DNA of 64,000 nucleotides from Simiduia agarivorans SA1 = DSM 21679 (GTDB lineage: Bacteria > Pseudomonadota > Gammaproteobacteria > Pseudomonadales > Cellvibrionaceae), in assembly GCF_000305785.2 (NCBI RefSeq), contig NC_018868.3:3580270-3644269 (forward strand), written 5' to 3'. The notes below the pieces were generated by a model that ran no database searches, was not told the origin of the DNA, and worked only from the letters and a program-made list of their open reading frames with translations. Each line of letters begins with the position of its first letter. Positions within the stretch are counted from its first letter, which is position 1. This document shows, in pieces, positions 1 through 64,000 of the stretch. The position numbers were made by a program, and so were the translations under genes.

Positions 1-2
1 AG

Positions 3-1501
3 CGTCAGCATGCCAAGAAGCGCATGACCATCTGGGAGCGCTTGAGTGTGCTGACCGACGAAGAGCCAACGGTACTGTTCCAGAACTGGGGCAAAAATCT
101 GGACGGCGCCTCGCTCGTGACCGCGATCGTGAAAATCAACGGCCGCGATGTGGCGGTGTACGGTCACGACTTTACGGTGCGGGCCGGTTCCATGGATGCC
201 ACCAACGGCCGCAAGCTGGCGCGCCTGTTTGAGCTGGCGGGCAAGCGCCGGATTCCGCTGGTGGGTCTGAACGATTCCGCTGGCGCCTATGTGCCGGCCG
301 GTGTGGGCGGCTTGGATGGTTACGCCGAAGCGTTTACCGCACTGCGGAAAATTTCCGGTGTGGTGCCATCGATCATGTGCATGTTCGGCTTCAATGCCGG
401 CGGCGGCTCCTATCTGCCCCGGCAAGGCAGCTTTCTGATTCAGCCGAATGATACCTTCTTCGGACTTACCGGCCCGGGTGTGGTGAAGTCGGTGCTGGGT
501 GAAGATGTCACGCCCGATGAGCTGGGTGGCCCGGGTGTGCATTCTCAATCGGGTGTGACCGATTTTGTGGTGCCGGACGAAGTGGCGGCATTGCGCAAGG
601 TAAAAGAGCTGCTCAATTACCTGCCCGACAATAACAGTATGTTGGCGCCGTTCCAGCCCACGTCCGACCCGCTCGATCGCAAAACCTGGGATATCGATAT
701 CCTGTTGAAGAAAGCTTTCAATTCGCCCTCCGGTTTCAATACACCGTTGGATGTGTCCATTATCATTCAGCAGTTGTGTGATCACGGAGACTTCCTGGAA
801 ATCCAGCCGGATCGCGCGCGCAATACGGTGACGGCATTGGGGCGCATGGGCGGCAATGTTATTGGCTTTGTGGCCAACAATTCGGCGGTATCGTCCGGCC
901 AGATTGATATTGCGGCGGCCTATAAGAACGCACGCTTTATCCGTTTTTGTAACCTCTACAATATTCCCGTGATTTTCATGGAAGACACCACCGGTTTCTT
1001 GCCTGGTCGCGAGCAGGAAGCGGGCGGCATTGTGCAGGCGGGACGCGCCATGCTGGATGCGATCATTGATCTGCGTACGCCGCGTTTTCTGGTGATCTTG
1101 CGCAACGCCTTTGGTGGCGCCTATGCGTCGTATAACAATTACCCTACCGGTGCCGACTTTGTGATTGCGCTGCCCTCCACCCGCGCCGCCGTGATGGGCC
1201 CTGCCGGTGTGGAGTTTGTGTACAAGCCGGAATTACAGGCCATTCGCGCGGAAGTGAAGCAGCGTCTGGCGGCAGGCGAGGATGCGGCTGCTGTCGCAGC
1301 TTGGCAGGCAGCGCAGGAACAGGCACTGAAAACCCGTTACGAACAGGAGCTCATGAGCCCCAATGAAGCCCTGAGCCTGGGGTCTATTTCCCAGATTGTC
1401 ATGCCCTCGGATTTGCGCCAGGTGTTGTGCAAAAACATGGCATTCCATTTGAGCCATTACACGCCCGAACCCTTTAACGGTGTTCAGCGCGAATTCTTCT
1501 A

Positions 1502-1502
<1 letters not shown>
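3..1502 (+). CDS. Acyl-CoA (probably propionyl-CoA) carboxylase, carboxyltransferase subunit, 5' partial
   Basis: This is the biotin-dependent carboxyltransferase subunit that moves carboxyl from carboxybiotin to an acyl-CoA in the cytoplasm. The crotonase-like carboxyltransferase fold is visible throughout, with the Gly-rich stretches [12 protein letters not shown] and [10 protein letters not shown] and a late segment [12 protein letters not shown] typical of PccB/AccD-type proteins. The reading frame is open to the left edge, and the residues before the ATG at 24 (QHAKK) continue the family's N-terminal QHxKGKxTxRER-like motif. The gene therefore almost certainly starts outside the window. 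Its stop overlaps the next start (TAATG). The following epimerase and mutase genes argue for propionyl-CoA as substrate, which is an inference; methylcrotonyl- or geranyl-CoA carboxylase are alternatives. Confidence 0.9.
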
Positions 1503-4360
<2,858 letters not shown>

Positions 4361-4380
4361 GTGGGCCTTAGGAGATTATT

Positions 4381-4797
4381 ATGATTGTTGCATTAGACCA
4401 TATCGCCATCGCAGTGCCTGATCTGGAAAAAGCGATTACGCGTTTCCTCGAGGATTTCGGCCTGGAATACAAAGGCCGCGAAGATGTTGCCAGCGCAAAG
4501 ACCAGTACCGCGTTTTTTCCGGTGCCGGCTACCCAAATTGAATTGGTGCATCCGCTCAACGGCGAAGGGCCGATTGCCGGCTATCTGGAAAAGCGCGGCG
4601 GCGGTTTGCACCACCTGTGCTTCCGCTCGGATGACATCGACGCCGACGTAGCGCGCCTTAAAGCCAAGGGCTATCAGTTTTTATCTGATGCACCCACGCT
4701 GGGTGCACACAATTGCAAAGTTATTTTCATTCACCCCAAAAGTTGTGACGGGGTGTTGATTGAATTGAATCAGCCGATGGACGATGAACATCGTTAA
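4381..4797 (+). CDS. mce: Methylmalonyl-CoA epimerase
   Basis: The 138-residue protein belongs to the vicinal-oxygen-chelate (glyoxalase) superfamily and interconverts (S)- and (R)-methylmalonyl-CoA, linking the carboxylase product to the mutase. Visible family hallmarks are LDHIAIAVPDLEKA at the N-terminus, ELVHPL in the middle, GGGLHHLCFR and a terminal GVLIEL, which together supply the metal-binding His and Glu residues. Length is normal for the family. A good ribosome binding site (taggagatt) lies just before the ATG. It sits between the carboxylase and the mutase genes, exactly where the pathway predicts. Confidence 0.93.
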   Translation: MIVALDHIAIAVPDLEKAITRFLEDFGLEYKGREDVASAKTSTAFFPVPATQIELVHPLNGEGPIAGYLEKRGGGLHHLCFRSDDIDADVARLKAKGYQFLSDAPTLGAHNCKVIFIHPKSCDGVLIELNQPMDDEHR

Positions 4798-4808
4798 GGC
4801 TTGGTGCT

Positions 4809-4897
4809 GAATTCCTTCGCGGCTGGGAATCGGATGGCCGCCCCCCGCTCCTACAGTGTGGGTGCTAATGTGGGAGCGGCTTCCCAGCCCCGAATTC
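4809..4897. repeat. REP-like inverted repeat pair between mce and the mutase gene
   Basis: Two inverted arms are visible. Both outer ends carry GAATTC, followed inward by GGCTGGGAA and CCGCTCC(T/C)ACA on each arm, so the pair can fold into a long cruciform or hairpin. The right arm, gtgggagcggcttcccagcc, closely resembles the REP elements common in Pseudomonas and relatives. The element lies inside an operon without an obvious T-run, so it may act as an mRNA stabiliser or attenuator rather than a terminator. Confidence 0.6.
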
Positions 4898-4928
4898 TGG
4901 CCGGCTAAGACCGGAGGACGAAAATATT

Positions 4929-7070
4929 ATGACCGAAAAAAAATACACGCTGGCCGAATGGGAAGCCCTGGCCACCAAACAAATGAAAGGCCTGACGCCG
5001 GATGACCTGACCTGGCACACGCCCGAAGGCATCAACATCAAGCCACTGTACACCAAGGCAGATACCGAAAACCTGCCCTATGCGGATACCTTGCCGGGCT
5101 TGGCGCCCTATGTGCGCGGCCCACAGGCCACCATGTACGCCGGCCGACCCTGGACCATCCGCCAATACGCAGGTTTTTCCACCGCCGAAGAGTCCAACGC
5201 GTTTTACCGCAAAAATCTCGCCGCCGGTGCCCAGGGGGTGTCGGTAGCGTTTGATCTGGCAACACACCGGGGGTATGACTCCGACCATCCACGCGTGTCC
5301 GGCGATGTGGGTAAAGCCGGCGTGGCCATCGATTCTGTCGAAGACATGAAAATCCTGTTCGACGGCATACCGCTCGATAAGGTCTCTGTGTCCATGACCA
5401 TGAACGGTGCCGTGCTGCCGATTCTTGCCAACTATATTGTTGCAGCGGAAGAGCAGGGCGTGAGCCAGGAGCAACTGGCCGGTACCATTCAGAATGACAT
5501 CCTGAAAGAATTCATGGTGCGCAATACCTATATTTACCCGCCTGCGCCGTCGATGAAAATTATCGGTGACATCATTGCGTACACCTCGCAACACATGCCG
5601 AAATTCAACTCCATTTCCATTTCCGGCTACCACATTCAGGAAGCGGGTGCCGATGCGGCGCTGGAGCTGGCCTATACCTTGTCGGATGGGCGCGAATACG
5701 TGCGCACGGCATTGGCGGCGGGCCTGGATGTGGATGCGTTTGCCGGCCGCCTGAGTTTCTTCTGGGGCATTTCCATGAACTTCTACATGGAAATTGCCAA
5801 ACTGCGTGCCGGCCGCTTGCTTTGGCACAAGATCATGCAGGAGTTCAAACCCAAGAACCCCAAGTCGTCCATGCTGCGCACTCACAGCCAGACCTCGGGT
5901 TGGTCACTGACCGAGCAGGACCCCTACAACAACGTGATCCGCACCACCATCGAGGCCATGGCCGCCGTATTCGGTGGTACCCAATCGCTGCACACCAATG
6001 CGCTGGATGAAGCGGTAGCACTGCCGACAGAATTTTCTGCCCGCATTGCGCGCAACACGCAGATTATCATTCAGGAAGAAACCGGCATTACCCAAGTGGT
6101 GGACCCGTGGGGCGGTTCCTACATGATGGAATCGCTCACCCAGCAGATTGCCGACCGCGCCTGGGAGCTGATTGAGGAAATCGAACAAAACGGCGGCATG
6201 GCCAAGGCCATTGAAGCCGGTTTACCGAAGCTGCGCATCGAAGAGTCGGCAGCCAAAAAGCAGGCCCGTATCGATCGCGGTGAAGATGTGATTGTGGGGG
6301 TGAACAAGTACATCCTGGAAAAAGAGGATGACCTGGAAATTCTGGAAGTGGATAATGTGGCGGTGCGCGAGTCGCAGATCAAGCGCATTAACCAGATCCG
6401 TGCCAGCCGCAACAACGAAATGGTCAAGCAGGCGCTGGCCGATATTACCGCCGCCGCCAAATCGGGCCAGGGCAATCTGCTCGACTTGAGCGTGAAAGCC
6501 GCGCGGCTACGCGCCACCGTGGGGGAAATTTCCGACGCTATGGAAGAGATTTTTGGTCGCTACAATGCTCAGGCCCGCACCATCAGTGGTGTTTATGGTG
6601 CACCCTACGAAGACGACGCCGAGTGGCAGTCAATCAAGTCAGACATAGAATCGTTTGAAACCAGACACGGCCGCCGTCCGCGCATGCTGGTGTGCAAAAT
6701 GGGCCAGGATGGGCACGATCGCGGCGCCAAAGTGATTGCTACAGCGTTTGCCGATGTGGGTTTCGACATTGATTTGTCGCCCATGTTTTCAACACCCGAA
6801 GAAGTCGCGCGCCAGGCGGTGGAAAACGATGTGCATGTAGTGGGCGTGTCCTCCCAGGCCGCGGGCCATAAAACCCTGGTGCCGGAATTGATCGAAGCCC
6901 TGAAAGCGCAGGGCGCCGACGACATTATTGTGGTGGCCGGTGGGGTGATACCTAAACAGGACTATGACTTTTTGTATCAGGCCGGTGTAAAAGGTATTTT
7001 CGGGCCGGGCACAAAAATTCCTGTGTCGGCGCGCAAAGTGCTTGAAGCCATCAATCAAGCGAACGCATAA
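4929..7070 (+). CDS. mcm: Methylmalonyl-CoA mutase, adenosylcobalamin-dependent
   Basis: The enzyme isomerises (R)-methylmalonyl-CoA to succinyl-CoA using adenosylcobalamin. It is 713 residues, the size of a full catalytic chain: an N-terminal substrate-binding TIM barrel (with [18 protein letters not shown] and a [19 protein letters not shown] stretch) and a C-terminal B12-binding domain. The cobalt ligand motif DGHDRGAK is present with His596 as the lower axial ligand. It is followed by meaB and preceded by mce, forming the standard propionate-assimilation set. This single-chain form suggests a homodimer rather than an MutA/MutB heterodimer, since no small subunit is seen. Confidence 0.96.
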
Positions 7071-7093
7071 CTCACGGAATTAATAGTCACACC

Positions 7094-8047
7094 ATGATTG
7101 ATCCCACACTGCTGCGGCAAGGCAATCGCCGGGCGTTGGCCAAGGCCATCACGCTGGTTGAAAGCAAACTGCCCGCCCACCGCGAGCAAGCCCAGCAGTT
7201 GTTGGAGCAGCTGTTGCCACATACCGGCAACAGCATCCGCATTGGCATTTCGGGGATTCCCGGCGTAGGCAAGTCCACGTTTATTGAGGCTTTTGGCAAG
7301 CACCTGATCGGCCTGGGCAAAAAAGTGGCGGTGCTGGCGGTAGACCCCAGCTCACCGGTGCGCGGCGGCAGCATTCTGGGCGATAAAACCCGCATGGAGG
7401 AATTGTCGCGCGACCCCAACGCCTATATCCGGCCCTCACCCAGTGAGGGTGCGCTCGGCGGCGTGGCACAAAAAACCCGTGAGACCATGTTGCTGTGTGA
7501 GGCCGCCGGTTTTGATGTGATCCTGGTGGAAACCGTGGGTGTGGGTCAGTCGGAATATGAAGTGGCCGCCATGGTGGATTTTTTCCTGGTGCTGATGATT
7601 CCCAATGCCGGCGATGAACTGCAGGGTATCAAGCGCGGCATTATGGAATTGGCAGACGCTCTCGTAATCAACAAAGCCGATGGCGAATCCATCAATCTGG
7701 CCACCCGCACCCAGCAGCATTATCAAAGTGCGTTCCATCTGATCAAGCACGGCAACTTCTGGAATCCGAAGGTGGAAACCTGCTCGGCCCTGCACAAGCA
7801 GTCCATCGACAAAGTGTGGGACATGATTGCCGAGTACCACGCGCTGGCACTGGAGCACGATGCGTTTTACAGCAAACGCGCGCGCCAGAATGCCCAATGG
7901 ATGCAAAAGCTGATTCATCAGCTGCTGGAGCAACGGCTAAAGCAAAATCCGGATGTGCAGGCACGCATGGCGGAATTGCAGGCGGCCGTCATCAATAACA
8001 CCACCACGCCGCTGCTGGCGGCAAGGACGATAGTGGATCTGTTATAG
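7094..8047 (+). CDS. meaB: MeaB/ArgK-type GTPase, methylmalonyl-CoA mutase chaperone
   Basis: This 317-residue G3E-family P-loop GTPase protects and reactivates methylmalonyl-CoA mutase and gates cofactor loading. The Walker A loop GIPGVGKST appears near residues 54-62, followed by [29 protein letters not shown] (switch region) and NKADG (guanine specificity). It starts 23 bp after the mutase stop, so it is very probably co-transcribed. Length and motif order are normal for MeaB. Confidence 0.95.
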
Positions 8048-8079
8048 TGTGTGGCTGTTAAATCTGTTGTGCTGTTACC

Positions 8080-8541
8080 ATGAAATTACCTGCCGACGTT
8101 GCCCATACCCTGAATCAATTCTTTGACGAGCACCTGCCGTTAACCGGCTTCATGGGGTTGCGGTTGGACCACTACGACGGCCAGACGCTGGTGCTGAAGG
8201 CGCCACTGGCGCCGAACATCAATGATAAATCCACCGCCTTTGGCGGCAGCCTCTACAATGCTGCAGTGATGGCCTGTTGGGGCTTTGCTTACCTGAAAAC
8301 CCAGGAGGCTGGCATTGTCTGCAATCAGGTGGTGGCCGAGGGCCACATCAAGTACCTGGCACCCGTTCGCGGCGATATCACCGCCGTCTGCAGCTCTCCG
8401 GGTCCGGACGCGCTTCAGCATTTCTTCGATACCTTCAAAGCCCATGGCAAGGCCAGTATCAACCTGCAGGCAACGATCGCCTGTGGCGGCAAAGACGCCG
8501 TGCGCTTTGAGGGCCGGTATGCCATTTTGCGGTGTGATTGA
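8080..8541 (+). CDS. YiiD C-terminal-type hotdog thioesterase
   Basis: A 153-residue single-domain protein resembling the thioesterase domain found at the C-terminus of YiiD-family proteins. The hotdog-like core shows DKSTAFGGSLYNAAVMA, which corresponds to the helix and active-site region, and a later EGHIKYLAPVRGD strand typical of acyl-CoA thioesterases. It may hydrolyse stalled acyl-CoA and free CoA in the propionate pathway; that role is inferred only from the 32 bp gap to meaB. Substrate is unknown. The following 144 bases carry no clear terminator. Confidence 0.75.
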   Translation: MKLPADVAHTLNQFFDEHLPLTGFMGLRLDHYDGQTLVLKAPLAPNINDKSTAFGGSLYNAAVMACWGFAYLKTQEAGIVCNQVVAEGHIKYLAPVRGDITAVCSSPGPDALQHFFDTFKAHGKASINLQATIACGGKDAVRFEGRYAILRCD

Positions 8542-8685
8542 GTTTTAACCAATTTAGTACGCTGGTAACATCAGAGGCTGCGATTCGGTCACACTTTTTT
8601 CTGCAATTCGCCTCGCGCTGAGCTTCAGCCTTGTTCTGTCGCAGACCTGTGTGACACCCTTCACCCATTAACAGGGAAGTGATCA

Positions 8686-9543
8686 ATGTTTGCCCGCCTA
8701 TTTGCCACCAACGACAAACCCTATATTCCCGGCTGGGATAAGCGCCGGAAGATTGAGTTTGATTTGTCTGGGGTGCGTTTTTCTTTAGAGGTTCCCGATT
8801 CAAACGTTCCAGATGCGAACGTGCTAATTGCGCCCTCCAGAATCAATATTTTTGATCCAGATAACTACCCATTTGCGGAAGACAGGCCTGATTACACGGT
8901 TAGCGGGATAGAGTCTTGTACCTTGATGACCCAATACTATGAAACTAAAGGTGCATTGATCGGGGGAATTACAGGTGGTATCAGCCTGGCTGTTAGTCTA
9001 GCGCAGGTGAGAGATTTGCCAGAGGGGATGTCGTGCTTTGTCGCTGCTGATTTTAGGCAGGTAGTAGACAGAGATATGTATTTTAACTTTGGTCCTCCCA
9101 ATACCAATAGTTTTATGCCGATCGCGCCAGTGAATTGGGGCGTGCGGACTCTAGCAGGTATCGACTGGATATCATATTCCGTCTTGCCAGATAATCAACG
9201 CTACAAGGAAAAATTAACTCCTTCTGCTAGCAAGTATTGTTCGTTTGTAATGCTGACGCCAATAGATGCATCGCACTTTGTTAGTATTTGTGTCTCAATC
9301 GACAACTACTTGCCGTCGGCTGAGGCTGTCAATTGTTTGTGCCGAAAAGTCGATGAACTAATAGATTCATTTGTATTGACTGGCATTAAACAGGCCATAG
9401 ATCTTTCAAGTTTGCGAGGTGATCGTCCACCTATTCATTGGGTTGAGCACTTAATGATCAGTAAAGAGGTGGCGCCTAAAATTTATAAGCGTGTAATCGA
9501 TAAGTACGGATCGGCTCCACCTGAGTTTCAGTTGTCAAAGTAG
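8686..9543 (+). CDS. Protein of unknown function, first gene of an AT-rich pair
   Basis: I do not recognise this 285-residue protein. It has no signal peptide. One short Gly-rich hydrophobic stretch (KGALIGGITGGISLAVSL, about residues 88-105) could be a membrane-associated or loop segment. The rest looks like a soluble alpha/beta protein with scattered cysteines. The start is supported by acagggaag about 10 bases before the ATG. Codon use is visibly AT-richer than the flanking operon, which suggests acquisition by transfer. Its stop codon (TAG) overlaps the ribosome binding site of the next gene, so the two are expressed together. Confidence 0.7.
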   Translation: MFARLFATNDKPYIPGWDKRRKIEFDLSGVRFSLEVPDSNVPDANVLIAPSRINIFDPDNYPFAEDRPDYTVSGIESCTLMTQYYETKGALIGGITGGISLAVSLAQVRDLPEGMSCFVAADFRQVVDRDMYFNFGPPNTNSFMPIAPVNWGVRTLAGIDWISYSVLPDNQRYKEKLTPSASKYCSFVMLTPIDASHFVSICVSIDNYLPSAEAVNCLCRKVDELIDSFVLTGIKQAIDLSSLRGDRPPIHWVEHLMISKEVAPKIYKRVIDKYGSAPPEFQLSK

Positions 9544-9552
9544 GGAATATCA

Positions 9553-10803
9553 ATGCGTAACGGATGGATCAGAGTTTTAGAGCAGTCTTATGGAAAGGGC
9601 GCGCAAGGCCGAGACGTGTATGTTTCGGCAGCAGCGCACCCATTTTTTGTCAATCTTGAATTGAAAAAAGAATCTAGCTTCCAATTGATGAGCCTTTTTC
9701 GCGCGGTTTTGAGTTTGAACGCGAGCCCGAATTCAGGGGATGCTATGAATGGAGCTGCAACGCTGAGAAATCTGCGTGGAGATGGATTCGCAATTGAATA
9801 CTATCTTGATAATGGCGATGTACTAATATCTAAGCTCCGATTCAGTGGAGAATTGACCCGCCAAGATTCGTCCTTTGGAACTGGCCTTTTCGAGGTTGTT
9901 AAAGGTAGTTCTTGGGTAACTCGCCAAACACCTTCGCAACATATGGATTTGTTGCATCGTTGGGATGGCGCTCACTATGCAGCCGTGGCTGGTAAATTTG
10001 TTTCTAGTCATAGTGCTGGTTCGCGGTTGATAACGCACATTAAAAAAGCGTACTCCAAAGAGGTTCTTGAGCGAACCGTAGAGAGCCCAACGAACTTATA
10101 TTCGATGTATTGGACTGAAAGCAAAAAATATGGCCAAAAATCCGACGCGGATGCCCTTGCGTCATTGCTACAGCAAGCCGCTGACGCTAAAGCACCGGTG
10201 AATTGGTTGGTCCATGGCGAAGGTGTGAAGACTTTTAACAAGGCTTTAGAAATTCTCAAGAGTGCACCTTCTCTGAGCCGCTATGCCGCAGCCGACGAGG
10301 AAATTGTCCGCAACCTGAGAGCAAAATTTGCAGAGCAAAAAGTCTTTTTATCGAATCCTATCGGTGCTGATGAAAAGTCTATTAAACCCCTTTGCAATAT
10401 CGTCGGATTGACCTGGGTCGACCAACATATCAACAGTCGCGACCTGCGCAGCAGTGCCTCACGACGAAATGTGTACAAAGAAATCGCTTCTCTGTCTGGT
10501 AAAGCGGTAGTGGGAGGCGGTGCGGCAGGGGTTGGACTGAAAGAGCTGGGCGTCAGCTCGCTGCAAAAAGCAGGCGCTGCAGCCGTTGATATCTGCAGCT
10601 CTGCAGTCGCTAATCCAACGGTCCAGTCCGTGGCGTTAGCGGCCGGTGCGGCCTATGGCGTTTTCGTCGCGGGTAAAGGCGTCTATACCAAATCTTCGGG
10701 CGCCTACAAGGCAGCAAAAGCCATGATGATCAGCACCTTTGGTGCAGGCAGCGAGTTCTGGTACGAAAACGACGATGATCTGTTCGAGCAGATGTCGGCC
10801 TGA
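9553..10803 (+). CDS. Protein of unknown function with Gly/Ala-rich hydrophobic C-terminal region
   Basis: I do not recognise this 416-residue protein. The N-terminal two thirds look soluble and mixed alpha/beta. From about residue 310 the composition changes to a Gly/Ala/Val-rich, helix-prone hydrophobic region (for example GKAVVGGGAAGVGLKELG and SVALAAGAAYGVFVAGKG) before a short acidic tail. The change coincides with a shift from AT-richer to GC-richer DNA near 10.5 kb, so the C-terminus may have a different origin. The hydrophobic segments are reminiscent of membrane-inserting toxins or effectors, but nothing decisive is seen. Translated just after the preceding gene (9 bp gap), probably as a two-gene unit. 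Confidence 0.7.
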   Translation: MRNGWIRVLEQSYGKGAQGRDVYVSAAAHPFFVNLELKKESSFQLMSLFRAVLSLNASPNSGDAMNGAATLRNLRGDGFAIEYYLDNGDVLISKLRFSGELTRQDSSFGTGLFEVVKGSSWVTRQTPSQHMDLLHRWDGAHYAAVAGKFVSSHSAGSRLITHIKKAYSKEVLERTVESPTNLYSMYWTESKKYGQKSDADALASLLQQAADAKAPVNWLVHGEGVKTFNKALEILKSAPSLSRYAAADEEIVRNLRAKFAEQKVFLSNPIGADEKSIKPLCNIVGLTWVDQHINSRDLRSSASRRNVYKEIASLSGKAVVGGGAAGVGLKELGVSSLQKAGAAAVDICSSAVANPTVQSVALAAGAAYGVFVAGKGVYTKSSGAYKAAKAMMISTFGAGSEFWYENDDDLFEQMSA

Positions 10804-10812
10804 CGCCTGATC

Positions 10813-10843
10813 AGCCCCGGGGTCGCCATCCGGCTCCGGGGCT
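10813..10843 (+). terminator. Hairpin after the unknown gene pair
   Basis: A perfect 8-bp stem (AGCCCCGG / CCGGGGCT) with a 15-base loop lies 10 bases after the stop codon at 10803. There is no proper T-run, so it may be a weak or factor-dependent terminator. Confidence 0.45.
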
Positions 10844-10917
10844 GTGTTAACCAGTGCAATCCCTCAATTCATGACCTAAACTTGGCGTGTCGATTCCTGT
10901 GCCAAAGCCACATACTT

Positions 10918-11673
10918 ATGCGCCACCTGTGCCTACTACTCTTGGTTTTTATGCCGTTTGGAAATATCCAGGCTGAGCCGGAGCAGGGCCCGCAACCGGT
11001 TGTCGTGGCTATGGGCAATTTTGAGCCCTACTTTCTCGCCTCCAGTCAGTCCGGCATTTTTACCGATATCGTTACCGCGGTATTTGAACGGATGCCCGAC
11101 TACGAACCCCATTACTTGTTCGGATTAAGTAATAATCAGCTTTGGAGCGCTTTTGCCGGGGGGCGGGCCGATGCGGTCGCGAACGTGTTTGACAGTGTAG
11201 AGCTTGAGGGCTGTCGCTCAGACCCGGTGTTCAGGTTCAGGGATGTGGCGATTTCGCTGTTATCTGAAAACCTTGATATTGAATCAGTGGTCGACTTGAA
11301 AGGGCGCTCCATCGTGAGTTTTGAAGGCGCCTATGACTTTTTTGGCCCGTCGTTTTCGGCGGTGGTGGAAAAGGCACATTACAAAGAGGTGGAAAAGCCT
11401 CACCTTCAGGCCCGGTTGTTGATGGCTGGACGCTATCAGGTCAGTGTGGGGGATCTGATGATCTTTTTACAGGCGCGCCAGTCAATTGCACAGAAAGAAG
11501 GGCGCGATGCCCTTCCCGCTATAGTTGTTCACGATATATTTCCGCAGATTTATTCGCGCATGGCATTCAAGGAGCCTGCCGTGTGTGCGGCGTTTAACGA
11601 GGCGTTAGCCGAGTTAAAAGCGTCGGGAGATTACGAAGCCATTTACGCCCGATACCAGACCACCCTGCAGTGA
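10918..11673 (+). CDS. Orphan periplasmic solute-binding protein (family 3-like)
   Basis: The 251-residue product begins with a clear signal peptide (MRHLCLLLLVFMPFGNIQA, cut before AEPEQ). It then follows the amino-acid-type family 3 solute-binding fold, starting VVVAMGNFEPYF and including a GRADAVAN stretch and a C-terminal ELKASGDYEAIYARY. I chose the ATG at 10918 because the longer frame would need a TTG at 10882 and would push the signal peptide inward. No permease or ATPase genes are adjacent. Such orphan proteins often serve as sensors or scavengers, but the ligand is unknown. Confidence 0.75.
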   Translation: MRHLCLLLLVFMPFGNIQAEPEQGPQPVVVAMGNFEPYFLASSQSGIFTDIVTAVFERMPDYEPHYLFGLSNNQLWSAFAGGRADAVANVFDSVELEGCRSDPVFRFRDVAISLLSENLDIESVVDLKGRSIVSFEGAYDFFGPSFSAVVEKAHYKEVEKPHLQARLLMAGRYQVSVGDLMIFLQARQSIAQKEGRDALPAIVVHDIFPQIYSRMAFKEPAVCAAFNEALAELKASGDYEAIYARYQTTLQ

Positions 11674-11852
11674 TTTTCAGTTGAGCTGATTGCCGCGCAA
11701 TATCGCGAGTCAATGCAGGTACCTCGGTACCATTAGTCGGTGCGAAAGATGGACTCGGCTTCCTTTAGTGGGTACTCTCCAAGCATCTGTTTATACTGCG
11801 ACTATGCAGCCTGTGCCTGATCAATTGGCTGAGGCTGATCTACCCGGGTCCA

Positions 11853-12338
11853 ATGGATATGGCCTCATTTCATCGAATATTTACCTATCTATCAGGCTTC
11901 ATTCTGTTTGGCCTGCTTTCATGTACTGATATTCACGGAGCTTCAAACGTGGCAAAAGCAAACCTGTTTTCGTCGGTGAAAGGGGTATTGACCCTTAGCG
12001 GCTCTCCGCTGGCCGGTGCAACCATCAATCGCAGTGTGCGCTGGCGTGATGAGGAACACACCGATAGCACCACAACGGATAAAGATGGGCGCTTCGAGTT
12101 CCCGGCCATAATGTCCAGCGGCAGCATACCCAGGCTGCCAGCAGAATTTAATGCTTTTCAGTCGATGACAGTGGACCACGATGGCAGCCAGGTACTGATT
12201 TGGGAGACGGTAAAGGCAGAATCAGAGGAAAACGCCGAGCTGGAAGGGCAGCCTATGGTGCTGACCTGCGAGCTGAGCGAAGCGTCGAGATTTGAACACC
12301 TGTTGTTGAACTCAATCGAAACCCGGTGTCGCTGGTAG
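11853..12338 (+). CDS. Small envelope protein, probable lipoprotein with a carboxypeptidase-regulatory-like fold
   Basis: This 161-residue protein has a hydrophobic N-terminus ending in LFGLLSC, a usable lipobox, so it is probably a lipoprotein. The mature part has an SSVKGVLTLSGSPLAGATI segment and DKDGRFEFPA, a pattern of small carboxypeptidase-regulatory-like beta domains. It resembles a Pfam domain of unknown function that I recall as DUF6795, often found beside lipases; I cannot confirm this here. It ends 33 bp before the lipase gene. A role as immunity or accessory factor for the lipase is an inference from position. Confidence 0.6.
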   Translation: MDMASFHRIFTYLSGFILFGLLSCTDIHGASNVAKANLFSSVKGVLTLSGSPLAGATINRSVRWRDEEHTDSTTTDKDGRFEFPAIMSSGSIPRLPAEFNAFQSMTVDHDGSQVLIWETVKAESEENAELEGQPMVLTCELSEASRFEHLLLNSIETRCRW

Positions 12339-12371
12339 CGATAAATAGGGATTTTTTAAACGGTATTTACT

Positions 12372-13541
12372 ATGACAAACGTAATTGCACCATTGCAGGC
12401 TGCGTCACTGGCGCAGGTGATTTACCAGGTTCAGAACCAATATTTTAACAGGGCAACCGTCGATCGTTTTAAAGCTGACTGGGACCTGTCAAGTGAGGAC
12501 AGCAAAGTCTCCGGTAAGTCCGGCACTTTATGGGTGATAAAAAAGAAAACCGGATTTGGTGTGGTTGCCGAAGGGCGGGGCGCGCAATTTGAAGGGGATC
12601 TGCTGCTTCTGTTCCGGGGTACAGATAACACCTTTGACTGGGCCACGGATGCAACGGTTGGTTTGTCGTGGACGGATTCCGCAGAGAGAGTGCACACAGG
12701 TTTTAACAAGTGTTTTGGCAGCCTTCGGGATGAGCTTGAGCTCAAGTTGCGGCCCTATGTTGGTAAGGTAAGGACGGTACATTGCGTTGGTCACAGTCTC
12801 GGCGGTGCGTTGGCATCGCTGTGTGCCGAGTGGTTGGAAACCAATAGTTTATTGGGGCAATCATCGGTCCAGCTTTATACTTTCGGCAGCCCGCGAGTCG
12901 GCTGTGAAGGGTTTGCAAAGTCCCTGAGTAATTCGCTGCAATCAGGTGCTGGCATCTACCGTTGCTATCACAAGACGGATGTGGTGCCGATGGTGCCCAT
13001 CTGGCCATTTTTTCACGTGCCATACAAAAACCGTAGCTATTGCCTGAACAGTCCCGGGTCCCTGCCATCGGGGAGTTATCACAAGATGACCAACTACGTG
13101 AAAACGCTTTCCCGCTCCAAAGGCTGGGATTCGCTGATCGACCTGCAGCCGCCAGTATCTGAATCTGCAGTAGAGACCTGGCTTAAAAGTGACAGTCTGT
13201 ATTCGCTTACTATCAATTCGATCAATATGCTGAATCATGCATTGATGTACGTGATTAAGAAGGTCCTGCAGGGGGTTGGCTTTGTGATCCAGAACAGTAT
13301 CGGGCTGGGTGTGACTCTGCTGGATCATCTGGCCATGGCGTTGGCTAAGGGCTACGACCTTGCCAAAGATGCGTCCGTCTGGGTGTTGCGCTTGATGAAA
13401 CGTATCATGGTGGCATTGGGCATGAAGATCGCCAAAGATATAACCGTGACAGCCCAGTTCATTAAATACCTGCTCACAGCTTTGATGGATAAAGTGAACC
13501 GGATGGTAAAGACCGCTGTCGACTTTGTGTTCTCCGAATAG
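12372..13541 (+). CDS. Class 3 lipase with hydrophobic helical C-terminal extension
   Basis: A 389-residue alpha/beta-hydrolase of the fungal-lipase-like class 3 family. The nucleophile elbow GHSLGGAL places the catalytic Ser at about residue 142. TDVVPMVP supplies the Asp, and the His probably lies in the SYHKMTNYV stretch. After about residue 265 there is a roughly 120-residue tail of hydrophobic or amphipathic helices, unlike a plain secreted lipase. No signal peptide is present. Known bacterial class 3 lipases without signals include type VI secretion effectors, so an antibacterial phospholipase is possible, but no secretion genes are in view. The small lipoprotein directly upstream could be its immunity partner. 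Confidence 0.8.
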   Translation: MTNVIAPLQAASLAQVIYQVQNQYFNRATVDRFKADWDLSSEDSKVSGKSGTLWVIKKKTGFGVVAEGRGAQFEGDLLLLFRGTDNTFDWATDATVGLSWTDSAERVHTGFNKCFGSLRDELELKLRPYVGKVRTVHCVGHSLGGALASLCAEWLETNSLLGQSSVQLYTFGSPRVGCEGFAKSLSNSLQSGAGIYRCYHKTDVVPMVPIWPFFHVPYKNRSYCLNSPGSLPSGSYHKMTNYVKTLSRSKGWDSLIDLQPPVSESAVETWLKSDSLYSLTINSINMLNHALMYVIKKVLQGVGFVIQNSIGLGVTLLDHLAMALAKGYDLAKDASVWVLRLMKRIMVALGMKIAKDITVTAQFIKYLLTALMDKVNRMVKTAVDFVFSE

Positions 13542-14045
13542 CGCGCACAATAAGATTCTCTCTCCCGGCCGGACGGGCGACAGGCGTCCGGTTAACGGTT
13601 GACTGCAAAACCCGCGTGGCCCCTCTTCATTTGCTGCGGAGTTGCGCGACAGTCACGTTTATCGGGCTGGGATTTCGGCAACGGAGTCCCAGGCTCTGGA
13701 CGCCTAGGGTTGCAGCGCGTGGACTGTTTGGCGTAGCCCCACTTGAATAATCGCCATTAGCCCATAGATATAGCCTATGGGATTGCCTATAATCCCCCTC
13801 CCGGCCGCCCAGCGCTGCCGGTGCTCTAGCCAACCGCATCCGGTGGCGCTGATTGGCCTTTGGCCGGTCAGCTGAAACAGGCAGATAATGCTTTTAAGGC
13901 TGCAAAGACTTTAAAAGCAAGCGACTTTTCAAGTGTAGTGGTGCCAGGCAAGGCGCCCAAGGCAGATAAAGCGGAGCGTACATTGGTACGTGAGCATTTA
14001 GATGACCGCAGGGCAACGACGCATGGCGCCGGTACACGCAGAAAA
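13542..14045. other. Non-coding stretch upstream of the tmRNA gene
   Basis: No convincing gene is present in these about 500 bases. A TATAAT-like hexamer at 13788-13793 could be the -10 element of an ssrA promoter, but its -35 partner is poor. The right part contains a repeat-like palindromic element described separately. Confidence 0.5.
13940..14030. repeat. Palindrome-centred intergenic element before ssrA
   Basis: The element has near-matching ends (GGTGCC at 13940 and GGCGCC at 14025, with CAGGCAAGGCG and GCAACGACGCATG next to them) and a central perfect hairpin CGTAC-attg-GTACG at 13977-13990. This layout resembles dispersed intergenic repeats of gammaproteobacteria that contain a conserved GTACATTGGTACGTGAG-like centre. 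Only one copy is visible here, so the repeat status rests on recognition rather than on comparison. Confidence 0.4.
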
Positions 14046-14433
14046 GGGGCCGATTAGGATTCGACGGCGGTAACAAAACCCGAAGTGCATGTCGTGAGGG
14101 TAGCCAATCACGTAAATCCAAAGCTACAAACTATTAGTTGCCAACGATGACAACTACGGTGCCCAGCTGGCTGCGTAAGCGGCTTGTGAAGCACTAACTA
14201 GGGGTTCGCCCTTAGCGGTCTTTAACAAGGTGCCAGTACCGCGTTAACGACTGTCATACAGAACTGGATCGCCGTGAAGCCTGCCTGGGGTGGATCTGCT
14301 AAACCTTATCAGGATCGCGTTTTACGTCTCGCCCGCTGGGCTGTAAAGCGTTAAATCAATAAGCGGTTCTAAACATGTAGAGCTGACGGCGGAGTACTGA
14401 CGGACGGGGGTTCAAATCCCCCCGGCTCCACCA
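14046..14433 (+). ncRNA. ssrA: Transfer-messenger RNA (tmRNA)
   Basis: This is tmRNA, which rescues stalled ribosomes and tags the unfinished peptides for proteolysis. The ends form an alanine-tRNA-like acceptor stem (GGGGCCG at the 5' end with CGGCTCC followed by ACCA at the 3' end, including the G-U pair at position 3). A T-arm ggggttcaaatcccc lies near the 3' end. The conserved GATTAGGATTCGACG opening is present. The resume codon is GCC at 14140 and the encoded tag is ANDDNYGAQLAA, ending at TAA 14176-14178. The CCA is encoded. Length is about 388 nt, normal for one-piece tmRNA. Confidence 0.97.
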
Positions 14434-14437
14434 ATAC

Positions 14438-14472
14438 AAAACCCCACCTTCGAATGAAGGTGGGGTTTTTTT
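14438..14472 (+). terminator. ssrA: Rho-independent terminator of ssrA
   Basis: A long GC-rich stem (AAAACCCCACCTTC / GAAGGTGGGGTTTT, 14 bp) with a 4-base loop is followed by a T-run, beginning five bases after the tmRNA 3' end. Confidence 0.9.
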
Positions 14473-15166
14473 ATTGGTCCAGCTGGTGGAGTGGGTGAGC
14501 CCCAAGGGTTCACAAAATGCCGGGCAGCTATTTGCTCCTGCAAACCTGTATTTCTGCCGTCCGTGGCAGTCAGAGCATTTTGGCCCGCGTCAGCGTCCGA
14601 AGGGTTGCGCACAGGGGCGGCCGCAAGGTCAATTTCCCCGGCCCTATCAATAAAAAATTCCACCCTCGATAGAGGGCTGGGGTTTGCGCTTGGCCACTAT
14701 TCAGGGGCTTACGTTGCAAAGTCCTGTGTCTGTTAGCGTATGTTGGCCGGCGTTATCGCGCCAAAGGCTAGCGGGCCGATTCGATGCCTGGGCGTCGTTT
14801 GTGAGGTGTCTCCACCCACTGAAAAACGGCAACAACGAGTAAGGGCGAGCTCGGAAACCCCTGAAAGGTACGGGCTGATGCGAAGATCTGTTTCACCTTG
14901 CCTCTAGAAAAGGGACTACTCTGTCTGTCGATACAAGCTACTACAACTACGCACTTCAGGTCGCGTTGAATATGCAAAGGGTTTTGCCACAGCTCACCAG
15001 AATCCGGGGTAGCCGAAGTGTTGATCCCCACCCTAAATCCATAGGGTGCAAGATCCGCAATGGGTTCACGCCAACAGGAGACGCGCTTTACTTTGCCAGG
15101 TACTTTAGTCTCAATCGTATAAAACTGGTAAACTTAATCGCGCTTAAAGAGCTATAAAGTGGTTTT
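14473..15166. other. Non-coding stretch between ssrA and the AraC-type regulator
   Basis: About 690 bases with no supported gene. An inverted pair CAAAATGC (14513-14520) and GCATTTTG (14575-14582) bounds a 70-base element containing tttgctcctgcaa. The same tttgctcctgca core recurs at about 63430, so this may be a dispersed repeat. The position just 3' of tmRNA is a classic integration site, but no integrase or duplicated tmRNA end is visible. Confidence 0.45.
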
Positions 15167-16297
15167 ATGATCGACACTCTGTTCACACCGTTGTATCTCT
15201 GGGCCACGCTACAGGCGCTGGCGCTGGGTGTTATGGTTCCGTTTTTACGGCTGGATAAGTCGAATGTGTTTCTTGGCTCATTTTTTGTACTCACTGCGCT
15301 GAATGTGCTGTTTCAGTACCTGCTGGTATTCACTGATTTTCGATTGCAATACCCTGAAACTGTGTTTGTGTCTGATGCTATTGGTTTTTGTTATGGCCCG
15401 GTGCTCTATCTGTATTATCGCCAGTTGATTTTTGAGCGCATGGAGCTGCGGCAGTGGCTGCATTTCATGCCGGTTGGGTTGTACCTGCTGTATTTCATTG
15501 GTTTCGAACTGCTGTGGCGGGATTTCCGCTATGAAAACTATATCGACCAACCGCAGCACATAGCGGTGCTCAGCCTTATCGCGTTGTCCAATTTGATTTA
15601 CCTATTTGCACTGCTGCACTCAATCAAGCGAAACGACCGACACAAAGGCGTGAAGGAATTTAAGCTGATCTCCTGGCTCGATATGCTGATCGGGGTGTTT
15701 TTGCTGAAATCGCTGCTGCACCTGTATATTTTCACCATGCACACGTTTTTTGAATCCGAGGTGTTGGCTGTAGTTCGGTTGGTGAAAGATGTGTTATTCA
15801 TCAGTACTACGGTGTTGATCGTGGTGGCAGCACAGTGGTTTTTGTTGCGCTATCCAGAGCTGATACTGCACGGCAGCTCGTTGGATACAGCTGACGAGGA
15901 TGATGCGGGTGATCCATTGCCCGATGTTGGCAAGTCAGAGCCTGACCAGTCTCTCACCCTAGAGGAGGCTGAACGTTTGAAGGCACTGGTAAGCGGCCAG
16001 AAGCTTTATCTGGATGCTGAGCTTACCGAAGCGGTGCTGGCCAGACATTTTGGCGTGCCCAGTTATTATCTGTCACGGCTGTTGAATCAGGTGATTGGCA
16101 AGCGGTTCAACGAGTTCATCAATAGTTACCGGGTGGAAGAGGCCAAACGGTTGCTGGCTTCACCGGATTCCAGCAACCGTACAATGTTTGCCGTGTCACT
16201 CGATTCTGGCTTCAAGTCGGAATCCGTGTTCTATACCAATTTTAAAAAATATACCCAAATGACGCCGCGCGCCTACAAACTCAAATTTGCGCGCTGA
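15167..16297 (+). CDS. Membrane-anchored AraC-family transcriptional regulator
   Basis: The 376-residue protein has an N-terminal half made of about seven hydrophobic segments (residues about 8-235). An acidic linker and a C-terminal AraC-type double helix-turn-helix follow, in about residues 265-375 (LTEAVLARHFGVPSYYLSRLLNQ and a late VSLDSGFKSESVFYTNFKK). In this architecture the membrane part probably senses a ligand while the HTH domain binds DNA. It stands at the left end of the glycan locus, convergent with the sulfatase gene (9 bp between stops). It is the only transcription factor in the window and so a candidate regulator of the locus, which is an inference. Confidence 0.88.
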   Translation: MIDTLFTPLYLWATLQALALGVMVPFLRLDKSNVFLGSFFVLTALNVLFQYLLVFTDFRLQYPETVFVSDAIGFCYGPVLYLYYRQLIFERMELRQWLHFMPVGLYLLYFIGFELLWRDFRYENYIDQPQHIAVLSLIALSNLIYLFALLHSIKRNDRHKGVKEFKLISWLDMLIGVFLLKSLLHLYIFTMHTFFESEVLAVVRLVKDVLFISTTVLIVVAAQWFLLRYPELILHGSSLDTADEDDAGDPLPDVGKSEPDQSLTLEEAERLKALVSGQKLYLDAELTEAVLARHFGVPSYYLSRLLNQVIGKRFNEFINSYRVEEAKRLLASPDSSNRTMFAVSLDSGFKSESVFYTNFKKYTQMTPRAYKLKFAR

Positions 16298-16306
16298 CGG
16301 TCTGCA

Positions 16307-17953
16307 TTATTCAAATGCTTCGTGCTGATCGTCGGCCGAGCGCTGGATAAAATACTGGTCCAGCTGTTCCGAATCCTGATAGTGAGCCCGCAAATCTTTC
16401 AGGTCACTCTTCAGATCTTCTATCAATGCCTGCTGCTCGGGCTGCCCGATAAGATTGTTCAGCTCCTGAGGGTCCTGGGCCAGATCATACAGCTCCCATT
16501 CATCCACATCGTGGTAGAAATGAATCAGTTTGTAGCGTTCGGTAATGATGGCGTAGTGCCGCTTAACCGAGTGGATGGCAGGGTAGGCATAATAATGGTA
16601 ATAAAGCGCTTCGCGCGACCATTGCGCCGGCTGGTCGGTCAGCAATGGCAATAGCGATTGTCCTTGAATGTCTTCGGGTACTGGCAATCCTGCCGCCGCC
16701 AGAAAGGTGGGCGCATAGTCGATATTCTGAACCAGCGCTGCACTTTTTTTACCTGCCGGGGTAACACCGGGCCAACGCACGATTAAAGGCACCTGCAGTG
16801 ATTCCTGATAGGCAAAGCGCTTGTCAAACCAACCGTGTTCGCCCAGAAAAAAACCGTTGTCTGATGTGTACACAATAATGGTGTTTTTATCTAACCCTTC
16901 GGCCTTTAGATAGTCCATCAGCCTTCCCACATTTTCATCCACCGATTCAATGGTGGCCAGATAGTCCTGCATGTAGCGCTGGTATTTCCATTCCAGTTTT
17001 TCCCGGTCGGTCATGGTGGGCCAGCGGGATTGAAAATCCTGATTGATTTTGTCCAGCGTGGGTTCGTAGGCGGCGCGTTGTTCGTCATTCACCCGATCCG
17101 AATAGGGATAGCTGAAGCCCCAGGATGAGGGCGGAATGGCTGGCTCCACTTGTTCCATGGCGTGGTAGGTTTCGGGCCGGATTTTGCTGTCGTGGCTGTA
17201 TCGCATGTGATCGAGCAAGCGCATCTCGGCGGTTTTAGCGGCTGTGCCGCGGGTGCTGTAGTCGTCGGCCAGCGTCGAGGGCAGCGGATATTCGCGACCG
17301 TAAAATTTGGCAAACTTGTCGGCTCTGGGCCACCAGGGCCGATGCGGAGCCTTGTGTAAATAGGCGAGAAAAAACGGCTTGGCTTTGTCGCGCTTTTGGT
17401 CGAGCCAATTGATGGTCACATCGGTAATCAGGTCGGTCACGTAACCTTCCAGCCGTACATCGCCCTCCGGTGTAATGAAATCCGGGTTTATGTAGCTGCC
17501 CTGGCCCGGCAGAATCATAAAGTCGTCCACGCCTTTGGGGTTGTTGCCAAAATGCAGCTTGCCAAACATGGCGGTCTGATAGCCCGCGGCTTGCAGTAAC
17601 TGCGGAAACGTTACCTGGGTTTCATCAAACGGCTGCACATTATCCACTTTGCCATTCATGTGGCTGTGTTTGCCGGTGAGTATGCTGGCGCGCGACGGTG
17701 CGCAGATGGCATTGGCCACGGTGGCGCGGGTAAACAGCATGCCTTCAGCCGCGAGCTGATCGATGTTGGGTGTATCGATTAACTCAGAACCATAGGCGCT
17801 GATGGCCTGATAGGCGTGATCGTCCGACATCATAAAGATGATATTGGGCCGCTCGACCACTGCAGGCTCGCTCGGGGGCGGCGTATCGGAGCAGGCGGTG
17901 GCCATAATGGCAGCGAGCAGCAAGGCAGCATTCAAGCGGGTTTTTATTCTCAT
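16307..17953 (-). CDS. Formylglycine-dependent sulfatase, lipoprotein
   Basis: A 548-residue type I sulfatase that should hydrolyse sulfate esters. The N-terminus has a lipobox (MATAC, Cys21), so the protein is anchored in the envelope. The maturation signature CAPSR is present with Cys84, which is converted to formylglycine. Metal-binding MMSDDH near residue 42 and a later YTSDNGFFLGEHGW match the family. Its substrate is not predictable, but its start faces the start of the large GH74-like gene across a shared 297-bp promoter region, implying that the target glycan is sulfated. An anaerobic or FGE-type maturase is not in the window. Confidence 0.92.
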   Translation of the reverse strand: MRIKTRLNAALLLAAIMATACSDTPPPSEPAVVERPNIIFMMSDDHAYQAISAYGSELIDTPNIDQLAAEGMLFTRATVANAICAPSRASILTGKHSHMNGKVDNVQPFDETQVTFPQLLQAAGYQTAMFGKLHFGNNPKGVDDFMILPGQGSYINPDFITPEGDVRLEGYVTDLITDVTINWLDQKRDKAKPFFLAYLHKAPHRPWWPRADKFAKFYGREYPLPSTLADDYSTRGTAAKTAEMRLLDHMRYSHDSKIRPETYHAMEQVEPAIPPSSWGFSYPYSDRVNDEQRAAYEPTLDKINQDFQSRWPTMTDREKLEWKYQRYMQDYLATIESVDENVGRLMDYLKAEGLDKNTIIVYTSDNGFFLGEHGWFDKRFAYQESLQVPLIVRWPGVTPAGKKSAALVQNIDYAPTFLAAAGLPVPEDIQGQSLLPLLTDQPAQWSREALYYHYYAYPAIHSVKRHYAIITERYKLIHFYHDVDEWELYDLAQDPQELNNLIGQPEQQALIEDLKSDLKDLRAHYQDSEQLDQYFIQRSADDQHEAFE

Positions 17954-18004
17954 TGCACTCTGGTCTCTGGTAGCTGGTGTGAAGCAGGTCTCTATTTGCC
18001 TACC

Positions 18005-18063
18005 GCTGATTGAAAGTGATTGTATATTGAATTAATCTGATTGATAAGGATTGATAATGGCGT
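18005..18063. promoter_or_regulatory. Phased 10-bp repeat array between the sulfatase and GH74-like genes
   Basis: Six half-sites of about NTGATT are spaced by about ten bases: CTGATT at 18006, GTGATT at 18016, TTGAAT at 18027, CTGATT at 18037, AGGATT at 18047 and ATGGCG at 18057. The register slips by one base between the second and third sites. The array is in a divergent promoter region. The remaining 187 bases before the GH74-like start are GC-rich, with short hairpins such as GAGCC-tccg-GGCTC, and have no other clear signal. The motif recurs in four other promoters of the locus. Confidence 0.6.
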
Positions 18064-18250
18064 TTGAGTCTGTGGTCCTCTTTCCTACCGGAACCTGCGG
18101 GTTTCCGTCGAGCCTCCGGGCTCCTGTTGGGCTTGCCGGCCTCTTGGGGTAGCCATCCTGCCCCGTCTGAAGAGCGCTGTACGGCCCCGGCTGCGGCTGA
18201 CAAAGCGGTACCGGCCGCGAACAACAATAACGATAACAAGTGAGCAATGT

Positions 18251-21200
18251 ATGTTAAGACATCTCCTCGGCGGGCTAGCGCTGCTAAGCCTGCAATCCAC
18301 TATGGCCGCTACCGTATGGCAGCCACTCAACCCCGGTGCCGGGGGCCAGGTACAGGATGTTGTGGCAGACCCTAACCAGGCCAATGTGGTGTATATGGCC
18401 TCGGATATGGAAGGGGTCTACAAGAGCACCAACAATGGTGAAAGCTGGCAGATTACCGGCAACCTGGTGAACAACCGGGTGTTCGCCGTGGCGGTAACGC
18501 CCGGCAATTCCAACAAGATATTTGTAGGCACGCTGTACGGGTTGCATATCTCCACCAACGGCAGCAACAGCTATGCGCTGGTGCCGGAAACCGAAAACAA
18601 ATCCATCGCCAGCATTGCCTTCAAGCCCGGCAATGCCAATCACATCATCGCCGCGCCCGGCTGGCGCGATGACGACGATTTCATCGGCAAGTTTGGTGAA
18701 ACCGCCGCCGGCCCCGGTCAGGTGTTTGTGTCGCAAAACGGCGGCAGCAGCTGGCAGACGGTCACCTTCGACAGCAACAGCAGCACCGACCGCAATGTGT
18801 ATTCGGTGGTGTTTGACCAGAGCAACGCCAACACCGTGTACCTGGGCTCCAACAAGGGCGTGTACAAAAGCACCAATGGCGGCCTGAACTGGCAGCGCAT
18901 TGCCGGCCCCGATGATGCCGTGCGCCCCTGGAATAAGGGCATTGCCTTAAGCCCCAACGGCCAGGTGCTCTACGCCACCTATGCGGAGGCCAAACCGGAT
19001 CTGCGCTACAACACCAACTTTCTGGTGTATGCCACCCGCACCAGCAACATCAACTGGCAGCAGGTAACCGGTGGCCTGGAGGGCAACCGCCGCTATTGGT
19101 ACCCGGAGGTAGACCCGCGCTCCACCGGTAACAGCCACAAGGTGTTGCTGGGGGCGGTGAAGGATCGCTTTGGTTTGTATGAAGGCACCTTCAACTGGGA
19201 CAACAACGGCAACCTCACCAATTTTTATTGGGAAAAAATCTGGGACAGCTACGACGGCAGCTGGGACATCGGCTGGGATTACGCCACGCCGCCCAATGCC
19301 CGCTTTGCGCACTACACGCCGGTCACCGGCGGCTGGGCCAGGGGCGTGTGGTCTACCACCAACCAGACCATGTACTACGCCAGCCACAACAGCGGCAATA
19401 ACAGCTACAGCTGGCAAAACAAGTACTCCACGCCCACCAGTCAGACGGTGAACTGGTACGGTACCGAATGGCCCACCTACAAGGGCAAGGGCACCGAGAG
19501 TACCTACACCTACGATGTGGCCGTGCACGAGAATTACGTGATCCAGGGCCAGGCCGACAACGGCTTGATGGAGAGCTGGGACGGCGGTGTGTCCTGGTCC
19601 AACATGCAGCATCGGCGCGGCGGCGGTTTTAACCTGTCGGACGTGCAGGCAGTGGATATTGCCGATGCCTGGGGCGTGCCCACGGTGGTGGCACAGGCCA
19701 CCTCCGGTTACGGTGGCGGTGCCCACAACGGCCGCCTGTGGGCCAAGCGGTTGAATACCCACAGCCCGGCCGACCAGTGGGTGGAGCTTGCCGGCGGCCC
19801 CAATGCCAAGGCGGGCCTGCCCAAGGGCGTGCTGCGCGATGTGGCCGTGTCTCCGGCCAACCCCGCCAAGGTATTCATGTTCAGCTCCAACTACGGCATG
19901 TACATGGTGGAGGACATCGGCCGCGCGCTGGATTACCACGATCGCGGCGAAACGTTGCCGGTCACCCAGATTTACGAAGGGCTGGATAACAGCAACGATG
20001 CCCGCATCGCCCGTAAAATTGCTCCGCACCCGACCAATGAAAAGGTGGTGTTTTTCAGCTCAACCGGCGGTGTGCAAGGGGTTTGGCGTGGCGAGCAGCA
20101 AAATGATGGCAGCTGGACCTTTGCCCAGGTATTGGCCAGTTCCGGTTGGGATGCAGAAGTGGAGGCCTGGGCCTACAACGGCACCGTGTACCTGATGAGC
20201 TTCGCCAAGGGCGGTGGCCCGGGCCTCACCGACGGCAACAACTGGCAGATTCTGCTCTCCACCGATGAAGGCCAGAACTGGCAGAAGATCTTTACCCCGG
20301 CCGATGCCATGGCCGTGCGCCCCACCAGCAACCTGGTGTGGTGGAACTCGGTGGGCAACCGATTCAAGTTCACGGGTAAAGGCGGCTCTGCCGGTGCCGG
20401 CAACAAGATTGTGATGAGCTACTACGATCACGATTACCAGCTGGGCTACGGCGTGTTTTTGGGCACCATCCAGAGCAATGGTCAGGTGAACTGGCAGGAT
20501 ATCACCGACGATCTGCACTTCTCCGGCATGACCAGCTCGCGCTTTATTAAAGACGCCGGCCAGATGTACCTCTATTCCACCACGCCCGGTGCGGGCCTGT
20601 GGCGCAGAAGCATCAGCGGCATGAATATGGATCCGGCGCCCACTTCAGCGCCGGCCAAGCCCAACAACCTGAACGGCCAGTTGCACGCTGCCACCAACAC
20701 CATCTCCCTCACCTGGAGCGATACCGCCAACAACGAGACGGGCTTTCGCATCGAGCGCAGCACCGCCGGCGGCACCTATAAGGTAGTGGGGCAGGTGGGG
20801 CGCAACACCACGGCCTATACGGACTTCGGCCTGGCAGGCAACACCCAGTACACCTACCGGGTGTACGCCTTCAACAGTGCCGGCCAGTCGGCCAACTCCA
20901 ACACCAAAACCCTTACCAGCGGTGATTCGGTAGAGCCTCCGGAGCCTTGTGAACCGGTGAATCTCACCGGCGATGGTAACTTCACCAATGGCCTGGGTGC
21001 CTGGACGGTGTACGCCAATACCAGCGCCGGCGCCTCGGCCACCGGCAGTGTGGGCGTAGAGAGCGGCTTTGGCAGTGGCAACTCACTCAAGGTGGATATC
21101 GGTGCCGCCTTTTCCACCAACGATGTGCAGATCCAGCGCAGCTTCGGCAAGCTGGAGGCGGGCAAGGCCTATGTGCTGAACTTCAATGCCAAGGCGGCCA

Positions 21201-22537
21201 GCAACCGCACCATGGAAGTGAAGATTCACCAGGCTTCCAGCCCCTGGCAAAACATCAAAACCGCCGATGAAATCCAGCTCACCCCGCAAGATCAATCCTT
21301 CACCCTGTTCTACGAACCGGCGGTGGATTTCGGCAATCTGAAGCTGGGTTTCTTTTTGGGCGACAACACGGCAGACGTCTGGCTGGATGAAGTGAGCCTG
21401 CAGCGCTACTGCGATGCGGTGGTGCAACTGCCGCCACCGGCCTCGGTAACCGCTACCGCCGCGTCTGCCAGCCAGGCCAACGTGAGCTGGAGTGCGGTAA
21501 CCGATGCCGCCGGCTACCAGGTGCAATACCGCGCCGTGGGCGGCAGCTGGGCCACAGCCGAGGCCAACACCACAGCCACCAGTGCCTCCGTATCCGGCCT
21601 TTCCGCCGGCGACTATGAATTCCGCGTGCGGGCCCTGGCCTCGGTGGGGCAGTCGTCTGAGTATCAACTGTCCAATGTAGTGACGCTGGAGGAAGCCGCT
21701 GGCCCCTGGGGTGCACCCGGCTGGATTGCGGTAAGCGTCACCTCAGACAACTCGGTGAATGTGCAGTGGGCCTCGGTACAAGACGCGGTGACCTACGATG
21801 TGCAACAGCAACTCTCAACCGAAACCACCTGGCGCAAGGCCGTTTATGACGTAAGCGGCACCGCCACCTCTGTTACTGGTTTAACGGCTGGGGCCACCTA
21901 CAAGTTCCGCGTCAAGGCGCGCAATGCATCGGGCCAGGCCACATCCTGGACCACCAGCGGCTCGGTGAACCTGTCTGGCAGCCAGCCGTTGGCGGCACCG
22001 GCCAATGCCGATGCCCTGGCGGTAAGCCATAACCGGGTGGATGTGAGCTGGGATGCCGTAACCGATGCTGACAGCTACACCCTCCAGCGCAGTGTGGATG
22101 GGGGTGCCTGGGCGGGCCTGACTTCCGGCGTTACCGGTACCAGCTACAGCGACACCAGCGTCAACCCAGATACTCTCTACGACTACCGCATCGCCGCGGT
22201 AAACAGCAGCGAGCAATCCGGCTGGACGGAATCCGGCGCCGTGGCCACACCCTCGGCGCCCTCCGGCAGCTTCGGGGCCCCCACCGGTGTGAGCGCCAGC
22301 AAATCGGGCAGCACCAGTGTGACCGTGAGCTGGAACCCGGTGGTGGATGCCGTCACCTACGACATCCAGAAGTTCAAAGCCGGCGATGCCTGGCGCAAGG
22401 CCGAGTACGACGTCACCGGCACCAGCGTCACCATCACCGGGCTGGATGCCGGCGCCACTTACACCTTCCGGGTAAAAGCGCGCAACGCCTCGGGTTCTGC
22501 CAGCGGTTGGACAGAATCGAATGCCGTGAACCTCTGA
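18251..22537 (+). CDS. Secreted multidomain GH74-like beta-propeller protein with FN3 and CBM modules
   Basis: A 1428-residue secreted protein (signal peptide cut near STMA-ATV). Residues about 20-795 form a GH74/BNR-like beta-propeller with many Asp-box repeats (STNNGESW, SQNGGSSW, STDEGQNW). They carry SDMEG at residues 51-55 and ADNGLMESWDGG near 435-446, positions like the two catalytic Asp motifs of GH74. Then follow one FN3 domain (about 800-890), a CBM4/9-like beta-sandwich (about 902-1055) and four more FN3 domains to the C-terminus, two of which are near-duplicates (VKARNASGQ / VKARNASGS). It probably attacks an extracellular glycan. Exact family and substrate are not determined; xyloglucan is unlikely given the mannose and rhamnose neighbours. 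It has its own terminator. Confidence 0.8.
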   Translation: MLRHLLGGLALLSLQSTMAATVWQPLNPGAGGQVQDVVADPNQANVVYMASDMEGVYKSTNNGESWQITGNLVNNRVFAVAVTPGNSNKIFVGTLYGLHISTNGSNSYALVPETENKSIASIAFKPGNANHIIAAPGWRDDDDFIGKFGETAAGPGQVFVSQNGGSSWQTVTFDSNSSTDRNVYSVVFDQSNANTVYLGSNKGVYKSTNGGLNWQRIAGPDDAVRPWNKGIALSPNGQVLYATYAEAKPDLRYNTNFLVYATRTSNINWQQVTGGLEGNRRYWYPEVDPRSTGNSHKVLLGAVKDRFGLYEGTFNWDNNGNLTNFYWEKIWDSYDGSWDIGWDYATPPNARFAHYTPVTGGWARGVWSTTNQTMYYASHNSGNNSYSWQNKYSTPTSQTVNWYGTEWPTYKGKGTESTYTYDVAVHENYVIQGQADNGLMESWDGGVSWSNMQHRRGGGFNLSDVQAVDIADAWGVPTVVAQATSGYGGGAHNGRLWAKRLNTHSPADQWVELAGGPNAKAGLPKGVLRDVAVSPANPAKVFMFSSNYGMYMVEDIGRALDYHDRGETLPVTQIYEGLDNSNDARIARKIAPHPTNEKVVFFSSTGGVQGVWRGEQQNDGSWTFAQVLASSGWDAEVEAWAYNGTVYLMSFAKGGGPGLTDGNNWQILLSTDEGQNWQKIFTPADAMAVRPTSNLVWWNSVGNRFKFTGKGGSAGAGNKIVMSYYDHDYQLGYGVFLGTIQSNGQVNWQDITDDLHFSGMTSSRFIKDAGQMYLYSTTPGAGLWRRSISGMNMDPAPTSAPAKPNNLNGQLHAATNTISLTWSDTANNETGFRIERSTAGGTYKVVGQVGRNTTAYTDFGLAGNTQYTYRVYAFNSAGQSANSNTKTLTSGDSVEPPEPCEPVNLTGDGNFTNGLGAWTVYANTSAGASATGSVGVESGFGSGNSLKVDIGAAFSTNDVQIQRSFGKLEAGKAYVLNFNAKAASNRTMEVKIHQASSPWQNIKTADEIQLTPQDQSFTLFYEPAVDFGNLKLGFFLGDNTADVWLDEVSLQRYCDAVVQLPPPASVTATAASASQANVSWSAVTDAAGYQVQYRAVGGSWATAEANTTATSASVSGLSAGDYEFRVRALASVGQSSEYQLSNVVTLEEAAGPWGAPGWIAVSVTSDNSVNVQWASVQDAVTYDVQQQLSTETTWRKAVYDVSGTATSVTGLTAGATYKFRVKARNASGQATSWTTSGSVNLSGSQPLAAPANADALAVSHNRVDVSWDAVTDADSYTLQRSVDGGAWAGLTSGVTGTSYSDTSVNPDTLYDYRIAAVNSSEQSGWTESGAVATPSAPSGSFGAPTGVSASKSGSTSVTVSWNPVVDAVTYDIQKFKAGDAWRKAEYDVTGTSVTITGLDAGATYTFRVKARNASGSASGWTESNAVNL

Positions 22538-22553
22538 CGGGCACTGCCCGGAT

Positions 22554-22579
22554 AAAAGCCCCGTGATGGGGCTTTTTTT
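22554..22579 (+). terminator. Rho-independent terminator after the GH74-like gene
   Basis: The stem AAAAGCCCC / GGGGCTTTT with a five-base loop and seven Ts lies 17 bases beyond the stop codon. Confidence 0.9.
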
Positions 22580-22829
22580 GTAGTGGGTGACTGCATTCTT
22601 CGGATTTATTGGTCGAATATTGACCGCTTTTTCGAAATCAGAAGTTTGTGGTGGCCCCCAAAGTCAGATGTGATTATTTGTAACCCCATGAATTCTCTGA
22701 ATTTATTGGATCGCGTTCGTGGAGTTTGGCGTTATTTGATTGGTATTGAAAAAAATTTTCTGCGGATTCTTAAACGCGGAGTTTTTGGCCGCAACGCGCC
22801 GATATAGTGCACTCAAACGATAAACATAA
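22580..22829 (+). promoter_or_regulatory. Upstream region of the mannose operon, with a degenerate copy of the 10-bp array
   Basis: This 250-base gap must hold the promoter of the long operon that begins at 22830. Two sites, TTGATT at 22736 and TTGAAA at 22746, are ten bases apart and fit the phased motif seen at other promoters, but the next steps are poor matches. No other clear element is seen. Confidence 0.35.
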
Positions 22830-24086
22830 ATGGGCAATTCTATGTCTGCTCCTCAATCTGCGGTGCCGCCAGTGGGCGCACCCATGAATTCCAGTTCTAC
22901 CTACGTATTCCCTTTGCTGGTGATGACCAGCCTGTTTTTTATCTGGGGTTTCATCACCAGCCTGAACGACATTCTCATTCCGCACCTGAAAAGCGCGTTT
23001 GAGCTGACCTATGTGCAGGCCATGCTGATCCAGTTCACCTTCTTTGGGGCCTATTTTCTGGTGTCGTTGCCGGCCGGAGCGCTGATCCGTCGCATCGGTT
23101 ACCAGAACGGGGTGTCTGTGGGCCTGGGTGTGGCGGCCTTGGGCTGTATTTTGTTTTACCCGGCCGCTGCCATTCAGCAGTACTGGTTGTTTTTGGCAGC
23201 ACTGTTCGTGATGGCCTCGGGTATCACCTTGCTGCAGGTATCGGCTAACCCCTATGTGGCGGTACTGGGTAATCCCGATACTGCCTCAAGCCGGTTGAAT
23301 TTCTCCCAGGCGATCAATTCGGTGGGGCATACCGTCGGCCCATTATTTGGTGCCTTGCTGATCATGAACGGCGACCACACTCAGGTGGCAGAATCGGCAG
23401 ATCCCGCCGCCGTGCAGCTCCCTTACCTGATGATTGCGGCTTTCCTGATTCTGGCTGCGCTGGTGTTCAAGTTTCTCCGGCTGCCGGCTATTGCGGGTGA
23501 TAACAGCGACCTGGGTGGCGCCAGTCATACCAGTGCATGGCAGTATCCGCACCTGGTGCTGGGTGCGGCGGCGATCTTTTTGTACGTGGGCGCAGAAGTG
23601 TCCATTGGCAGTTTCATTATCAATTTCATTTCGCTGCCGGAAATCGGTCAGATCGATGAGCGTACAGCTGCTCAGTATCTGACGCTGTATTGGGGCGGTG
23701 CCATGGTGGGGCGTTTTGTGGGCTCGGCGGTACTGCAGTTTGTGCGCGCCACGCGCGCACTGGCATTCAATGCCGTATTGGCTATTGGCTTGCTGGCTTT
23801 GGTCATTCTGGTGGAAGGCCGCATTGCAATGTGGGCGGTACTGGCCATTGGTTTGTTCAATTCCATTATGTTTCCCACCATTTTTTCTCTCGGCATTCGC
23901 GGATTGGGTGCTCATACCAGTCAGGGTTCGGGCATCTTGTGCCTCGCGATTGTGGGTGGCGCTATTGTGCCAGTACTGCAGGGCGTGTTGGCCGATTCGG
24001 TATCGGTTTCAATGAGTTTTACCGTCCCGCTGGTGTGTTACCTGTTCATTGGTTGGTATGCCCTGGTGGGTGCTAACAAGCATTGA
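22830..24086 (+). CDS. FHS-family (FucP/GluP-like) sugar:proton symporter
   Basis: The 418-residue MFS permease has about 12 membrane segments. It carries FHS-family hallmarks such as FFIWGFITSLNDILIPHLK near the N-terminus, RIGYQNG after helix 3 and ANPYVAVLG in helix 4-5. FHS members carry fucose, glucose, galactose or mannose with protons. It is the first gene of an operon continuing with fructokinase, an AGE isomerase and GH92, so D-mannose is the most likely cargo (inference). A second ATG at 22842 could also serve as start. A paralogue lies at 49847-51247. Confidence 0.88.
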   Translation: MGNSMSAPQSAVPPVGAPMNSSSTYVFPLLVMTSLFFIWGFITSLNDILIPHLKSAFELTYVQAMLIQFTFFGAYFLVSLPAGALIRRIGYQNGVSVGLGVAALGCILFYPAAAIQQYWLFLAALFVMASGITLLQVSANPYVAVLGNPDTASSRLNFSQAINSVGHTVGPLFGALLIMNGDHTQVAESADPAAVQLPYLMIAAFLILAALVFKFLRLPAIAGDNSDLGGASHTSAWQYPHLVLGAAAIFLYVGAEVSIGSFIINFISLPEIGQIDERTAAQYLTLYWGGAMVGRFVGSAVLQFVRATRALAFNAVLAIGLLALVILVEGRIAMWAVLAIGLFNSIMFPTIFSLGIRGLGAHTSQGSGILCLAIVGGAIVPVLQGVLADSVSVSMSFTVPLVCYLFIGWYALVGANKH

Positions 24087-24094
24087 GGTGCGAT

Positions 24095-25048
24095 ATGAAT
24101 TCATCTGTTGTTTGTTTTGGTGAGGCGCTAATCGACTTTCTGAATGTCAACGCCCGGGATCAACAGGGGCTGTCCATTCGCCAGTTTGAACAATTCCCAG
24201 GTGGCGCGCCCGCCAATGTTGCCGTTGCGCTGGCCAAACTGAAGGTGCCGGTGCGCTTTCTTGGCCAGGTAGGTCAGGACCTTTTCGGTGAATTTCTGAT
24301 TCAGAGTCTGAGTCATTATGGTGTGGACACCCGGGATACTTATCGACACCCGACCGCGCCTACCGCTTTGGCATTCGTGTTCCTGGATGAGCATGGTGAC
24401 AGAAGTTTCAGCTTTTATCGCAATGACAGTGCTGATTTGCTGATCACCGAAGCCCAGTGCAGCCCGGCCAGATTGGCCAACTGTAATCTGTTTCATTTTT
24501 GTTCCAACACTCTCACCCAGCCGGCCATCACCCAGACCACACGTGCGGCGGTGGCAGCGGCGCGTGCACAGGGAGCAGTGGTTAGTTTTGATGTCAATCT
24601 GCGTCACAACTTATGGCCTGAAGGGCGTGCGGACTCCGCGCGGGTGAATGAATTGGTGCTGCAATCCGACATCGTAAAATTCTCCCGAGATGAGTGGGAT
24701 TACCTGGCGCAGGGCGTCGATATGAGAGGCAAGTGTTTCGATGCCGGTGTGCAGCTCATGTTGATTACCGATGGTGGATCACCGGTGCAGATCCTGACGG
24801 CTGAATCCGAATTCAGTTTACCAATTCCTGCCGTCAATGTGGTGGATACCACCGCCGGCGGCGACGGTTTCAGCGGTGGTTTGTTAGCGGCAGTGCACTG
24901 TACAGGCTTGGAGACGCTGCTGAATGATCAGGAACAACTGAGGCGTGCTGTAAGTTTTGCCATTGACTGCGGAGCGGTTTCTGTATCGCGTAAGGGCGCT
25001 TTCCCTGCGCTGCCTACCGCGCAGGATGTGGATGTCTACTGGAGATAA
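24095..25048 (+). CDS. PfkB-family fructokinase
   Basis: A 317-residue ribokinase-like sugar kinase that probably converts fructose to fructose 6-phosphate. The N-terminal GGAPANVAVALAKL and C-terminal VVDTTAGGDGFSGG signatures are present. In the latter the anion-hole sequence reads AGGD rather than the common GAGD, while the catalytic Asp is kept. I place the start at the ATG at 24095, preceded by gaggtg; the longer frame would need a TTG. It lies 8 bp after the symporter and one base before the AGE gene, forming a mannose to fructose to fructose 6-phosphate route. Confidence 0.88.
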   Translation: MNSSVVCFGEALIDFLNVNARDQQGLSIRQFEQFPGGAPANVAVALAKLKVPVRFLGQVGQDLFGEFLIQSLSHYGVDTRDTYRHPTAPTALAFVFLDEHGDRSFSFYRNDSADLLITEAQCSPARLANCNLFHFCSNTLTQPAITQTTRAAVAAARAQGAVVSFDVNLRHNLWPEGRADSARVNELVLQSDIVKFSRDEWDYLAQGVDMRGKCFDAGVQLMLITDGGSPVQILTAESEFSLPIPAVNVVDTTAGGDGFSGGLLAAVHCTGLETLLNDQEQLRRAVSFAIDCGAVSVSRKGAFPALPTAQDVDVYWR

Positions 25049-25049
25049 C

Positions 25050-26258
25050 ATGAGTCAATACCCCGATTTTCAAAGCCCGGATTTTTTGCGCAGTCATATG
25101 CTGTCGATCTTGGATTTCTATGAAAAAAATGTAGACGACAATGCACTGGGTGGTTTTCGTCAGAACTTCTATGACAGCGGCGATGTGTTTGATACGGGTA
25201 CCAAGCAGTTGGTGAGCTCGACACGATTGGTGTTTAACTATTGCGTCGCCAGTGAAGTTTTCGCTCAGCCCGCTTATCTGGCACGTGCAGCGAGAGGGCT
25301 GGACTATGTGCGTGAGCAACATTGGGATCCTGCGCGCAAGGGATATCACTGGGTGTTGAACAATAACATCCCGGTCGATTCCACCAATCATTGCTATGGC
25401 CTCGCGTTTGTCATGCTGGCTTACGCGACCGCGCACAAACAGGGCATCGCCAACGCTTATCAAGGCATTGGTCATACCTGGGATATCCTTGAGCAGCGAT
25501 TCTGGCAGGCCGATCAGGGACTGTATGCTGATGAAGCAACCCCGGATTGGTCTGTGGTGAGTGACTACCGGGGGCAAAATGCCAACATGCATTGCTGCGA
25601 AGCCTTGCTGGCGGCATTCGAGGCCACTGGTGAGGCCCGCTATCTGGATCGCGCCTACCGATTAGCTAACACCGTTGCGGTGGAACTGGCTGCCAAAGGC
25701 GGGGGATTGGTGTGGGAGCATTTTACTTCTGCGCTGGAACCGGATTGGGAATTCAATAAAGAAGATCCCAAAAATCTTTATAAACCCTGGGGCTTTCAGC
25801 CCGGTCATCAAACCGAGTGGAGCAAGCTGCTGCTAACGCTGCACCAGCACCGGCCGGAGCCGTGGATGGTGGATCGCGCCAAAGCGTTGTTCGATGCTGC
25901 ATGGGAAAAGTGCTGGGACGAAGCCCGGGGTGGACTCTACTACGGTCATGCGCCCGATGGTCGCATCTGCGACGACGAAAAATATTTCTGGGTGCAGGCT
26001 GAGTCATTTGCGGCCGCTGCCATGTTGGCCTTGGCGACCGGCGAATCGCATTACTGGGATTGTTACCAAAAGCTTTGGCAGTACAGCTGGGATCACATGA
26101 TCGATCATCAATATGGCGCCTGGTATCGGGTGCTCAGTGCTGACAATCAACCTCTTTCCAATATCAAAAGTGCGGCGGGCGCCAAGTGCGACTACCACAC
26201 ACTGGGTGCCTGTTATCAGGTACTGCAACTTCTGAAAGCGAACCGCGAAGGAAAATAA
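25050..26258 (+). CDS. AGE-family sugar isomerase/epimerase, probably D-mannose isomerase
   Basis: This 402-residue (alpha/alpha)6-barrel enzyme belongs to the N-acylglucosamine 2-epimerase/mannose isomerase/cellobiose epimerase family. Conserved stretches are ANMHCCEALLAAFEATG, FQPGHQTEWSKLLL and the C-terminal CDYHTLGACYQVL, which provide the active-site histidines. I chose the ATG at 25050 (MSQYPDFQ), immediately after the fructokinase stop; the 93-base longer frame overlaps the kinase. With fructokinase next to it, a mannose to fructose isomerase is the best reading. Mannobiose 2-epimerase is an alternative. Confidence 0.85.
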   Translation: MSQYPDFQSPDFLRSHMLSILDFYEKNVDDNALGGFRQNFYDSGDVFDTGTKQLVSSTRLVFNYCVASEVFAQPAYLARAARGLDYVREQHWDPARKGYHWVLNNNIPVDSTNHCYGLAFVMLAYATAHKQGIANAYQGIGHTWDILEQRFWQADQGLYADEATPDWSVVSDYRGQNANMHCCEALLAAFEATGEARYLDRAYRLANTVAVELAAKGGGLVWEHFTSALEPDWEFNKEDPKNLYKPWGFQPGHQTEWSKLLLTLHQHRPEPWMVDRAKALFDAAWEKCWDEARGGLYYGHAPDGRICDDEKYFWVQAESFAAAAMLALATGESHYWDCYQKLWQYSWDHMIDHQYGAWYRVLSADNQPLSNIKSAAGAKCDYHTLGACYQVLQLLKANREGK

Positions 26259-26259
26259 A

Positions 26260-28563
26260 ATGTTTGCATCAAGAAAGTCTACTTGCAAAACAGCGCTGTT
26301 GGCGTTGTCTGCGGGTTTTTTACTGGGCGGTTGCGGGGGGGAAACCACCTCCAGCGCTGAGTCATCAACTGCTGTCATGAGCCAGAGCAGTGGCCTTGTC
26401 AGTCAATGGGTGGATCCGTTTATCGGCACCGCTAACGAGGGTAATACCTATCCGGGCGCGGTGCTGCCCTGGGGCATGGCCTCGGTAGTGCCACAGAATA
26501 TCGACTTTGCCAATGACAAAAACTCCGCTGCCTATGTGTTTGGCAAGCCGTATATCTACGGCTTTGGTCACATGCAATTGTCTGGTGTGGGTTGCCCGAG
26601 CTCTGGCGCACTGCCAGTAAAAATCACCACCGGTGAATTGTCGCTGGCGCAAAAAGATACCCGCAGTCGCTATTCCCGCGAGCTGGCGCAACCCGGTTAC
26701 TACCGTGTGTTCCTGGATACCTTTGGTGTATTGGCAGAAATGTCGGCAACCACCCGCAGTGGTATCAGCCGCTACCAGGTGCCCGCCGGGCAAACCAATT
26801 TTATTTTTGACCTGGCGTTAAACCAGGGCGAAACCAAGGGCGGTACCATCACCCACGTGAGCGAAAACCGCGTGGAAGGGTTTCAGGCAGAGGGCAACTT
26901 CTGTGATGCCGGCCAGATGCGCAAGGTGTTTTTCTCCGCTGAATTCAGCAAGCCTGCGGCGTCCTATGCAAAATTTGAATCGCCGGAATTTCTGAAGGCG
27001 GCCAAGCGCGTAGAGGGTGGCAAATACGAGGGCGTACATTTCAGTTACGACTTTGCCGAGGCCACTGAGATCGAACTGCGTGTGGGTATCTCGTTTGTTT
27101 CGGTTGAGAACGCCCGCGAAAACCTGAAGGTAGAGCAGCAGGGCAAGTCCTTCGCGCAGATCCGTCAGTCCGCCGCTCAGGCCTGGGAAAAAGAGCTGTC
27201 GGTTGTCAAAGTGCAAGGCGGCACGCCCGAGAACAACACCAAGTTCTATACGGCACTGTATCACTCACTGATCATGCCGCAGACATACAGTGATGTGAAT
27301 GGCGAATACCTTAGCATGGACGGCAAAACCGTTCGCAAAGCCGAAGGTTACACCCGCTATTCCACCTTCAGCCTGTGGGACACCTATCGCACGGTACACC
27401 CGCTCATTACGCTGACGCACCCCAAGCAGCAAACCGACATGCTGAAGTCCATGGCCGACATGGTGCATGACAGCGGCTGGCTGCCCAAGTGGGAATTGTT
27501 TGGTATGGAAGCGGCCACCATGGTGGGCGATCCGGCGGTACCTGTAGTGGTAGACAGCTACCGCAAAGGCCTGACCGATTTTGACGTGGAGGCCGTGTAC
27601 GGCGCCATGGTTAAAGCGGCCACGCAAACCGAACCCTTCAACCACATGCGCCCCGGCCTGAAGCACTACCGCGAGTTGGGTTACATTCCGCAAGATGATC
27701 GCGGCGGTGAAGGTAAAGACTTTGGCTGGTTCAACGGCATTGTGTGGGGCACCGTGTCCACCACGCTGGAATACAACCTGGCCGACTGGAACATTGCCAA
27801 GCTGGCCGAGGCACTGGGCAAAACCGAAGACGCCAAAGCCTTCCACGAGCAAAGCCTGAGCTATCGCAAGCTGTACGATGAAGAAACCGGCTTCCTGCGT
27901 CCGCGCAATGTAGACGGCTCCTGGATGACGCCCTTCAATCCGCTCGATCGACATTGGGATATCCGCTGGGAAATGAGCGGTGGCCCCGGTTACGTTGAAG
28001 GCACCGCCTGGCAGTACTTGTTCTTTGTGCCGCACGACATGCCCGGCCTGATCGACATCATGGGTGAAGAGCAGTTTATTGCGCGACTGGACGAAAGTTT
28101 TGACGAATTTTATTTCGACATGACCAACGAGCCGGATATCCAGTACCCCTTCCTGTACAACTATGTGGCCGGTAAGGAATACCGCACCCAGGAAGAAGTA
28201 CGCTACGCCGTAGACAAGTACTTCACCACCTCGCCCTGGGGTATTCCCGGTAACGATGACGCCGGCACCCTGTCTGCCTGGTTGGTGTTTGCCATGATGG
28301 GCTTCTATCCCGATCTGGTGGGCGAGCCCAGCTACCAGTTGGCGTTGCCAAGTTTTGCCCGCATCGATATCGATCTGGATCAGAACTACTACCCGGGTGA
28401 GAGCTTTTCCATCGTGGTGGACAACTTCAAAGACACCCACCGCTATCTCGCCGACAAAAAAGTCAATGGCGAGCCATTGGCGGCGTTCCAGCTAAGTCAC
28501 GATGCCATCGTCAAAGGCGGCACCATGACACTCACCACATCACAGTACCGCGAGGTGAAGTGA
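26260..28563 (+). CDS. GH92 exo-alpha-mannosidase, lipoprotein
   Basis: The 767-residue protein is a calcium-dependent, inverting alpha-mannosidase of family GH92. A lipobox LLGGC gives an envelope-anchored lipoprotein. Family marks are DPFIGTANEGNTYPGAVLPW at the mature N-terminus, SLWDTYRTVHPL, GYVEGTAWQY (general acid Glu) and GNDDAGTLSAW (base Asp residues), all in the expected order. Linkage (1,2, 1,3, 1,4 or 1,6) cannot be read from sequence alone. It starts one base after the AGE stop and ends one base before the permease start, so it is tightly coupled in the operon. Confidence 0.95.
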   Translation: MFASRKSTCKTALLALSAGFLLGGCGGETTSSAESSTAVMSQSSGLVSQWVDPFIGTANEGNTYPGAVLPWGMASVVPQNIDFANDKNSAAYVFGKPYIYGFGHMQLSGVGCPSSGALPVKITTGELSLAQKDTRSRYSRELAQPGYYRVFLDTFGVLAEMSATTRSGISRYQVPAGQTNFIFDLALNQGETKGGTITHVSENRVEGFQAEGNFCDAGQMRKVFFSAEFSKPAASYAKFESPEFLKAAKRVEGGKYEGVHFSYDFAEATEIELRVGISFVSVENARENLKVEQQGKSFAQIRQSAAQAWEKELSVVKVQGGTPENNTKFYTALYHSLIMPQTYSDVNGEYLSMDGKTVRKAEGYTRYSTFSLWDTYRTVHPLITLTHPKQQTDMLKSMADMVHDSGWLPKWELFGMEAATMVGDPAVPVVVDSYRKGLTDFDVEAVYGAMVKAATQTEPFNHMRPGLKHYRELGYIPQDDRGGEGKDFGWFNGIVWGTVSTTLEYNLADWNIAKLAEALGKTEDAKAFHEQSLSYRKLYDEETGFLRPRNVDGSWMTPFNPLDRHWDIRWEMSGGPGYVEGTAWQYLFFVPHDMPGLIDIMGEEQFIARLDESFDEFYFDMTNEPDIQYPFLYNYVAGKEYRTQEEVRYAVDKYFTTSPWGIPGNDDAGTLSAWLVFAMMGFYPDLVGEPSYQLALPSFARIDIDLDQNYYPGESFSIVVDNFKDTHRYLADKKVNGEPLAAFQLSHDAIVKGGTMTLTTSQYREVK

Positions 28564-28564
28564 T

Positions 28565-29983
28565 ATGAGCGTGGCAGAGAAGTTGTCCGGCAAGCTGGAT
28601 GCTGTAAACGAATACGAGCGCGAACCGGTACCTGAAAAAAAAGTCAAGGGGTTCAAGAGTTTTCTCGGATTGGTGTCCGGCGAGCACATCGCCGGTACCG
28701 AATTCGTGATTGGCCCGTTGTTTGTGTTGCACGGCACGGCCTGGAACGATTTGTTCTGGGGCTTGTTGGTGGGCAACATTCTCGCCACGCTGAGTTGGGT
28801 GCTGCTGTGCGCACCCACCGCGGTTAAAACCCGGCTGACTATTTATTACCAACTGGAAAAAATCGCCGGGTTTAACCTTGTCAGTATTTTCAATTTTTTG
28901 AACGGCCTGCTGTTTTGTGTTGCAGCGGCCGCCATGATTGGCGTATCCGGCACGGCCATCGGCTACATGCTGGGCGTGGATATGCCGGGCCTGACGGATT
29001 TAATGCCGGGCAGCTTCGATGCCATTCTCATCGTGTTTGCCATCGGTGTGGTGATGGCCCTGGTGTCTACCTGGGGCTATGACTTCGTCAGTAAATTCTC
29101 ACTGATTTTTGCACCCTGGATGCCGTTTATCTTCCTCGGGGCTGGCATTGCCATGTTGCCGCAGCTGGGCCTTACCCAGTGGTCGGACTTCTGGACCATT
29201 GCCGAAACCAAAATCTGGACCGGTGTGCCGGTAGAAGGCCAATCCAAATACGGCTTCTGGCACGTGCTGATTTTTGCCTGGCTGTGTAACAGCGCCATGC
29301 ACATCGGTTTATCCGACATGACCATTTACCGTTATGCGAAAAAGCCGCACTACGGCATCGCCTCGGCGGCGGGCATGTTTATTGGGCACTTTATGGCGTG
29401 GGTAGCCTCCGGCATCTTGTGCGCGGTGGCCATTCAGGCGGGCAACAACAATCCAAGCTCCGGCGAGATCGCCGTGATGAGCATCGGTATCGCCGGCGGT
29501 ATCTGCGTGTTGATTGCCGGCTGGACCACCGCCAACCCCACGGTGTATCGCGCGGGCATCGCCGTGCAGGCACTGTTCCCGAATTTCAAACGCTGGAAAA
29601 TCACCCTCGGTATCGGCCTGTTGGCCACGGTATTGGCCTGCTTCCCCTGGATCATTTCCAAGCTGGATCAGTTCCTGGGTTTTTACGCACTGGTGGCTGC
29701 TCCGGTGGGGGCCATGGTGCTGGCCGACGTGTGGTTGTTTCCGAAGCTGGGCCTGGTGCAGAACTTCGCCGATTTCCGCAAGATCAGTTTCAACTACGCC
29801 GTGGCCTCGGCCTGGGTGCTTTCTATCGTTGCAAGCTATGGGCTCTATGTTGCATTTGACGCAGACTTCTTTTTCTTTATGGCATTGCCGGCCTGGCTGA
29901 TAGCTGGTGCCTTGTATGTGGTATTTGCCAAGCTGATGCAAAACGGGGTGACTGAAAGCCCTGCAGCAATGGAGGCAAACTGA
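28565..29983 (+). CDS. NCS1-family permease embedded in the mannosidase operon
   Basis: A 472-residue membrane protein with about 12 hydrophobic segments. It resembles the purine-cytosine permease (NCS1) family, with VSGEHIAGTEFVIGPLFV early in the chain and FIGHFMAWVASGIL in a middle helix. Typical cargo of the family are nucleobases, hydantoins and thiamin-precursor pyrimidines, so its place between GH92 and GH38 is odd. It is translationally linked to both neighbours (1-bp spacing upstream, TGATG overlap downstream). It may transport a sugar or an aglycone released from the glycan; this is inference only. Confidence 0.8.
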   Translation: MSVAEKLSGKLDAVNEYEREPVPEKKVKGFKSFLGLVSGEHIAGTEFVIGPLFVLHGTAWNDLFWGLLVGNILATLSWVLLCAPTAVKTRLTIYYQLEKIAGFNLVSIFNFLNGLLFCVAAAAMIGVSGTAIGYMLGVDMPGLTDLMPGSFDAILIVFAIGVVMALVSTWGYDFVSKFSLIFAPWMPFIFLGAGIAMLPQLGLTQWSDFWTIAETKIWTGVPVEGQSKYGFWHVLIFAWLCNSAMHIGLSDMTIYRYAKKPHYGIASAAGMFIGHFMAWVASGILCAVAIQAGNNNPSSGEIAVMSIGIAGGICVLIAGWTTANPTVYRAGIAVQALFPNFKRWKITLGIGLLATVLACFPWIISKLDQFLGFYALVAAPVGAMVLADVWLFPKLGLVQNFADFRKISFNYAVASAWVLSIVASYGLYVAFDADFFFFMALPAWLIAGALYVVFAKLMQNGVTESPAAMEAN

Positions 29984-30159
29984 TGAATTGGCTGATACCC
30001 CTGAAGCTCGTTTCCTATGCCGGGTTGGTGCTCATTCTGGTGTCCTCCTTGTTGGTTTTTTACCAACAGGTTGATTTGGAAAATTTTAAGGATATGGCGT
30101 TGATAGGCACGCTGGTCTGGATTTTTACCGCACCATTGTGGATCAATCGCAAGGCCTGA
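29983..30159 (+). CDS. 58-residue small membrane protein coupled to the NCS1 permease
   Basis: The start ATG overlaps the permease stop (TGATG). The product (MNWLIPLKLVSYAGLVLILV onward) has two predicted membrane helices joined by a short loop containing FYQQVDLENF, and ends in NRKA. It is too short for a known enzyme. The coupling suggests an accessory subunit or stabiliser of the permease. Confidence 0.65.
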   Translation: MNWLIPLKLVSYAGLVLILVSSLLVFYQQVDLENFKDMALIGTLVWIFTAPLWINRKA

Positions 30160-30231
30160 TCGTAGCTACCAAAGAACAATAAAATAGAGCCGGTGGCTGC
30201 GCCACCGCCGTTAATATTCGGGAAAACGTTG

Positions 30232-33200
30232 ATGAAAATCGCTGGAATTCAACCGCTGCTGCTCATCACCGGTATGGCAATGGCAATACCGGTTATGGCT
30301 AATAGCAACCTGGTTGACTCACCGCTGTATAAAACCGTTTCAGACACCACCCGCGATTATATAGCGAGGGCGGCTGCAGGAGATCATCTGGCGTTGGAAG
30401 GCGGTCACATGGCTCTCGATGGCCATGTGATGCCTTATATGTATTTCCAGGCCCACGAAATATTGTTTTTGGATCGCCTGGGTAAACTGCGCCATCGCAC
30501 CGTTTGGGCGACCGATGCGGTAAGCCGTGTAGATCATTGGCAAGATGCGTTTATTAAAGACGGGCTGCCAAAGGATGCTGTTATGGCAGCGCCTGGTGAG
30601 TTGGTGGGCGGTCGGCACTCGCAAATTGGTTACGAATTTATCTTGCCCGCGCTGCCCGAGTCGCAAACGGGATGGGAGCGATTTTTTACACTCAAGCCCA
30701 TGGACATGAGTGTGCCCGGCTGGCCGGAAACCACCATATATGTAGATGGCATCGCTCGCGCAGCTTTGCAACGCAAACACTTCTATTGGGCGCTGGATAA
30801 GCTTGGGGACAGCACCAGACCTCAGCGGATCACGCTCAAAAGCTTCGGGGTATTCGATCAACCACGAGGCTATCGGGAAGTGGCTGTGGTTGAACGTGAT
30901 CCACTGGCTGATGATGTTTATTGGAAGCTCCGGGTGTTGATTGAGGCGAGCACCATTCTTAATGATGACAGCGTACCCGGCCGACAGATCCGTGCGTTGA
31001 TCGATAAAGCCATCGCGGCGGTGAACTTAGAAGTGCCGCATACCCCGGTGTATCGTCAACAATTACAAGCGGCGAATCAGTTGCTCGCGGAAGGTTTTAC
31101 TGCATTAGCCAAGCTACCACAGAATAACGAGCGCCTCAGGGTAATGTTGCATGGCCATCTGGACAGTGCCTGGCGCTGGACGCTGGATCATACCGACGAC
31201 AAATTATTGCGCCTGGCGCTCAATAATCTTTATCTGATGGACCGGTTTCCCGAATACAGGTACATCTTTACCACGCCGTTTCACTACGAGCGTATTCAGG
31301 CGTTGTATCCGGACGTATTTGAGCGGATCAAAACCAAAATCAACGCGGGCCAGTGGATTGCGAACGGTTCCACATACGTGGAAACCGATCTGAACCTGCC
31401 TGGTGGTGAAAGCGTAGTGCGACAGTTTTTGTATGGGCTGGACTATTACCGCAACACCCTTGGTGTTAAAGACAACGCCCTGTTCCTACCCGATACGTTT
31501 GGTTATCCGCAGTATTTTCCTCAGATAGCGCAGGACTTCGGGTTAGACAGTCTGGTGGCTATGCGCGCAAACACTCCGGAGATTGACAGCACCCTATATC
31601 GCTGGCGTGGACTGGATGGCAGTGAGTTATTGGTGAACAGCCTGTCAACACCGGCGTGGGAATATCCCTACGAGGAAGTTATTCATGGGCGTTCGTACGA
31701 TGAAGGCCATTGGATCACAACCTATAACGCGCCTGATGCGGGACCAAGACGACTGGCGGGAACATGGGCGCAATTTAAAAATAAAGCGGAAACCGACCAG
31801 CAGTTGCTGTTGGTGGGGTGGGGCGATGGCGGTGCGGGCGGCACTGAAGATCATGTGGAATTGATCCGCCGGGTTACGGATTTGCCAGGATTCCCGCGCG
31901 TGCAGTGGACCAATATGTACGACTATCTCGAGCAGCAAAACCGGCAGCGTGAGCAATTCCCTCTGTTTGATGGTCGGATTCTGGCGCGCCCGTGGATTCA
32001 GCGCACGTTTATGCAGGCGAGTGGCATTAAACAAGCCAACCGCCGGGCCGAGCAGCGATTGCAGGAAGCGGAAGCGTTGGCCAGCTATGCGTCGCTTTCT
32101 GGTTTTGAATATCCTCAATCGGAATTTAAGCAGATCTGGAAGTCACTGTTGTTGCAGCATTTCCACGATATTGTTACCGGTATGGCGGTGCCCGAGGTGC
32201 TGGAGCGTGCGGCCAGGGATCTTGCCGATATCGAGCAGCGCGCGGCGATAATCCGGGATCAGGCGTTGGCGCACATTCTGCGCGAAGCGGATCTGGCCGA
32301 TGCGGGCCTCGTGGTTTACAACCCTGCCGCCACAGTGGCAAGCGGTGTGGTAAATCTGGGTAAGGTGGATCTCGCGGGTGTCCGCCTTCTGGATGCGAGC
32401 GGGAATGTTCTGGCGCATGAGCGTGATGCGGTGGGCAATCTTTGGGTTGACCTGCCGGATCTCGCGCCGCAGACGTTTACCCATCTTCGGTGGGGCGACA
32501 AGCCCGAAGTGTCGGCGTCGTCGGGTGAGCTCAGCGTTCGCAAAGGGGTGCTGGAAAACGCCTTGGTCCGGGTGACGTTTAATCAGAACGGTCAGATCAG
32601 TTCCTACTTCGATAAAGTGGAACAGCGAGAGCTGGTGCCCGTAGGCAAAGTGTGGAATCAGTTTATGCGTATTCCTCACCAAACCGGCGTCGCTGAACCA
32701 TTCTCTGCGCGGGCAAAGATAGATCAGGAATTTACCGGGCATTTGAGGGCGGGCATGCGCCTGAACTGGCGCAAAGGAAAAAGCCGGGTTGTCCAGCAGG
32801 TGTGGTTAGCGGCGCATTCGCGCCAGCTCCAATTTGACACGCATATCGATTGGCAGGAAGACCATCGCCTCGCCGTGGAATTCCCGCTCAATATCAACAG
32901 CCGGGAAGCGCACTATGGCATGCCTTTCGGGTTTGCCAGCCTTTCCCGGGGCGATTACGACCGCCACGCGGCAGTGGTATCGCCCATTGCGGTGCATGAA
33001 TGGGCTGATGTCTCGGAAGGTGGCTATGGTGTCGCGTTACTGGATCGTACGCGATATGCCTACAACCTGAAGTCTGGCGGCTTGCGACTTAATCTGGCCT
33101 GGGGACAGCACAAGCACGAGTATCAGGAAATGCATCATTTGCACTGGAGTGAAAGCGGCAGTGGTGATGCGGGCGGTATGCAGATGAGTTATGCCTTGCT

Positions 33201-33540
33201 GCCGCACCAGGGCGACCTGCTCCGAGGCGGGGTGATCGAAAAAGCCAAAACCTTTAACCATTCACTGCTGGTCGCCGCCAATGCGGCAGGGCGGGGGTTA
33301 GGCCGTGGATTGCCGGCACCCATGATCAAGGACTTGCCGGCGAATGTCGCCTTTCCCTCAATCAAACGCACAGAGGCGGGGGACGCCATAGCGCTCCGGT
33401 TGTATGAGACCGGTAATCAGCGCACCCGGTGGAGCCCGCCCGCCGGCGCCCGATCTGCAACGCTGGCGGAAACCCCCAGTGTAGAGAACCCGGCTCTGTT
33501 TACGCCGTTCGAGATCAAAACATTGATTGTTAATGATTGA
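30232..33540 (+). CDS. GH38 alpha-mannosidase, periplasmic
   Basis: This 1102-residue zinc-dependent retaining alpha-mannosidase is secreted to the periplasm (signal peptide ending PVMA). The metal site HGHLDSAWRW lies in the first third, the nucleophile Asp is in FLPDTFGYPQYFPQI, and the downstream HFHDIVTG motif is present. I chose the ATG at 30232 because the track's longer start is a GTG at 30193 that lacks a signal-like beginning. The enzyme likely removes mannose from oligosaccharides imported by the TonB receptor. It is the last gene of the mannose operon. The length is at the upper end for bacterial GH38 proteins. Confidence 0.93.
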   Translation: MKIAGIQPLLLITGMAMAIPVMANSNLVDSPLYKTVSDTTRDYIARAAAGDHLALEGGHMALDGHVMPYMYFQAHEILFLDRLGKLRHRTVWATDAVSRVDHWQDAFIKDGLPKDAVMAAPGELVGGRHSQIGYEFILPALPESQTGWERFFTLKPMDMSVPGWPETTIYVDGIARAALQRKHFYWALDKLGDSTRPQRITLKSFGVFDQPRGYREVAVVERDPLADDVYWKLRVLIEASTILNDDSVPGRQIRALIDKAIAAVNLEVPHTPVYRQQLQAANQLLAEGFTALAKLPQNNERLRVMLHGHLDSAWRWTLDHTDDKLLRLALNNLYLMDRFPEYRYIFTTPFHYERIQALYPDVFERIKTKINAGQWIANGSTYVETDLNLPGGESVVRQFLYGLDYYRNTLGVKDNALFLPDTFGYPQYFPQIAQDFGLDSLVAMRANTPEIDSTLYRWRGLDGSELLVNSLSTPAWEYPYEEVIHGRSYDEGHWITTYNAPDAGPRRLAGTWAQFKNKAETDQQLLLVGWGDGGAGGTEDHVELIRRVTDLPGFPRVQWTNMYDYLEQQNRQREQFPLFDGRILARPWIQRTFMQASGIKQANRRAEQRLQEAEALASYASLSGFEYPQSEFKQIWKSLLLQHFHDIVTGMAVPEVLERAARDLADIEQRAAIIRDQALAHILREADLADAGLVVYNPAATVASGVVNLGKVDLAGVRLLDASGNVLAHERDAVGNLWVDLPDLAPQTFTHLRWGDKPEVSASSGELSVRKGVLENALVRVTFNQNGQISSYFDKVEQRELVPVGKVWNQFMRIPHQTGVAEPFSARAKIDQEFTGHLRAGMRLNWRKGKSRVVQQVWLAAHSRQLQFDTHIDWQEDHRLAVEFPLNINSREAHYGMPFGFASLSRGDYDRHAAVVSPIAVHEWADVSEGGYGVALLDRTRYAYNLKSGGLRLNLAWGQHKHEYQEMHHLHWSESGSGDAGGMQMSYALLPHQGDLLRGGVIEKAKTFNHSLLVAANAAGRGLGRGLPAPMIKDLPANVAFPSIKRTEAGDAIALRLYETGNQRTRWSPPAGARSATLAETPSVENPALFTPFEIKTLIVND

Positions 33541-33847
33541 ATATGATTTGTGTGTGGCATTTTGACGATGATCTTGGCATCAGGATCATCCTCCAGAGAA
33601 GAGGTATGGATGCGTTTATTAGGAAAATAAACGGTATAAACGGTGTTGTTACGGCAGCTGGCGGCATTTTGGCACCATTGGTAACAAATTCTCTATAAGG
33701 AAAGTTTTTGCAATAAAAATGATTGTAATTGATTTTAAATGATTCATAATGGCTGTATGTTGCTTTTTGGGTGATTGCTTCTGAGAGCAGGAAAAGCAGG
33801 ACAAAAGCAGCAGCTGAGTAGCATCACAATAACTAAAGGTAAGAGAT
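33541..33847 (+). promoter_or_regulatory. Promoter region and leader of the TonB receptor gene
   Basis: A small stem GATGATC/GATCATC at 33567-33590 lies just after the GH38 stop. A possible sigma70 promoter is TTGGCA at 33669 with TATAAG at 33694 (19-bp spacer). Immediately 3' of it is the phased array described below. Confidence 0.45.
33718..33757 (+). promoter_or_regulatory. Phased 10-bp repeat array upstream of the TonB receptor
   Basis: Four consecutive ten-base units begin at 33718, 33728, 33738 and 33748. Their cores are ATGATT, TTGATT, ATGATT and ATGGCT, each preceded by an A. This is the cleanest copy of the motif. It lies 91 bases before the start codon and downstream of the best promoter candidate, which would favour repression if that promoter is right. 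Confidence 0.65.
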
Positions 33848-36800
33848 ATGCTGAAACATAAGGCGTTTAATCGCTCCCTTCTCTCCGTTGCCGTGGCGAC
33901 AGCTATGTGCAGCGTCACAGGATATGCATTGGCGCAGGAAGTGCCTGCGGACGAGGCCTTGCTAGAGGAAATCGAAGTCGTAGGTATTCGTCGTTCACTA
34001 CAGAAGTCCGCGGATGTGAAGCGCGATGGTATGGGCGTGAGTGATGTGATCACTGCGGAAGACATGGGTAAGTTCCCCGATTCCAACCTGGCAGAGTCTC
34101 TGCAGCGCGTGCCCGGTGTATCCATCAACCGTGAAAACGGTGAGGGCCAGCAGGTCACCGTGCGTGGTCTGGGGCCACGCTTTAACTTGGTACAGCTTAA
34201 TAATCGCCAGATGGCGGCAGCCAGTGGTCAGCGCAGCTTCGATTTCTCCGCAATTGCACCGGATATGATCCGTGGTATCGAGGTGCACAAAACTACCGCT
34301 GCGTCCCGCGAGACCGGTGGTATGGGCGCTACCATCAACGTGCGTACCATGCGTCCGCTGGAAGAGCCCGGCGAGCGTGCGGTGGTAAGTGCCCAGGGTA
34401 TTTATGACCAGTCTTCACACGACCCGAGTGTGACGCCCGAGTTTTCCGGCATTTATTCCAACACCTTCGATGACGACAAGTTCGGTGTCGCCGTTGCGGT
34501 AAACTACCAGGAGCGTGCCAACGGACGTAACCAAGCCCGTGGTCTTTCCTATCAGGTGGATGAGTGGGGCCAGCCAGGCACCAACTGGCAGCCGCAGGAG
34601 TTGAGCGTATCCTGGGGCTCGCATGCCAATGGCCCAGAGGCCGGCGATCGATTCACCCTGCCACGCATGGATTTTTACAATATTGTTGAGCAGGAACACA
34701 CCCGTGCTAACGCGCAGGCTGTATTCCAGTGGCGTCCGGTGGATAACATTACCGCCACGGTAGATTACAACTACTTCAACAAGGACATCGATACCGTCAC
34801 CAACTCGGCTTCTATTTGGTACAACTGGGATTGGAATCCTGCCAATACTGCAGTCTGGAGTGATGACCCGATCAAGTCGCCGTTGGTTTATGCAGAGCTG
34901 TCCAACAACCGTCCTCTGGGTGAAACCACCTTTGCAGTAAGAGAGGATCACGTACGCAATACCCTGCAGTCTTATGGTCTTAACCTGGAGTGGGAGGCTA
35001 CCGACGATCTGAGCTTCGAGCTGGACCTGAACGGTTCCACCAACGAAGTGACGCCAAACGGCGGCCGTCTGGGATCTACCGCTGATGTTGAAATGGCGGC
35101 GCTGACCCGCTCGGCAGTTGCCTATGATCGCACCGGCGACATTCCTGCAATCTATGTGACCAACCCAAATGTGGTTGCCGCCGACGTAGTGCCTCTGACT
35201 CACCGGATTACCAGCCAATTTAATGAAGGTGAAGTATCCCAGGCCAAATTCTCGGGCGAGTGGCGCTTCACTGATGAGCAGTCGTTGAACTTTGGGTTGC
35301 AGTCTACCAATCTTGATTGGTCGTCTGGCAATATCCGGGTGGAGCGTGGTCGTGGCCATTATGAGCAATTCAAAGGCGATTTTGTCAGCTTTGATGGGTT
35401 CAGTTCGTTCAATTTCATGAATGAGTTTGACGCCAGCTACGGCGACTTCGATACTATCGCGGCGCAATTGCCGGCCGGTAACGGCACAATCACGCATCCC
35501 TGGACCGGAGAGTCAGCCACACTGACTGGCGATAATTTCTACAGCACAGCGCTGAACTTCGACCTGAACCAGATGCTGGATTATCTGGCGGCGAATTACG
35601 GCGGTTATGTTGATGGAAAAGACTCGCCTCAGACCATCCTGGGTAACTGTAACTCCGTATTCTGTGCGTCTAATAAGTACAACTATGCTGATCTGCAGAA
35701 TGTATCTGAAGAGACCAAAGTCGCCTATCTGCAGTACAACCTGAATTCCAACTTGTTTGGTCTTGATTATGCTCTGCATCTGGGCTATCGCTACGAGCAG
35801 ACGGATATTACTGCCGCTTCGGCAATTACCCAGTACGACACCGTACTGTGGGTAAAATCCAATCAGCTCGAATTCCGTCCGGCCGTGGATCAGAATGGTG
35901 AGCAGGTTCAGACTTATGGCGTGCAAAAGGGAGACTACAAGTTCCATTTGCCAAGCATGAATCTGAACGTGAATCTGACAGATGATCTGGTTATGCGTCT
36001 GGCCTATGGCAAGTCCATTGCCCGGGCAAATCTTCCCGCATTGCGCGGTGGTGTGACGATCGAAACGGCAACGGTAAACGTTGTTAATCCGCAGGCTTTC
36101 ACAGGTAACCCTAACCTCGCACCATTGGAGTCGAACAACTTCGACCTCTCGCTTGAGTGGTACTATGGTGATGGTAGCTATGTGTCTGTTGCTTACTTTG
36201 ACAAAGCCATTACCCAGTTCCCGAAGACTGTTGATTCTTATCTGAATTATCCTGGTCTGGCTAACCCGGTATTTGGTCAATATGCAGATGCTGCTCGTGC
36301 TACCGGCTTGCAAAGTCTTGATGAAATTTTCACCTATGTGATTGAGAACTTTGACGGTCAGGATGGTGTGACCAACAATGGCGGTGGTACCGGTCAGGTT
36401 GTGGGCAGCGTCAATCGTGATCCGTTGGTGGATTTCAAGTACGGTCTGACAACCAATGGTGATGCCAAAAACGGTGTGGACGGTATTGAACTGGCTGTTC
36501 AGCACATGTTTGGGGAGTCTGGTTTCGGCGTCATGGCCAACTACACCTTTGTCAACTCCGATGTGGGCTATGATCCCTACACGCTGGGCGGCTCTGACGC
36601 GCTGCTGGGTGTTAGTGATTCTGCCAACCTGGTGGGCTTCTACGACAAAAACGGCATTCAGGTGCGTGTTGCCTACAACTGGCGTGATCGCTTCCTTGAC
36701 TCCCATAATCAGGAGTTGGGTCTGACTGAGCCAATTTTCGACGAAGCCTTCAAGACCATAGATCTGAACGTGAGCTACGACATTACCGACAATGCCCAGA

Positions 36801-36925
36801 TTTTCCTGAAGGGCATTAACATTACCGGTGAAGACAACCGTTCTCATGGTCGTGGGTCAAACCTGCTCATCAGTCATGAAGAGACAGGTGCCCGCTGGAT
36901 GTTGGGTGGTCGTTACCAGTTCTGA
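33848..36925 (+). CDS. TonB-dependent outer-membrane receptor
   Basis: A 1025-residue outer-membrane transporter for energised uptake of oligosaccharides. It has a signal peptide (cut after ALA-Q), a TonB-box-like region EIEVVGIRRSLQ, and a plug domain with SDVITAEDMGKFPDSNLAES, QRVPGVSI and TVRGLGPRFN. The long beta-barrel ends in the typical terminal aromatic (RYQF). This is the subtype common in gammaproteobacterial carbohydrate loci that lack SusD. The gene is monocistronic, with a terminator after it and a repeat-array promoter before it. Cargo is presumably the mannose/rhamnose glycan fragments. Confidence 0.95.
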   Translation: MLKHKAFNRSLLSVAVATAMCSVTGYALAQEVPADEALLEEIEVVGIRRSLQKSADVKRDGMGVSDVITAEDMGKFPDSNLAESLQRVPGVSINRENGEGQQVTVRGLGPRFNLVQLNNRQMAAASGQRSFDFSAIAPDMIRGIEVHKTTAASRETGGMGATINVRTMRPLEEPGERAVVSAQGIYDQSSHDPSVTPEFSGIYSNTFDDDKFGVAVAVNYQERANGRNQARGLSYQVDEWGQPGTNWQPQELSVSWGSHANGPEAGDRFTLPRMDFYNIVEQEHTRANAQAVFQWRPVDNITATVDYNYFNKDIDTVTNSASIWYNWDWNPANTAVWSDDPIKSPLVYAELSNNRPLGETTFAVREDHVRNTLQSYGLNLEWEATDDLSFELDLNGSTNEVTPNGGRLGSTADVEMAALTRSAVAYDRTGDIPAIYVTNPNVVAADVVPLTHRITSQFNEGEVSQAKFSGEWRFTDEQSLNFGLQSTNLDWSSGNIRVERGRGHYEQFKGDFVSFDGFSSFNFMNEFDASYGDFDTIAAQLPAGNGTITHPWTGESATLTGDNFYSTALNFDLNQMLDYLAANYGGYVDGKDSPQTILGNCNSVFCASNKYNYADLQNVSEETKVAYLQYNLNSNLFGLDYALHLGYRYEQTDITAASAITQYDTVLWVKSNQLEFRPAVDQNGEQVQTYGVQKGDYKFHLPSMNLNVNLTDDLVMRLAYGKSIARANLPALRGGVTIETATVNVVNPQAFTGNPNLAPLESNNFDLSLEWYYGDGSYVSVAYFDKAITQFPKTVDSYLNYPGLANPVFGQYADAARATGLQSLDEIFTYVIENFDGQDGVTNNGGGTGQVVGSVNRDPLVDFKYGLTTNGDAKNGVDGIELAVQHMFGESGFGVMANYTFVNSDVGYDPYTLGGSDALLGVSDSANLVGFYDKNGIQVRVAYNWRDRFLDSHNQELGLTEPIFDEAFKTIDLNVSYDITDNAQIFLKGINITGEDNRSHGRGSNLLISHEETGARWMLGGRYQF

Positions 36926-36950
36926 TAAGTACTGCTGTACTTTCTCCCTC

Positions 36951-36976
36951 AGCCCCCTTTATGGGGGCTATTTTTT
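36951..36976 (+). terminator. Rho-independent terminator after the TonB receptor
   Basis: The stem AGCCCCC / GGGGGCT with a 5-base loop, followed by A and six Ts, lies 25 bases after the stop. Confidence 0.85.
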
Positions 36977-37000
36977 GTCTGCAATTTCGGGTTTGTCACA

Positions 37001-39568
37001 ATGAAATTCTTTCAATCAGCATCTTTTTTTACTGTAATCATTTCGATGCTCATAGCTTGCTCCTCTGATGGTTCCCGCTCAACATACTCAAGCGTTGCGC
37101 CTATCCTGAAATGGGAGTACTGGGCCCCCGGTGGCGGTGGGGAAATACAAAGTATTTATCTTGAGCCCAATGTAAAAAATCGCTTTTATGTGTTGAGCGA
37201 TATGGAAGGCTTGTATCGCACGGATGATGGCGGCAACTCCTACCGGTTGCTGGCGGCTGAGTTACCCCAGCTGAATGTATTTGGTATGGTCAGTGATCCG
37301 GTTAACCCAGATAGACTGTATCTCGGCACCCACCGTATGGCGCTGATCAGCGATGATGCGGGCGAAACCTGGAAGGCAATTGACGAAACCCTGAGTTATC
37401 CGATTCAGCTGATTGCGGTCAATCCAAGGAATCCAAAACATATTGTGATGGCGCTCAGCGCACCGGATATTACCGATCTGAATGAACAGCCAATGCATGT
37501 CCCTGAATATGTCCATGGGGATAAGCATCCCGGGCTGGTGTTTGTTTCGGAAGACGGCGGATTGAGTTTCGAGAAGCACTACTATGATCCGGCAACCCTG
37601 CCGGAAAAAAATGTCTGGCAATTGGTGTTCGATCCGAATCATCAGCTGCTGTACCTTGCCAGCGAACGCGGATTATTTGTTTCTGATAATGGCGGAATTA
37701 ACTGGACGAGTGCCAATATGCCAGAGGGTTATATGGCTGCGCTTGGCTTTGAAATCAGTCCAGACGGGAAGACCGCTTTTGCCATTTTCTCCAGATCCGT
37801 CACTCAATCTACCGTATTTGTGTCAGACGCAAAGGCGTTGGCACAGGGGCATGCACAATGGCATCAGGTGGATGAGTTGTTTGGGTTAGATGATCGTACA
37901 CGCCTGTCGCAGCCTGGAGAAACCCGTGTGGAATGGGACGGCGAAAGCTATACCAATCCGGGACAACGCTATGCCCGCTTGAAAATCGATCCACGCAGTG
38001 GTCAGGCTGCCTACGGTTTGGCGAATAAAGTCCGGGTGTTAATGGGGAAAACCATGAAGCACCACAACTCGTCGTTGTTTTATTCCGAGTTTGACGTCAG
38101 TAATGGCCTCCCGGAGCGGGGCAATTGGCAGCGTATTTATTACGAACAAAACAAGAAAGGCTGGCAAACATCTCAGGGCTCGGACAACTACATTCAGGTA
38201 GACAGTTTTGATTTCGTCCCTGTGCCCTGGGGGCAGCATAATAAGATCATTCTGGAAAACGGCCATGGCATCAGCTTGTTGGATATGGATGCCCCCGGAT
38301 TTCCGAAAACCGGCGGTGAAACCGTGTTGTACCAAACTGCGGTCACCCAAGCGAATGGCGCGCCGGGCCATACTACTTGGACCAATCGTGGTTTTGTAAA
38401 TACCTACAACGGTGATTTTGCCACCAGTGAGAACTATTTTGTTGCTGCGCTGAGTGATCAGGGGTTACATGAAAGCTGGGATTTCGGCAAAAGCTGGATT
38501 CGAGATTTGCGGCCTATTCCTGAAATTACTGCGTCCAAGTCTGTTGAAATACTAAAAACCGAACCGCCGGTGGTGGTGTTAGGTACTGGCTATGGCTATG
38601 GTGCAAGCGATATTCCTATGGGATTGTACGCGAAGGTTTTGGTCCACCATTCGCCGGAAGATCAGTGGCAGCATCTGGCGGGTGGGATTTCCCGTTGGAA
38701 TGGTGAAGGCGCGGAAAACCGGAACGGTTTACCTTCGGTGCCAGAGGCGTTACAAGTCCACGGCCATCCGGACGCCTGGGATTATAGAATCTGGGCTATG
38801 GCGGCAGATTCACAGGTGCCGGGCAGACTGTTTGTGGGTTTCAAAGGCCAGGGGATTTATGTGGCAGACGATGTGCCTGCACTACTGACGGGTAACGGCA
38901 ATGGCTTCCGCCGGTTGCCGCTTGGCGAAATAGAATTGCCGAAAACCAGTCTGGTGACTCATCCGGCCAAGGCGAATACCCTGTATTACCCCAATGGTAA
39001 TGAAGTATATGTGTACCGTGGCTCGCAGAATCTGAATCATCCTGGTGAACGCATTGGCGAGTTTCCTGGATTGGTTGAAGATGTGACCGCCTGGCTCAAT
39101 GAGCAAGGTTCCCTGATGCTGGCAGTGTCAGCGCGCAATGAGGCTGATGCCAGTCACAATGTGTTCGTGAGTGTCGATGAAGGTGTGCATTGGCATAAGG
39201 TATTCGATCGTGCGTCACTGAAAGCAGCAGGTGTACCTTCGTTCTTTGATACGCCAGCCTATCCTCGCGAAGATCCCCTGATGCCTTTCATGGGTGGTTT
39301 TGTCGGCTATAAAAACTGGTTGATCGTGCCGGTAGGTTCCATTCGCAATAATCTCGGTGTCTTTGCGTTGCGCCTGAATCCGGCAAAGCTGGATCAGGTA
39401 TCGATTTTTCCCATCACCGGCAAAGACAATTACCGCCACGGATACACGCGGGTGAATGAAGGCGAATTGCGTTGGGTTAAAGGTGAACCGTGGGTGGTAC
39501 ACAGCACCCGTGGAGCGGGTGTGGTGGCAGCGAGTCTGGCACCGTTGGATCAGTGGGAGCGGCAGTGA
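37001..39568 (+). CDS. GH74-like beta-propeller lipoprotein, paralogue of the secreted one
   Basis: An 855-residue lipoprotein (lipobox MLIAC, Cys20) related along its whole propeller to the catalytic part of the protein at 18251-22537. Shared landmarks are WAPGGGGEIQ against LNPGAGGQVQ, the SDMEGLY motif at residues 66-72, and the distal SDQGLHESWDFGKSW against ADNGLMESWDGGVSW (Asp486 here). Asp-box turns are frequent (TDDGGNSY, SEDGGLSF, SVDEGVHW). It lacks FN3 or CBM modules. It probably acts at the outer membrane after the secreted homologue, with different specificity. Its stop overlaps the next gene (TGATG). Confidence 0.78.
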   Translation: MKFFQSASFFTVIISMLIACSSDGSRSTYSSVAPILKWEYWAPGGGGEIQSIYLEPNVKNRFYVLSDMEGLYRTDDGGNSYRLLAAELPQLNVFGMVSDPVNPDRLYLGTHRMALISDDAGETWKAIDETLSYPIQLIAVNPRNPKHIVMALSAPDITDLNEQPMHVPEYVHGDKHPGLVFVSEDGGLSFEKHYYDPATLPEKNVWQLVFDPNHQLLYLASERGLFVSDNGGINWTSANMPEGYMAALGFEISPDGKTAFAIFSRSVTQSTVFVSDAKALAQGHAQWHQVDELFGLDDRTRLSQPGETRVEWDGESYTNPGQRYARLKIDPRSGQAAYGLANKVRVLMGKTMKHHNSSLFYSEFDVSNGLPERGNWQRIYYEQNKKGWQTSQGSDNYIQVDSFDFVPVPWGQHNKIILENGHGISLLDMDAPGFPKTGGETVLYQTAVTQANGAPGHTTWTNRGFVNTYNGDFATSENYFVAALSDQGLHESWDFGKSWIRDLRPIPEITASKSVEILKTEPPVVVLGTGYGYGASDIPMGLYAKVLVHHSPEDQWQHLAGGISRWNGEGAENRNGLPSVPEALQVHGHPDAWDYRIWAMAADSQVPGRLFVGFKGQGIYVADDVPALLTGNGNGFRRLPLGEIELPKTSLVTHPAKANTLYYPNGNEVYVYRGSQNLNHPGERIGEFPGLVEDVTAWLNEQGSLMLAVSARNEADASHNVFVSVDEGVHWHKVFDRASLKAAGVPSFFDTPAYPREDPLMPFMGGFVGYKNWLIVPVGSIRNNLGVFALRLNPAKLDQVSIFPITGKDNYRHGYTRVNEGELRWVKGEPWVVHSTRGAGVVAASLAPLDQWERQ

Positions 39569-40392
39569 TGGAGTTGTTATTTCTGTGCCCTTTATGGGGC
39601 TCTGAACAACTGCCGTTTACCGAGTTTGTCGCCAATGCCAAGGCAGCTGGCTATGACGGCGTAGAAGTGGCCTTTCCCACAGACCGGAAGGTCTGTCGGG
39701 AATGGGTGGCGGCAATCCGCGATCATGACTTGTGCTTTGTTGCGCAGCACTGGGACACGCTGACAGCGGACTATGACAAGCATGGTCCTGTTTACTTGGA
39801 CCGGCTTTCGCAGCTGGCTGAAACCGAACCCCTCTTTATTAATTCACACAGTGGCCGGGATCATTTCAGTTTTATTCAGAACCAGGCGCTGTTGGCGTCG
39901 GCAGATGGTTTGTCCCGGCGTTTGGGGCTGCCCATCTATCATGAAACCCACCGCGGCCGTTTTAACTTTGCCGCTCACGTAACACTGCAATACCTGAAGG
40001 CATTGCCGGATCTGAAAATCACCGCTGATTTCAGCCATTGGTGCTGTGTGGCCGAGTCATTATTAGCGGATCAGCCTGAGGCATTGACGTTGGCGATTGC
40101 GCGCAGCTACCACGTGCATTGTCGCGTGGGGCACAGCCAGGGCTCACAAGTCACCAGCTTGGCGCTGCCGGAATATGCTGATGCACTGGAGCAGCACCTG
40201 CAGTGGTGGGCTGCTATCACGGCGAGCGCCCGGGCCCGGGGGCAAAAACAGCTGACATTTACTTCTGAATTCGGGCCTGCCCCATACATGCTCAACGATC
40301 CTGAAACGGGGCAACCCATCGCGGATCAGTGGGCAATGAATGTGCAGGTTATGCAGTTGGTGCGTGAACGCGTTCAGAAAATTGCAGAATAA
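39568..40392 (+). CDS. Sugar isomerase/epimerase of the xylose-isomerase-like TIM-barrel superfamily
   Basis: The 274-residue cytosolic protein has the metal-ligand pattern of this superfamily: Glu in YHETHRGR (residue 126), Asp in TADFSHW, His in HVHCRVGH and Glu in FTSEFGP. I start it at the ATG at 39568, which overlaps the stop of the preceding gene; the longer frame would run inside that gene. Its 3' end overlaps the 3' end of the convergent aldose epimerase gene by 44 bases (40349-40392). The reaction is unknown. It could epimerise or isomerise a sugar released by the lipoprotein partner. Confidence 0.75.
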   Translation: MELLFLCPLWGSEQLPFTEFVANAKAAGYDGVEVAFPTDRKVCREWVAAIRDHDLCFVAQHWDTLTADYDKHGPVYLDRLSQLAETEPLFINSHSGRDHFSFIQNQALLASADGLSRRLGLPIYHETHRGRFNFAAHVTLQYLKALPDLKITADFSHWCCVAESLLADQPEALTLAIARSYHVHCRVGHSQGSQVTSLALPEYADALEQHLQWWAAITASARARGQKQLTFTSEFGPAPYMLNDPETGQPIADQWAMNVQVMQLVRERVQKIAE

Positions 40393-41314
40393 TCTCGCGT
40401 TGGTAAATTTCTCCGGGCATGAGCACAGGGCTTGGAAAGCGCGGTTCATTCACCGCGTTCGGATAGCCCTGGGCTTCCAGGCAAACCCCGCTGAAAGGGG
40501 CGAAGTGGCCGCCCAGATGGCCGGCTGTGTAGAGAAAGATACCCGGCTGGTCCGTGTGCAAGGTCATTTCCACCGTCTCGCTCAGCAAGGTGGCTGCCTT
40601 GATGGGTTCTCCTTCGGCGCCGCAGATGGGAAAGAAATGATCAAACCCGTGTCGGTCCGACCAGTCTGCTTGCCGCCAGCGCTCAATCTGCTGTCCTAAA
40701 TTGTGCGCCCGATCCAGTTTGAGTTTATCCAATCTGATGTGTTGTCCGGTGGGAATGTCACTGCGCTTTTCCAGCACTGAGTCGGCATTGAGATCCAGGC
40801 GCAGTTCACGGCAATCCCCTGCGCCCAGAGTGAGGTAGGCATGATGGGTCAGATCCACGGGGGTGGGCTTATTGGTTTTGGCCTTCAGGTGGATGTGCAA
40901 CCGGTTATCGGGTTCCAGGCGATAGTCAGTCCATGCCTCCACCCGGCCGGGAAAGCCTTGATCGCCGTCCTCAGACACTATGTGAAATTGGCAGTGCGTC
41001 GCTGACCAATCCACCAAATGCCACGCCTGATTGCTGAAATTCCGCTCACCACCATGCAAACAATGGTCGCCCAGGTTCTTCGACAGACGGTAGTGTTGCC
41101 CGCGCCATTCAAAGCTTGCGTTGGCAATCCGGTTGGCGACCCGCCCGCAAATGGCGTTGACCGCATAGATATCCGCCAGCCACTGTGCGTCCTGGCTGTA
41201 GCTCAACACCATGGGCTGCCCGTTGAACGTCATTGAGCGCAGACGGGCGCCGTGGGGCACACAAATCAATGCGAGTTGGTCGCGTGAAAGTTGAACGCCT
41301 TTTAGTGCACTCAT
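40349..41314 (-). CDS. galM: Aldose 1-epimerase (mutarotase)
   Basis: The 321-residue protein is a GalM-type mutarotase that interconverts alpha and beta anomers of free sugars. Conserved parts are NAICGRVANRIANASF at the N-terminus, GDHCLHGG and LTHHAYLTLG (the catalytic His residues), and GVCLEAQGYPNAVNEP with the catalytic Glu. Mutarotation would link inverting GH92 products and the anomer-selective kinases or isomerases in the locus. It is read divergently from the fused oxygenase gene, sharing a 111-bp promoter region that holds a repeat array. Confidence 0.9.
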   Translation of the reverse strand: MSALKGVQLSRDQLALICVPHGARLRSMTFNGQPMVLSYSQDAQWLADIYAVNAICGRVANRIANASFEWRGQHYRLSKNLGDHCLHGGERNFSNQAWHLVDWSATHCQFHIVSEDGDQGFPGRVEAWTDYRLEPDNRLHIHLKAKTNKPTPVDLTHHAYLTLGAGDCRELRLDLNADSVLEKRSDIPTGQHIRLDKLKLDRAHNLGQQIERWRQADWSDRHGFDHFFPICGAEGEPIKAATLLSETVEMTLHTDQPGIFLYTAGHLGGHFAPFSGVCLEAQGYPNAVNEPRFPSPVLMPGEIYQREIILQFSERVHAPTA

Positions 41315-41353
41315 GGGTATTTCTCTATTGTGTTTGATTGAAATTATAATTAA

Positions 41354-41390
41354 AATGATTGTAAATGACTAATAATGATTTGTAAGCGGT
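41354..41390. promoter_or_regulatory. Phased 10-bp repeat array between galM and the fused oxygenase gene
   Basis: Three strong units at 41354, 41364 and 41374 have cores ATGATT, ATGACT and ATGATT, each with a leading A. A TTGATT at 41334 is almost in phase. Only about 40 bases separate the array from either start codon, so it must overlap the promoters, which fits a repressor or a close-contact activator. Confidence 0.65.
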
Positions 41391-41425
41391 GATCTTTCAT
41401 CAGTTTGCGTCAACAGAGATTCGCC

Positions 41426-43657
41426 ATGTCTGCCCGAGACTATTCACTTACCGGCCCCTGTGGTGCGGACGCCCAGCGCAACGGGCTGGCGGACGCCCAT
41501 TGGTACCAGAGCCCGGTGGATAAAGGTGCCATGCGCGCGCTGCTGGTGCGCAAGGACTGGCCGGCGATACGCGATACGCTTATTTGGTTTTCCCTCTTGG
41601 CGGTAGCCGGCTATTCCATGGTGCAGACTTGGGGCAGCGCCTGGTTTTTACTGCCTTTTTTCTTCTATGCATTTCTCTATGCTTCGGTATCAGATTCCCG
41701 TTGGCATGAATGCAGTCATGGCACCGCGTTTAAAACCGATTGGATGAACCGCGCCTTGTATGAGGTGGCGTCGTTCATGATTTTACGCGAGTCCACCACC
41801 TGGCGTTGGAGCCACATCCGCCACCACACAGACACCATTATTGTGGGGCGCGATCCGGAAATTGCCAGCCAGCGACCGGCGAGGCCGCTGGCGTTATTTT
41901 TATCGTTCTTCAAATACCCCGCCCTGGTCACTGAATTGCGCCGGATGCTGATTCATGCCTGCGGCCAGCGCGACCAGGAGGCTGCAACCTATGTGCCGGC
42001 CAGCGAATGGCCAGCGATACATTGGAAAGCGCGCGTGTATGTAGCGGTCTACGTTGGCGTAGTGGCGCTGGCGATCGTGCAGCAAAGTTGGTTGCCGCTG
42101 ATGTTCGTCGGCTTGCCATCGGTTTTTGGCACCTGGTTGATTGGTCTCTACGGTTATACCCAACACGCAGGTCTGGCAGAGAACGTTACTGATCATCGGT
42201 TGAATAGTCGCACGGTACTGATGAATCCGCTCAACCGCTTTTTGTACTGGAACATGAATTACCATGTTGAGCACCACATGTATCCGTTGGTGCCTTACCA
42301 TGCGCTGCCCGCGCTGCATGCGCTCGTGAAAGATGATTGCCCGCCTGCTTATGATGGCCTGTGGGCGGCCTGGAAAGAAATCCTTGCCGCCTGGAAGCGG
42401 CAGATAAAAGACCCCGACTATTTTGTCCGGCGGCCGCTGCCAGCGCCGGCGACACCAGCGCCAGCGTCGGAAGCGTTAGCCGTGGGTCATGACGGTTGGG
42501 TGTGTGCGGGCAATGCTGACCAGATTCAAAATGCCGATGTGCTGCGCATTGATGCGGCTGGCCATACTTATGCTATCTACCGCAACCAGGCAGGTGATTT
42601 GTTCGCCACCGAAGGGATCTGTACCCACGGTAATGCGCACCTGGCGGAGGGACTGGTCATAGGCGATGAAATAGAATGCCCGAAGCACAACGGCCGTTTT
42701 GCGCTATCCGATGGCCACGCCACAAGAGCGCCCGCCTGTGTGGCACTTGAACGCTACCCGGTAGAGCAGCGCGGTGAAAAACTATGGCTGAACACCGCGC
42801 CTTATCCGCGTATCGACAGTATCCGGCGCTGGTCGCTGCGGGTGGTTGCTGTGCGCAACCTGTCTACCTTTATTCGCGAGATCGAGCTTGAGCCCCAGCA
42901 GCTGGTACCGAAATTCAACTATCAACCCGGTGATTACTTGCGCATTTGTGTGCCTGCCTACCAATCGCTGAATCTGAATCCGGCGCAACAGCAGGGCAGC
43001 CAGTCTCAGATCTGGCAGTCCCTTGGGCTTCACACGGCAAAGGCCTTCAATCGCCAGCCCTGTATGCGTAACTACTCATTGGCGACCAACCCGGTAAAAG
43101 ATGAACGGTTGGTGTTGAATGTGCGGCTGGCATTTAACCCGAGCGCGCCAGAACTTCATCTGGGCGTGGGATCGGGCTACATGTACAGCCTCTCTGAGGG
43201 CGATGTGATTGAAGCGGTCGGACCCCAAGGCGAGTTCCGAATCAAACACACCAGAGCAGAAAAAATCTATATCGGCGGTGGTGCTGGTATGGCGCCTTTG
43301 AAGTCGCATTTGTCTTACCTGTTGGAAACCGAACAGGTCAGCCAACCAATCCGCTTTTGGTATGGTGCGCGCAATCATCAAGAGGCGTTATATCAGGATT
43401 ATTTTGAGCAGTTGGCACAAAAGTATCCCAATTTCCGTTTTAACTTGGTGCTGTCTGAACCCGAATCGGAACAGGATGCCCGCTATCCGAATGGTTTTGT
43501 ACATCAGGTAGTGGAACAGGACTTTCTTTCAAAGGGTAGCGATTGTCAGCAATACGAATTTTACCTGTGCGGCCCGCCACCGATGATGGCAGCCACGCGT
43601 AACCTGCTGCAAAAACTGGGTGTGCCTGAACAGCAAATTGCGTTTGACGAGTTCTAA
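41426..43657 (+). CDS. Three-domain oxygenase: desaturase-like di-iron domain, Rieske ferredoxin and flavin reductase fused
   Basis: A 743-residue self-sufficient oxygenase. Residues 45-330 are a membrane fatty-acid-desaturase-like domain with the three His boxes HECSH (94-98), HIRHH (130-134) and HVEHH (280-284). After a Pro/Ala linker, residues about 355-450 are a Rieske domain with CTH (399-401) and CPKH (418-421). Residues about 455-743 form a ferredoxin-reductase-like domain with RNYS, GGGAGMAP and CGPPPMM. The order matches the separate MocD, MocE and MocF proteins that demethylate the rhizopine 3-O-methyl-scyllo-inosamine. Oxidative removal of O-methyl groups from sugars is therefore a reasonable guess; lipid desaturation is the alternative. 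I use ATG 41426 rather than the TTG upstream. Confidence 0.82.
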   Translation: MSARDYSLTGPCGADAQRNGLADAHWYQSPVDKGAMRALLVRKDWPAIRDTLIWFSLLAVAGYSMVQTWGSAWFLLPFFFYAFLYASVSDSRWHECSHGTAFKTDWMNRALYEVASFMILRESTTWRWSHIRHHTDTIIVGRDPEIASQRPARPLALFLSFFKYPALVTELRRMLIHACGQRDQEAATYVPASEWPAIHWKARVYVAVYVGVVALAIVQQSWLPLMFVGLPSVFGTWLIGLYGYTQHAGLAENVTDHRLNSRTVLMNPLNRFLYWNMNYHVEHHMYPLVPYHALPALHALVKDDCPPAYDGLWAAWKEILAAWKRQIKDPDYFVRRPLPAPATPAPASEALAVGHDGWVCAGNADQIQNADVLRIDAAGHTYAIYRNQAGDLFATEGICTHGNAHLAEGLVIGDEIECPKHNGRFALSDGHATRAPACVALERYPVEQRGEKLWLNTAPYPRIDSIRRWSLRVVAVRNLSTFIREIELEPQQLVPKFNYQPGDYLRICVPAYQSLNLNPAQQQGSQSQIWQSLGLHTAKAFNRQPCMRNYSLATNPVKDERLVLNVRLAFNPSAPELHLGVGSGYMYSLSEGDVIEAVGPQGEFRIKHTRAEKIYIGGGAGMAPLKSHLSYLLETEQVSQPIRFWYGARNHQEALYQDYFEQLAQKYPNFRFNLVLSEPESEQDARYPNGFVHQVVEQDFLSKGSDCQQYEFYLCGPPPMMAATRNLLQKLGVPEQQIAFDEF

Positions 43658-43720
43658 CGGCGCACCGGTTTGCAAGTCCGGTGTGTCATTCTCTGGGTGT
43701 TCTCTCGACCCTCGTTGATA

Positions 43721-43746
43721 CCGCCCCGATGGGGCGGTTTTTTTTT
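43721..43746 (+). terminator. Rho-independent terminator after the oxygenase gene
   Basis: The stem CCGCCCC / GGGGCGG with a 3-base loop and nine Ts lies 63 bases past the stop. Confidence 0.92.
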
Positions 43747-43773
43747 GAATTTTGTTTATAAGGATCAAAGGAT

Positions 43774-44511
43774 ATGCGCGAAAAGCTGGTTATTGGCAAT
43801 TGGAAGATGAATGGGTCTGCTTTGCACATCGACAGCTTCGTGGATGCGCTCCGGCAGAAGATACCCGCTGACTTTCGCGCCCAAACCCTGATTGCGCCTC
43901 CGGCTTGTTACCTGGGCTATGCCAGCCCGCGTTTTGAAGAGGTGGGCATCGGCCTGTGTGCCCAGGATGTGAGTGCATACCCGGTTGGCGCTTATACGGG
44001 CGAAATTTCTGCCGGGATGTTGTTGGATCTCGGTTGCCGCTTTGCCATTGTGGGGCATTCGGAGCGGCGTAGCTACCATGGAGAAACTGATGCGGTTGTC
44101 GCTGCGAAAGTGAAGCAGGCATTGCGCGATGGTATCCGGCCTGTAGTGTGCGTTGGAGAGGCTCTGGCTCAGCGGGAAGAGGGGCGCTATGAGCAGGTGA
44201 TCAGACAGCAGGTGCAGGCGGTACTGCAAGTGTGCGAGCCTGAGGTTTGGTCCGATTTGGTATTCGCTTACGAACCGGTTTGGGCAATTGGCACAGGGCA
44301 AACTGCTACACCGGAGCAGGCGCAGGAGGCGCACCGGTTTATTCGCAGTCTGCTTGGCGCGCCAGGTGCCTCGGTGTCCATCTTGTATGGTGGCAGTGTA
44401 AAGCCAGAAAATGCCGCTGCAATATTTTCTCAACCGGATGTAGATGGCGGCCTGATTGGTGGTGCTTCACTTTGCGCGGCAGATTTTAAAGCGGTTTTCA
44501 GCGCAATCTGA
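43774..44511 (+). CDS. tpiA: Triose-phosphate isomerase
   Basis: A 245-residue TIM enzyme converting dihydroxyacetone phosphate to glyceraldehyde 3-phosphate. GNWKMNG holds the catalytic Lys, IVGHSERR the His and AYEPVWAIGTG the Glu; the phosphate loop YGGSVKPEN follows. The gene is placed between a terminator and an unrelated binding-protein gene, inside the glycan locus. It could handle the dihydroxyacetone phosphate made by the rhamnulose-1-phosphate aldolase encoded at 59.8 kb. Whether it is the only copy in the genome cannot be told here. Confidence 0.95.
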   Translation: MREKLVIGNWKMNGSALHIDSFVDALRQKIPADFRAQTLIAPPACYLGYASPRFEEVGIGLCAQDVSAYPVGAYTGEISAGMLLDLGCRFAIVGHSERRSYHGETDAVVAAKVKQALRDGIRPVVCVGEALAQREEGRYEQVIRQQVQAVLQVCEPEVWSDLVFAYEPVWAIGTGQTATPEQAQEAHRFIRSLLGAPGASVSILYGGSVKPENAAAIFSQPDVDGGLIGGASLCAADFKAVFSAI

Positions 44512-44631
44512 TCAATCCGTTTTGTTCGGGGCGCAGATGCTTGTGCTGTACCTGTCTCGCGGCAACAGACGTAATCATCCGGATATGCTATGTTTTAGTC
44601 TGATCAGGCCCCCAATTGGCACCTTAAGCCC

Positions 44632-45387
44632 ATGCGATTTCCTGCCCTTGTTGCTGGTGTAGTGATGTTCCCCTGGTTGGTTTTCGCTGAAGCGGATAGC
44701 CGGCCAGTGGTGAGCTTTTCTGTGTCAGTCTGGCCGGCGTTGATGGCGTCTGATGGCCGGGGTTTGTTTTCGGATCTCATTTCGCAGGCGCTACCGCAAT
44801 ACCAGATTGAATATCAGGTCGTACCCTGGCGGCGCGCTACACAGATGCTCGTGGCCGGTGATGTGGACGGTCAGATAGGCACCTATCGCGCTGCGCTGAT
44901 CAACCAGGTGGATCCGGGCAACGTAAAAATCAGCAACCGTGTGCCAATCTACCTGGAAAGGGTTGAGGTGTGGTGTCATTCAGGGCGTGCTCTGGCCAAC
45001 TGGCGCGTTGAACTGCGGGGGCTAAGCTACGCCTGGCCGCGTGGCTATGACTATGACGTTCACTTCGCTATCCCAAAGGCGATGGAAGTCCACGATACCG
45101 AACAAGGTATTCGCATGTTACTTGCGCGCCGCATCGACTGCTACATTGACGATAGCGGCGACATTGCGCACCGGCTGCCAATGGACGCCGTGCAGGCGCA
45201 TCGGCTTAATACCGCGCCTATTGGCAGTCACCCGCTCTTCGTCACGTTCATGGATCACGAGCAAGGCAGGGAAATTGCACAAGCCCTTGATGCCGGGCTG
45301 ACCAGGCTTCGTGCCACGGGCGAGGCCAGGCGTCTGTTCACCAAGTGGGGGGTACTGAAGAATTATCCGGAATCTTCCGCAGACTAG
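44632..45387 (+). CDS. Orphan periplasmic solute-binding protein (family 3-like)
   Basis: A 251-residue exported protein (signal peptide ending WLVFA-EAD) with the family 3 solute-binding layout: VSVWPALMASDG early, YQVVPWRRATQML with the typical ground-plan, a DGQIGTY stretch, and the C-terminal LRATGEARRLFTKWG. No transport partners are near. It looks like the same broad class as the protein at 10918-11673, but the two are not close relatives. Ligand unknown. Convergent with the next gene, 40 bases apart. Confidence 0.72.
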   Translation: MRFPALVAGVVMFPWLVFAEADSRPVVSFSVSVWPALMASDGRGLFSDLISQALPQYQIEYQVVPWRRATQMLVAGDVDGQIGTYRAALINQVDPGNVKISNRVPIYLERVEVWCHSGRALANWRVELRGLSYAWPRGYDYDVHFAIPKAMEVHDTEQGIRMLLARRIDCYIDDSGDIAHRLPMDAVQAHRLNTAPIGSHPLFVTFMDHEQGREIAQALDAGLTRLRATGEARRLFTKWGVLKNYPESSAD

Positions 45388-45427
45388 TGCCTTGCTGATG
45401 TGGCAGGCTACCAGTGTAACAAAGCAC

Positions 45428-46435
45428 TCAGTGCGCAGACAGAAATTGCCGGATGGCACGATCGATCCGTTCACCTTCACAACGAGTAGTCATGTGACCA
45501 CAGTGTGTATCCAGCACTAAAGTTTCTGCACCCAGCAGTGTGCTGAGTTGCAGAGCGGGTTCTGGTGTGACCATGTGATCCTGCCTGTCTACGATATTCA
45601 GCATGCGCGCCTGTATGGATTTTGCGGCAGCGGTGATGTCATTGCCGGCACGACGGCTGATATCGTGTGAGAGCATGGCGTCCAATTGCGCTGCGGTATC
45701 CCGCATTGATCGGGAGACGCCGGTCTGAGCGGCGTGGATAAAACTGCCCGCCTGGCTCACCGGTGTGTGTAAAGCGTGGTATTGCGGTGTATGGAGCGCA
45801 AGTGTACTGATCATCCCCACCATTGCTGCGGCTTCTTCCGCGTTGCCCGCGTCTGCGGCCTGAGTAATCGCCTGTAACTGTGTTTGCCACAATAACTGGT
45901 CATAAGCTGCTGGCCGGGGACTGCCTACGATGGTAATGGCGCGGTCCATAAAAGTGGGAAATTGTGTAACCCATTCAAATGTCTGCATGCCCCCCATTGA
46001 AGTTCCCATGACGGCGTGAAGCGACGGGATGTCGAGTGATTGTGTCAGCAACTGATGTTGCGCTTTAACCATGTCGCCAATGGTAATCCGGGGAAAATCG
46101 GGGTGATTCGACGGTGAGGACGAGATGCCATTGCCAAAGGCATCCACGACAACCAGAAAGAATTGCGTTGTATCAACCACATTAATAACACCATATTTGA
46201 ACAGATCTTCAGATGTGCCGCCAAACCAGGTGAGATACAACACCGCATTGCTCTTTTCTTTGTTGAGCGTTCCCTTGGTTCGGTAGCCTACTTTGGCATT
46301 TTGAAGATGCTCCCCACTTTCGAGATGAACGGTGTCGAGTACGGCAATCCTCAGTGGGGGGATCTCACTCGCGCCAACCCTGAGTGTCAGTAGTAGCAGC
46401 AGGGATAGGGACCAAAAAATACTGTGCCGTCGCAT
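45428..46435 (-). CDS. Secreted alpha/beta-hydrolase of the homoserine-acetyltransferase (MetX) type
   Basis: A 335-residue alpha/beta-hydrolase with a signal peptide (SLLLLLTLRVGA-S). The nucleophile elbow is VMGTSMGGMQTFEW, with Asp in NIVDRQDHMVTP and His in THCGHMTT completing the triad, an arrangement of MetX-like acyltransferases. True MetX is cytosolic, so an exported copy more probably hydrolyses an ester, for instance an acetylated sugar. It follows the GH127-like gene on the same strand after a hairpin. Confidence 0.75.
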   Translation of the reverse strand: MRRHSIFWSLSLLLLLTLRVGASEIPPLRIAVLDTVHLESGEHLQNAKVGYRTKGTLNKEKSNAVLYLTWFGGTSEDLFKYGVINVVDTTQFFLVVVDAFGNGISSSPSNHPDFPRITIGDMVKAQHQLLTQSLDIPSLHAVMGTSMGGMQTFEWVTQFPTFMDRAITIVGSPRPAAYDQLLWQTQLQAITQAADAGNAEEAAAMVGMISTLALHTPQYHALHTPVSQAGSFIHAAQTGVSRSMRDTAAQLDAMLSHDISRRAGNDITAAAKSIQARMLNIVDRQDHMVTPEPALQLSTLLGAETLVLDTHCGHMTTRCEGERIDRAIRQFLSAH

Positions 46436-46516
46436 GGTTTGAATTCACCTCAAAAGGAATACGGTTCGCCTGAACCCATGGGCATGCAACCCGGAAAGAT
46501 GACGATCGCCAAACGA

Positions 46517-46550
46517 AATAACGAGGCAGCGCAGACGCTGCTCCGTTATT
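46517..46550 (-). terminator. Imperfect hairpin between the GH127-like gene and the MetX-like gene
   Basis: AATAACGAGGCAGCG and CGCTGCTCCGTTATT form a 15-bp stem with two mismatches. No T-run follows on the minus strand, so termination is uncertain; it may be an attenuator or mRNA end stabiliser. Confidence 0.4.
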
Positions 46551-46564
46551 CAGTCTCGGGTTAA

Positions 46565-48259
46565 TTACAGTGCTTTAAACCAGGTTTTCATATTGTCCGG
46601 TGATTCTTTATCCTTGAGCGGATAGAGCATGATCTGATTGCCGGGTTGATTTGGCCAGGAGAATACGTCGTACTGGTTTATTTGTACGTCGCTGGGCGCC
46701 ACGGCCATGAGGGTTTTGCTGGTTTGTGGCAGGCCTTTCATGGTGCGGATTTCCAAACCATCTATCGCTGCGCCGCTGGCCATGGCGCGCATGGGCAGGG
46801 TGGGAATGTCCACGTTTTGTGCAGCTCGCGCGGCGAGCATCCAGGGGCCCAGGAATTGGGTGTAGACGTTGCCGCTTTCCGCTGTCACAGGCTCGGGCGC
46901 TTTCCCGGGTGTGGCGTTCCAGAATTTCCAATGGGCGGTATAGGTGTGCGTGTGATTATATTGCCCGGCATGCCAGCTGGCCCAACTTGGCTCGCGCAGA
47001 TTGACCTTTTGTATAGCGGGCGCCTGCGAGAGATCAACGATGAACTGACGGTAGTCTGCACTCCAGCTGAGATTGACGGTCTGATCGCCGAACGTAAAAG
47101 TACCTTCAATGGGATGAAGCACGCTGAGCGTGTCGCCATCGCGCTGCACAAAATAGCTGGCGGCTTCCAGCATCACCGAGGGTCCGTAGAGCGAGCAGCA
47201 CCAATAGCCTTCCTTGCCCATTTGCAGGTAGCGATTCTGGTAAATCAGCCGTGCGCCAAAGCCGCCATTGATGGTCTGGTTGTAGAAAAATTGGTTTTCC
47301 AGGCACAGAATCCCGCGCTCCAGCCAGGCGTCTTTGCCCGTGAGCTTGTGCAATTTGAGGCACAGCAACATCCAGTCGGCGTGGGAGCAGGCTTCATCGT
47401 CATGTATGTGATCCTTGCCGAATTTTACAAAGCGCTCGGGTATGCCGCCGGATTCCATCACAAATTCCCGCCACACCTGTTCCAACTCCTTTTCAATGGC
47501 CGCTACCATTCCGGTGTCGCCACCGCGCTCGGCAAATTCCAGGCAGCCGCGTCGCACGGTAAGGTAAGAGTGCGAGTGATCTGCCTCTGCCAGCGAGGCC
47601 ACATTGGGCATGAATTGTCTGGCCAGGGTAAGAATGCGTTCGTCGCCGGTGATCTGGTAGGCGCTTGAGAGTCCCGCCAAACCGTGGAAGTATCCGCTGG
47701 GTGTTACCGCATAATATTCGGTGTCGCGTTCGCGGATGTTGCGGGCCACCTCTTCCCAATAGGGGTACTGATCGATGTACCACTGCACGTGCTGGCGCAC
47801 GGCGGTTTCGAGTTTTGCATCGGGGAACAGGCTGGCCAGTACCGATAATCCTTTGAGCATCCAGCCATTGCCGTAAGCGCCAAGCATGGTTTCAACGCCA
47901 GGTGCGATAGTCTCGTTGCCAAAATGACCGTCGGCCTGTTGGTGAGCGATGGCCTTGTGCGCCAGGCTTACCACGTCAGCAGGCGCCTCAGTACAGTCGG
48001 AATGCGCCAGCGCCTGGGCCCACAACCAACGCCCGGCGACGTCGCCATGGCAACAGGGAAAGTTGGTCCATGTTTGCGGATCAGTTTTGATTTGCTTAAG
48101 CAAATACTCTTCGCTGAACGGCGCTTCGTGGCTGATGCGCTGAATTGAGCGAGCCAGGCGTTCCCCCAGCTCACCGGAAAGCGCTACGCTGTCGGCCGAA
48201 AAATCGTATCGGTTGATTTTCTTCGGGCTGAATTTTACGGGTTGTGGTGCTTGGTACAT
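46565..48259 (-). CDS. Cytosolic GH127-like cysteine glycosidase
   Basis: A 564-residue protein without a signal peptide, of the six-hairpin (alpha/alpha)6-barrel type related to DUF1680. It carries an EAC motif (Glu289, Cys291) and a CC pair (Cys354, Cys355 in YWCCSLYGP). In GH127 enzymes such as HypBA1, a Glu-x-Cys and a Cys-Cys pair bind zinc, and one Cys of the pair is the nucleophile. Family members release beta-L-arabinofuranose or related L-sugars; the substrate here is unknown. I start at ATG 48259, since the longer frame runs 107 bases into the upstream transporter gene. It is last in the ROK-FHS-GPH operon. Confidence 0.75.
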   Translation of the reverse strand: MYQAPQPVKFSPKKINRYDFSADSVALSGELGERLARSIQRISHEAPFSEEYLLKQIKTDPQTWTNFPCCHGDVAGRWLWAQALAHSDCTEAPADVVSLAHKAIAHQQADGHFGNETIAPGVETMLGAYGNGWMLKGLSVLASLFPDAKLETAVRQHVQWYIDQYPYWEEVARNIRERDTEYYAVTPSGYFHGLAGLSSAYQITGDERILTLARQFMPNVASLAEADHSHSYLTVRRGCLEFAERGGDTGMVAAIEKELEQVWREFVMESGGIPERFVKFGKDHIHDDEACSHADWMLLCLKLHKLTGKDAWLERGILCLENQFFYNQTINGGFGARLIYQNRYLQMGKEGYWCCSLYGPSVMLEAASYFVQRDGDTLSVLHPIEGTFTFGDQTVNLSWSADYRQFIVDLSQAPAIQKVNLREPSWASWHAGQYNHTHTYTAHWKFWNATPGKAPEPVTAESGNVYTQFLGPWMLAARAAQNVDIPTLPMRAMASGAAIDGLEIRTMKGLPQTSKTLMAVAPSDVQINQYDVFSWPNQPGNQIMLYPLKDKESPDNMKTWFKAL

Positions 48260-48281
48260 AACATGGACCTTGTCGATGTGT

Positions 48282-49760
48282 TCAGGCGTTGGTTTGCGCC
48301 GCAGTGGATTCGTTGCTGTGAGCGTTTTGTTTATAGGCCGCCAGTGTGTCGCGGTTGATACCGTAGCGCCAGATAAACACCAGGCCAAGTGCTATTACAA
48401 TGGGACCACCCAAAAATGAGAAATTGGCGATGGCGCGGGCAGTTTCAGGCGCTTGGGTAGTCACACCCTCAGCATAGCCAAGCCACTCCAGGGTAAAGCC
48501 ACTGATAAGTATGCCGACGGAGGTGGCGGCCTTGATCACAAAACTGAAAATGGCCGAATAGCTGCCGTCTTTCAGCTCGCCGGTTTTGTGGAAGTTCACT
48601 TCCGATGCATCGGCAATCATGGAGATGGTCAGCGGAATAATGATGCCACAGCCCAACCAGAACAGCGCCTGGGGCAATGCAAACAAGACGGTGGTATACC
48701 ACTCGCCCATGTTGGCTACTGCTTCGCGAATGGCGGATTGACCAAAGGTGGCAAACATCAGCAGGCCCATGGCCAGCGAAAATACCGTGGCCCCACTGCA
48801 GATGTTACGTTTCTCAAAATGTTTTACCAGCCACACGATCAGCAGTGATCCGAGTGTGAAACCCACCATGGTAGCGCTGTGCACCACGGTCTTCTGGAAT
48901 GCCGACAGCTGCATGTAGTCGATAAAGGTGTAGATCTGCATTTGTGCGGTAAGGCCGATGCCGATTTGCGCCACAAAATAAAACAGAAATACCTTGTTGG
49001 CTTGTGGGTCGCGGAAGATCTGCACAATACTCAGAAAAAATGCCTTGATTCCTGCGTGGGCAGTTTTCATGGCGCGCGAATCGGTGATGTAGTGACGTGT
49101 TAAATAACAGCACAATAAGGTCAGGCACAGGGTGGCGATGGCGATGGTAATGCCCATTTGTTCGTAGTTGGCCACGATATTTGTGCCGTCCAGGCGCGAG
49201 CCGTCGGGATTGATGCCGTCTTTGAAGAACAGCGTCCAGGCCATGGCACCAAAGGTAAAGTTAATGGCCATGTTCACCACGTAGCGAATCGATTGCAGGC
49301 TGGCGCGCGATTCATAGGTGGTACAAATCTCAAAGCCCAGTGCAGTAAAGGGAATCACAAAAATGGTGACGGCGGTGCGCAACAAAATGTTTACCCCTAG
49401 CAGATAGGCAAACAGCAGCCCGTGGTTACTGACTATGGATTCCGGCACAAACCACACAAAGTAGAGCGACAGCGCCACCAGAATGCCACCAATGAGCAGA
49501 TAGGGGTGGCGTCGGCCGAAGCGGCTTTTGGTGTTATCGGTGACGTGGCCCATCACCGGGTCGGTAATCGCATCCCACAGTGTGGTAATGCTGAGCGCAA
49601 GCGCGGCCAGTGTGGCGGGCAAGCCTAATGCCTGTGTATAAAACACCATGGCAAAGTTGCCGATTGTCAACAAGGGAATGGCCGTACCGCTTTCGCCGAG
49701 GGCGTAGTACCACATATCGCGGCGCGGTGCGCCAGACTTGTGAGTGTGTGAAGATTGCAT
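48282..49760 (-). CDS. GPH-family (melibiose-type) sugar:cation symporter
   Basis: A 492-residue MFS permease with about 12 membrane segments. The family motif WDAITDPVMGHVTD and following KSRFGRRHPYLL are the signature of glycoside-pentoside-hexuronide transporters. It probably imports the oligosaccharide or glycoside cleaved by the GH127-like enzyme whose gene starts 22 bp downstream. No signal peptide is needed; the N-terminus is cytosolic. Confidence 0.9.
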   Translation of the reverse strand: MQSSHTHKSGAPRRDMWYYALGESGTAIPLLTIGNFAMVFYTQALGLPATLAALALSITTLWDAITDPVMGHVTDNTKSRFGRRHPYLLIGGILVALSLYFVWFVPESIVSNHGLLFAYLLGVNILLRTAVTIFVIPFTALGFEICTTYESRASLQSIRYVVNMAINFTFGAMAWTLFFKDGINPDGSRLDGTNIVANYEQMGITIAIATLCLTLLCCYLTRHYITDSRAMKTAHAGIKAFFLSIVQIFRDPQANKVFLFYFVAQIGIGLTAQMQIYTFIDYMQLSAFQKTVVHSATMVGFTLGSLLIVWLVKHFEKRNICSGATVFSLAMGLLMFATFGQSAIREAVANMGEWYTTVLFALPQALFWLGCGIIIPLTISMIADASEVNFHKTGELKDGSYSAIFSFVIKAATSVGILISGFTLEWLGYAEGVTTQAPETARAIANFSFLGGPIVIALGLVFIWRYGINRDTLAAYKQNAHSNESTAAQTNA

Positions 49761-49846
49761 ATTGGAACCGAGCTCGTATTACAGGTTATTGCGCCAGTGC
49801 TTTTATAGGGATCGATAATCTGTGCATTGCTGCTTATCGCAAAAAA

Positions 49847-51247
49847 TCAGTGTTGTTTTGGTCGGTAGCCGTGCAGTCCGTAGTAGATCACGTACAGGTA
49901 GCAGGCGAGCGGTACGATCAGGGACAGCTCCATACTGATGAGATCGGCCACCAGTCCCATCAGGGGTGGCACCAGCGCTGCACCGAGAATGGCCATAATC
50001 AGCATGGACGAGCCCTGGCTGGTGAAACGCCCCAGATTGTTAATGGCCAGCGTAAAAACATTTGACCACATGATGGAATTGAACAAGCCCACTGCAATCA
50101 CACACCACATAGCGGCCTTAGCGCCCACCAGCATGGCAATCGCCAGTAGTAAAACGATCACACTGGCGAACGCCATAAGTGTGCGATTTGGACTGAATTT
50201 ACACACCAACATCAATGCAATATTGAGCGCAATAAAGCCGGCCCATATTGTGGCTGCAGTCCAGGATACCAACAGGCCGCAAAGGCCGAAGGCCAATGCC
50301 CATACCAGCGCGAACAAGGCCATAATGCTGCTGCGTTTGAGGTTGTCTGTGAATGCTATGGCACCCAGAAAGCGCCCAACCATCAGACCGGCCCAGTAGA
50401 GTGATAAGTAAATGCTGGCTTCTAGCTCGGCCATGCCGGCAATGTCCGGCAGCCCGAGGTATTTGATCAGAATACTGCCCAGCGCCACTTCGGCACCCAC
50501 GTACATAAAGATGCAGACAGCACCCAGTGTCAGATGGCGGAATTGCCAGACGCTGCCTTTGGTATCTTGTTGCAGATTGACATCTTCAAACGCGGGCAGT
50601 CTGATTAGTTTAAAAAACACCGCCATGAAAAACAGCGTGGTCGCCATTACGGTGTATGGCGGTGCTACGCTGTTGACATCGGCGCTCAAGCCCGAATGAC
50701 TGAAAATAAGGATGCCGCCGATGATCGGCGCTAATGTGGTACCCAAGGAATTCAGCGCCTGGGAAAGGTTGAGCCGGCCAGATGCGGTTTCGGGCCGTCC
50801 GAGGATAGACACATACGGATTGGCAGCGATCTGCAGAATCGCCATGCCGCCGGCCAGCACAAATAAAGCAAACAAAAACAGCCCATAGCTTTCCAGGCTG
50901 GCGGCGGGGCGGAATAGCAGGCAACCGGCGGCCATGATAAACAGACCCAGGCTAAGCCCGTTCTGATAGCCAATCAAATTCAGCAGGTCTTTGCCTTTTT
51001 GCGCGAATAAAAAATACACCAACGAGACCACGAAATAGGCGATAAAAAACGCGAACTGTACCAGCATGGCCTGGGTGTTGGTCAGCGTGAACACGTCCTG
51101 TAGATGGGGTATGAGAATATCGTTCAGCGCTGTGATAAATCCCCACAGGAAAAACAGGATGGTGAGAAAGCAGAGGGGTACCCAGTAACGGCTTTGTGAC
51201 TCGCGGTTATTCAGCGGGGTGTCCGGACTAAGGGTGTTTGTATTCAT
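49847..51247 (-). CDS. FHS-family (FucP-like) sugar:proton symporter
   Basis: A 466-residue MFS permease of the same family as that at 22830-24086, with FFLWGFITALNDILIPHLQD, NLIGYQNGLSL and ANPYVSILGRPETASGRLN in order. Its partner kinase (ROK) lies 36 bp upstream in the same operon, so the cargo is a hexose for ROK phosphorylation. The two FHS copies flank the locus and are likely specialised for different monosaccharides. Confidence 0.9.
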   Translation of the reverse strand: MNTNTLSPDTPLNNRESQSRYWVPLCFLTILFFLWGFITALNDILIPHLQDVFTLTNTQAMLVQFAFFIAYFVVSLVYFLFAQKGKDLLNLIGYQNGLSLGLFIMAAGCLLFRPAASLESYGLFLFALFVLAGGMAILQIAANPYVSILGRPETASGRLNLSQALNSLGTTLAPIIGGILIFSHSGLSADVNSVAPPYTVMATTLFFMAVFFKLIRLPAFEDVNLQQDTKGSVWQFRHLTLGAVCIFMYVGAEVALGSILIKYLGLPDIAGMAELEASIYLSLYWAGLMVGRFLGAIAFTDNLKRSSIMALFALVWALAFGLCGLLVSWTAATIWAGFIALNIALMLVCKFSPNRTLMAFASVIVLLLAIAMLVGAKAAMWCVIAVGLFNSIMWSNVFTLAINNLGRFTSQGSSMLIMAILGAALVPPLMGLVADLISMELSLIVPLACYLYVIYYGLHGYRPKQH

Positions 51248-51283
51248 GCGCAGCTGCTCGTGGTTGTGCGTTATTGTTATGGA

Positions 51284-52315
51284 TCAGGCCAAGGGCCAAA
51301 CAGATGAGGCGGTGCAGGCCGGTTTCGATGTGGTCGCGTGTTTGTCAGCTGATGACAATGCGAGCTGCGCCACACCCACCGCGGCGTAGTCACCGATTTG
51401 CTCGCCCAATGCGGCAGGTACCACCCGGCATACCGCTGCCGCGCCGGGCAGGGCTTCACGCGCAATGACTGCGTGGGCGGCAGGGGCAATAAACGATTCA
51501 CAGCGCGCAAACACACTACCGATCACAATGTATTCGGGGTTCAGCAGGTCGATCACCATGCTCAGGCCCTGGCCCAACCGTTTGCCGGATTCTGCAAACA
51601 CCTTCAGCGCGAGGGCATCACCTGCGCATGCGTGCTGTGCCAGTTGCTGTGTCGTCAGTGTGGCCAGTTCGGCTTCGGTGCGGCACCAGGCCGGCCCCTG
51701 ATTGTGTTGCCAGGCTTCCCGTACGGCCGCCTGACCGAGCAGTCGGATACCTGCGCCGCTGCAAAATCCCTCGAACGAACCGTGTTTGCCAAAGGCCAAC
51801 GGGCCAGAGTCGGCCAGCCGGATATGGCCCAGCTCACCGGCCAGGTCGTTGGTGCCGCTGTAGAGTTGCCCGTTCAGAATCAAGCCGGCGCCCAGTCCGG
51901 TGCCGAACGTGAGAAACACCATGTTGCGGCTGCCTTTGCCTGCACCAAACCGCCATTCGGCCAGCGCACCGGCATTGGCGTCATTTTGCAGAGCGGCGGG
52001 CACACCAAAGAGGTTGCTGAAAAAGCGGGTGACCGGCACCGCGTCCCAACCGGGCAGATTGGGCGGAGACAGGACTAACCCCCGGGCGCTGTCGAGCGGG
52101 CCTCCGCAGCTGATGCCGATGGCCCGCAGCGACGTAAGGTGATCCGGGCTGAAGCGTTCGCGCGCCAGCGCAGCCAGTTGCTTGAGCGTCTCCATGGGGG
52201 GTTGCGAAGTGTTGGTGTTCAGCACCTCCCGGCGCAACAGTTCACCGTTGATGGTGGCCAGTACCAGGGCGCATTTGGTGCCGCCAATATCCACACCCAG
52301 CAGGTAACCGCTCAT
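51284..52315 (-). CDS. ROK-family sugar kinase lacking the usual zinc-cysteine motif
   Basis: The 343-residue kinase starts YLLGVDIGGTKCALVL (phosphate loop), has LQNDANAGALAEW with the catalytic Asp, and TFGTGLGAGLIL. Where most ROK proteins have a CxCGxxGC zinc site, this one reads GPLAFGKHGSFEGFCSG, so zinc binding is lost or changed; the preceding GHI histidine is kept. No HTH domain is present, so it is an enzyme and not a NagC/XylR-type repressor. It probably phosphorylates glucose, mannose or fructose at position 6. First gene of a four-gene operon. Confidence 0.85.
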   Translation of the reverse strand: MSGYLLGVDIGGTKCALVLATINGELLRREVLNTNTSQPPMETLKQLAALARERFSPDHLTSLRAIGISCGGPLDSARGLVLSPPNLPGWDAVPVTRFFSNLFGVPAALQNDANAGALAEWRFGAGKGSRNMVFLTFGTGLGAGLILNGQLYSGTNDLAGELGHIRLADSGPLAFGKHGSFEGFCSGAGIRLLGQAAVREAWQHNQGPAWCRTEAELATLTTQQLAQHACAGDALALKVFAESGKRLGQGLSMVIDLLNPEYIVIGSVFARCESFIAPAAHAVIAREALPGAAAVCRVVPAALGEQIGDYAAVGVAQLALSSADKHATTSKPACTASSVWPLA

Positions 52316-52402
52316 ATATCACGCTCGAATTCAGGTCACTTATCGTTATTGTCCGGACCGGCGCCAGGCCAGACCGGTTGATCGGAATAGATTACTATTG
52401 AT

Positions 52403-52432
52403 TGAATATGCTTGCAATCATTGGTGATCACT
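52403..52432 (-). promoter_or_regulatory. Phased 10-bp repeat array upstream of the ROK kinase operon
   Basis: On the minus strand three ten-base units carry cores GTGATC, ATGATT and GCATAT, in positions 52431-52426, 52421-52416 and 52411-52406, each preceded by an A. The array is 91 bases before the ROK start and overlaps the stop codon (52428-52430) of the clan GH-A gene. It thus drives the ROK operon from the end of the preceding one. The opening GAGTGATCAC matches the array at 59603. Confidence 0.6.
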
Positions 52433-54005
52433 CACTGACAGGTGGCAATTCAATCAACGACAGGCTGTGGGGCGGCAGGGATACCGTGGCACCGGCGGGG
52501 TGGTGCCGGGGGACGAGGTGGAGTGGGCCTTGTGCCCAAATGGGACCACTACCCTCGTACTGCACCGCCACCGATGCAGGCGCCTGCTCGCTGGCTGGAT
52601 AGATCCATTGCGTTGCCGTTGTGCCGGCATTGGCACCGGGCATTGACGGTAGCGCGATGGTCAGCGGGTGGCCGCTCCGATTGATAATCCACAGCGCGAG
52701 TCCGTCGTTTCCGCTCAGTGCGGCACCGTAGAGTGCGCGCTGTTGGGCATCGCCTTCGATGGTTATGCCAAGCAGGGGGTTATTGCTGAAGTCGAGCGGG
52801 TGCATCTGCTCTTGGCGCAAGGCGATGCTGGTGAGGTGGGCGTAGAGCTGACCCATTTTGGTGAGTGTGCCGGAGCGCGTGTCGATGGGCAGCCCGAGGC
52901 CCCAGCCGTGATCGAGGTTACCAATGCTGTGGTGGTTGAGAATCTCGATGGCATCGGGATTGTTCATGCCGTTGAGTAAAAAGCTGGCCTGATAGAGCGA
53001 GTTCCAGCCGGTATCCCGGGTGGCCAGCATCCATTCTGCCGAGGGGCCGGTGCCGTGAAATTGTTTGTAGTAAGCAATCACATTGTATTCGGTAATCCAC
53101 ATGGGGTAGTCGCCGAAACGTTGTTTGATCAGTTTTGCTGCGCGATCAAGTGTGGCGGTGGGGTAGGCGAGAAAAGCTTTGGCGCGTTCGGCATCGGTGG
53201 TGTAAGGGTCGAGTTTTTGTCGCTTCATTACGTAGTGGTGCAATATCAACGCGTCGAAGTGGGGCCGGAATTCCGGTCGCATGATCTGTTTATTCCAGTT
53301 CACCATGGCGACCGAGTCGTCTTCGTGATGGCTTTCGAACAGGTCGTCTTCACGAGTGACGATACCAATGCGCACATCGGGAAAGAGTTCGCGAATGGCC
53401 GGGCTGAGTCTGGCCACGCGGCGGGCGTAGTTCAGACCGCGCTCGGCCTCGCCGAATTCATTGCCCCAGAAATAGGTTTCATTATCCATCTCCACGTAGC
53501 GGATATCCGCGCCGGCGGCTTTGAGTTTTTTCAGCGCTGGAATTTGCTCGTCTTCACGGGTGGTGAGATTGAGCATCCATTGGATTTCCGCATCAATGGC
53601 TTCGCCGAATTCCAGAAATTTTTCCGGTCCCAGGGCGCCATCGGGCATGTTGCGGGTGTCTTCTACTAATTCAAGCATCCAGTTAAATGCGCCCGGTGGC
53701 CAGATGGCGGTGATTTCCTGCTCGGGGATAAAGTGACCGCGATGCCAGTCCCAGAAAGATGCAGGGCTGCCGGAGGGGTATCGTATGCCCTGCGCGTTGA
53801 GGGCGCGCAGCAGTGCCCGGTAGGCCGGGTTGGCGGCGGGGTCGTCACTGGTCTCGTGTACGCCGTTGACGCCAAACAGACGGGGATTGATAGGGGTGCC
53901 CTTGCCAACGGTGACGGACACTGGTGAGCTGCCAGTGGTGTCCGCCCACAGGGGCTGGGTGACAAAACATGCGGATAAGGTCAGCGGCAATAACCAGCGT
54001 TTCAT
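52428..54005 (-). CDS. Secreted clan GH-A glycoside hydrolase (GH51/GH79-like)
   Basis: A 525-residue secreted enzyme (signal peptide ending PLWA-DTT) with a TIM barrel followed by a beta domain. The acid/base is probably Glu176 in EMDNETYF, and the nucleophile Glu306 in WITEYNV, as in clan GH-A enzymes. The layout (barrel, then C-terminal beta sandwich with a final PPHSLSLIEL) is like alpha-L-arabinofuranosidases and beta-glucuronidases of GH51/GH79. I cannot name the exact family, so the substrate is open. It is the last gene in the rhamnose-kinase/GH125 operon. Confidence 0.75.
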   Translation of the reverse strand: MKRWLLPLTLSACFVTQPLWADTTGSSPVSVTVGKGTPINPRLFGVNGVHETSDDPAANPAYRALLRALNAQGIRYPSGSPASFWDWHRGHFIPEQEITAIWPPGAFNWMLELVEDTRNMPDGALGPEKFLEFGEAIDAEIQWMLNLTTREDEQIPALKKLKAAGADIRYVEMDNETYFWGNEFGEAERGLNYARRVARLSPAIRELFPDVRIGIVTREDDLFESHHEDDSVAMVNWNKQIMRPEFRPHFDALILHHYVMKRQKLDPYTTDAERAKAFLAYPTATLDRAAKLIKQRFGDYPMWITEYNVIAYYKQFHGTGPSAEWMLATRDTGWNSLYQASFLLNGMNNPDAIEILNHHSIGNLDHGWGLGLPIDTRSGTLTKMGQLYAHLTSIALRQEQMHPLDFSNNPLLGITIEGDAQQRALYGAALSGNDGLALWIINRSGHPLTIALPSMPGANAGTTATQWIYPASEQAPASVAVQYEGSGPIWAQGPLHLVPRHHPAGATVSLPPHSLSLIELPPVSE

Positions 54006-54090
54006 GGCGGACTCCCAATGAGCTGTGCTGCGGGTCGCGCCAAGCCGGCCCGCTTTTTGTAGGTTAAGAAATGGCGTTGTTCGCGCCGAA

Positions 54091-55515
54091 TCAAAAGTGT
54101 TGTTTCAGCAGTGCCGGTCGCTCACGATGCAATTTCAGGATCAGCTCACCAAATAGGGTATTGGCCCAGGCGAACCAGTCGCGTGAATATTCCGCAGGAT
54201 TATCCTTGTCGAAGGCCTCGTGCATGAAGCCGGTTTCCGCATCGGAATTGCACAGCCACTGCAGGCACTGGTTGATTTCGGCATCGTCGTGACTGGTCAT
54301 GGCGCGCAGGATAATACCCATGGGCCAGATACGGCGCTTACCGGTATGGGGGCTGCCCTGTCCTTCAGCTGCGCTGCCGCGCAGGTAGTAGGGGTTGCTG
54401 TCGCTCAACAAAAATTTCCGGGTGTTCCGGTAAATTTCGTTGTTCACGAAGCGGTGGTCCAGATAAGGTAGCGACATGAGCGATGGAACATTGGCATCGT
54501 CCATAAACAGTGCGTTGCCAAAGCCGTCCACTTCGTAGGCGTATATTTTTCCGAAATCAAGGTGGTCGCGTACCGCGGCAGATGCAATGGCAGCTTCCAC
54601 CTGGTCCGCCATGACACGGGCGCGCTGTGCAAACGCGCGGTCGTCAAACAACGCGTCCAGCATCTCTGCCAACTGACGCAAACTGATCACCGCAAACAGA
54701 TTGCTCGGAATGAGAAACGGAAACAGGGTGGCATCATCGGACGGGCGGAACGCGCTGGCAATCAGGCCCACCGGTTTTACCGGTCGACCAGTACCTTCAA
54801 ACACCGGCGCATCAATCATGCGAGGCGAGCTGCGCACAAACCGGTAGTCGGATTCGCCATCAAAGCGCTGCTCTGCTTTGAAGGTCTGCTCGATATTGAG
54901 CATGGCCTGACGCCAGCGTTGGTCAAAGGGCGCCGTGTTGCCGGTGGCTTTCCAGTAGTGCCAGCCAAGGCGGATGGCGTAACACAGCGAGTCGATCTCC
55001 CATTTACGCTCATGAATGCCCGGTTTGGGCGATGGCTCGTCTGATGACCAGTATGACTCGCGTGTGAGGTCCTTGTAGAAAGCGTTGGCGTAAGGATCTG
55101 TCAGGATGCACGTAGTCTGACGATTGATCAGCCCCTGCATGAGCAGATCAATTTGCCGGTCCTGATTCACAAAAGGCAAATAGGGCCACACCTGGGCGGT
55201 GCTGTCTCTGAGCCACATGGCATCAATATCGCCGGTGATAATAAATGTATCGGGGCGGCCATCGATCATTTCGAAATCAACGGTGGTGTCGAGCGTATTG
55301 GGCAGGCAGTTGACAAAGAGTTGTTTGAGTTTGGGAGAGGCAATGGTTCCGGCCACATCTGCCAATGCTTGTTCCAGCGCGAGGCTGTGATAAGTGCGTG
55401 CGGCAGGCGCGGGGCGTCGCAGTGGAAACGCTTGGCTAGGTGCCGCACCCAGACGACTACTGGTCAGTGCAGCGCCGGACGCGGCCAGGGAAACGAACTG
55501 TCGGCGGTTGATCAT
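54091..55515 (-). CDS. GH125 exo-alpha-1,6-mannosidase, Tat-type signal
   Basis: A 474-residue GH125 enzyme; characterised members are inverting exo-alpha-1,6-mannosidases. Strong family features are TGDIDAMWLRDSTAQVWPY (substrate pocket), KWEIDSLCYAIRLGW (acid region) and YLDHRFVNNEIYRNTRKF near the end. The N-terminus (NRRQFVSLAASGAAL) has twin arginines and a hydrophobic core, so export by Tat is likely. Together with GH92 and GH38 it shows that an alpha-mannose backbone or branch is being dismantled. It lies 29 bp after pgi on the same strand. Confidence 0.93.
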   Translation of the reverse strand: MINRRQFVSLAASGAALTSSRLGAAPSQAFPLRRPAPAARTYHSLALEQALADVAGTIASPKLKQLFVNCLPNTLDTTVDFEMIDGRPDTFIITGDIDAMWLRDSTAQVWPYLPFVNQDRQIDLLMQGLINRQTTCILTDPYANAFYKDLTRESYWSSDEPSPKPGIHERKWEIDSLCYAIRLGWHYWKATGNTAPFDQRWRQAMLNIEQTFKAEQRFDGESDYRFVRSSPRMIDAPVFEGTGRPVKPVGLIASAFRPSDDATLFPFLIPSNLFAVISLRQLAEMLDALFDDRAFAQRARVMADQVEAAIASAAVRDHLDFGKIYAYEVDGFGNALFMDDANVPSLMSLPYLDHRFVNNEIYRNTRKFLLSDSNPYYLRGSAAEGQGSPHTGKRRIWPMGIILRAMTSHDDAEINQCLQWLCNSDAETGFMHEAFDKDNPAEYSRDWFAWANTLFGELILKLHRERPALLKQHF

Positions 55516-55544
55516 GGTTGCTGGACTCTGTTTCTTTATCGCTA

Positions 55545-57179
55545 TTATTTGTTGGTGTGATGATGCGCTTGGTAGCGTGCTACCAGCGCATTGGTAGACC
55601 CATCAAAGGGGCTTGCACTGGCACCCGTAAGTGCCGGATGAATTTCGTTACACAGCTGTTTGCCAAGTTCTACGCCCCACTGGTCGAAGGCGTTGATATC
55701 CCAGATGACCGACTGCACAAACACCTTGTGTTCATACAGTGCGATCAATGCCCCCAGTGTGTCGGGGCTGAGTTTTTCGAACAGCAGAGTGCTGGACGGG
55801 CGGTTACCTGGCATCATTTTGTGCGGTGCCAGTGTGCGTGCAACGTCAGCATTGAAACCCATCTGCTCGAATTCCGCCTGTGCTTGCTCAAAGGATTTAC
55901 CCAGCATCAGTGCGCGGCTCTGGCTCAAGCAGTTGGCAAACAACTGCGAATGGTGATCCGCCAAGGGGTGATGACTGGCCAGACTGACAATAAAATCCAC
56001 CGGCACCCGATGACTGCCCTGGTGCAACAGTTGATGAAACGAGTGCTGGCCGTTGGTGCCCACTTCGCCCCAGATGACGGGGCCTGTGCTATGCTCCACG
56101 ACATCGCCCCGGCGGTTTACCCGTTTGCCATTGCTCTCCATATCGAGTTGCTGGATGTATTTGGTGAACTCACCCAGATAGTGGTCGTAGGGTAGAATGG
56201 CGTGGCTTTGTGCACCCCAGAAATTGCTGTACCAAACACCCAGCAGCGCCATGATAACCGGCAGGTTGCGCTCAGGTGCAGTGTCTGAAAAATGCTGATC
56301 CATACGTGCGGCGCCGGCCAGCAGTCGCTCGAAATTCATCATGCCGCAGGCCAGTGCGATTGGGAGGCCGATCGCCGACCAGAGCGAGTAGCGGCCGCCG
56401 ACCCAGTCCCACATAGGGAATATATTGTCTCGGCGAATGCCGAATTCGCACGCTGTGTCGATAGCGGAAGTGACTGCCACAAAGTGTTGGGCGGTCGCTC
56501 CCGCATCGTTCAGATTGCCGTTAAGCCAGGCCTGTGCCGAACGCGCGTTGGTGAGCGTTTCGGCGGTGGTAAATGTTTTTGAAGCCACTACAAACAGGGT
56601 GTTTGCGGGGTTGAGATGTTTAAGCGTTTCGCTGAGATCGGCACCGTCGACATTTGACACAAAATGCGTGGAGAGTGTCGGGGCCTGGTAGGGCGTCAGG
56701 GCGCGGCATACCATTTTCGGGCCCAGGTCAGACCCACCAATGCCGATATTGACCACATCGGTGATGCGTTCGCCAGTGGCGCCTCGCCAGTGTCCGCTAT
56801 GAATCTGGTTTACAAAGTCGGCCATTTTCTGCAGCGCGCTGCGTACCACTGCCCGTTGTTCGGGCAAGTGTTTGCAATCACCGCGCAGGGCTACGTGCAA
56901 TACCTGGCGGTTCTCTGTGTTATTCAGCTTTTCACCTGAAAACATGGCGTTTATTGCCGCCGGGACGCCACGGCTTTGGGCCAGTTGAGTCAGTAAAGAA
57001 ACTGTTGGATCGTTGATGTGGTGCTTGCTGAAATCGAGGGTGATGCCGGCAGCGGACAGGGTATATTTTTCCGCGCGCTGTGGATCCTGCTCGAACAGCC
57101 CTGCAATAGACATGTGTTCAAGTTGCTGGCGCTGTTTCGTGAGCGCCTGCCAGACAGGGCTTTGCGTCAAAGTATTCAT
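55545..57179 (-). CDS. pgi: Glucose-6-phosphate isomerase
   Basis: A 544-residue phosphoglucose isomerase that interconverts glucose 6-phosphate and fructose 6-phosphate. The SIS-fold signatures DLSETLKHLNPANTLFVVAS (phosphate binding), GGRYSLWSAIGLP and GSHRVPVDFIVS are intact. It is unusual to find pgi inside a polysaccharide locus, here tied 6 bp from an esterase gene and 29 bp from GH125. The arrangement joins the ROK kinase and PfkB kinase products to glycolysis. Confidence 0.96.
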   Translation of the reverse strand: MNTLTQSPVWQALTKQRQQLEHMSIAGLFEQDPQRAEKYTLSAAGITLDFSKHHINDPTVSLLTQLAQSRGVPAAINAMFSGEKLNNTENRQVLHVALRGDCKHLPEQRAVVRSALQKMADFVNQIHSGHWRGATGERITDVVNIGIGGSDLGPKMVCRALTPYQAPTLSTHFVSNVDGADLSETLKHLNPANTLFVVASKTFTTAETLTNARSAQAWLNGNLNDAGATAQHFVAVTSAIDTACEFGIRRDNIFPMWDWVGGRYSLWSAIGLPIALACGMMNFERLLAGAARMDQHFSDTAPERNLPVIMALLGVWYSNFWGAQSHAILPYDHYLGEFTKYIQQLDMESNGKRVNRRGDVVEHSTGPVIWGEVGTNGQHSFHQLLHQGSHRVPVDFIVSLASHHPLADHHSQLFANCLSQSRALMLGKSFEQAQAEFEQMGFNADVARTLAPHKMMPGNRPSSTLLFEKLSPDTLGALIALYEHKVFVQSVIWDINAFDQWGVELGKQLCNEIHPALTGASASPFDGSTNALVARYQAHHHTNK

Positions 57180-57185
57180 TCGTGC

Positions 57186-58121
57186 TTACTGATCGGTCGG
57201 ATGGGTATCCGTAGAGTGTTGGAGGAACCAATGGTAGATGTCTTCGCCGGCATACACCCTGCGCCAAACATCGTGTGCCATATCGGCGTGAATGGTAAAG
57301 CGTATATCGGCGCTGCTGTTGTCGCGCAGCAGATTGAGGCCGGGATAAAAATGCTGAATGGGAATCACCGGGTCCATGCCGCCGGCAAAACACCAGACCG
57401 GAACTTGTGCCTGGCTGATCGATGTCATGAGAGACGGGTGCCCCCAGCCGGCGACGGGCGCCACAGCAGCAAAAGTTTCCGGATATTTGCTGGCCATGTA
57501 CCAGCTGCCGAAGCCGCCATAACTCAAGCCTGTGAGATAGGTTTTGTTTTTATCCACTCGCAGCTTGCGCCGGGTTTCAGACAGCATTTCCAATAGGTCT
57601 TTTTCGATGGTCTCCCAGCCCTTGGGTAGCAGCGGATCTATTTCGCTCATACTGTCAGTCGCGGGATAGGAAATCATCGGTTGCGTTAACCGCTGTGGCT
57701 TTTCTCGCTCGGGAGTGCCGTCGTACTGGCGACGAGGGATCTGATCGAATGTTCGCTCGTTGAAATAGTTGTTGGTACTGGCAAAATCAAACATTGGTAG
57801 TTGCGGGGCAATAATAACAAACGGCAAGTTTCGTTTTTGCACCCAGGCCTCATAAAGCGGGCCGTGTGTCAGTACGTAGTCGAGCTCTGATTTTCCGTTC
57901 CCCCGTTCGCCGTTGCCGTGCAGAAACAGGATTGTGGGCCAGCGTTTGTCAGGCTGTGCGTTGTAACCTTCAGGCAGGTATACAAAGTAATCCCGCTCGC
58001 TGCCGTCCAGTTGGCTGGTCAGCGACCAGCGTTCCAGTCGGGCTGGATCTTCCGCAGGCTCACAAGCTGACAGTGCCCATGCAGTCAAAGCGCACAATAA
58101 CGCGTTAAGCGGCTTGGTCAT
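57186..58121 (-). CDS. Carbohydrate esterase-like lipoprotein (alpha/beta-hydrolase)
   Basis: A 311-residue lipoprotein with lipobox ALSAC. It follows the phospholipase/carboxylesterase (PHB-depolymerase-like) fold: FLHGNGERGNG, nucleophile elbow TGLSYGGFGSW, Asp in FAGGMDPVIP and His in DMAHDVWRRVY. I start at ATG 58121, which overlaps the kinase stop by ATGA; the longer frame lies within the kinase gene. Deacetylation or feruloyl-type de-esterification of the glycan is likely, but the acyl group is unknown. Confidence 0.82.
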   Translation of the reverse strand: MTKPLNALLCALTAWALSACEPAEDPARLERWSLTSQLDGSERDYFVYLPEGYNAQPDKRWPTILFLHGNGERGNGKSELDYVLTHGPLYEAWVQKRNLPFVIIAPQLPMFDFASTNNYFNERTFDQIPRRQYDGTPEREKPQRLTQPMISYPATDSMSEIDPLLPKGWETIEKDLLEMLSETRRKLRVDKNKTYLTGLSYGGFGSWYMASKYPETFAAVAPVAGWGHPSLMTSISQAQVPVWCFAGGMDPVIPIQHFYPGLNLLRDNSSADIRFTIHADMAHDVWRRVYAGEDIYHWFLQHSTDTHPTDQ

Positions 58122-59536
58122 GGGGTTGTTCCTTGCATTGTTTGGAGGTTGTTCACCATAAAACGCCAATGATCCCGATAGGCTTCCAGCTGTGCGAATT
58201 CGCTGGGCGTGCAACGGGTTAGCGAAGGTCGTCCTGAAATTTCTGGCTCACACAGCAGAGCGCAACCCGATACGGTACCGGTATCATCACTTGACAGCAG
58301 TAGCGTTTGCTCCGGCCGCAGTTGTGCCAGCAAGGTGCACAGCAAACGGTTTTTCAGGAATGCACCTTCCATAATGATGTCTCCCTGCGCGTGGAGGTGG
58401 TCGAGAAGGTAGTCGAGCATCAGAGCGCAGTAGAGGGACGCCAGACAATTGCCACTGCCGTCGGGCACATGGCCCTGAATGCTGCCGGCTTTGCTGGCAA
58501 ACGGCCCGCCGGCCTTGGCGAATGACGGCAATGCCAAAACTTGTGCTTCCAATAAATGACTCACCCGCTGGTCGATGGCGTCTGCCGACGCGTTTTGTGC
58601 CAGTGGGGCGTTGGTCAGCCGGCAAATCGCTTCGTATTCGCGCCCGCCCATAAAGCGGGCACAGGCAACCGGTCGGCCGGTGACATCGACGTTAGCAAGC
58701 ATGTCGTACGATTCGAGCAATTGCCCGACTCTCACACCCGCGCTCATGAGGATCGACCAGGTGCCTGTGGAAATAACGGTAAACGGCGCGTCACCGGCGT
58801 GCACCCGGTGACGCCAGTAGCTGGCGTTGCTGTCGTGCACGCCGGTATGAATGCGGCATTGGGGATCAAGGCCCGTGGCGGCACAAAAGTCTTGCGAGGG
58901 TAGAAACCAGTCCCGGGCATCGCGCAGTGGTGGCAGTTTTTCGCGCAGTTCCAGTTGATCGACGAGGGGCGCATAGTCATTGCGCAATGGTTGCCACAGA
59001 TCGGTATGACACCCCAATGACGTGACTTCGTTGCAGCGTTGCCCGGTCATGCGCCAAAGCCAGTACTGCGGATAGCAAAGCAGGGTGTCGGCTTGGTCAA
59101 ACTCGGCGGGGAAGTGCTGCTTCAGCCAATGCAGTTGGCGGCCGAGATTTAATCCGAACGGTAATCGGGGCGACTGGGTCAGTAAAAACGGGTCCCGAAT
59201 CGCCTCGTATTCGGCAGCTACGGCCTTGTCCTGATAGAGCCCGTCGAACTCGTAGTCCAACACCGGCAGCGCCAGTGCCCCCGTTTTGCTGTCCAGTAAT
59301 GCTGCGGTTGCGCCGTGAGTGGTGATGTTCAATCGCGCGATTGGGTATTGTTCGGTCAGTGTCTGCATTTCCCGGCAAAGCCATTGCCAGATGGTATCCA
59401 CGTCTGCGTGCGGATAGGGCATGCCAGTGCTGACGCGATTGGCTTGCTCACGGCTGGCAAGGGGCTGAAGGTTTGGGTCGAGAACGCACAGCTTGATATG
59501 CGTTTTGCCAATATCGAAGACCAGGGTGTTGGCCAT
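58118..59536 (-). CDS. rhaK: FGGY-family kinase, probably L-rhamnulokinase
   Basis: The 472-residue kinase has FGGY features: VFDIGKTHIKLCV (phosphate loop), THGATAALLD, PFGLNLGRQLHWL, HTGVHDSNASY and a C-terminal STGTWSILMSAG. It is read divergently from the rhamnose aldolase and isomerase genes, so phosphorylation of L-rhamnulose to the 1-phosphate is the best assignment. L-fuculokinase is the nearest alternative. It is the first gene of an operon continuing with esterase, pgi, GH125 and a clan GH-A enzyme. Confidence 0.85.
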   Translation of the reverse strand: MANTLVFDIGKTHIKLCVLDPNLQPLASREQANRVSTGMPYPHADVDTIWQWLCREMQTLTEQYPIARLNITTHGATAALLDSKTGALALPVLDYEFDGLYQDKAVAAEYEAIRDPFLLTQSPRLPFGLNLGRQLHWLKQHFPAEFDQADTLLCYPQYWLWRMTGQRCNEVTSLGCHTDLWQPLRNDYAPLVDQLELREKLPPLRDARDWFLPSQDFCAATGLDPQCRIHTGVHDSNASYWRHRVHAGDAPFTVISTGTWSILMSAGVRVGQLLESYDMLANVDVTGRPVACARFMGGREYEAICRLTNAPLAQNASADAIDQRVSHLLEAQVLALPSFAKAGGPFASKAGSIQGHVPDGSGNCLASLYCALMLDYLLDHLHAQGDIIMEGAFLKNRLLCTLLAQLRPEQTLLLSSDDTGTVSGCALLCEPEISGRPSLTRCTPSEFAQLEAYRDHWRFMVNNLQTMQGTTP

Positions 59537-59807
59537 GCGGGCATCCTAATTATTGTTTCTGGGCGTAACGCTAACACCATTATTCCGTCAAAACAATCAT
59601 TGAGTGATCACTAATGCTTGTTAATGATTTTTATGGGTGTGGGCGATAAGATCTATTTTGGTCTTTAAAAACAAAGGTATGGCGCGATTGTTGGCGATTT
59701 TGCCATTCATCCAAATAATCAATATAAATCAATTGCGCTCATAAATTATCAGTGACATAATGCCTGCAGATTTATCCATGATATTAATAACGAGTTCAGA
59801 GTCCGCT
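59537..59807. promoter_or_regulatory. Divergent rhamnose promoter region with a phased 10-bp repeat array
   Basis: Units at 59603, 59613 and 59623 carry GTGATC, ATGCTT and ATGATT, each preceded by an A and ten bases apart; a slightly displaced ATGGGT follows. An inverted copy AATCATTG lies at 59595-59602. The rest is AT-rich with no other clear element. The region serves rhaK to the left and the aldolase/dehydrogenase to the right. Confidence 0.6.
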
Positions 59808-61907
59808 ATGAATCGACCCCTTGAGAGCCTGTGGGATGACGCCCTGGCTGCAACCTTGTCCGAACCCGAAAAGCTGAAATACCGTTCCAATTTGCTGGGC
59901 TCAGACCTGCGCATCACTAATTATGGTGGCGGCAATACGTCAGCCAAGATCACCATGAATGATCCGCTTACCGGCGAAGATGTTCAGGTTTTGTGGGTCA
60001 AGGGTTCTGGTGGCGATCTGGGGTCTATTGAGCTGAATGGCTTTGCCACCCTCTACATGGAAAAGTTGGAAATGCTCAAGCAGAAGTATCGCGGGCTTGC
60101 GCATGAGGATGAGATGGTTGGGTATCTGTCTCATTGCACCTTTAATCTGAATCCTCGCGCGGCCAGCATCGATACGCCTCTGCACGCTTACATTCCGTAC
60201 CCGCATGTGGATCATATGCACCCGGATGCGGCCATTGCGATCGCCTGTACCAAAGACAGCCGGGCGCTCACAGAAACCATCTTTGGCGGTGCTATGGGTT
60301 GGTTGCCGTGGCAGCGCCCGGGTTACGATCTTGGCCTGAAACTGGAAGCGATGGCTAAGTCCTCTCCGCATCTGAAAGGTATTGTGCTGGAAGGGCACGG
60401 TATCTTTACATGGGGTGATTGCGCGAAAAGCTGCTACCTCAATACTCTGGATATTATTCAGAAGGCGGCCGATTGGCTGTCTGAAAATAATACCAAGCCT
60501 GCCTTCGGAGGGCCGCGCTACCTGCAGGCCTTGGATGCCGATACCCGTGCGCGGGTGGTGGCGCGCCTTATGCCATTGGTGCGCGGAAAAATTACGCTGG
60601 ATCAGCCCAAGGTGGGGCACTACAACGATTCGGATGAAGTGTTGCAGTTTGTGAACGCAAGCCAACTGCAAGCGCTGGCAGATCTGGGTACGTCCTGTCC
60701 CGATCATTTTCTGCGTACAAAAATCAAACCTTTGGTGTTGGACTTTAACCCCGGGGCGGCCGATCTGGACGTTGAGTTGGATCGTTGCGCAGCAAGCCTG
60801 GACTCGGCATTGACCGGCTATCGGGAGTACTATGCCGCTTACTATGAGCGCTGCAAGCGCGACAACAGTCCTGCCATGCGCGATCCCAATGCGGTGATCT
60901 ATCTGGTGCCTGGCGTGGGTATGCTGTCGTTTGCCAAAGATAAAGCCACTGCGCGTATTGCCTCCGAGTTTTACGTCAACGCCATTAATGTCATGCGCGA
61001 AGCCAGTGGTGTGAGTGAGTATGTGGGCCTGGATGAGCAGGAGGCATTCGATATCGAATACTGGTTGCTGGAAGAGGCCAAGTTGCAGCGCATGCCCAAG
61101 CCTAAGAGCCTGGCCGGAAAAATTGCGTTTATTACCGGCGGTGCCGGCGGGATTGGCCGTGCAACCGCGCAGCGTTTATTGACGGAAGGCGCTTGCGTCA
61201 TGCTGGCCGACATTGATGCCGATGCCCTGGCCAATGCTCAGCAGCAATTGGCAGAGCTCTTTGATAAAGACCGCGTAGCGTCCACCGTCTGCAATGTAAC
61301 AGAAGAGGCTTCTGTGCAGGCGGCACTGGCTGCCACGTCGCGGAATTTTGGTGGTCTGGATATTCTGGTATCGAATGCAGGCATTGCCAGCGCAGCGGCG
61401 ATCGATGAAACCACACTGGCGTTGTGGAACCGCAACATGGACATTCTCGCGACCGGCTATTTTCTGGTGGCGCGCGAGGGGTTCAAAGTATTGAAAGCGC
61501 AGAATGTAGGTGGTGCGATGGTCTTTGTGGCCAGTAAGAATGGTCTGGTTGCCTCGCCCAATGCATCTGCTTATTGCACCGCCAAAGCCGCTGAAGTGCA
61601 GTTGGCTCGTTGCCTCGCGCTGGAGGGTGCGCCCATTGGCGTGCGCTGCAATGTGGTCAATCCCGATGCAGTCTTGCGCGGCTCCAAAATCTGGTCCGGG
61701 CAGTGGAAAAAAGAGCGTGCCGATGCCTACAACATGAGTGAGGAGCAGCTGGAAGAACACTACCGCCAGCGCAGCCTGCTCAAGCGCAATGTATTCCCCG
61801 AAGACATTGCCGAGGCGGTATACTTTTTAAGTGCCGATGTATCGGCAAAATCCACGGGTAATATTATCAATGTTGACGCGGGACACGCCCCGTCGTTTAC
61901 CCGATAA
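59808..61907 (+). CDS. rhaD: Bifunctional rhamnulose-1-phosphate aldolase / L-lactaldehyde dehydrogenase
   Basis: A 699-residue fusion. The N-terminal part (to about residue 440) is a class II aldolase that splits rhamnulose 1-phosphate to dihydroxyacetone phosphate and L-lactaldehyde; GGGNTSAKI and EGHGIFTWGD are the visible family sequences. The C-terminal part (from about 450) is a short-chain dehydrogenase with GGAGGIGRATA cofactor loop, SNAGIAS, and the YCTAK catalytic pair. I use ATG 59808, which gives the usual family length; the upstream ATG at 59760 adds 16 residues without a ribosome site. The isomerase gene follows after 12 bases. Confidence 0.94.
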   Translation: MNRPLESLWDDALAATLSEPEKLKYRSNLLGSDLRITNYGGGNTSAKITMNDPLTGEDVQVLWVKGSGGDLGSIELNGFATLYMEKLEMLKQKYRGLAHEDEMVGYLSHCTFNLNPRAASIDTPLHAYIPYPHVDHMHPDAAIAIACTKDSRALTETIFGGAMGWLPWQRPGYDLGLKLEAMAKSSPHLKGIVLEGHGIFTWGDCAKSCYLNTLDIIQKAADWLSENNTKPAFGGPRYLQALDADTRARVVARLMPLVRGKITLDQPKVGHYNDSDEVLQFVNASQLQALADLGTSCPDHFLRTKIKPLVLDFNPGAADLDVELDRCAASLDSALTGYREYYAAYYERCKRDNSPAMRDPNAVIYLVPGVGMLSFAKDKATARIASEFYVNAINVMREASGVSEYVGLDEQEAFDIEYWLLEEAKLQRMPKPKSLAGKIAFITGGAGGIGRATAQRLLTEGACVMLADIDADALANAQQQLAELFDKDRVASTVCNVTEEASVQAALAATSRNFGGLDILVSNAGIASAAAIDETTLALWNRNMDILATGYFLVAREGFKVLKAQNVGGAMVFVASKNGLVASPNASAYCTAKAAEVQLARCLALEGAPIGVRCNVVNPDAVLRGSKIWSGQWKKERADAYNMSEEQLEEHYRQRSLLKRNVFPEDIAEAVYFLSADVSAKSTGNIINVDAGHAPSFTR

Positions 61908-61919
61908 CAGGACAGCGTC

Positions 61920-63215
61920 ATGACAGAATTACGAATCGATGCCAATCTGGTTGCAGAAACCAACGCGCAACAGGCCGAATACCTTGCGCAAGATTACGAC
62001 ATGTTGGCGGGCCAGTTGGCGCGCCGCAACATTGATATTAATGCCATTACCGAGCGGGCAATGGCATTTGAAGTGGCTGTGCCGTCGTGGGGTACCGGTA
62101 CCGGGGGAACCCGATTTGCGCGGTTTCCCGGCTTGGCCGAGCCCCGCAATATTTTTGAGAAACTGCAGGACTGCGCTGTCATCAACCAATTGACGCGTTG
62201 TACTCGCGAAGTGTCGCCCCATTTTCCCTGGGATAGAGTGGATGATTTTTCTGAACTGCGTCAGTACGCAGACAATCTGGGCTTGGGCTTTACTTGTGTC
62301 AATTCCAACACCTTTCAGGATCAGCCGGGGCAGCAACACTCCTACAAGTATGGCAGCCTGACAAATACCTCGCAGGCGGCCCGTGAGCAGGCCATTGCCC
62401 ACAACATCGAATGTATTCAATGGGGGCAGACGCTGGGCGCTAAAGCGCTGACGGTGTGGGTAGGCGATGGTTCAAACCACCCTGGTCAGCAGCATTTTCA
62501 GCACGCGTTAGAGCGCTACCTGGACTCCATGCGCAAGATCTATGCGGCCTTGCCGGATGACTGGCAGGTGTTTATCGAACACAAAATGTTTGAACCAGCG
62601 TTTTATTCCACCGTGATTCAGGACTGGGGCACCAACGTACTCTGTGCAATGGAGCTGGGTGACAAGGCCAAATCGTTGGTGGACCTGGGCCATCACGCTC
62701 CGAACGTGAATATTGAAATGATTGTGTCGCGCCTGATTCAGTTCAAGAAGTTGGCCGGCTTCCATTTCAATGACAGTAAATACGGTGATGATGATCTCGA
62801 CAGTGGCTCACTGCACCCATACCAGCAATTTCTGATTTTCAATGAGCTGGTGGATGCCGAGTATCGTAAGCAGGAAGGCTTCGCTCCCTGCTATATGCTG
62901 GACCAGTCACACAATGTCACTGATCCGATCGAAAGTCTGATGAATTCCGCCGAAGAAGTTCAGCGTTCCTATGTGAAAGCGTTGCTCGTTGATCGCGAAG
63001 CACTTTATGCCGCGCAGGCCGACAACGATGCGCTGCAGGCTTCCCGTTTGTTGAAGGCGGCGTTCAATACCGATGTGGGCCCGATTCTGGCGATGGCACG
63101 CAGTCGCCAGAACGGTGCCATTGATCCGGTTCAAACCTACCGGGCCGCCAATTACCGCGCGGCCATTGCAGCCGATCGCCCCTCCAGTGGCGTGAGTGGC
63201 TCCGGCATCGTTTAA
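61920..63215 (+). CDS. rhaI: L-rhamnose isomerase (Pseudomonas-type)
   Basis: A 431-residue TIM-barrel aldose isomerase resembling the Pseudomonas stutzeri L-rhamnose isomerase in both length and sequence. Metal-binding and catalytic pieces include IEHKMFEPAFY, DLGHHAPNVNIEMI, FHFNDSKYGDDDLD and MLDQSHNVTDPIESL. It differs from the E. coli RhaA type. The known Pseudomonas enzyme is broad (it also takes L-mannose, L-lyxose and D-allose). It produces L-rhamnulose for RhaK and RhaD. A terminator follows. Confidence 0.95.
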   Translation: MTELRIDANLVAETNAQQAEYLAQDYDMLAGQLARRNIDINAITERAMAFEVAVPSWGTGTGGTRFARFPGLAEPRNIFEKLQDCAVINQLTRCTREVSPHFPWDRVDDFSELRQYADNLGLGFTCVNSNTFQDQPGQQHSYKYGSLTNTSQAAREQAIAHNIECIQWGQTLGAKALTVWVGDGSNHPGQQHFQHALERYLDSMRKIYAALPDDWQVFIEHKMFEPAFYSTVIQDWGTNVLCAMELGDKAKSLVDLGHHAPNVNIEMIVSRLIQFKKLAGFHFNDSKYGDDDLDSGSLHPYQQFLIFNELVDAEYRKQEGFAPCYMLDQSHNVTDPIESLMNSAEEVQRSYVKALLVDREALYAAQADNDALQASRLLKAAFNTDVGPILAMARSRQNGAIDPVQTYRAANYRAAIAADRPSSGVSGSGIV

Positions 63216-63263
63216 ACATTTTAGTTTTCTCGCTTGGCATGATGCTCTGTCATTGCACCTTAT

Positions 63264-63289
63264 AAGCCCCAGTCTCTGGGGCTTTTTTT
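63264..63289 (+). terminator. rhaI: Rho-independent terminator after rhaI
   Basis: The stem AAGCCCCAG / CTGGGGCTT (9 bp) with a three-base loop and seven Ts lies 48 bases past the stop. Confidence 0.92.
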
Positions 63290-63308
63290 ATGTCCATGGA
63301 TGGACTGT

Positions 63309-63555
63309 ATGCCGAAAGGAGCCAGGGAAGGCGATTCGGCGTGCTGCAGGTCGCTGCCGAGCGAGTTTAAGCATGTGGCTGCGGTGGTCCGACACTTCGG
63401 CGAATGCCGAAAGGAGCCAGGGCACCAATTTGCTCCTGCAATTGGTGCACTCCCGCCATCCCTGCGGTGGCCCGACACATCGGCGGATTGCGCGGTTCGA
63501 CGCTTCGATTCGGCGGGCGGAAGTTCACCGCCGAGCGAGTTTATGCGAATGGCCA
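63309..63555. repeat. Block of interleaved intergenic repeats before the GH43 gene
   Basis: Several pieces occur twice: atgccgaaaggagccaggg at 63309 and 63404; gcggtgg(t/c)ccgacac(t/a)tcggcg at 63380 and 63463; and ccgagcgagttta(a/t)gc at about 63357 and 63530. A perfect 9-bp hairpin GCACCAATT/AATTGGTGC sits at 63422-63448 around tgctcctgc. The tttgctcctgca core is shared with the stretch after ssrA (about 14530). No gene is supported here. Confidence 0.6.
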
Positions 63556-63596
63556 TAGACCAACACAGCAAAACCCCACACAAGCGAGGAAATTTC

Positions 63597-64000
63597 ATGA
63601 AACACCATATCGCTTTATGCATTCTCTGTCTGTCAGGTCTGTGTTTCGCCGAAACGGCGCACGAATTATTGCCCGAATACCTGGCTGACCCTTTCATCCT
63701 GACCACCGATGATGGTTACTACTTGTACGCAACCGGCTATGTCGATGAAGATAAGGCGATTCCTGTATACCGTTCGGATGATATGGTGAACTGGCAGTTT
63801 GTGCGTGCAGCTGTTGCGGTCAACCCGGACCCAAGCGCCTGGAACCACAAGAACTTCTGGGCCCCGGAGGTTTTTGCCTGGGACGGAAAATATTATCTGT
63901 ATTACACCGCATCGCCAGGCACCACACCGCGTAACGAGGGTAATCGGATCGGGCTGGCTGTCGCCGATCATCCGGCTGGTCCGTTTGTTGATCAAGGGCC
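63597..64000 (+). CDS. GH43-family secreted glycoside hydrolase, 3' partial
   Basis: The visible 134 residues begin with a signal peptide (LCILCLSGLCFA-ETA) and the five-bladed propeller start of GH43. YLADPFILTTDDGYYLYAT carries the putative base Asp, and NFWAPEVFAWDGKYYLYYT is the second-blade marker of the family. The ATG at 63597 has agcgagga upstream. Members act on alpha-L-arabinose, beta-xylose or galactose. The rest of the gene, including the acid Glu, is outside the window. Confidence 0.88.
   Translation, partial: MKHHIALCILCLSGLCFAETAHELLPEYLADPFILTTDDGYYLYATGYVDEDKAIPVYRSDDMVNWQFVRAAVAVNPDPSAWNHKNFWAPEVFAWDGKYYLYYTASPGTTPRNEGNRIGLAVADHPAGPFVDQG

Follow-up and report, generated by a model that had tools for sequence, protein, structure and literature searches.

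The locus examined here, in Simiduia agarivorans SA1 = DSM 21679, raises the question of what a single protein carrying its own oxygenase, ferredoxin and reductase does beside genes for glycan use. The whole stretch of DNA that was analysed, 64,000 nucleotides long, is called the window. Many algal, bacterial and plant sugars bear methyl ethers, and these hinder ordinary sugar catabolism. An earlier note on this DNA had proposed that the protein unites the counterparts of MocD, MocE and MocF of the rhizopine system and demethylates a sugar, leaving both mannose and rhamnose open. Our searches of open-access literature found no study of the fusion.

One chain with an oxygenase, a ferredoxin and a reductase

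The gene and its parts lie as follows.

41426..43657, + strand: fusion oxygenase, 743 aa from ATG, reading frame open throughout
41642..42367, + strand: MocD-type membrane diiron (FA_desaturase) domain, residues 73-314 (Pfam, E 7e-36), with histidine boxes H94/H98, H130/H133/H134 and H280/H283/H284, plus H247
42497..42760, + strand: Rieske [2Fe-2S] domain, residues 358-445, with C399/H401 and C418/H421 (Pfam, E 1.7e-18)
42818..43654, + strand: NqrF-like FAD/NADH reductase domain, residues 465-743
43720..43738, + strand: terminator-like hairpin 3' of the fusion, weak (3 terminator-like sites against 3.0 expected)

As the earlier note had claimed, the oxygenase, ferredoxin and reductase follow one another in a single ORF, and all three Pfam domains scored above their own cut-offs. 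FA_desaturase (PF00487) reached 124.7 bits against 29.7, which places the first domain in that superfamily, and NAD_binding_1 covered residues 616-725 (E 2.4e-19). With a TTG start at 41405 instead, the protein would be 750 aa long. The best 120 proteins listed, the window protein included, all carried the three domains by eye and measured 743-807 aa; this shared make-up and length rule out a frameshift or chance joining, and the fusion in one chain is confirmed as real. The histidine boxes and the Rieske Cys/His pairs were invariant in the 59 aligned fusions (59/59), and the diiron histidines were also kept in all four split MocD proteins. No P450 domain appeared among the Pfam matches of the protein. 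Against the PDB, the desaturase domain sequence gave no match better than E 0.69, and the structure-search lists were filled with reductase-domain matches. The next gene after the fusion and its hairpin encodes triosephosphate isomerase.

The oxygenase and ferredoxin, and not the reductase, are of the Moc type

To place the domains, we compared them with four split MocD proteins (two from Rhizobium, the others from Sinorhizobium and Acidiphilium). The oxygenase domain was 52.6%, 53.5%, 52.6% and 50.6% identical to these over 344 aligned residues, and 29% identical to another plasmid-borne 'fatty acid desaturase', which is paired with a ferredoxin of its own. The Rieske domain was 46% identical to MocE of R. 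etli; with the MocE_fam_FeS model (TIGR02377) the fusion scored 107.5 bits, under the subfamily cut-off of 136.15. These values bear out the proposed kinship to MocD and MocE. The third proposed counterpart had to be given up: phmmer found no match at E 10 between the fusion and the MocF proteins of R. etli, Acidiphilium and Rhizobium Q54, and the reductase module is NqrF-like, not of the MocF type. With the NqrF model TIGR01941 it scored 227 bits against a cut-off of 295 and covered only model positions 126-403 of 405, which falls short of an equivalog assignment. An exact copy of MocDEF was thus rejected, since the reductase comes from a different family.

A tree built from 89 desaturase domains separated the 85 fusions from the four split MocD (support 100); the sister-group placement of the two was seen with the tree rooted on MocD. 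A first tree had taken in two faulty rows (L060 and L065, in which the fusion is partial or misread), which were dropped from the second, and there the fusion/split label still required one change. This fits a single fusion event that would have been followed by wide spread. The window protein clustered with those of three genomes, G003, G467 and G462 (support 99), and next with that of G485 (97). G003 is a further species of the window's genus, with a fusion 67% identical to the window protein, and G467 and G462 share one other genus.

The fusion is widespread and patchy

A contig scan returned at least 590 matching stretches, of which at least 582 encode a relative of the query, single-domain relatives perhaps included. 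Among the best 80 of these relatives, all 80 contig loci aligned almost full length to the fusion, which is widespread and not confined to the window locus. According to the submitters' titles, from which the phylum ranks were taken and many of which denote MAGs, these loci belong mostly to Verrucomicrobiota, Acidobacteriota and Bacteroidota, with Chloroflexota, Kiritimatiellota, Planctomycetota, Lentisphaerota and one Pseudomonadota bin also present. At E 1e-100, the fusion was present in 2 of the 4 genomes from the genus, in 5 of 144 from the family and in 1 of 369 sampled from the class, each count taking in the window's own genome. This patchy occurrence suggests gain by transfer or repeated loss.

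Neighbouring genes argue against a lipid substrate

The names 'fatty acid desaturase' and 'NADH:ubiquinone reductase subunit F' occur among the database names of the best 120 listed proteins. A fatty-acid desaturase or hydrocarbon hydroxylase, as some of these names imply, would agree with the FA_desaturase match and with a passage of PMC5132102 that likens mocDEF to aromatic-hydrocarbon oxygenases. We surveyed the genes around the fusions, called by our own script, which makes errors in GC-rich DNA; 150 of the 151 neighbours at +1 and −1 were scanned (77 at +1 and 73 at −1, one long L067 gene being left out), as were 78 of 140 genes that had been drawn from 285 lying farther away. In the best 25 of 97 families at +1 and the best 25 of 101 at −1, the sole possible lipid family, for both sets jointly, was one AMP-binding enzyme. 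For none of the 54 fusion copies did the listed matches, compared by eye, place a ketoacyl synthase (PF00109) within 10 kb. The earlier note had held that homologues lying mainly beside fatty-acid genes would speak against a sugar role; the neighbour survey did not find them so placed, with G485 a partial exception in that, by eye, sugar genes flank its fusion on one side and acyl-CoA-metabolism-like genes on the other, from 2.6 kb off. A lipid or hydrocarbon role was therefore set aside as the main reading on the neighbours of relatives, and we regard it as very improbable. The neighbour families, together with the enrichment of rhamnose genes described below, support the preference for a sugar over a lipid, and judging from these sequences the fusion very probably acts on a sugar or sugar-like compound.

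By eye, the G485 region (L094, L095) also holds LacI regulators, two Gfo/Idh/MocA-like genes and one GMC-like gene beside the fusion, a set which we take to be reminiscent of 3-keto-sugar catabolism. In three Flavobacteria (L044, L046, L055), a creatininase-family gene and an aldo/keto reductase gene occupied positions +1 and +2 of the fusion.

Fifteen of the 85 loci have members of the URO-D methyltransferase family (MtaA/CmuA-like, under cut-off) no more than 10 kb from the fusion (L006, L007, L017, L019, L023, L025, L035, L042, L060, L062, L063, L067, L068, L076 and L083); these perhaps represent an oxygen-free handling of methyl groups in the same genomes. These genes, whose family includes methyl transferases, bear on the idea that the target is no methyl ether and that the enzyme hydroxylates the sugar itself, for instance at the C6 methyl of rhamnose. 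Unactivated methyl groups, of which rhamnose has one, are indeed hydroxylated by membrane diiron enzymes with this fold; both the recurrence of the URO-D family and the MocD precedent, a methyl ether, weigh against this idea, and we consider it distinctly improbable.

A triple direct repeat joins the fusion to a receptor and a rhamnose operon

The following genes and repeats of the window were considered.

26260..28563, + strand: GH92 alpha-mannosidase
30193..33540, + strand: GH38 alpha-mannosidase
33523..33547, + strand: 25-bp form of the repeat, 1 mismatch, at the GH38 gene end and upstream of the TonB receptor (G003 has one in the corresponding position)
33719..33748, + strand: 30-bp repeat upstream of the TonB receptor (similar site in G003)
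33848..36925, + strand: TonB-dependent receptor (TIGR01782 over cut-off)
37001..39568, + strand: VPS10/BNR-repeat protein, its stop overlapping the barrel gene ATG by one base
39568..40392, + strand: xylose-isomerase-like TIM-barrel protein, recurrent partner of the fusion
40349..41314, − strand: aldose 1-epimerase, divergent from the fusion
41355..41384, + strand: 30-bp repeat, a triple direct one, between the genes for the aldose epimerase and the fusion (G003, G467 and G462 have similar sites)
54091..55515, − strand: GH125 alpha-mannosidase
58118..59536, − strand: FGGY sugar kinase, presumed rhamnulokinase from its position only
59604..59633, + strand: 30-bp repeat between the FGGY kinase and the L-rhamnose operon
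59718..59742, − strand: 25-bp form, inverted weaker copy, 2 mismatches, before the rhamnose operon
59760..61907, + strand: bifunctional rhamnulose-1-phosphate aldolase/dehydrogenase (NF006189 and TIGR02632 over cut-off)
61920..63215, + strand: L-rhamnose isomerase (TIGR02629 over cut-off)

The divergent aldose epimerase was where the earlier note had seen it, and its statement that the fusion and the glycan genes share a repeat was upheld. The triple repeat RTGATNNNWAWTGNNTNNWAATGATTNNTA, a 30-bp pattern drawn from the window's own sites, occurred with 0 mismatches at 33719, 41355 and 59604, and at two further places with 3 mismatches (shuffles gave 0.03 expected). When up to 2 mismatches were allowed, the 4.3-Mb genome contained only the three sites before the TonB receptor, the fusion and the rhamnose operon, and the reversed pattern had 0 matches in the whole genome. 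A 25-bp form, written after inspection of the relatives' promoters, had two sites in 40 kb of G467, both matching perfectly, one ahead of the fusion and one ahead of the rhamnose operon; simulations of three regions, 40 for each, gave no match to it. In G462 it preceded the rhamnose operon with 0 mismatches. Even with 2 mismatches allowed, the site at the G462 fusion fitted neither the 30-bp nor the 25-bp form, and it matched only a looser one that was written post hoc. No repeat was found in the G485 region. The fusion, the TonB receptor and the rhamnose operon thus apparently form a co-regulated set, as judged from these promoter repeats. Since the barrel ATG overlaps the stop of the VPS10 gene, the barrel gene would be part of the receptor transcript, which would bring barrel and fusion into one regulon. 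A DeoR-type gene lies near the rhamnose operon in G467, with a 79% identical ortholog 6.3 kb past the window end, and we infer that this DeoR-family protein may be the regulator that binds the repeat.

In G003 the gene order was as in the window: mannose-isomerase-like gene, GH92, transporter, GH38, TonB receptor, VPS10/BNR, barrel, aldose epimerase (minus strand) and fusion. The epimerase-fusion pair of G467 and G462 lay between GH38 and the rhamnose kinase, aldolase and isomerase genes, which the DeoR-type gene adjoins, and the barrel gene was not found at these two fusion regions. A GH127-like protein of the window (46565-48388, minus strand), under the Pfam cut-off at 20.4 against 24.9 bits, has homologues in the matching regions of G003, G467 and G462. 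About 5.4 kb beyond the window end, directly before the DeoR-type regulator, there is a PhyH-type gene (Fe(II)/2-oxoglutarate oxygenase family; L142:6355-7233); G467 and G462 likewise have such a gene close to their rhamnose genes, L066 and L052 have one at +1 of the fusion, and the gene beyond the window end possibly encodes a second sugar oxygenase. Beyond the regulator follows a row (L142:8270-15251) of SapC, Cupin_8, ASPIC/UnbV FG-GAP, a vanadium-haloperoxidase-like protein and a sulfatase.

The barrel gene, which the earlier note had passed over, accompanied 37 of the 85 fusions, the window's among them. Its family was present in one of three split mocDEF neighbourhoods compared, that of Acidiphilium, where it follows mocDEF (E 4e-22). 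Four barrel proteins gave no NCBIfam match, nothing in the PDB matched their sequences better than E 0.54, and the fold matched many sugar epimerases with tied Z; the attempt to read a substrate from the barrel sequence was dropped on the first two results. IolE-type proteins are among those that share the barrel fold. A demethylase of methyl-inositols or other cyclitol ethers, acting as MocDEF would on rhizopine, would also agree with MocDEF being the closest characterised kin and with the inositol genes near split mocDEF; in Rhizobium Q54 the mocDEF genes lie near a rhizopine-binding protein and inositol 2-dehydrogenase. However, the 20 window ORFs scanned with Pfam included no rhizopine or inositol catabolic gene and the shared repeat points toward rhamnose, which makes this reading improbable.

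Rhamnose genes recur beside the fusion across phyla

Genome-wide rates were obtained from 50 of the 80 loci, picked for long flanks, which comprised 50 genomes, 222.5 Mb and 54 fusion copies. Assuming an even genome spread, RhaT within 10 kb of the fusion was expected for 0.38 copies and found for 5 of 54 (P 5e-5), and RhaM-like genes were expected for 0.35 and found for 5 (P 3e-5). Together, one or the other accompanied 10 of the 54 copies, in 9 genomes, against about 0.7 expected on the same assumption. Fragments of one RhaT gene were merged by eye for these counts. All five RhaT neighbours were over the family cut-off and four of the five RhaM-like neighbours were below theirs. Fucose-type isomerases, taken as a comparison sugar family, were mildly enriched too (3 of 54 copies, 0.52 expected, P 0.016), so part of the rhamnose signal reflects a general clustering of sugar genes.

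In the full set, 17 of the 85 loci had some rhamnose gene (RhaT, RhaM-like, RhaA/RhaI, aldolase or GH78) within 10 kb; the other 68 had none at that distance, some through a contig end. G462 and G467 belong to the 17 and the window does not, its own rhamnose operon being 16 kb away. On the tree this trait required 13 changes (a count without shuffle comparison), which indicates that the rhamnose neighbourhood is not one inherited cluster. The suggestion of the earlier note to look for co-occurrence with both rhamnose and alpha-mannosidase genes thus gave 17 loci for the former and 6 of 85, with GH38 within 10 kb, for the latter.

These counts bear on the proposal that the substrate is a methylated mannose, e.g. 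3-O-methyl-mannose of N-glycans, and that the link with rhamnose is incidental. The window locus itself offers GH92, GH38, GH125 and the mannose-isomerase-like gene, and two of the six GH38 loci are Bacteroidota MAGs (L048 and L054, the latter with the order barrel-fusion-GH38-GH92). In addition, a 13-bp core of the repeat had 9 matches in the window against 2.18 expected, some of them ahead of 18251 and of 22830, where the gene run holding GH92 starts. These weaker matches imply that control may reach the mannosidases, and the regulon may be wider than its three sites. Nevertheless, the full 30-bp repeat stands only at the receptor, the fusion and the rhamnose operon, and four of the six GH38 loci come from one lineage, as against rhamnose genes recurring in 17 loci. 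We therefore regard mannose as an unlikely substrate; the regulon and the cross-phylum neighbours favour rhamnose.

A proposed route for O-methyl-L-rhamnose

The kinship to MocD and MocE, the shared repeat and the recurrent neighbours together led us to read the fusion as a sugar O-demethylase. Taken as a whole, the reading we prefer, to which we give about an even chance, is that of an NADH-driven, self-sufficient membrane diiron monooxygenase of the MocD family, with O-methyl-L-rhamnose as its most likely substrate. By analogy with MocDEF, O-demethylation is the probable reaction; that the substrate is O-methyl-L-rhamnose we put slightly under even.

In the proposed mechanism, the glycan pieces would enter via the co-regulated TonB receptor, and the substrate would be a cytosolic O-methylated sugar, most likely O-methyl-L-rhamnose released from the glycan. 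Electrons would pass from NADH to FAD in the NqrF-like domain, and from there to the Rieske cluster and the diiron site, an order that we infer from MocDEF and ordinary diiron chemistry. Oxygen activated at the diiron site would hydroxylate the methoxy carbon, and the resulting hemiacetal would fall apart into formaldehyde and a sugar with a free hydroxyl. The demethylated sugar may then pass to the aldose epimerase and the barrel protein, a putative isomerase or epimerase, and join the co-regulated route of L-rhamnose isomerase, kinase and aldolase. The genome encodes a formaldehyde dehydrogenase of the glutathione-dependent kind (642 bits, the cut-off being 543.95), which fits formaldehyde release and lends it weak support, such genes being common.

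What the data add are the triple repeat at the fusion, TonB receptor and rhamnose operon, the RhaT/RhaM-like enrichment and the barrel in 37 of 85 loci. From these we suggest, tentatively and a shade less firmly than the substrate, that a large family of one-chain, NADH-driven diiron demethylases in some eight phyla opens O-methylated rhamnose and related methoxy sugars of natural glycans with a dedicated barrel enzyme, by an oxygen-dependent route that does without P450, under a three-promoter rhamnose regulon in the window's genus. If so, the recurrent barrel would be a second enzyme of the same pathway, and many database entries named 'fatty acid desaturase' or 'NADH:ubiquinone reductase subunit F' would be corrected.

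Comparison with known systems

The nearest known system is MocDEF of rhizobia. Bahar is said to have put forward, in 1998, a model of MocDEF as a rhizopine demethylase. PMC10107442 gives mocDEF a part in rhizopine catabolism and describes the mocD promoter as inducible by the rhizopine scyllo-inosamine. The fusion shares with it the MocD-type oxygenase (about 53% identity) and the MocE-type Rieske protein (46%), in the same order, and a TIM-barrel gene adjoins some mocDEF copies as well, both in the neighbourhoods compared here and according to PMC3538637 and PMC5132102. It differs in being one ORF where the rhizobia have three separate genes, in an NqrF-like reductase where they have the MocF type, and in the rhamnose genes alongside it where they have inositol and rhizopine genes. 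By its sequence, the fusion is thus a member of the MocD family and not the MocDEF complex as defined. Compared with NqrF of the Na+-translocating NADH:quinone reductase, it has a Rieske domain in the place of the N-terminal part.

In marine Flavobacteriia, the 6-O-methyl-D-galactose demethylase is, according to PMC10033563, a multi-protein P450 system with a reductase and a ferredoxin. The net reaction that we propose for the fusion would be the same as in that account, methoxy sugar + O2 -> sugar + formaldehyde, but the P450 enzyme depends on haem, whereas the fusion would use a diiron centre in an unrelated catalytic domain and a single polypeptide. If the proposal is right, the fusion would be a simple one-component biocatalyst and a single-gene alternative to the P450 system in many polysaccharide-degrading lineages, and would help to explain how methoxy carbon is recycled.
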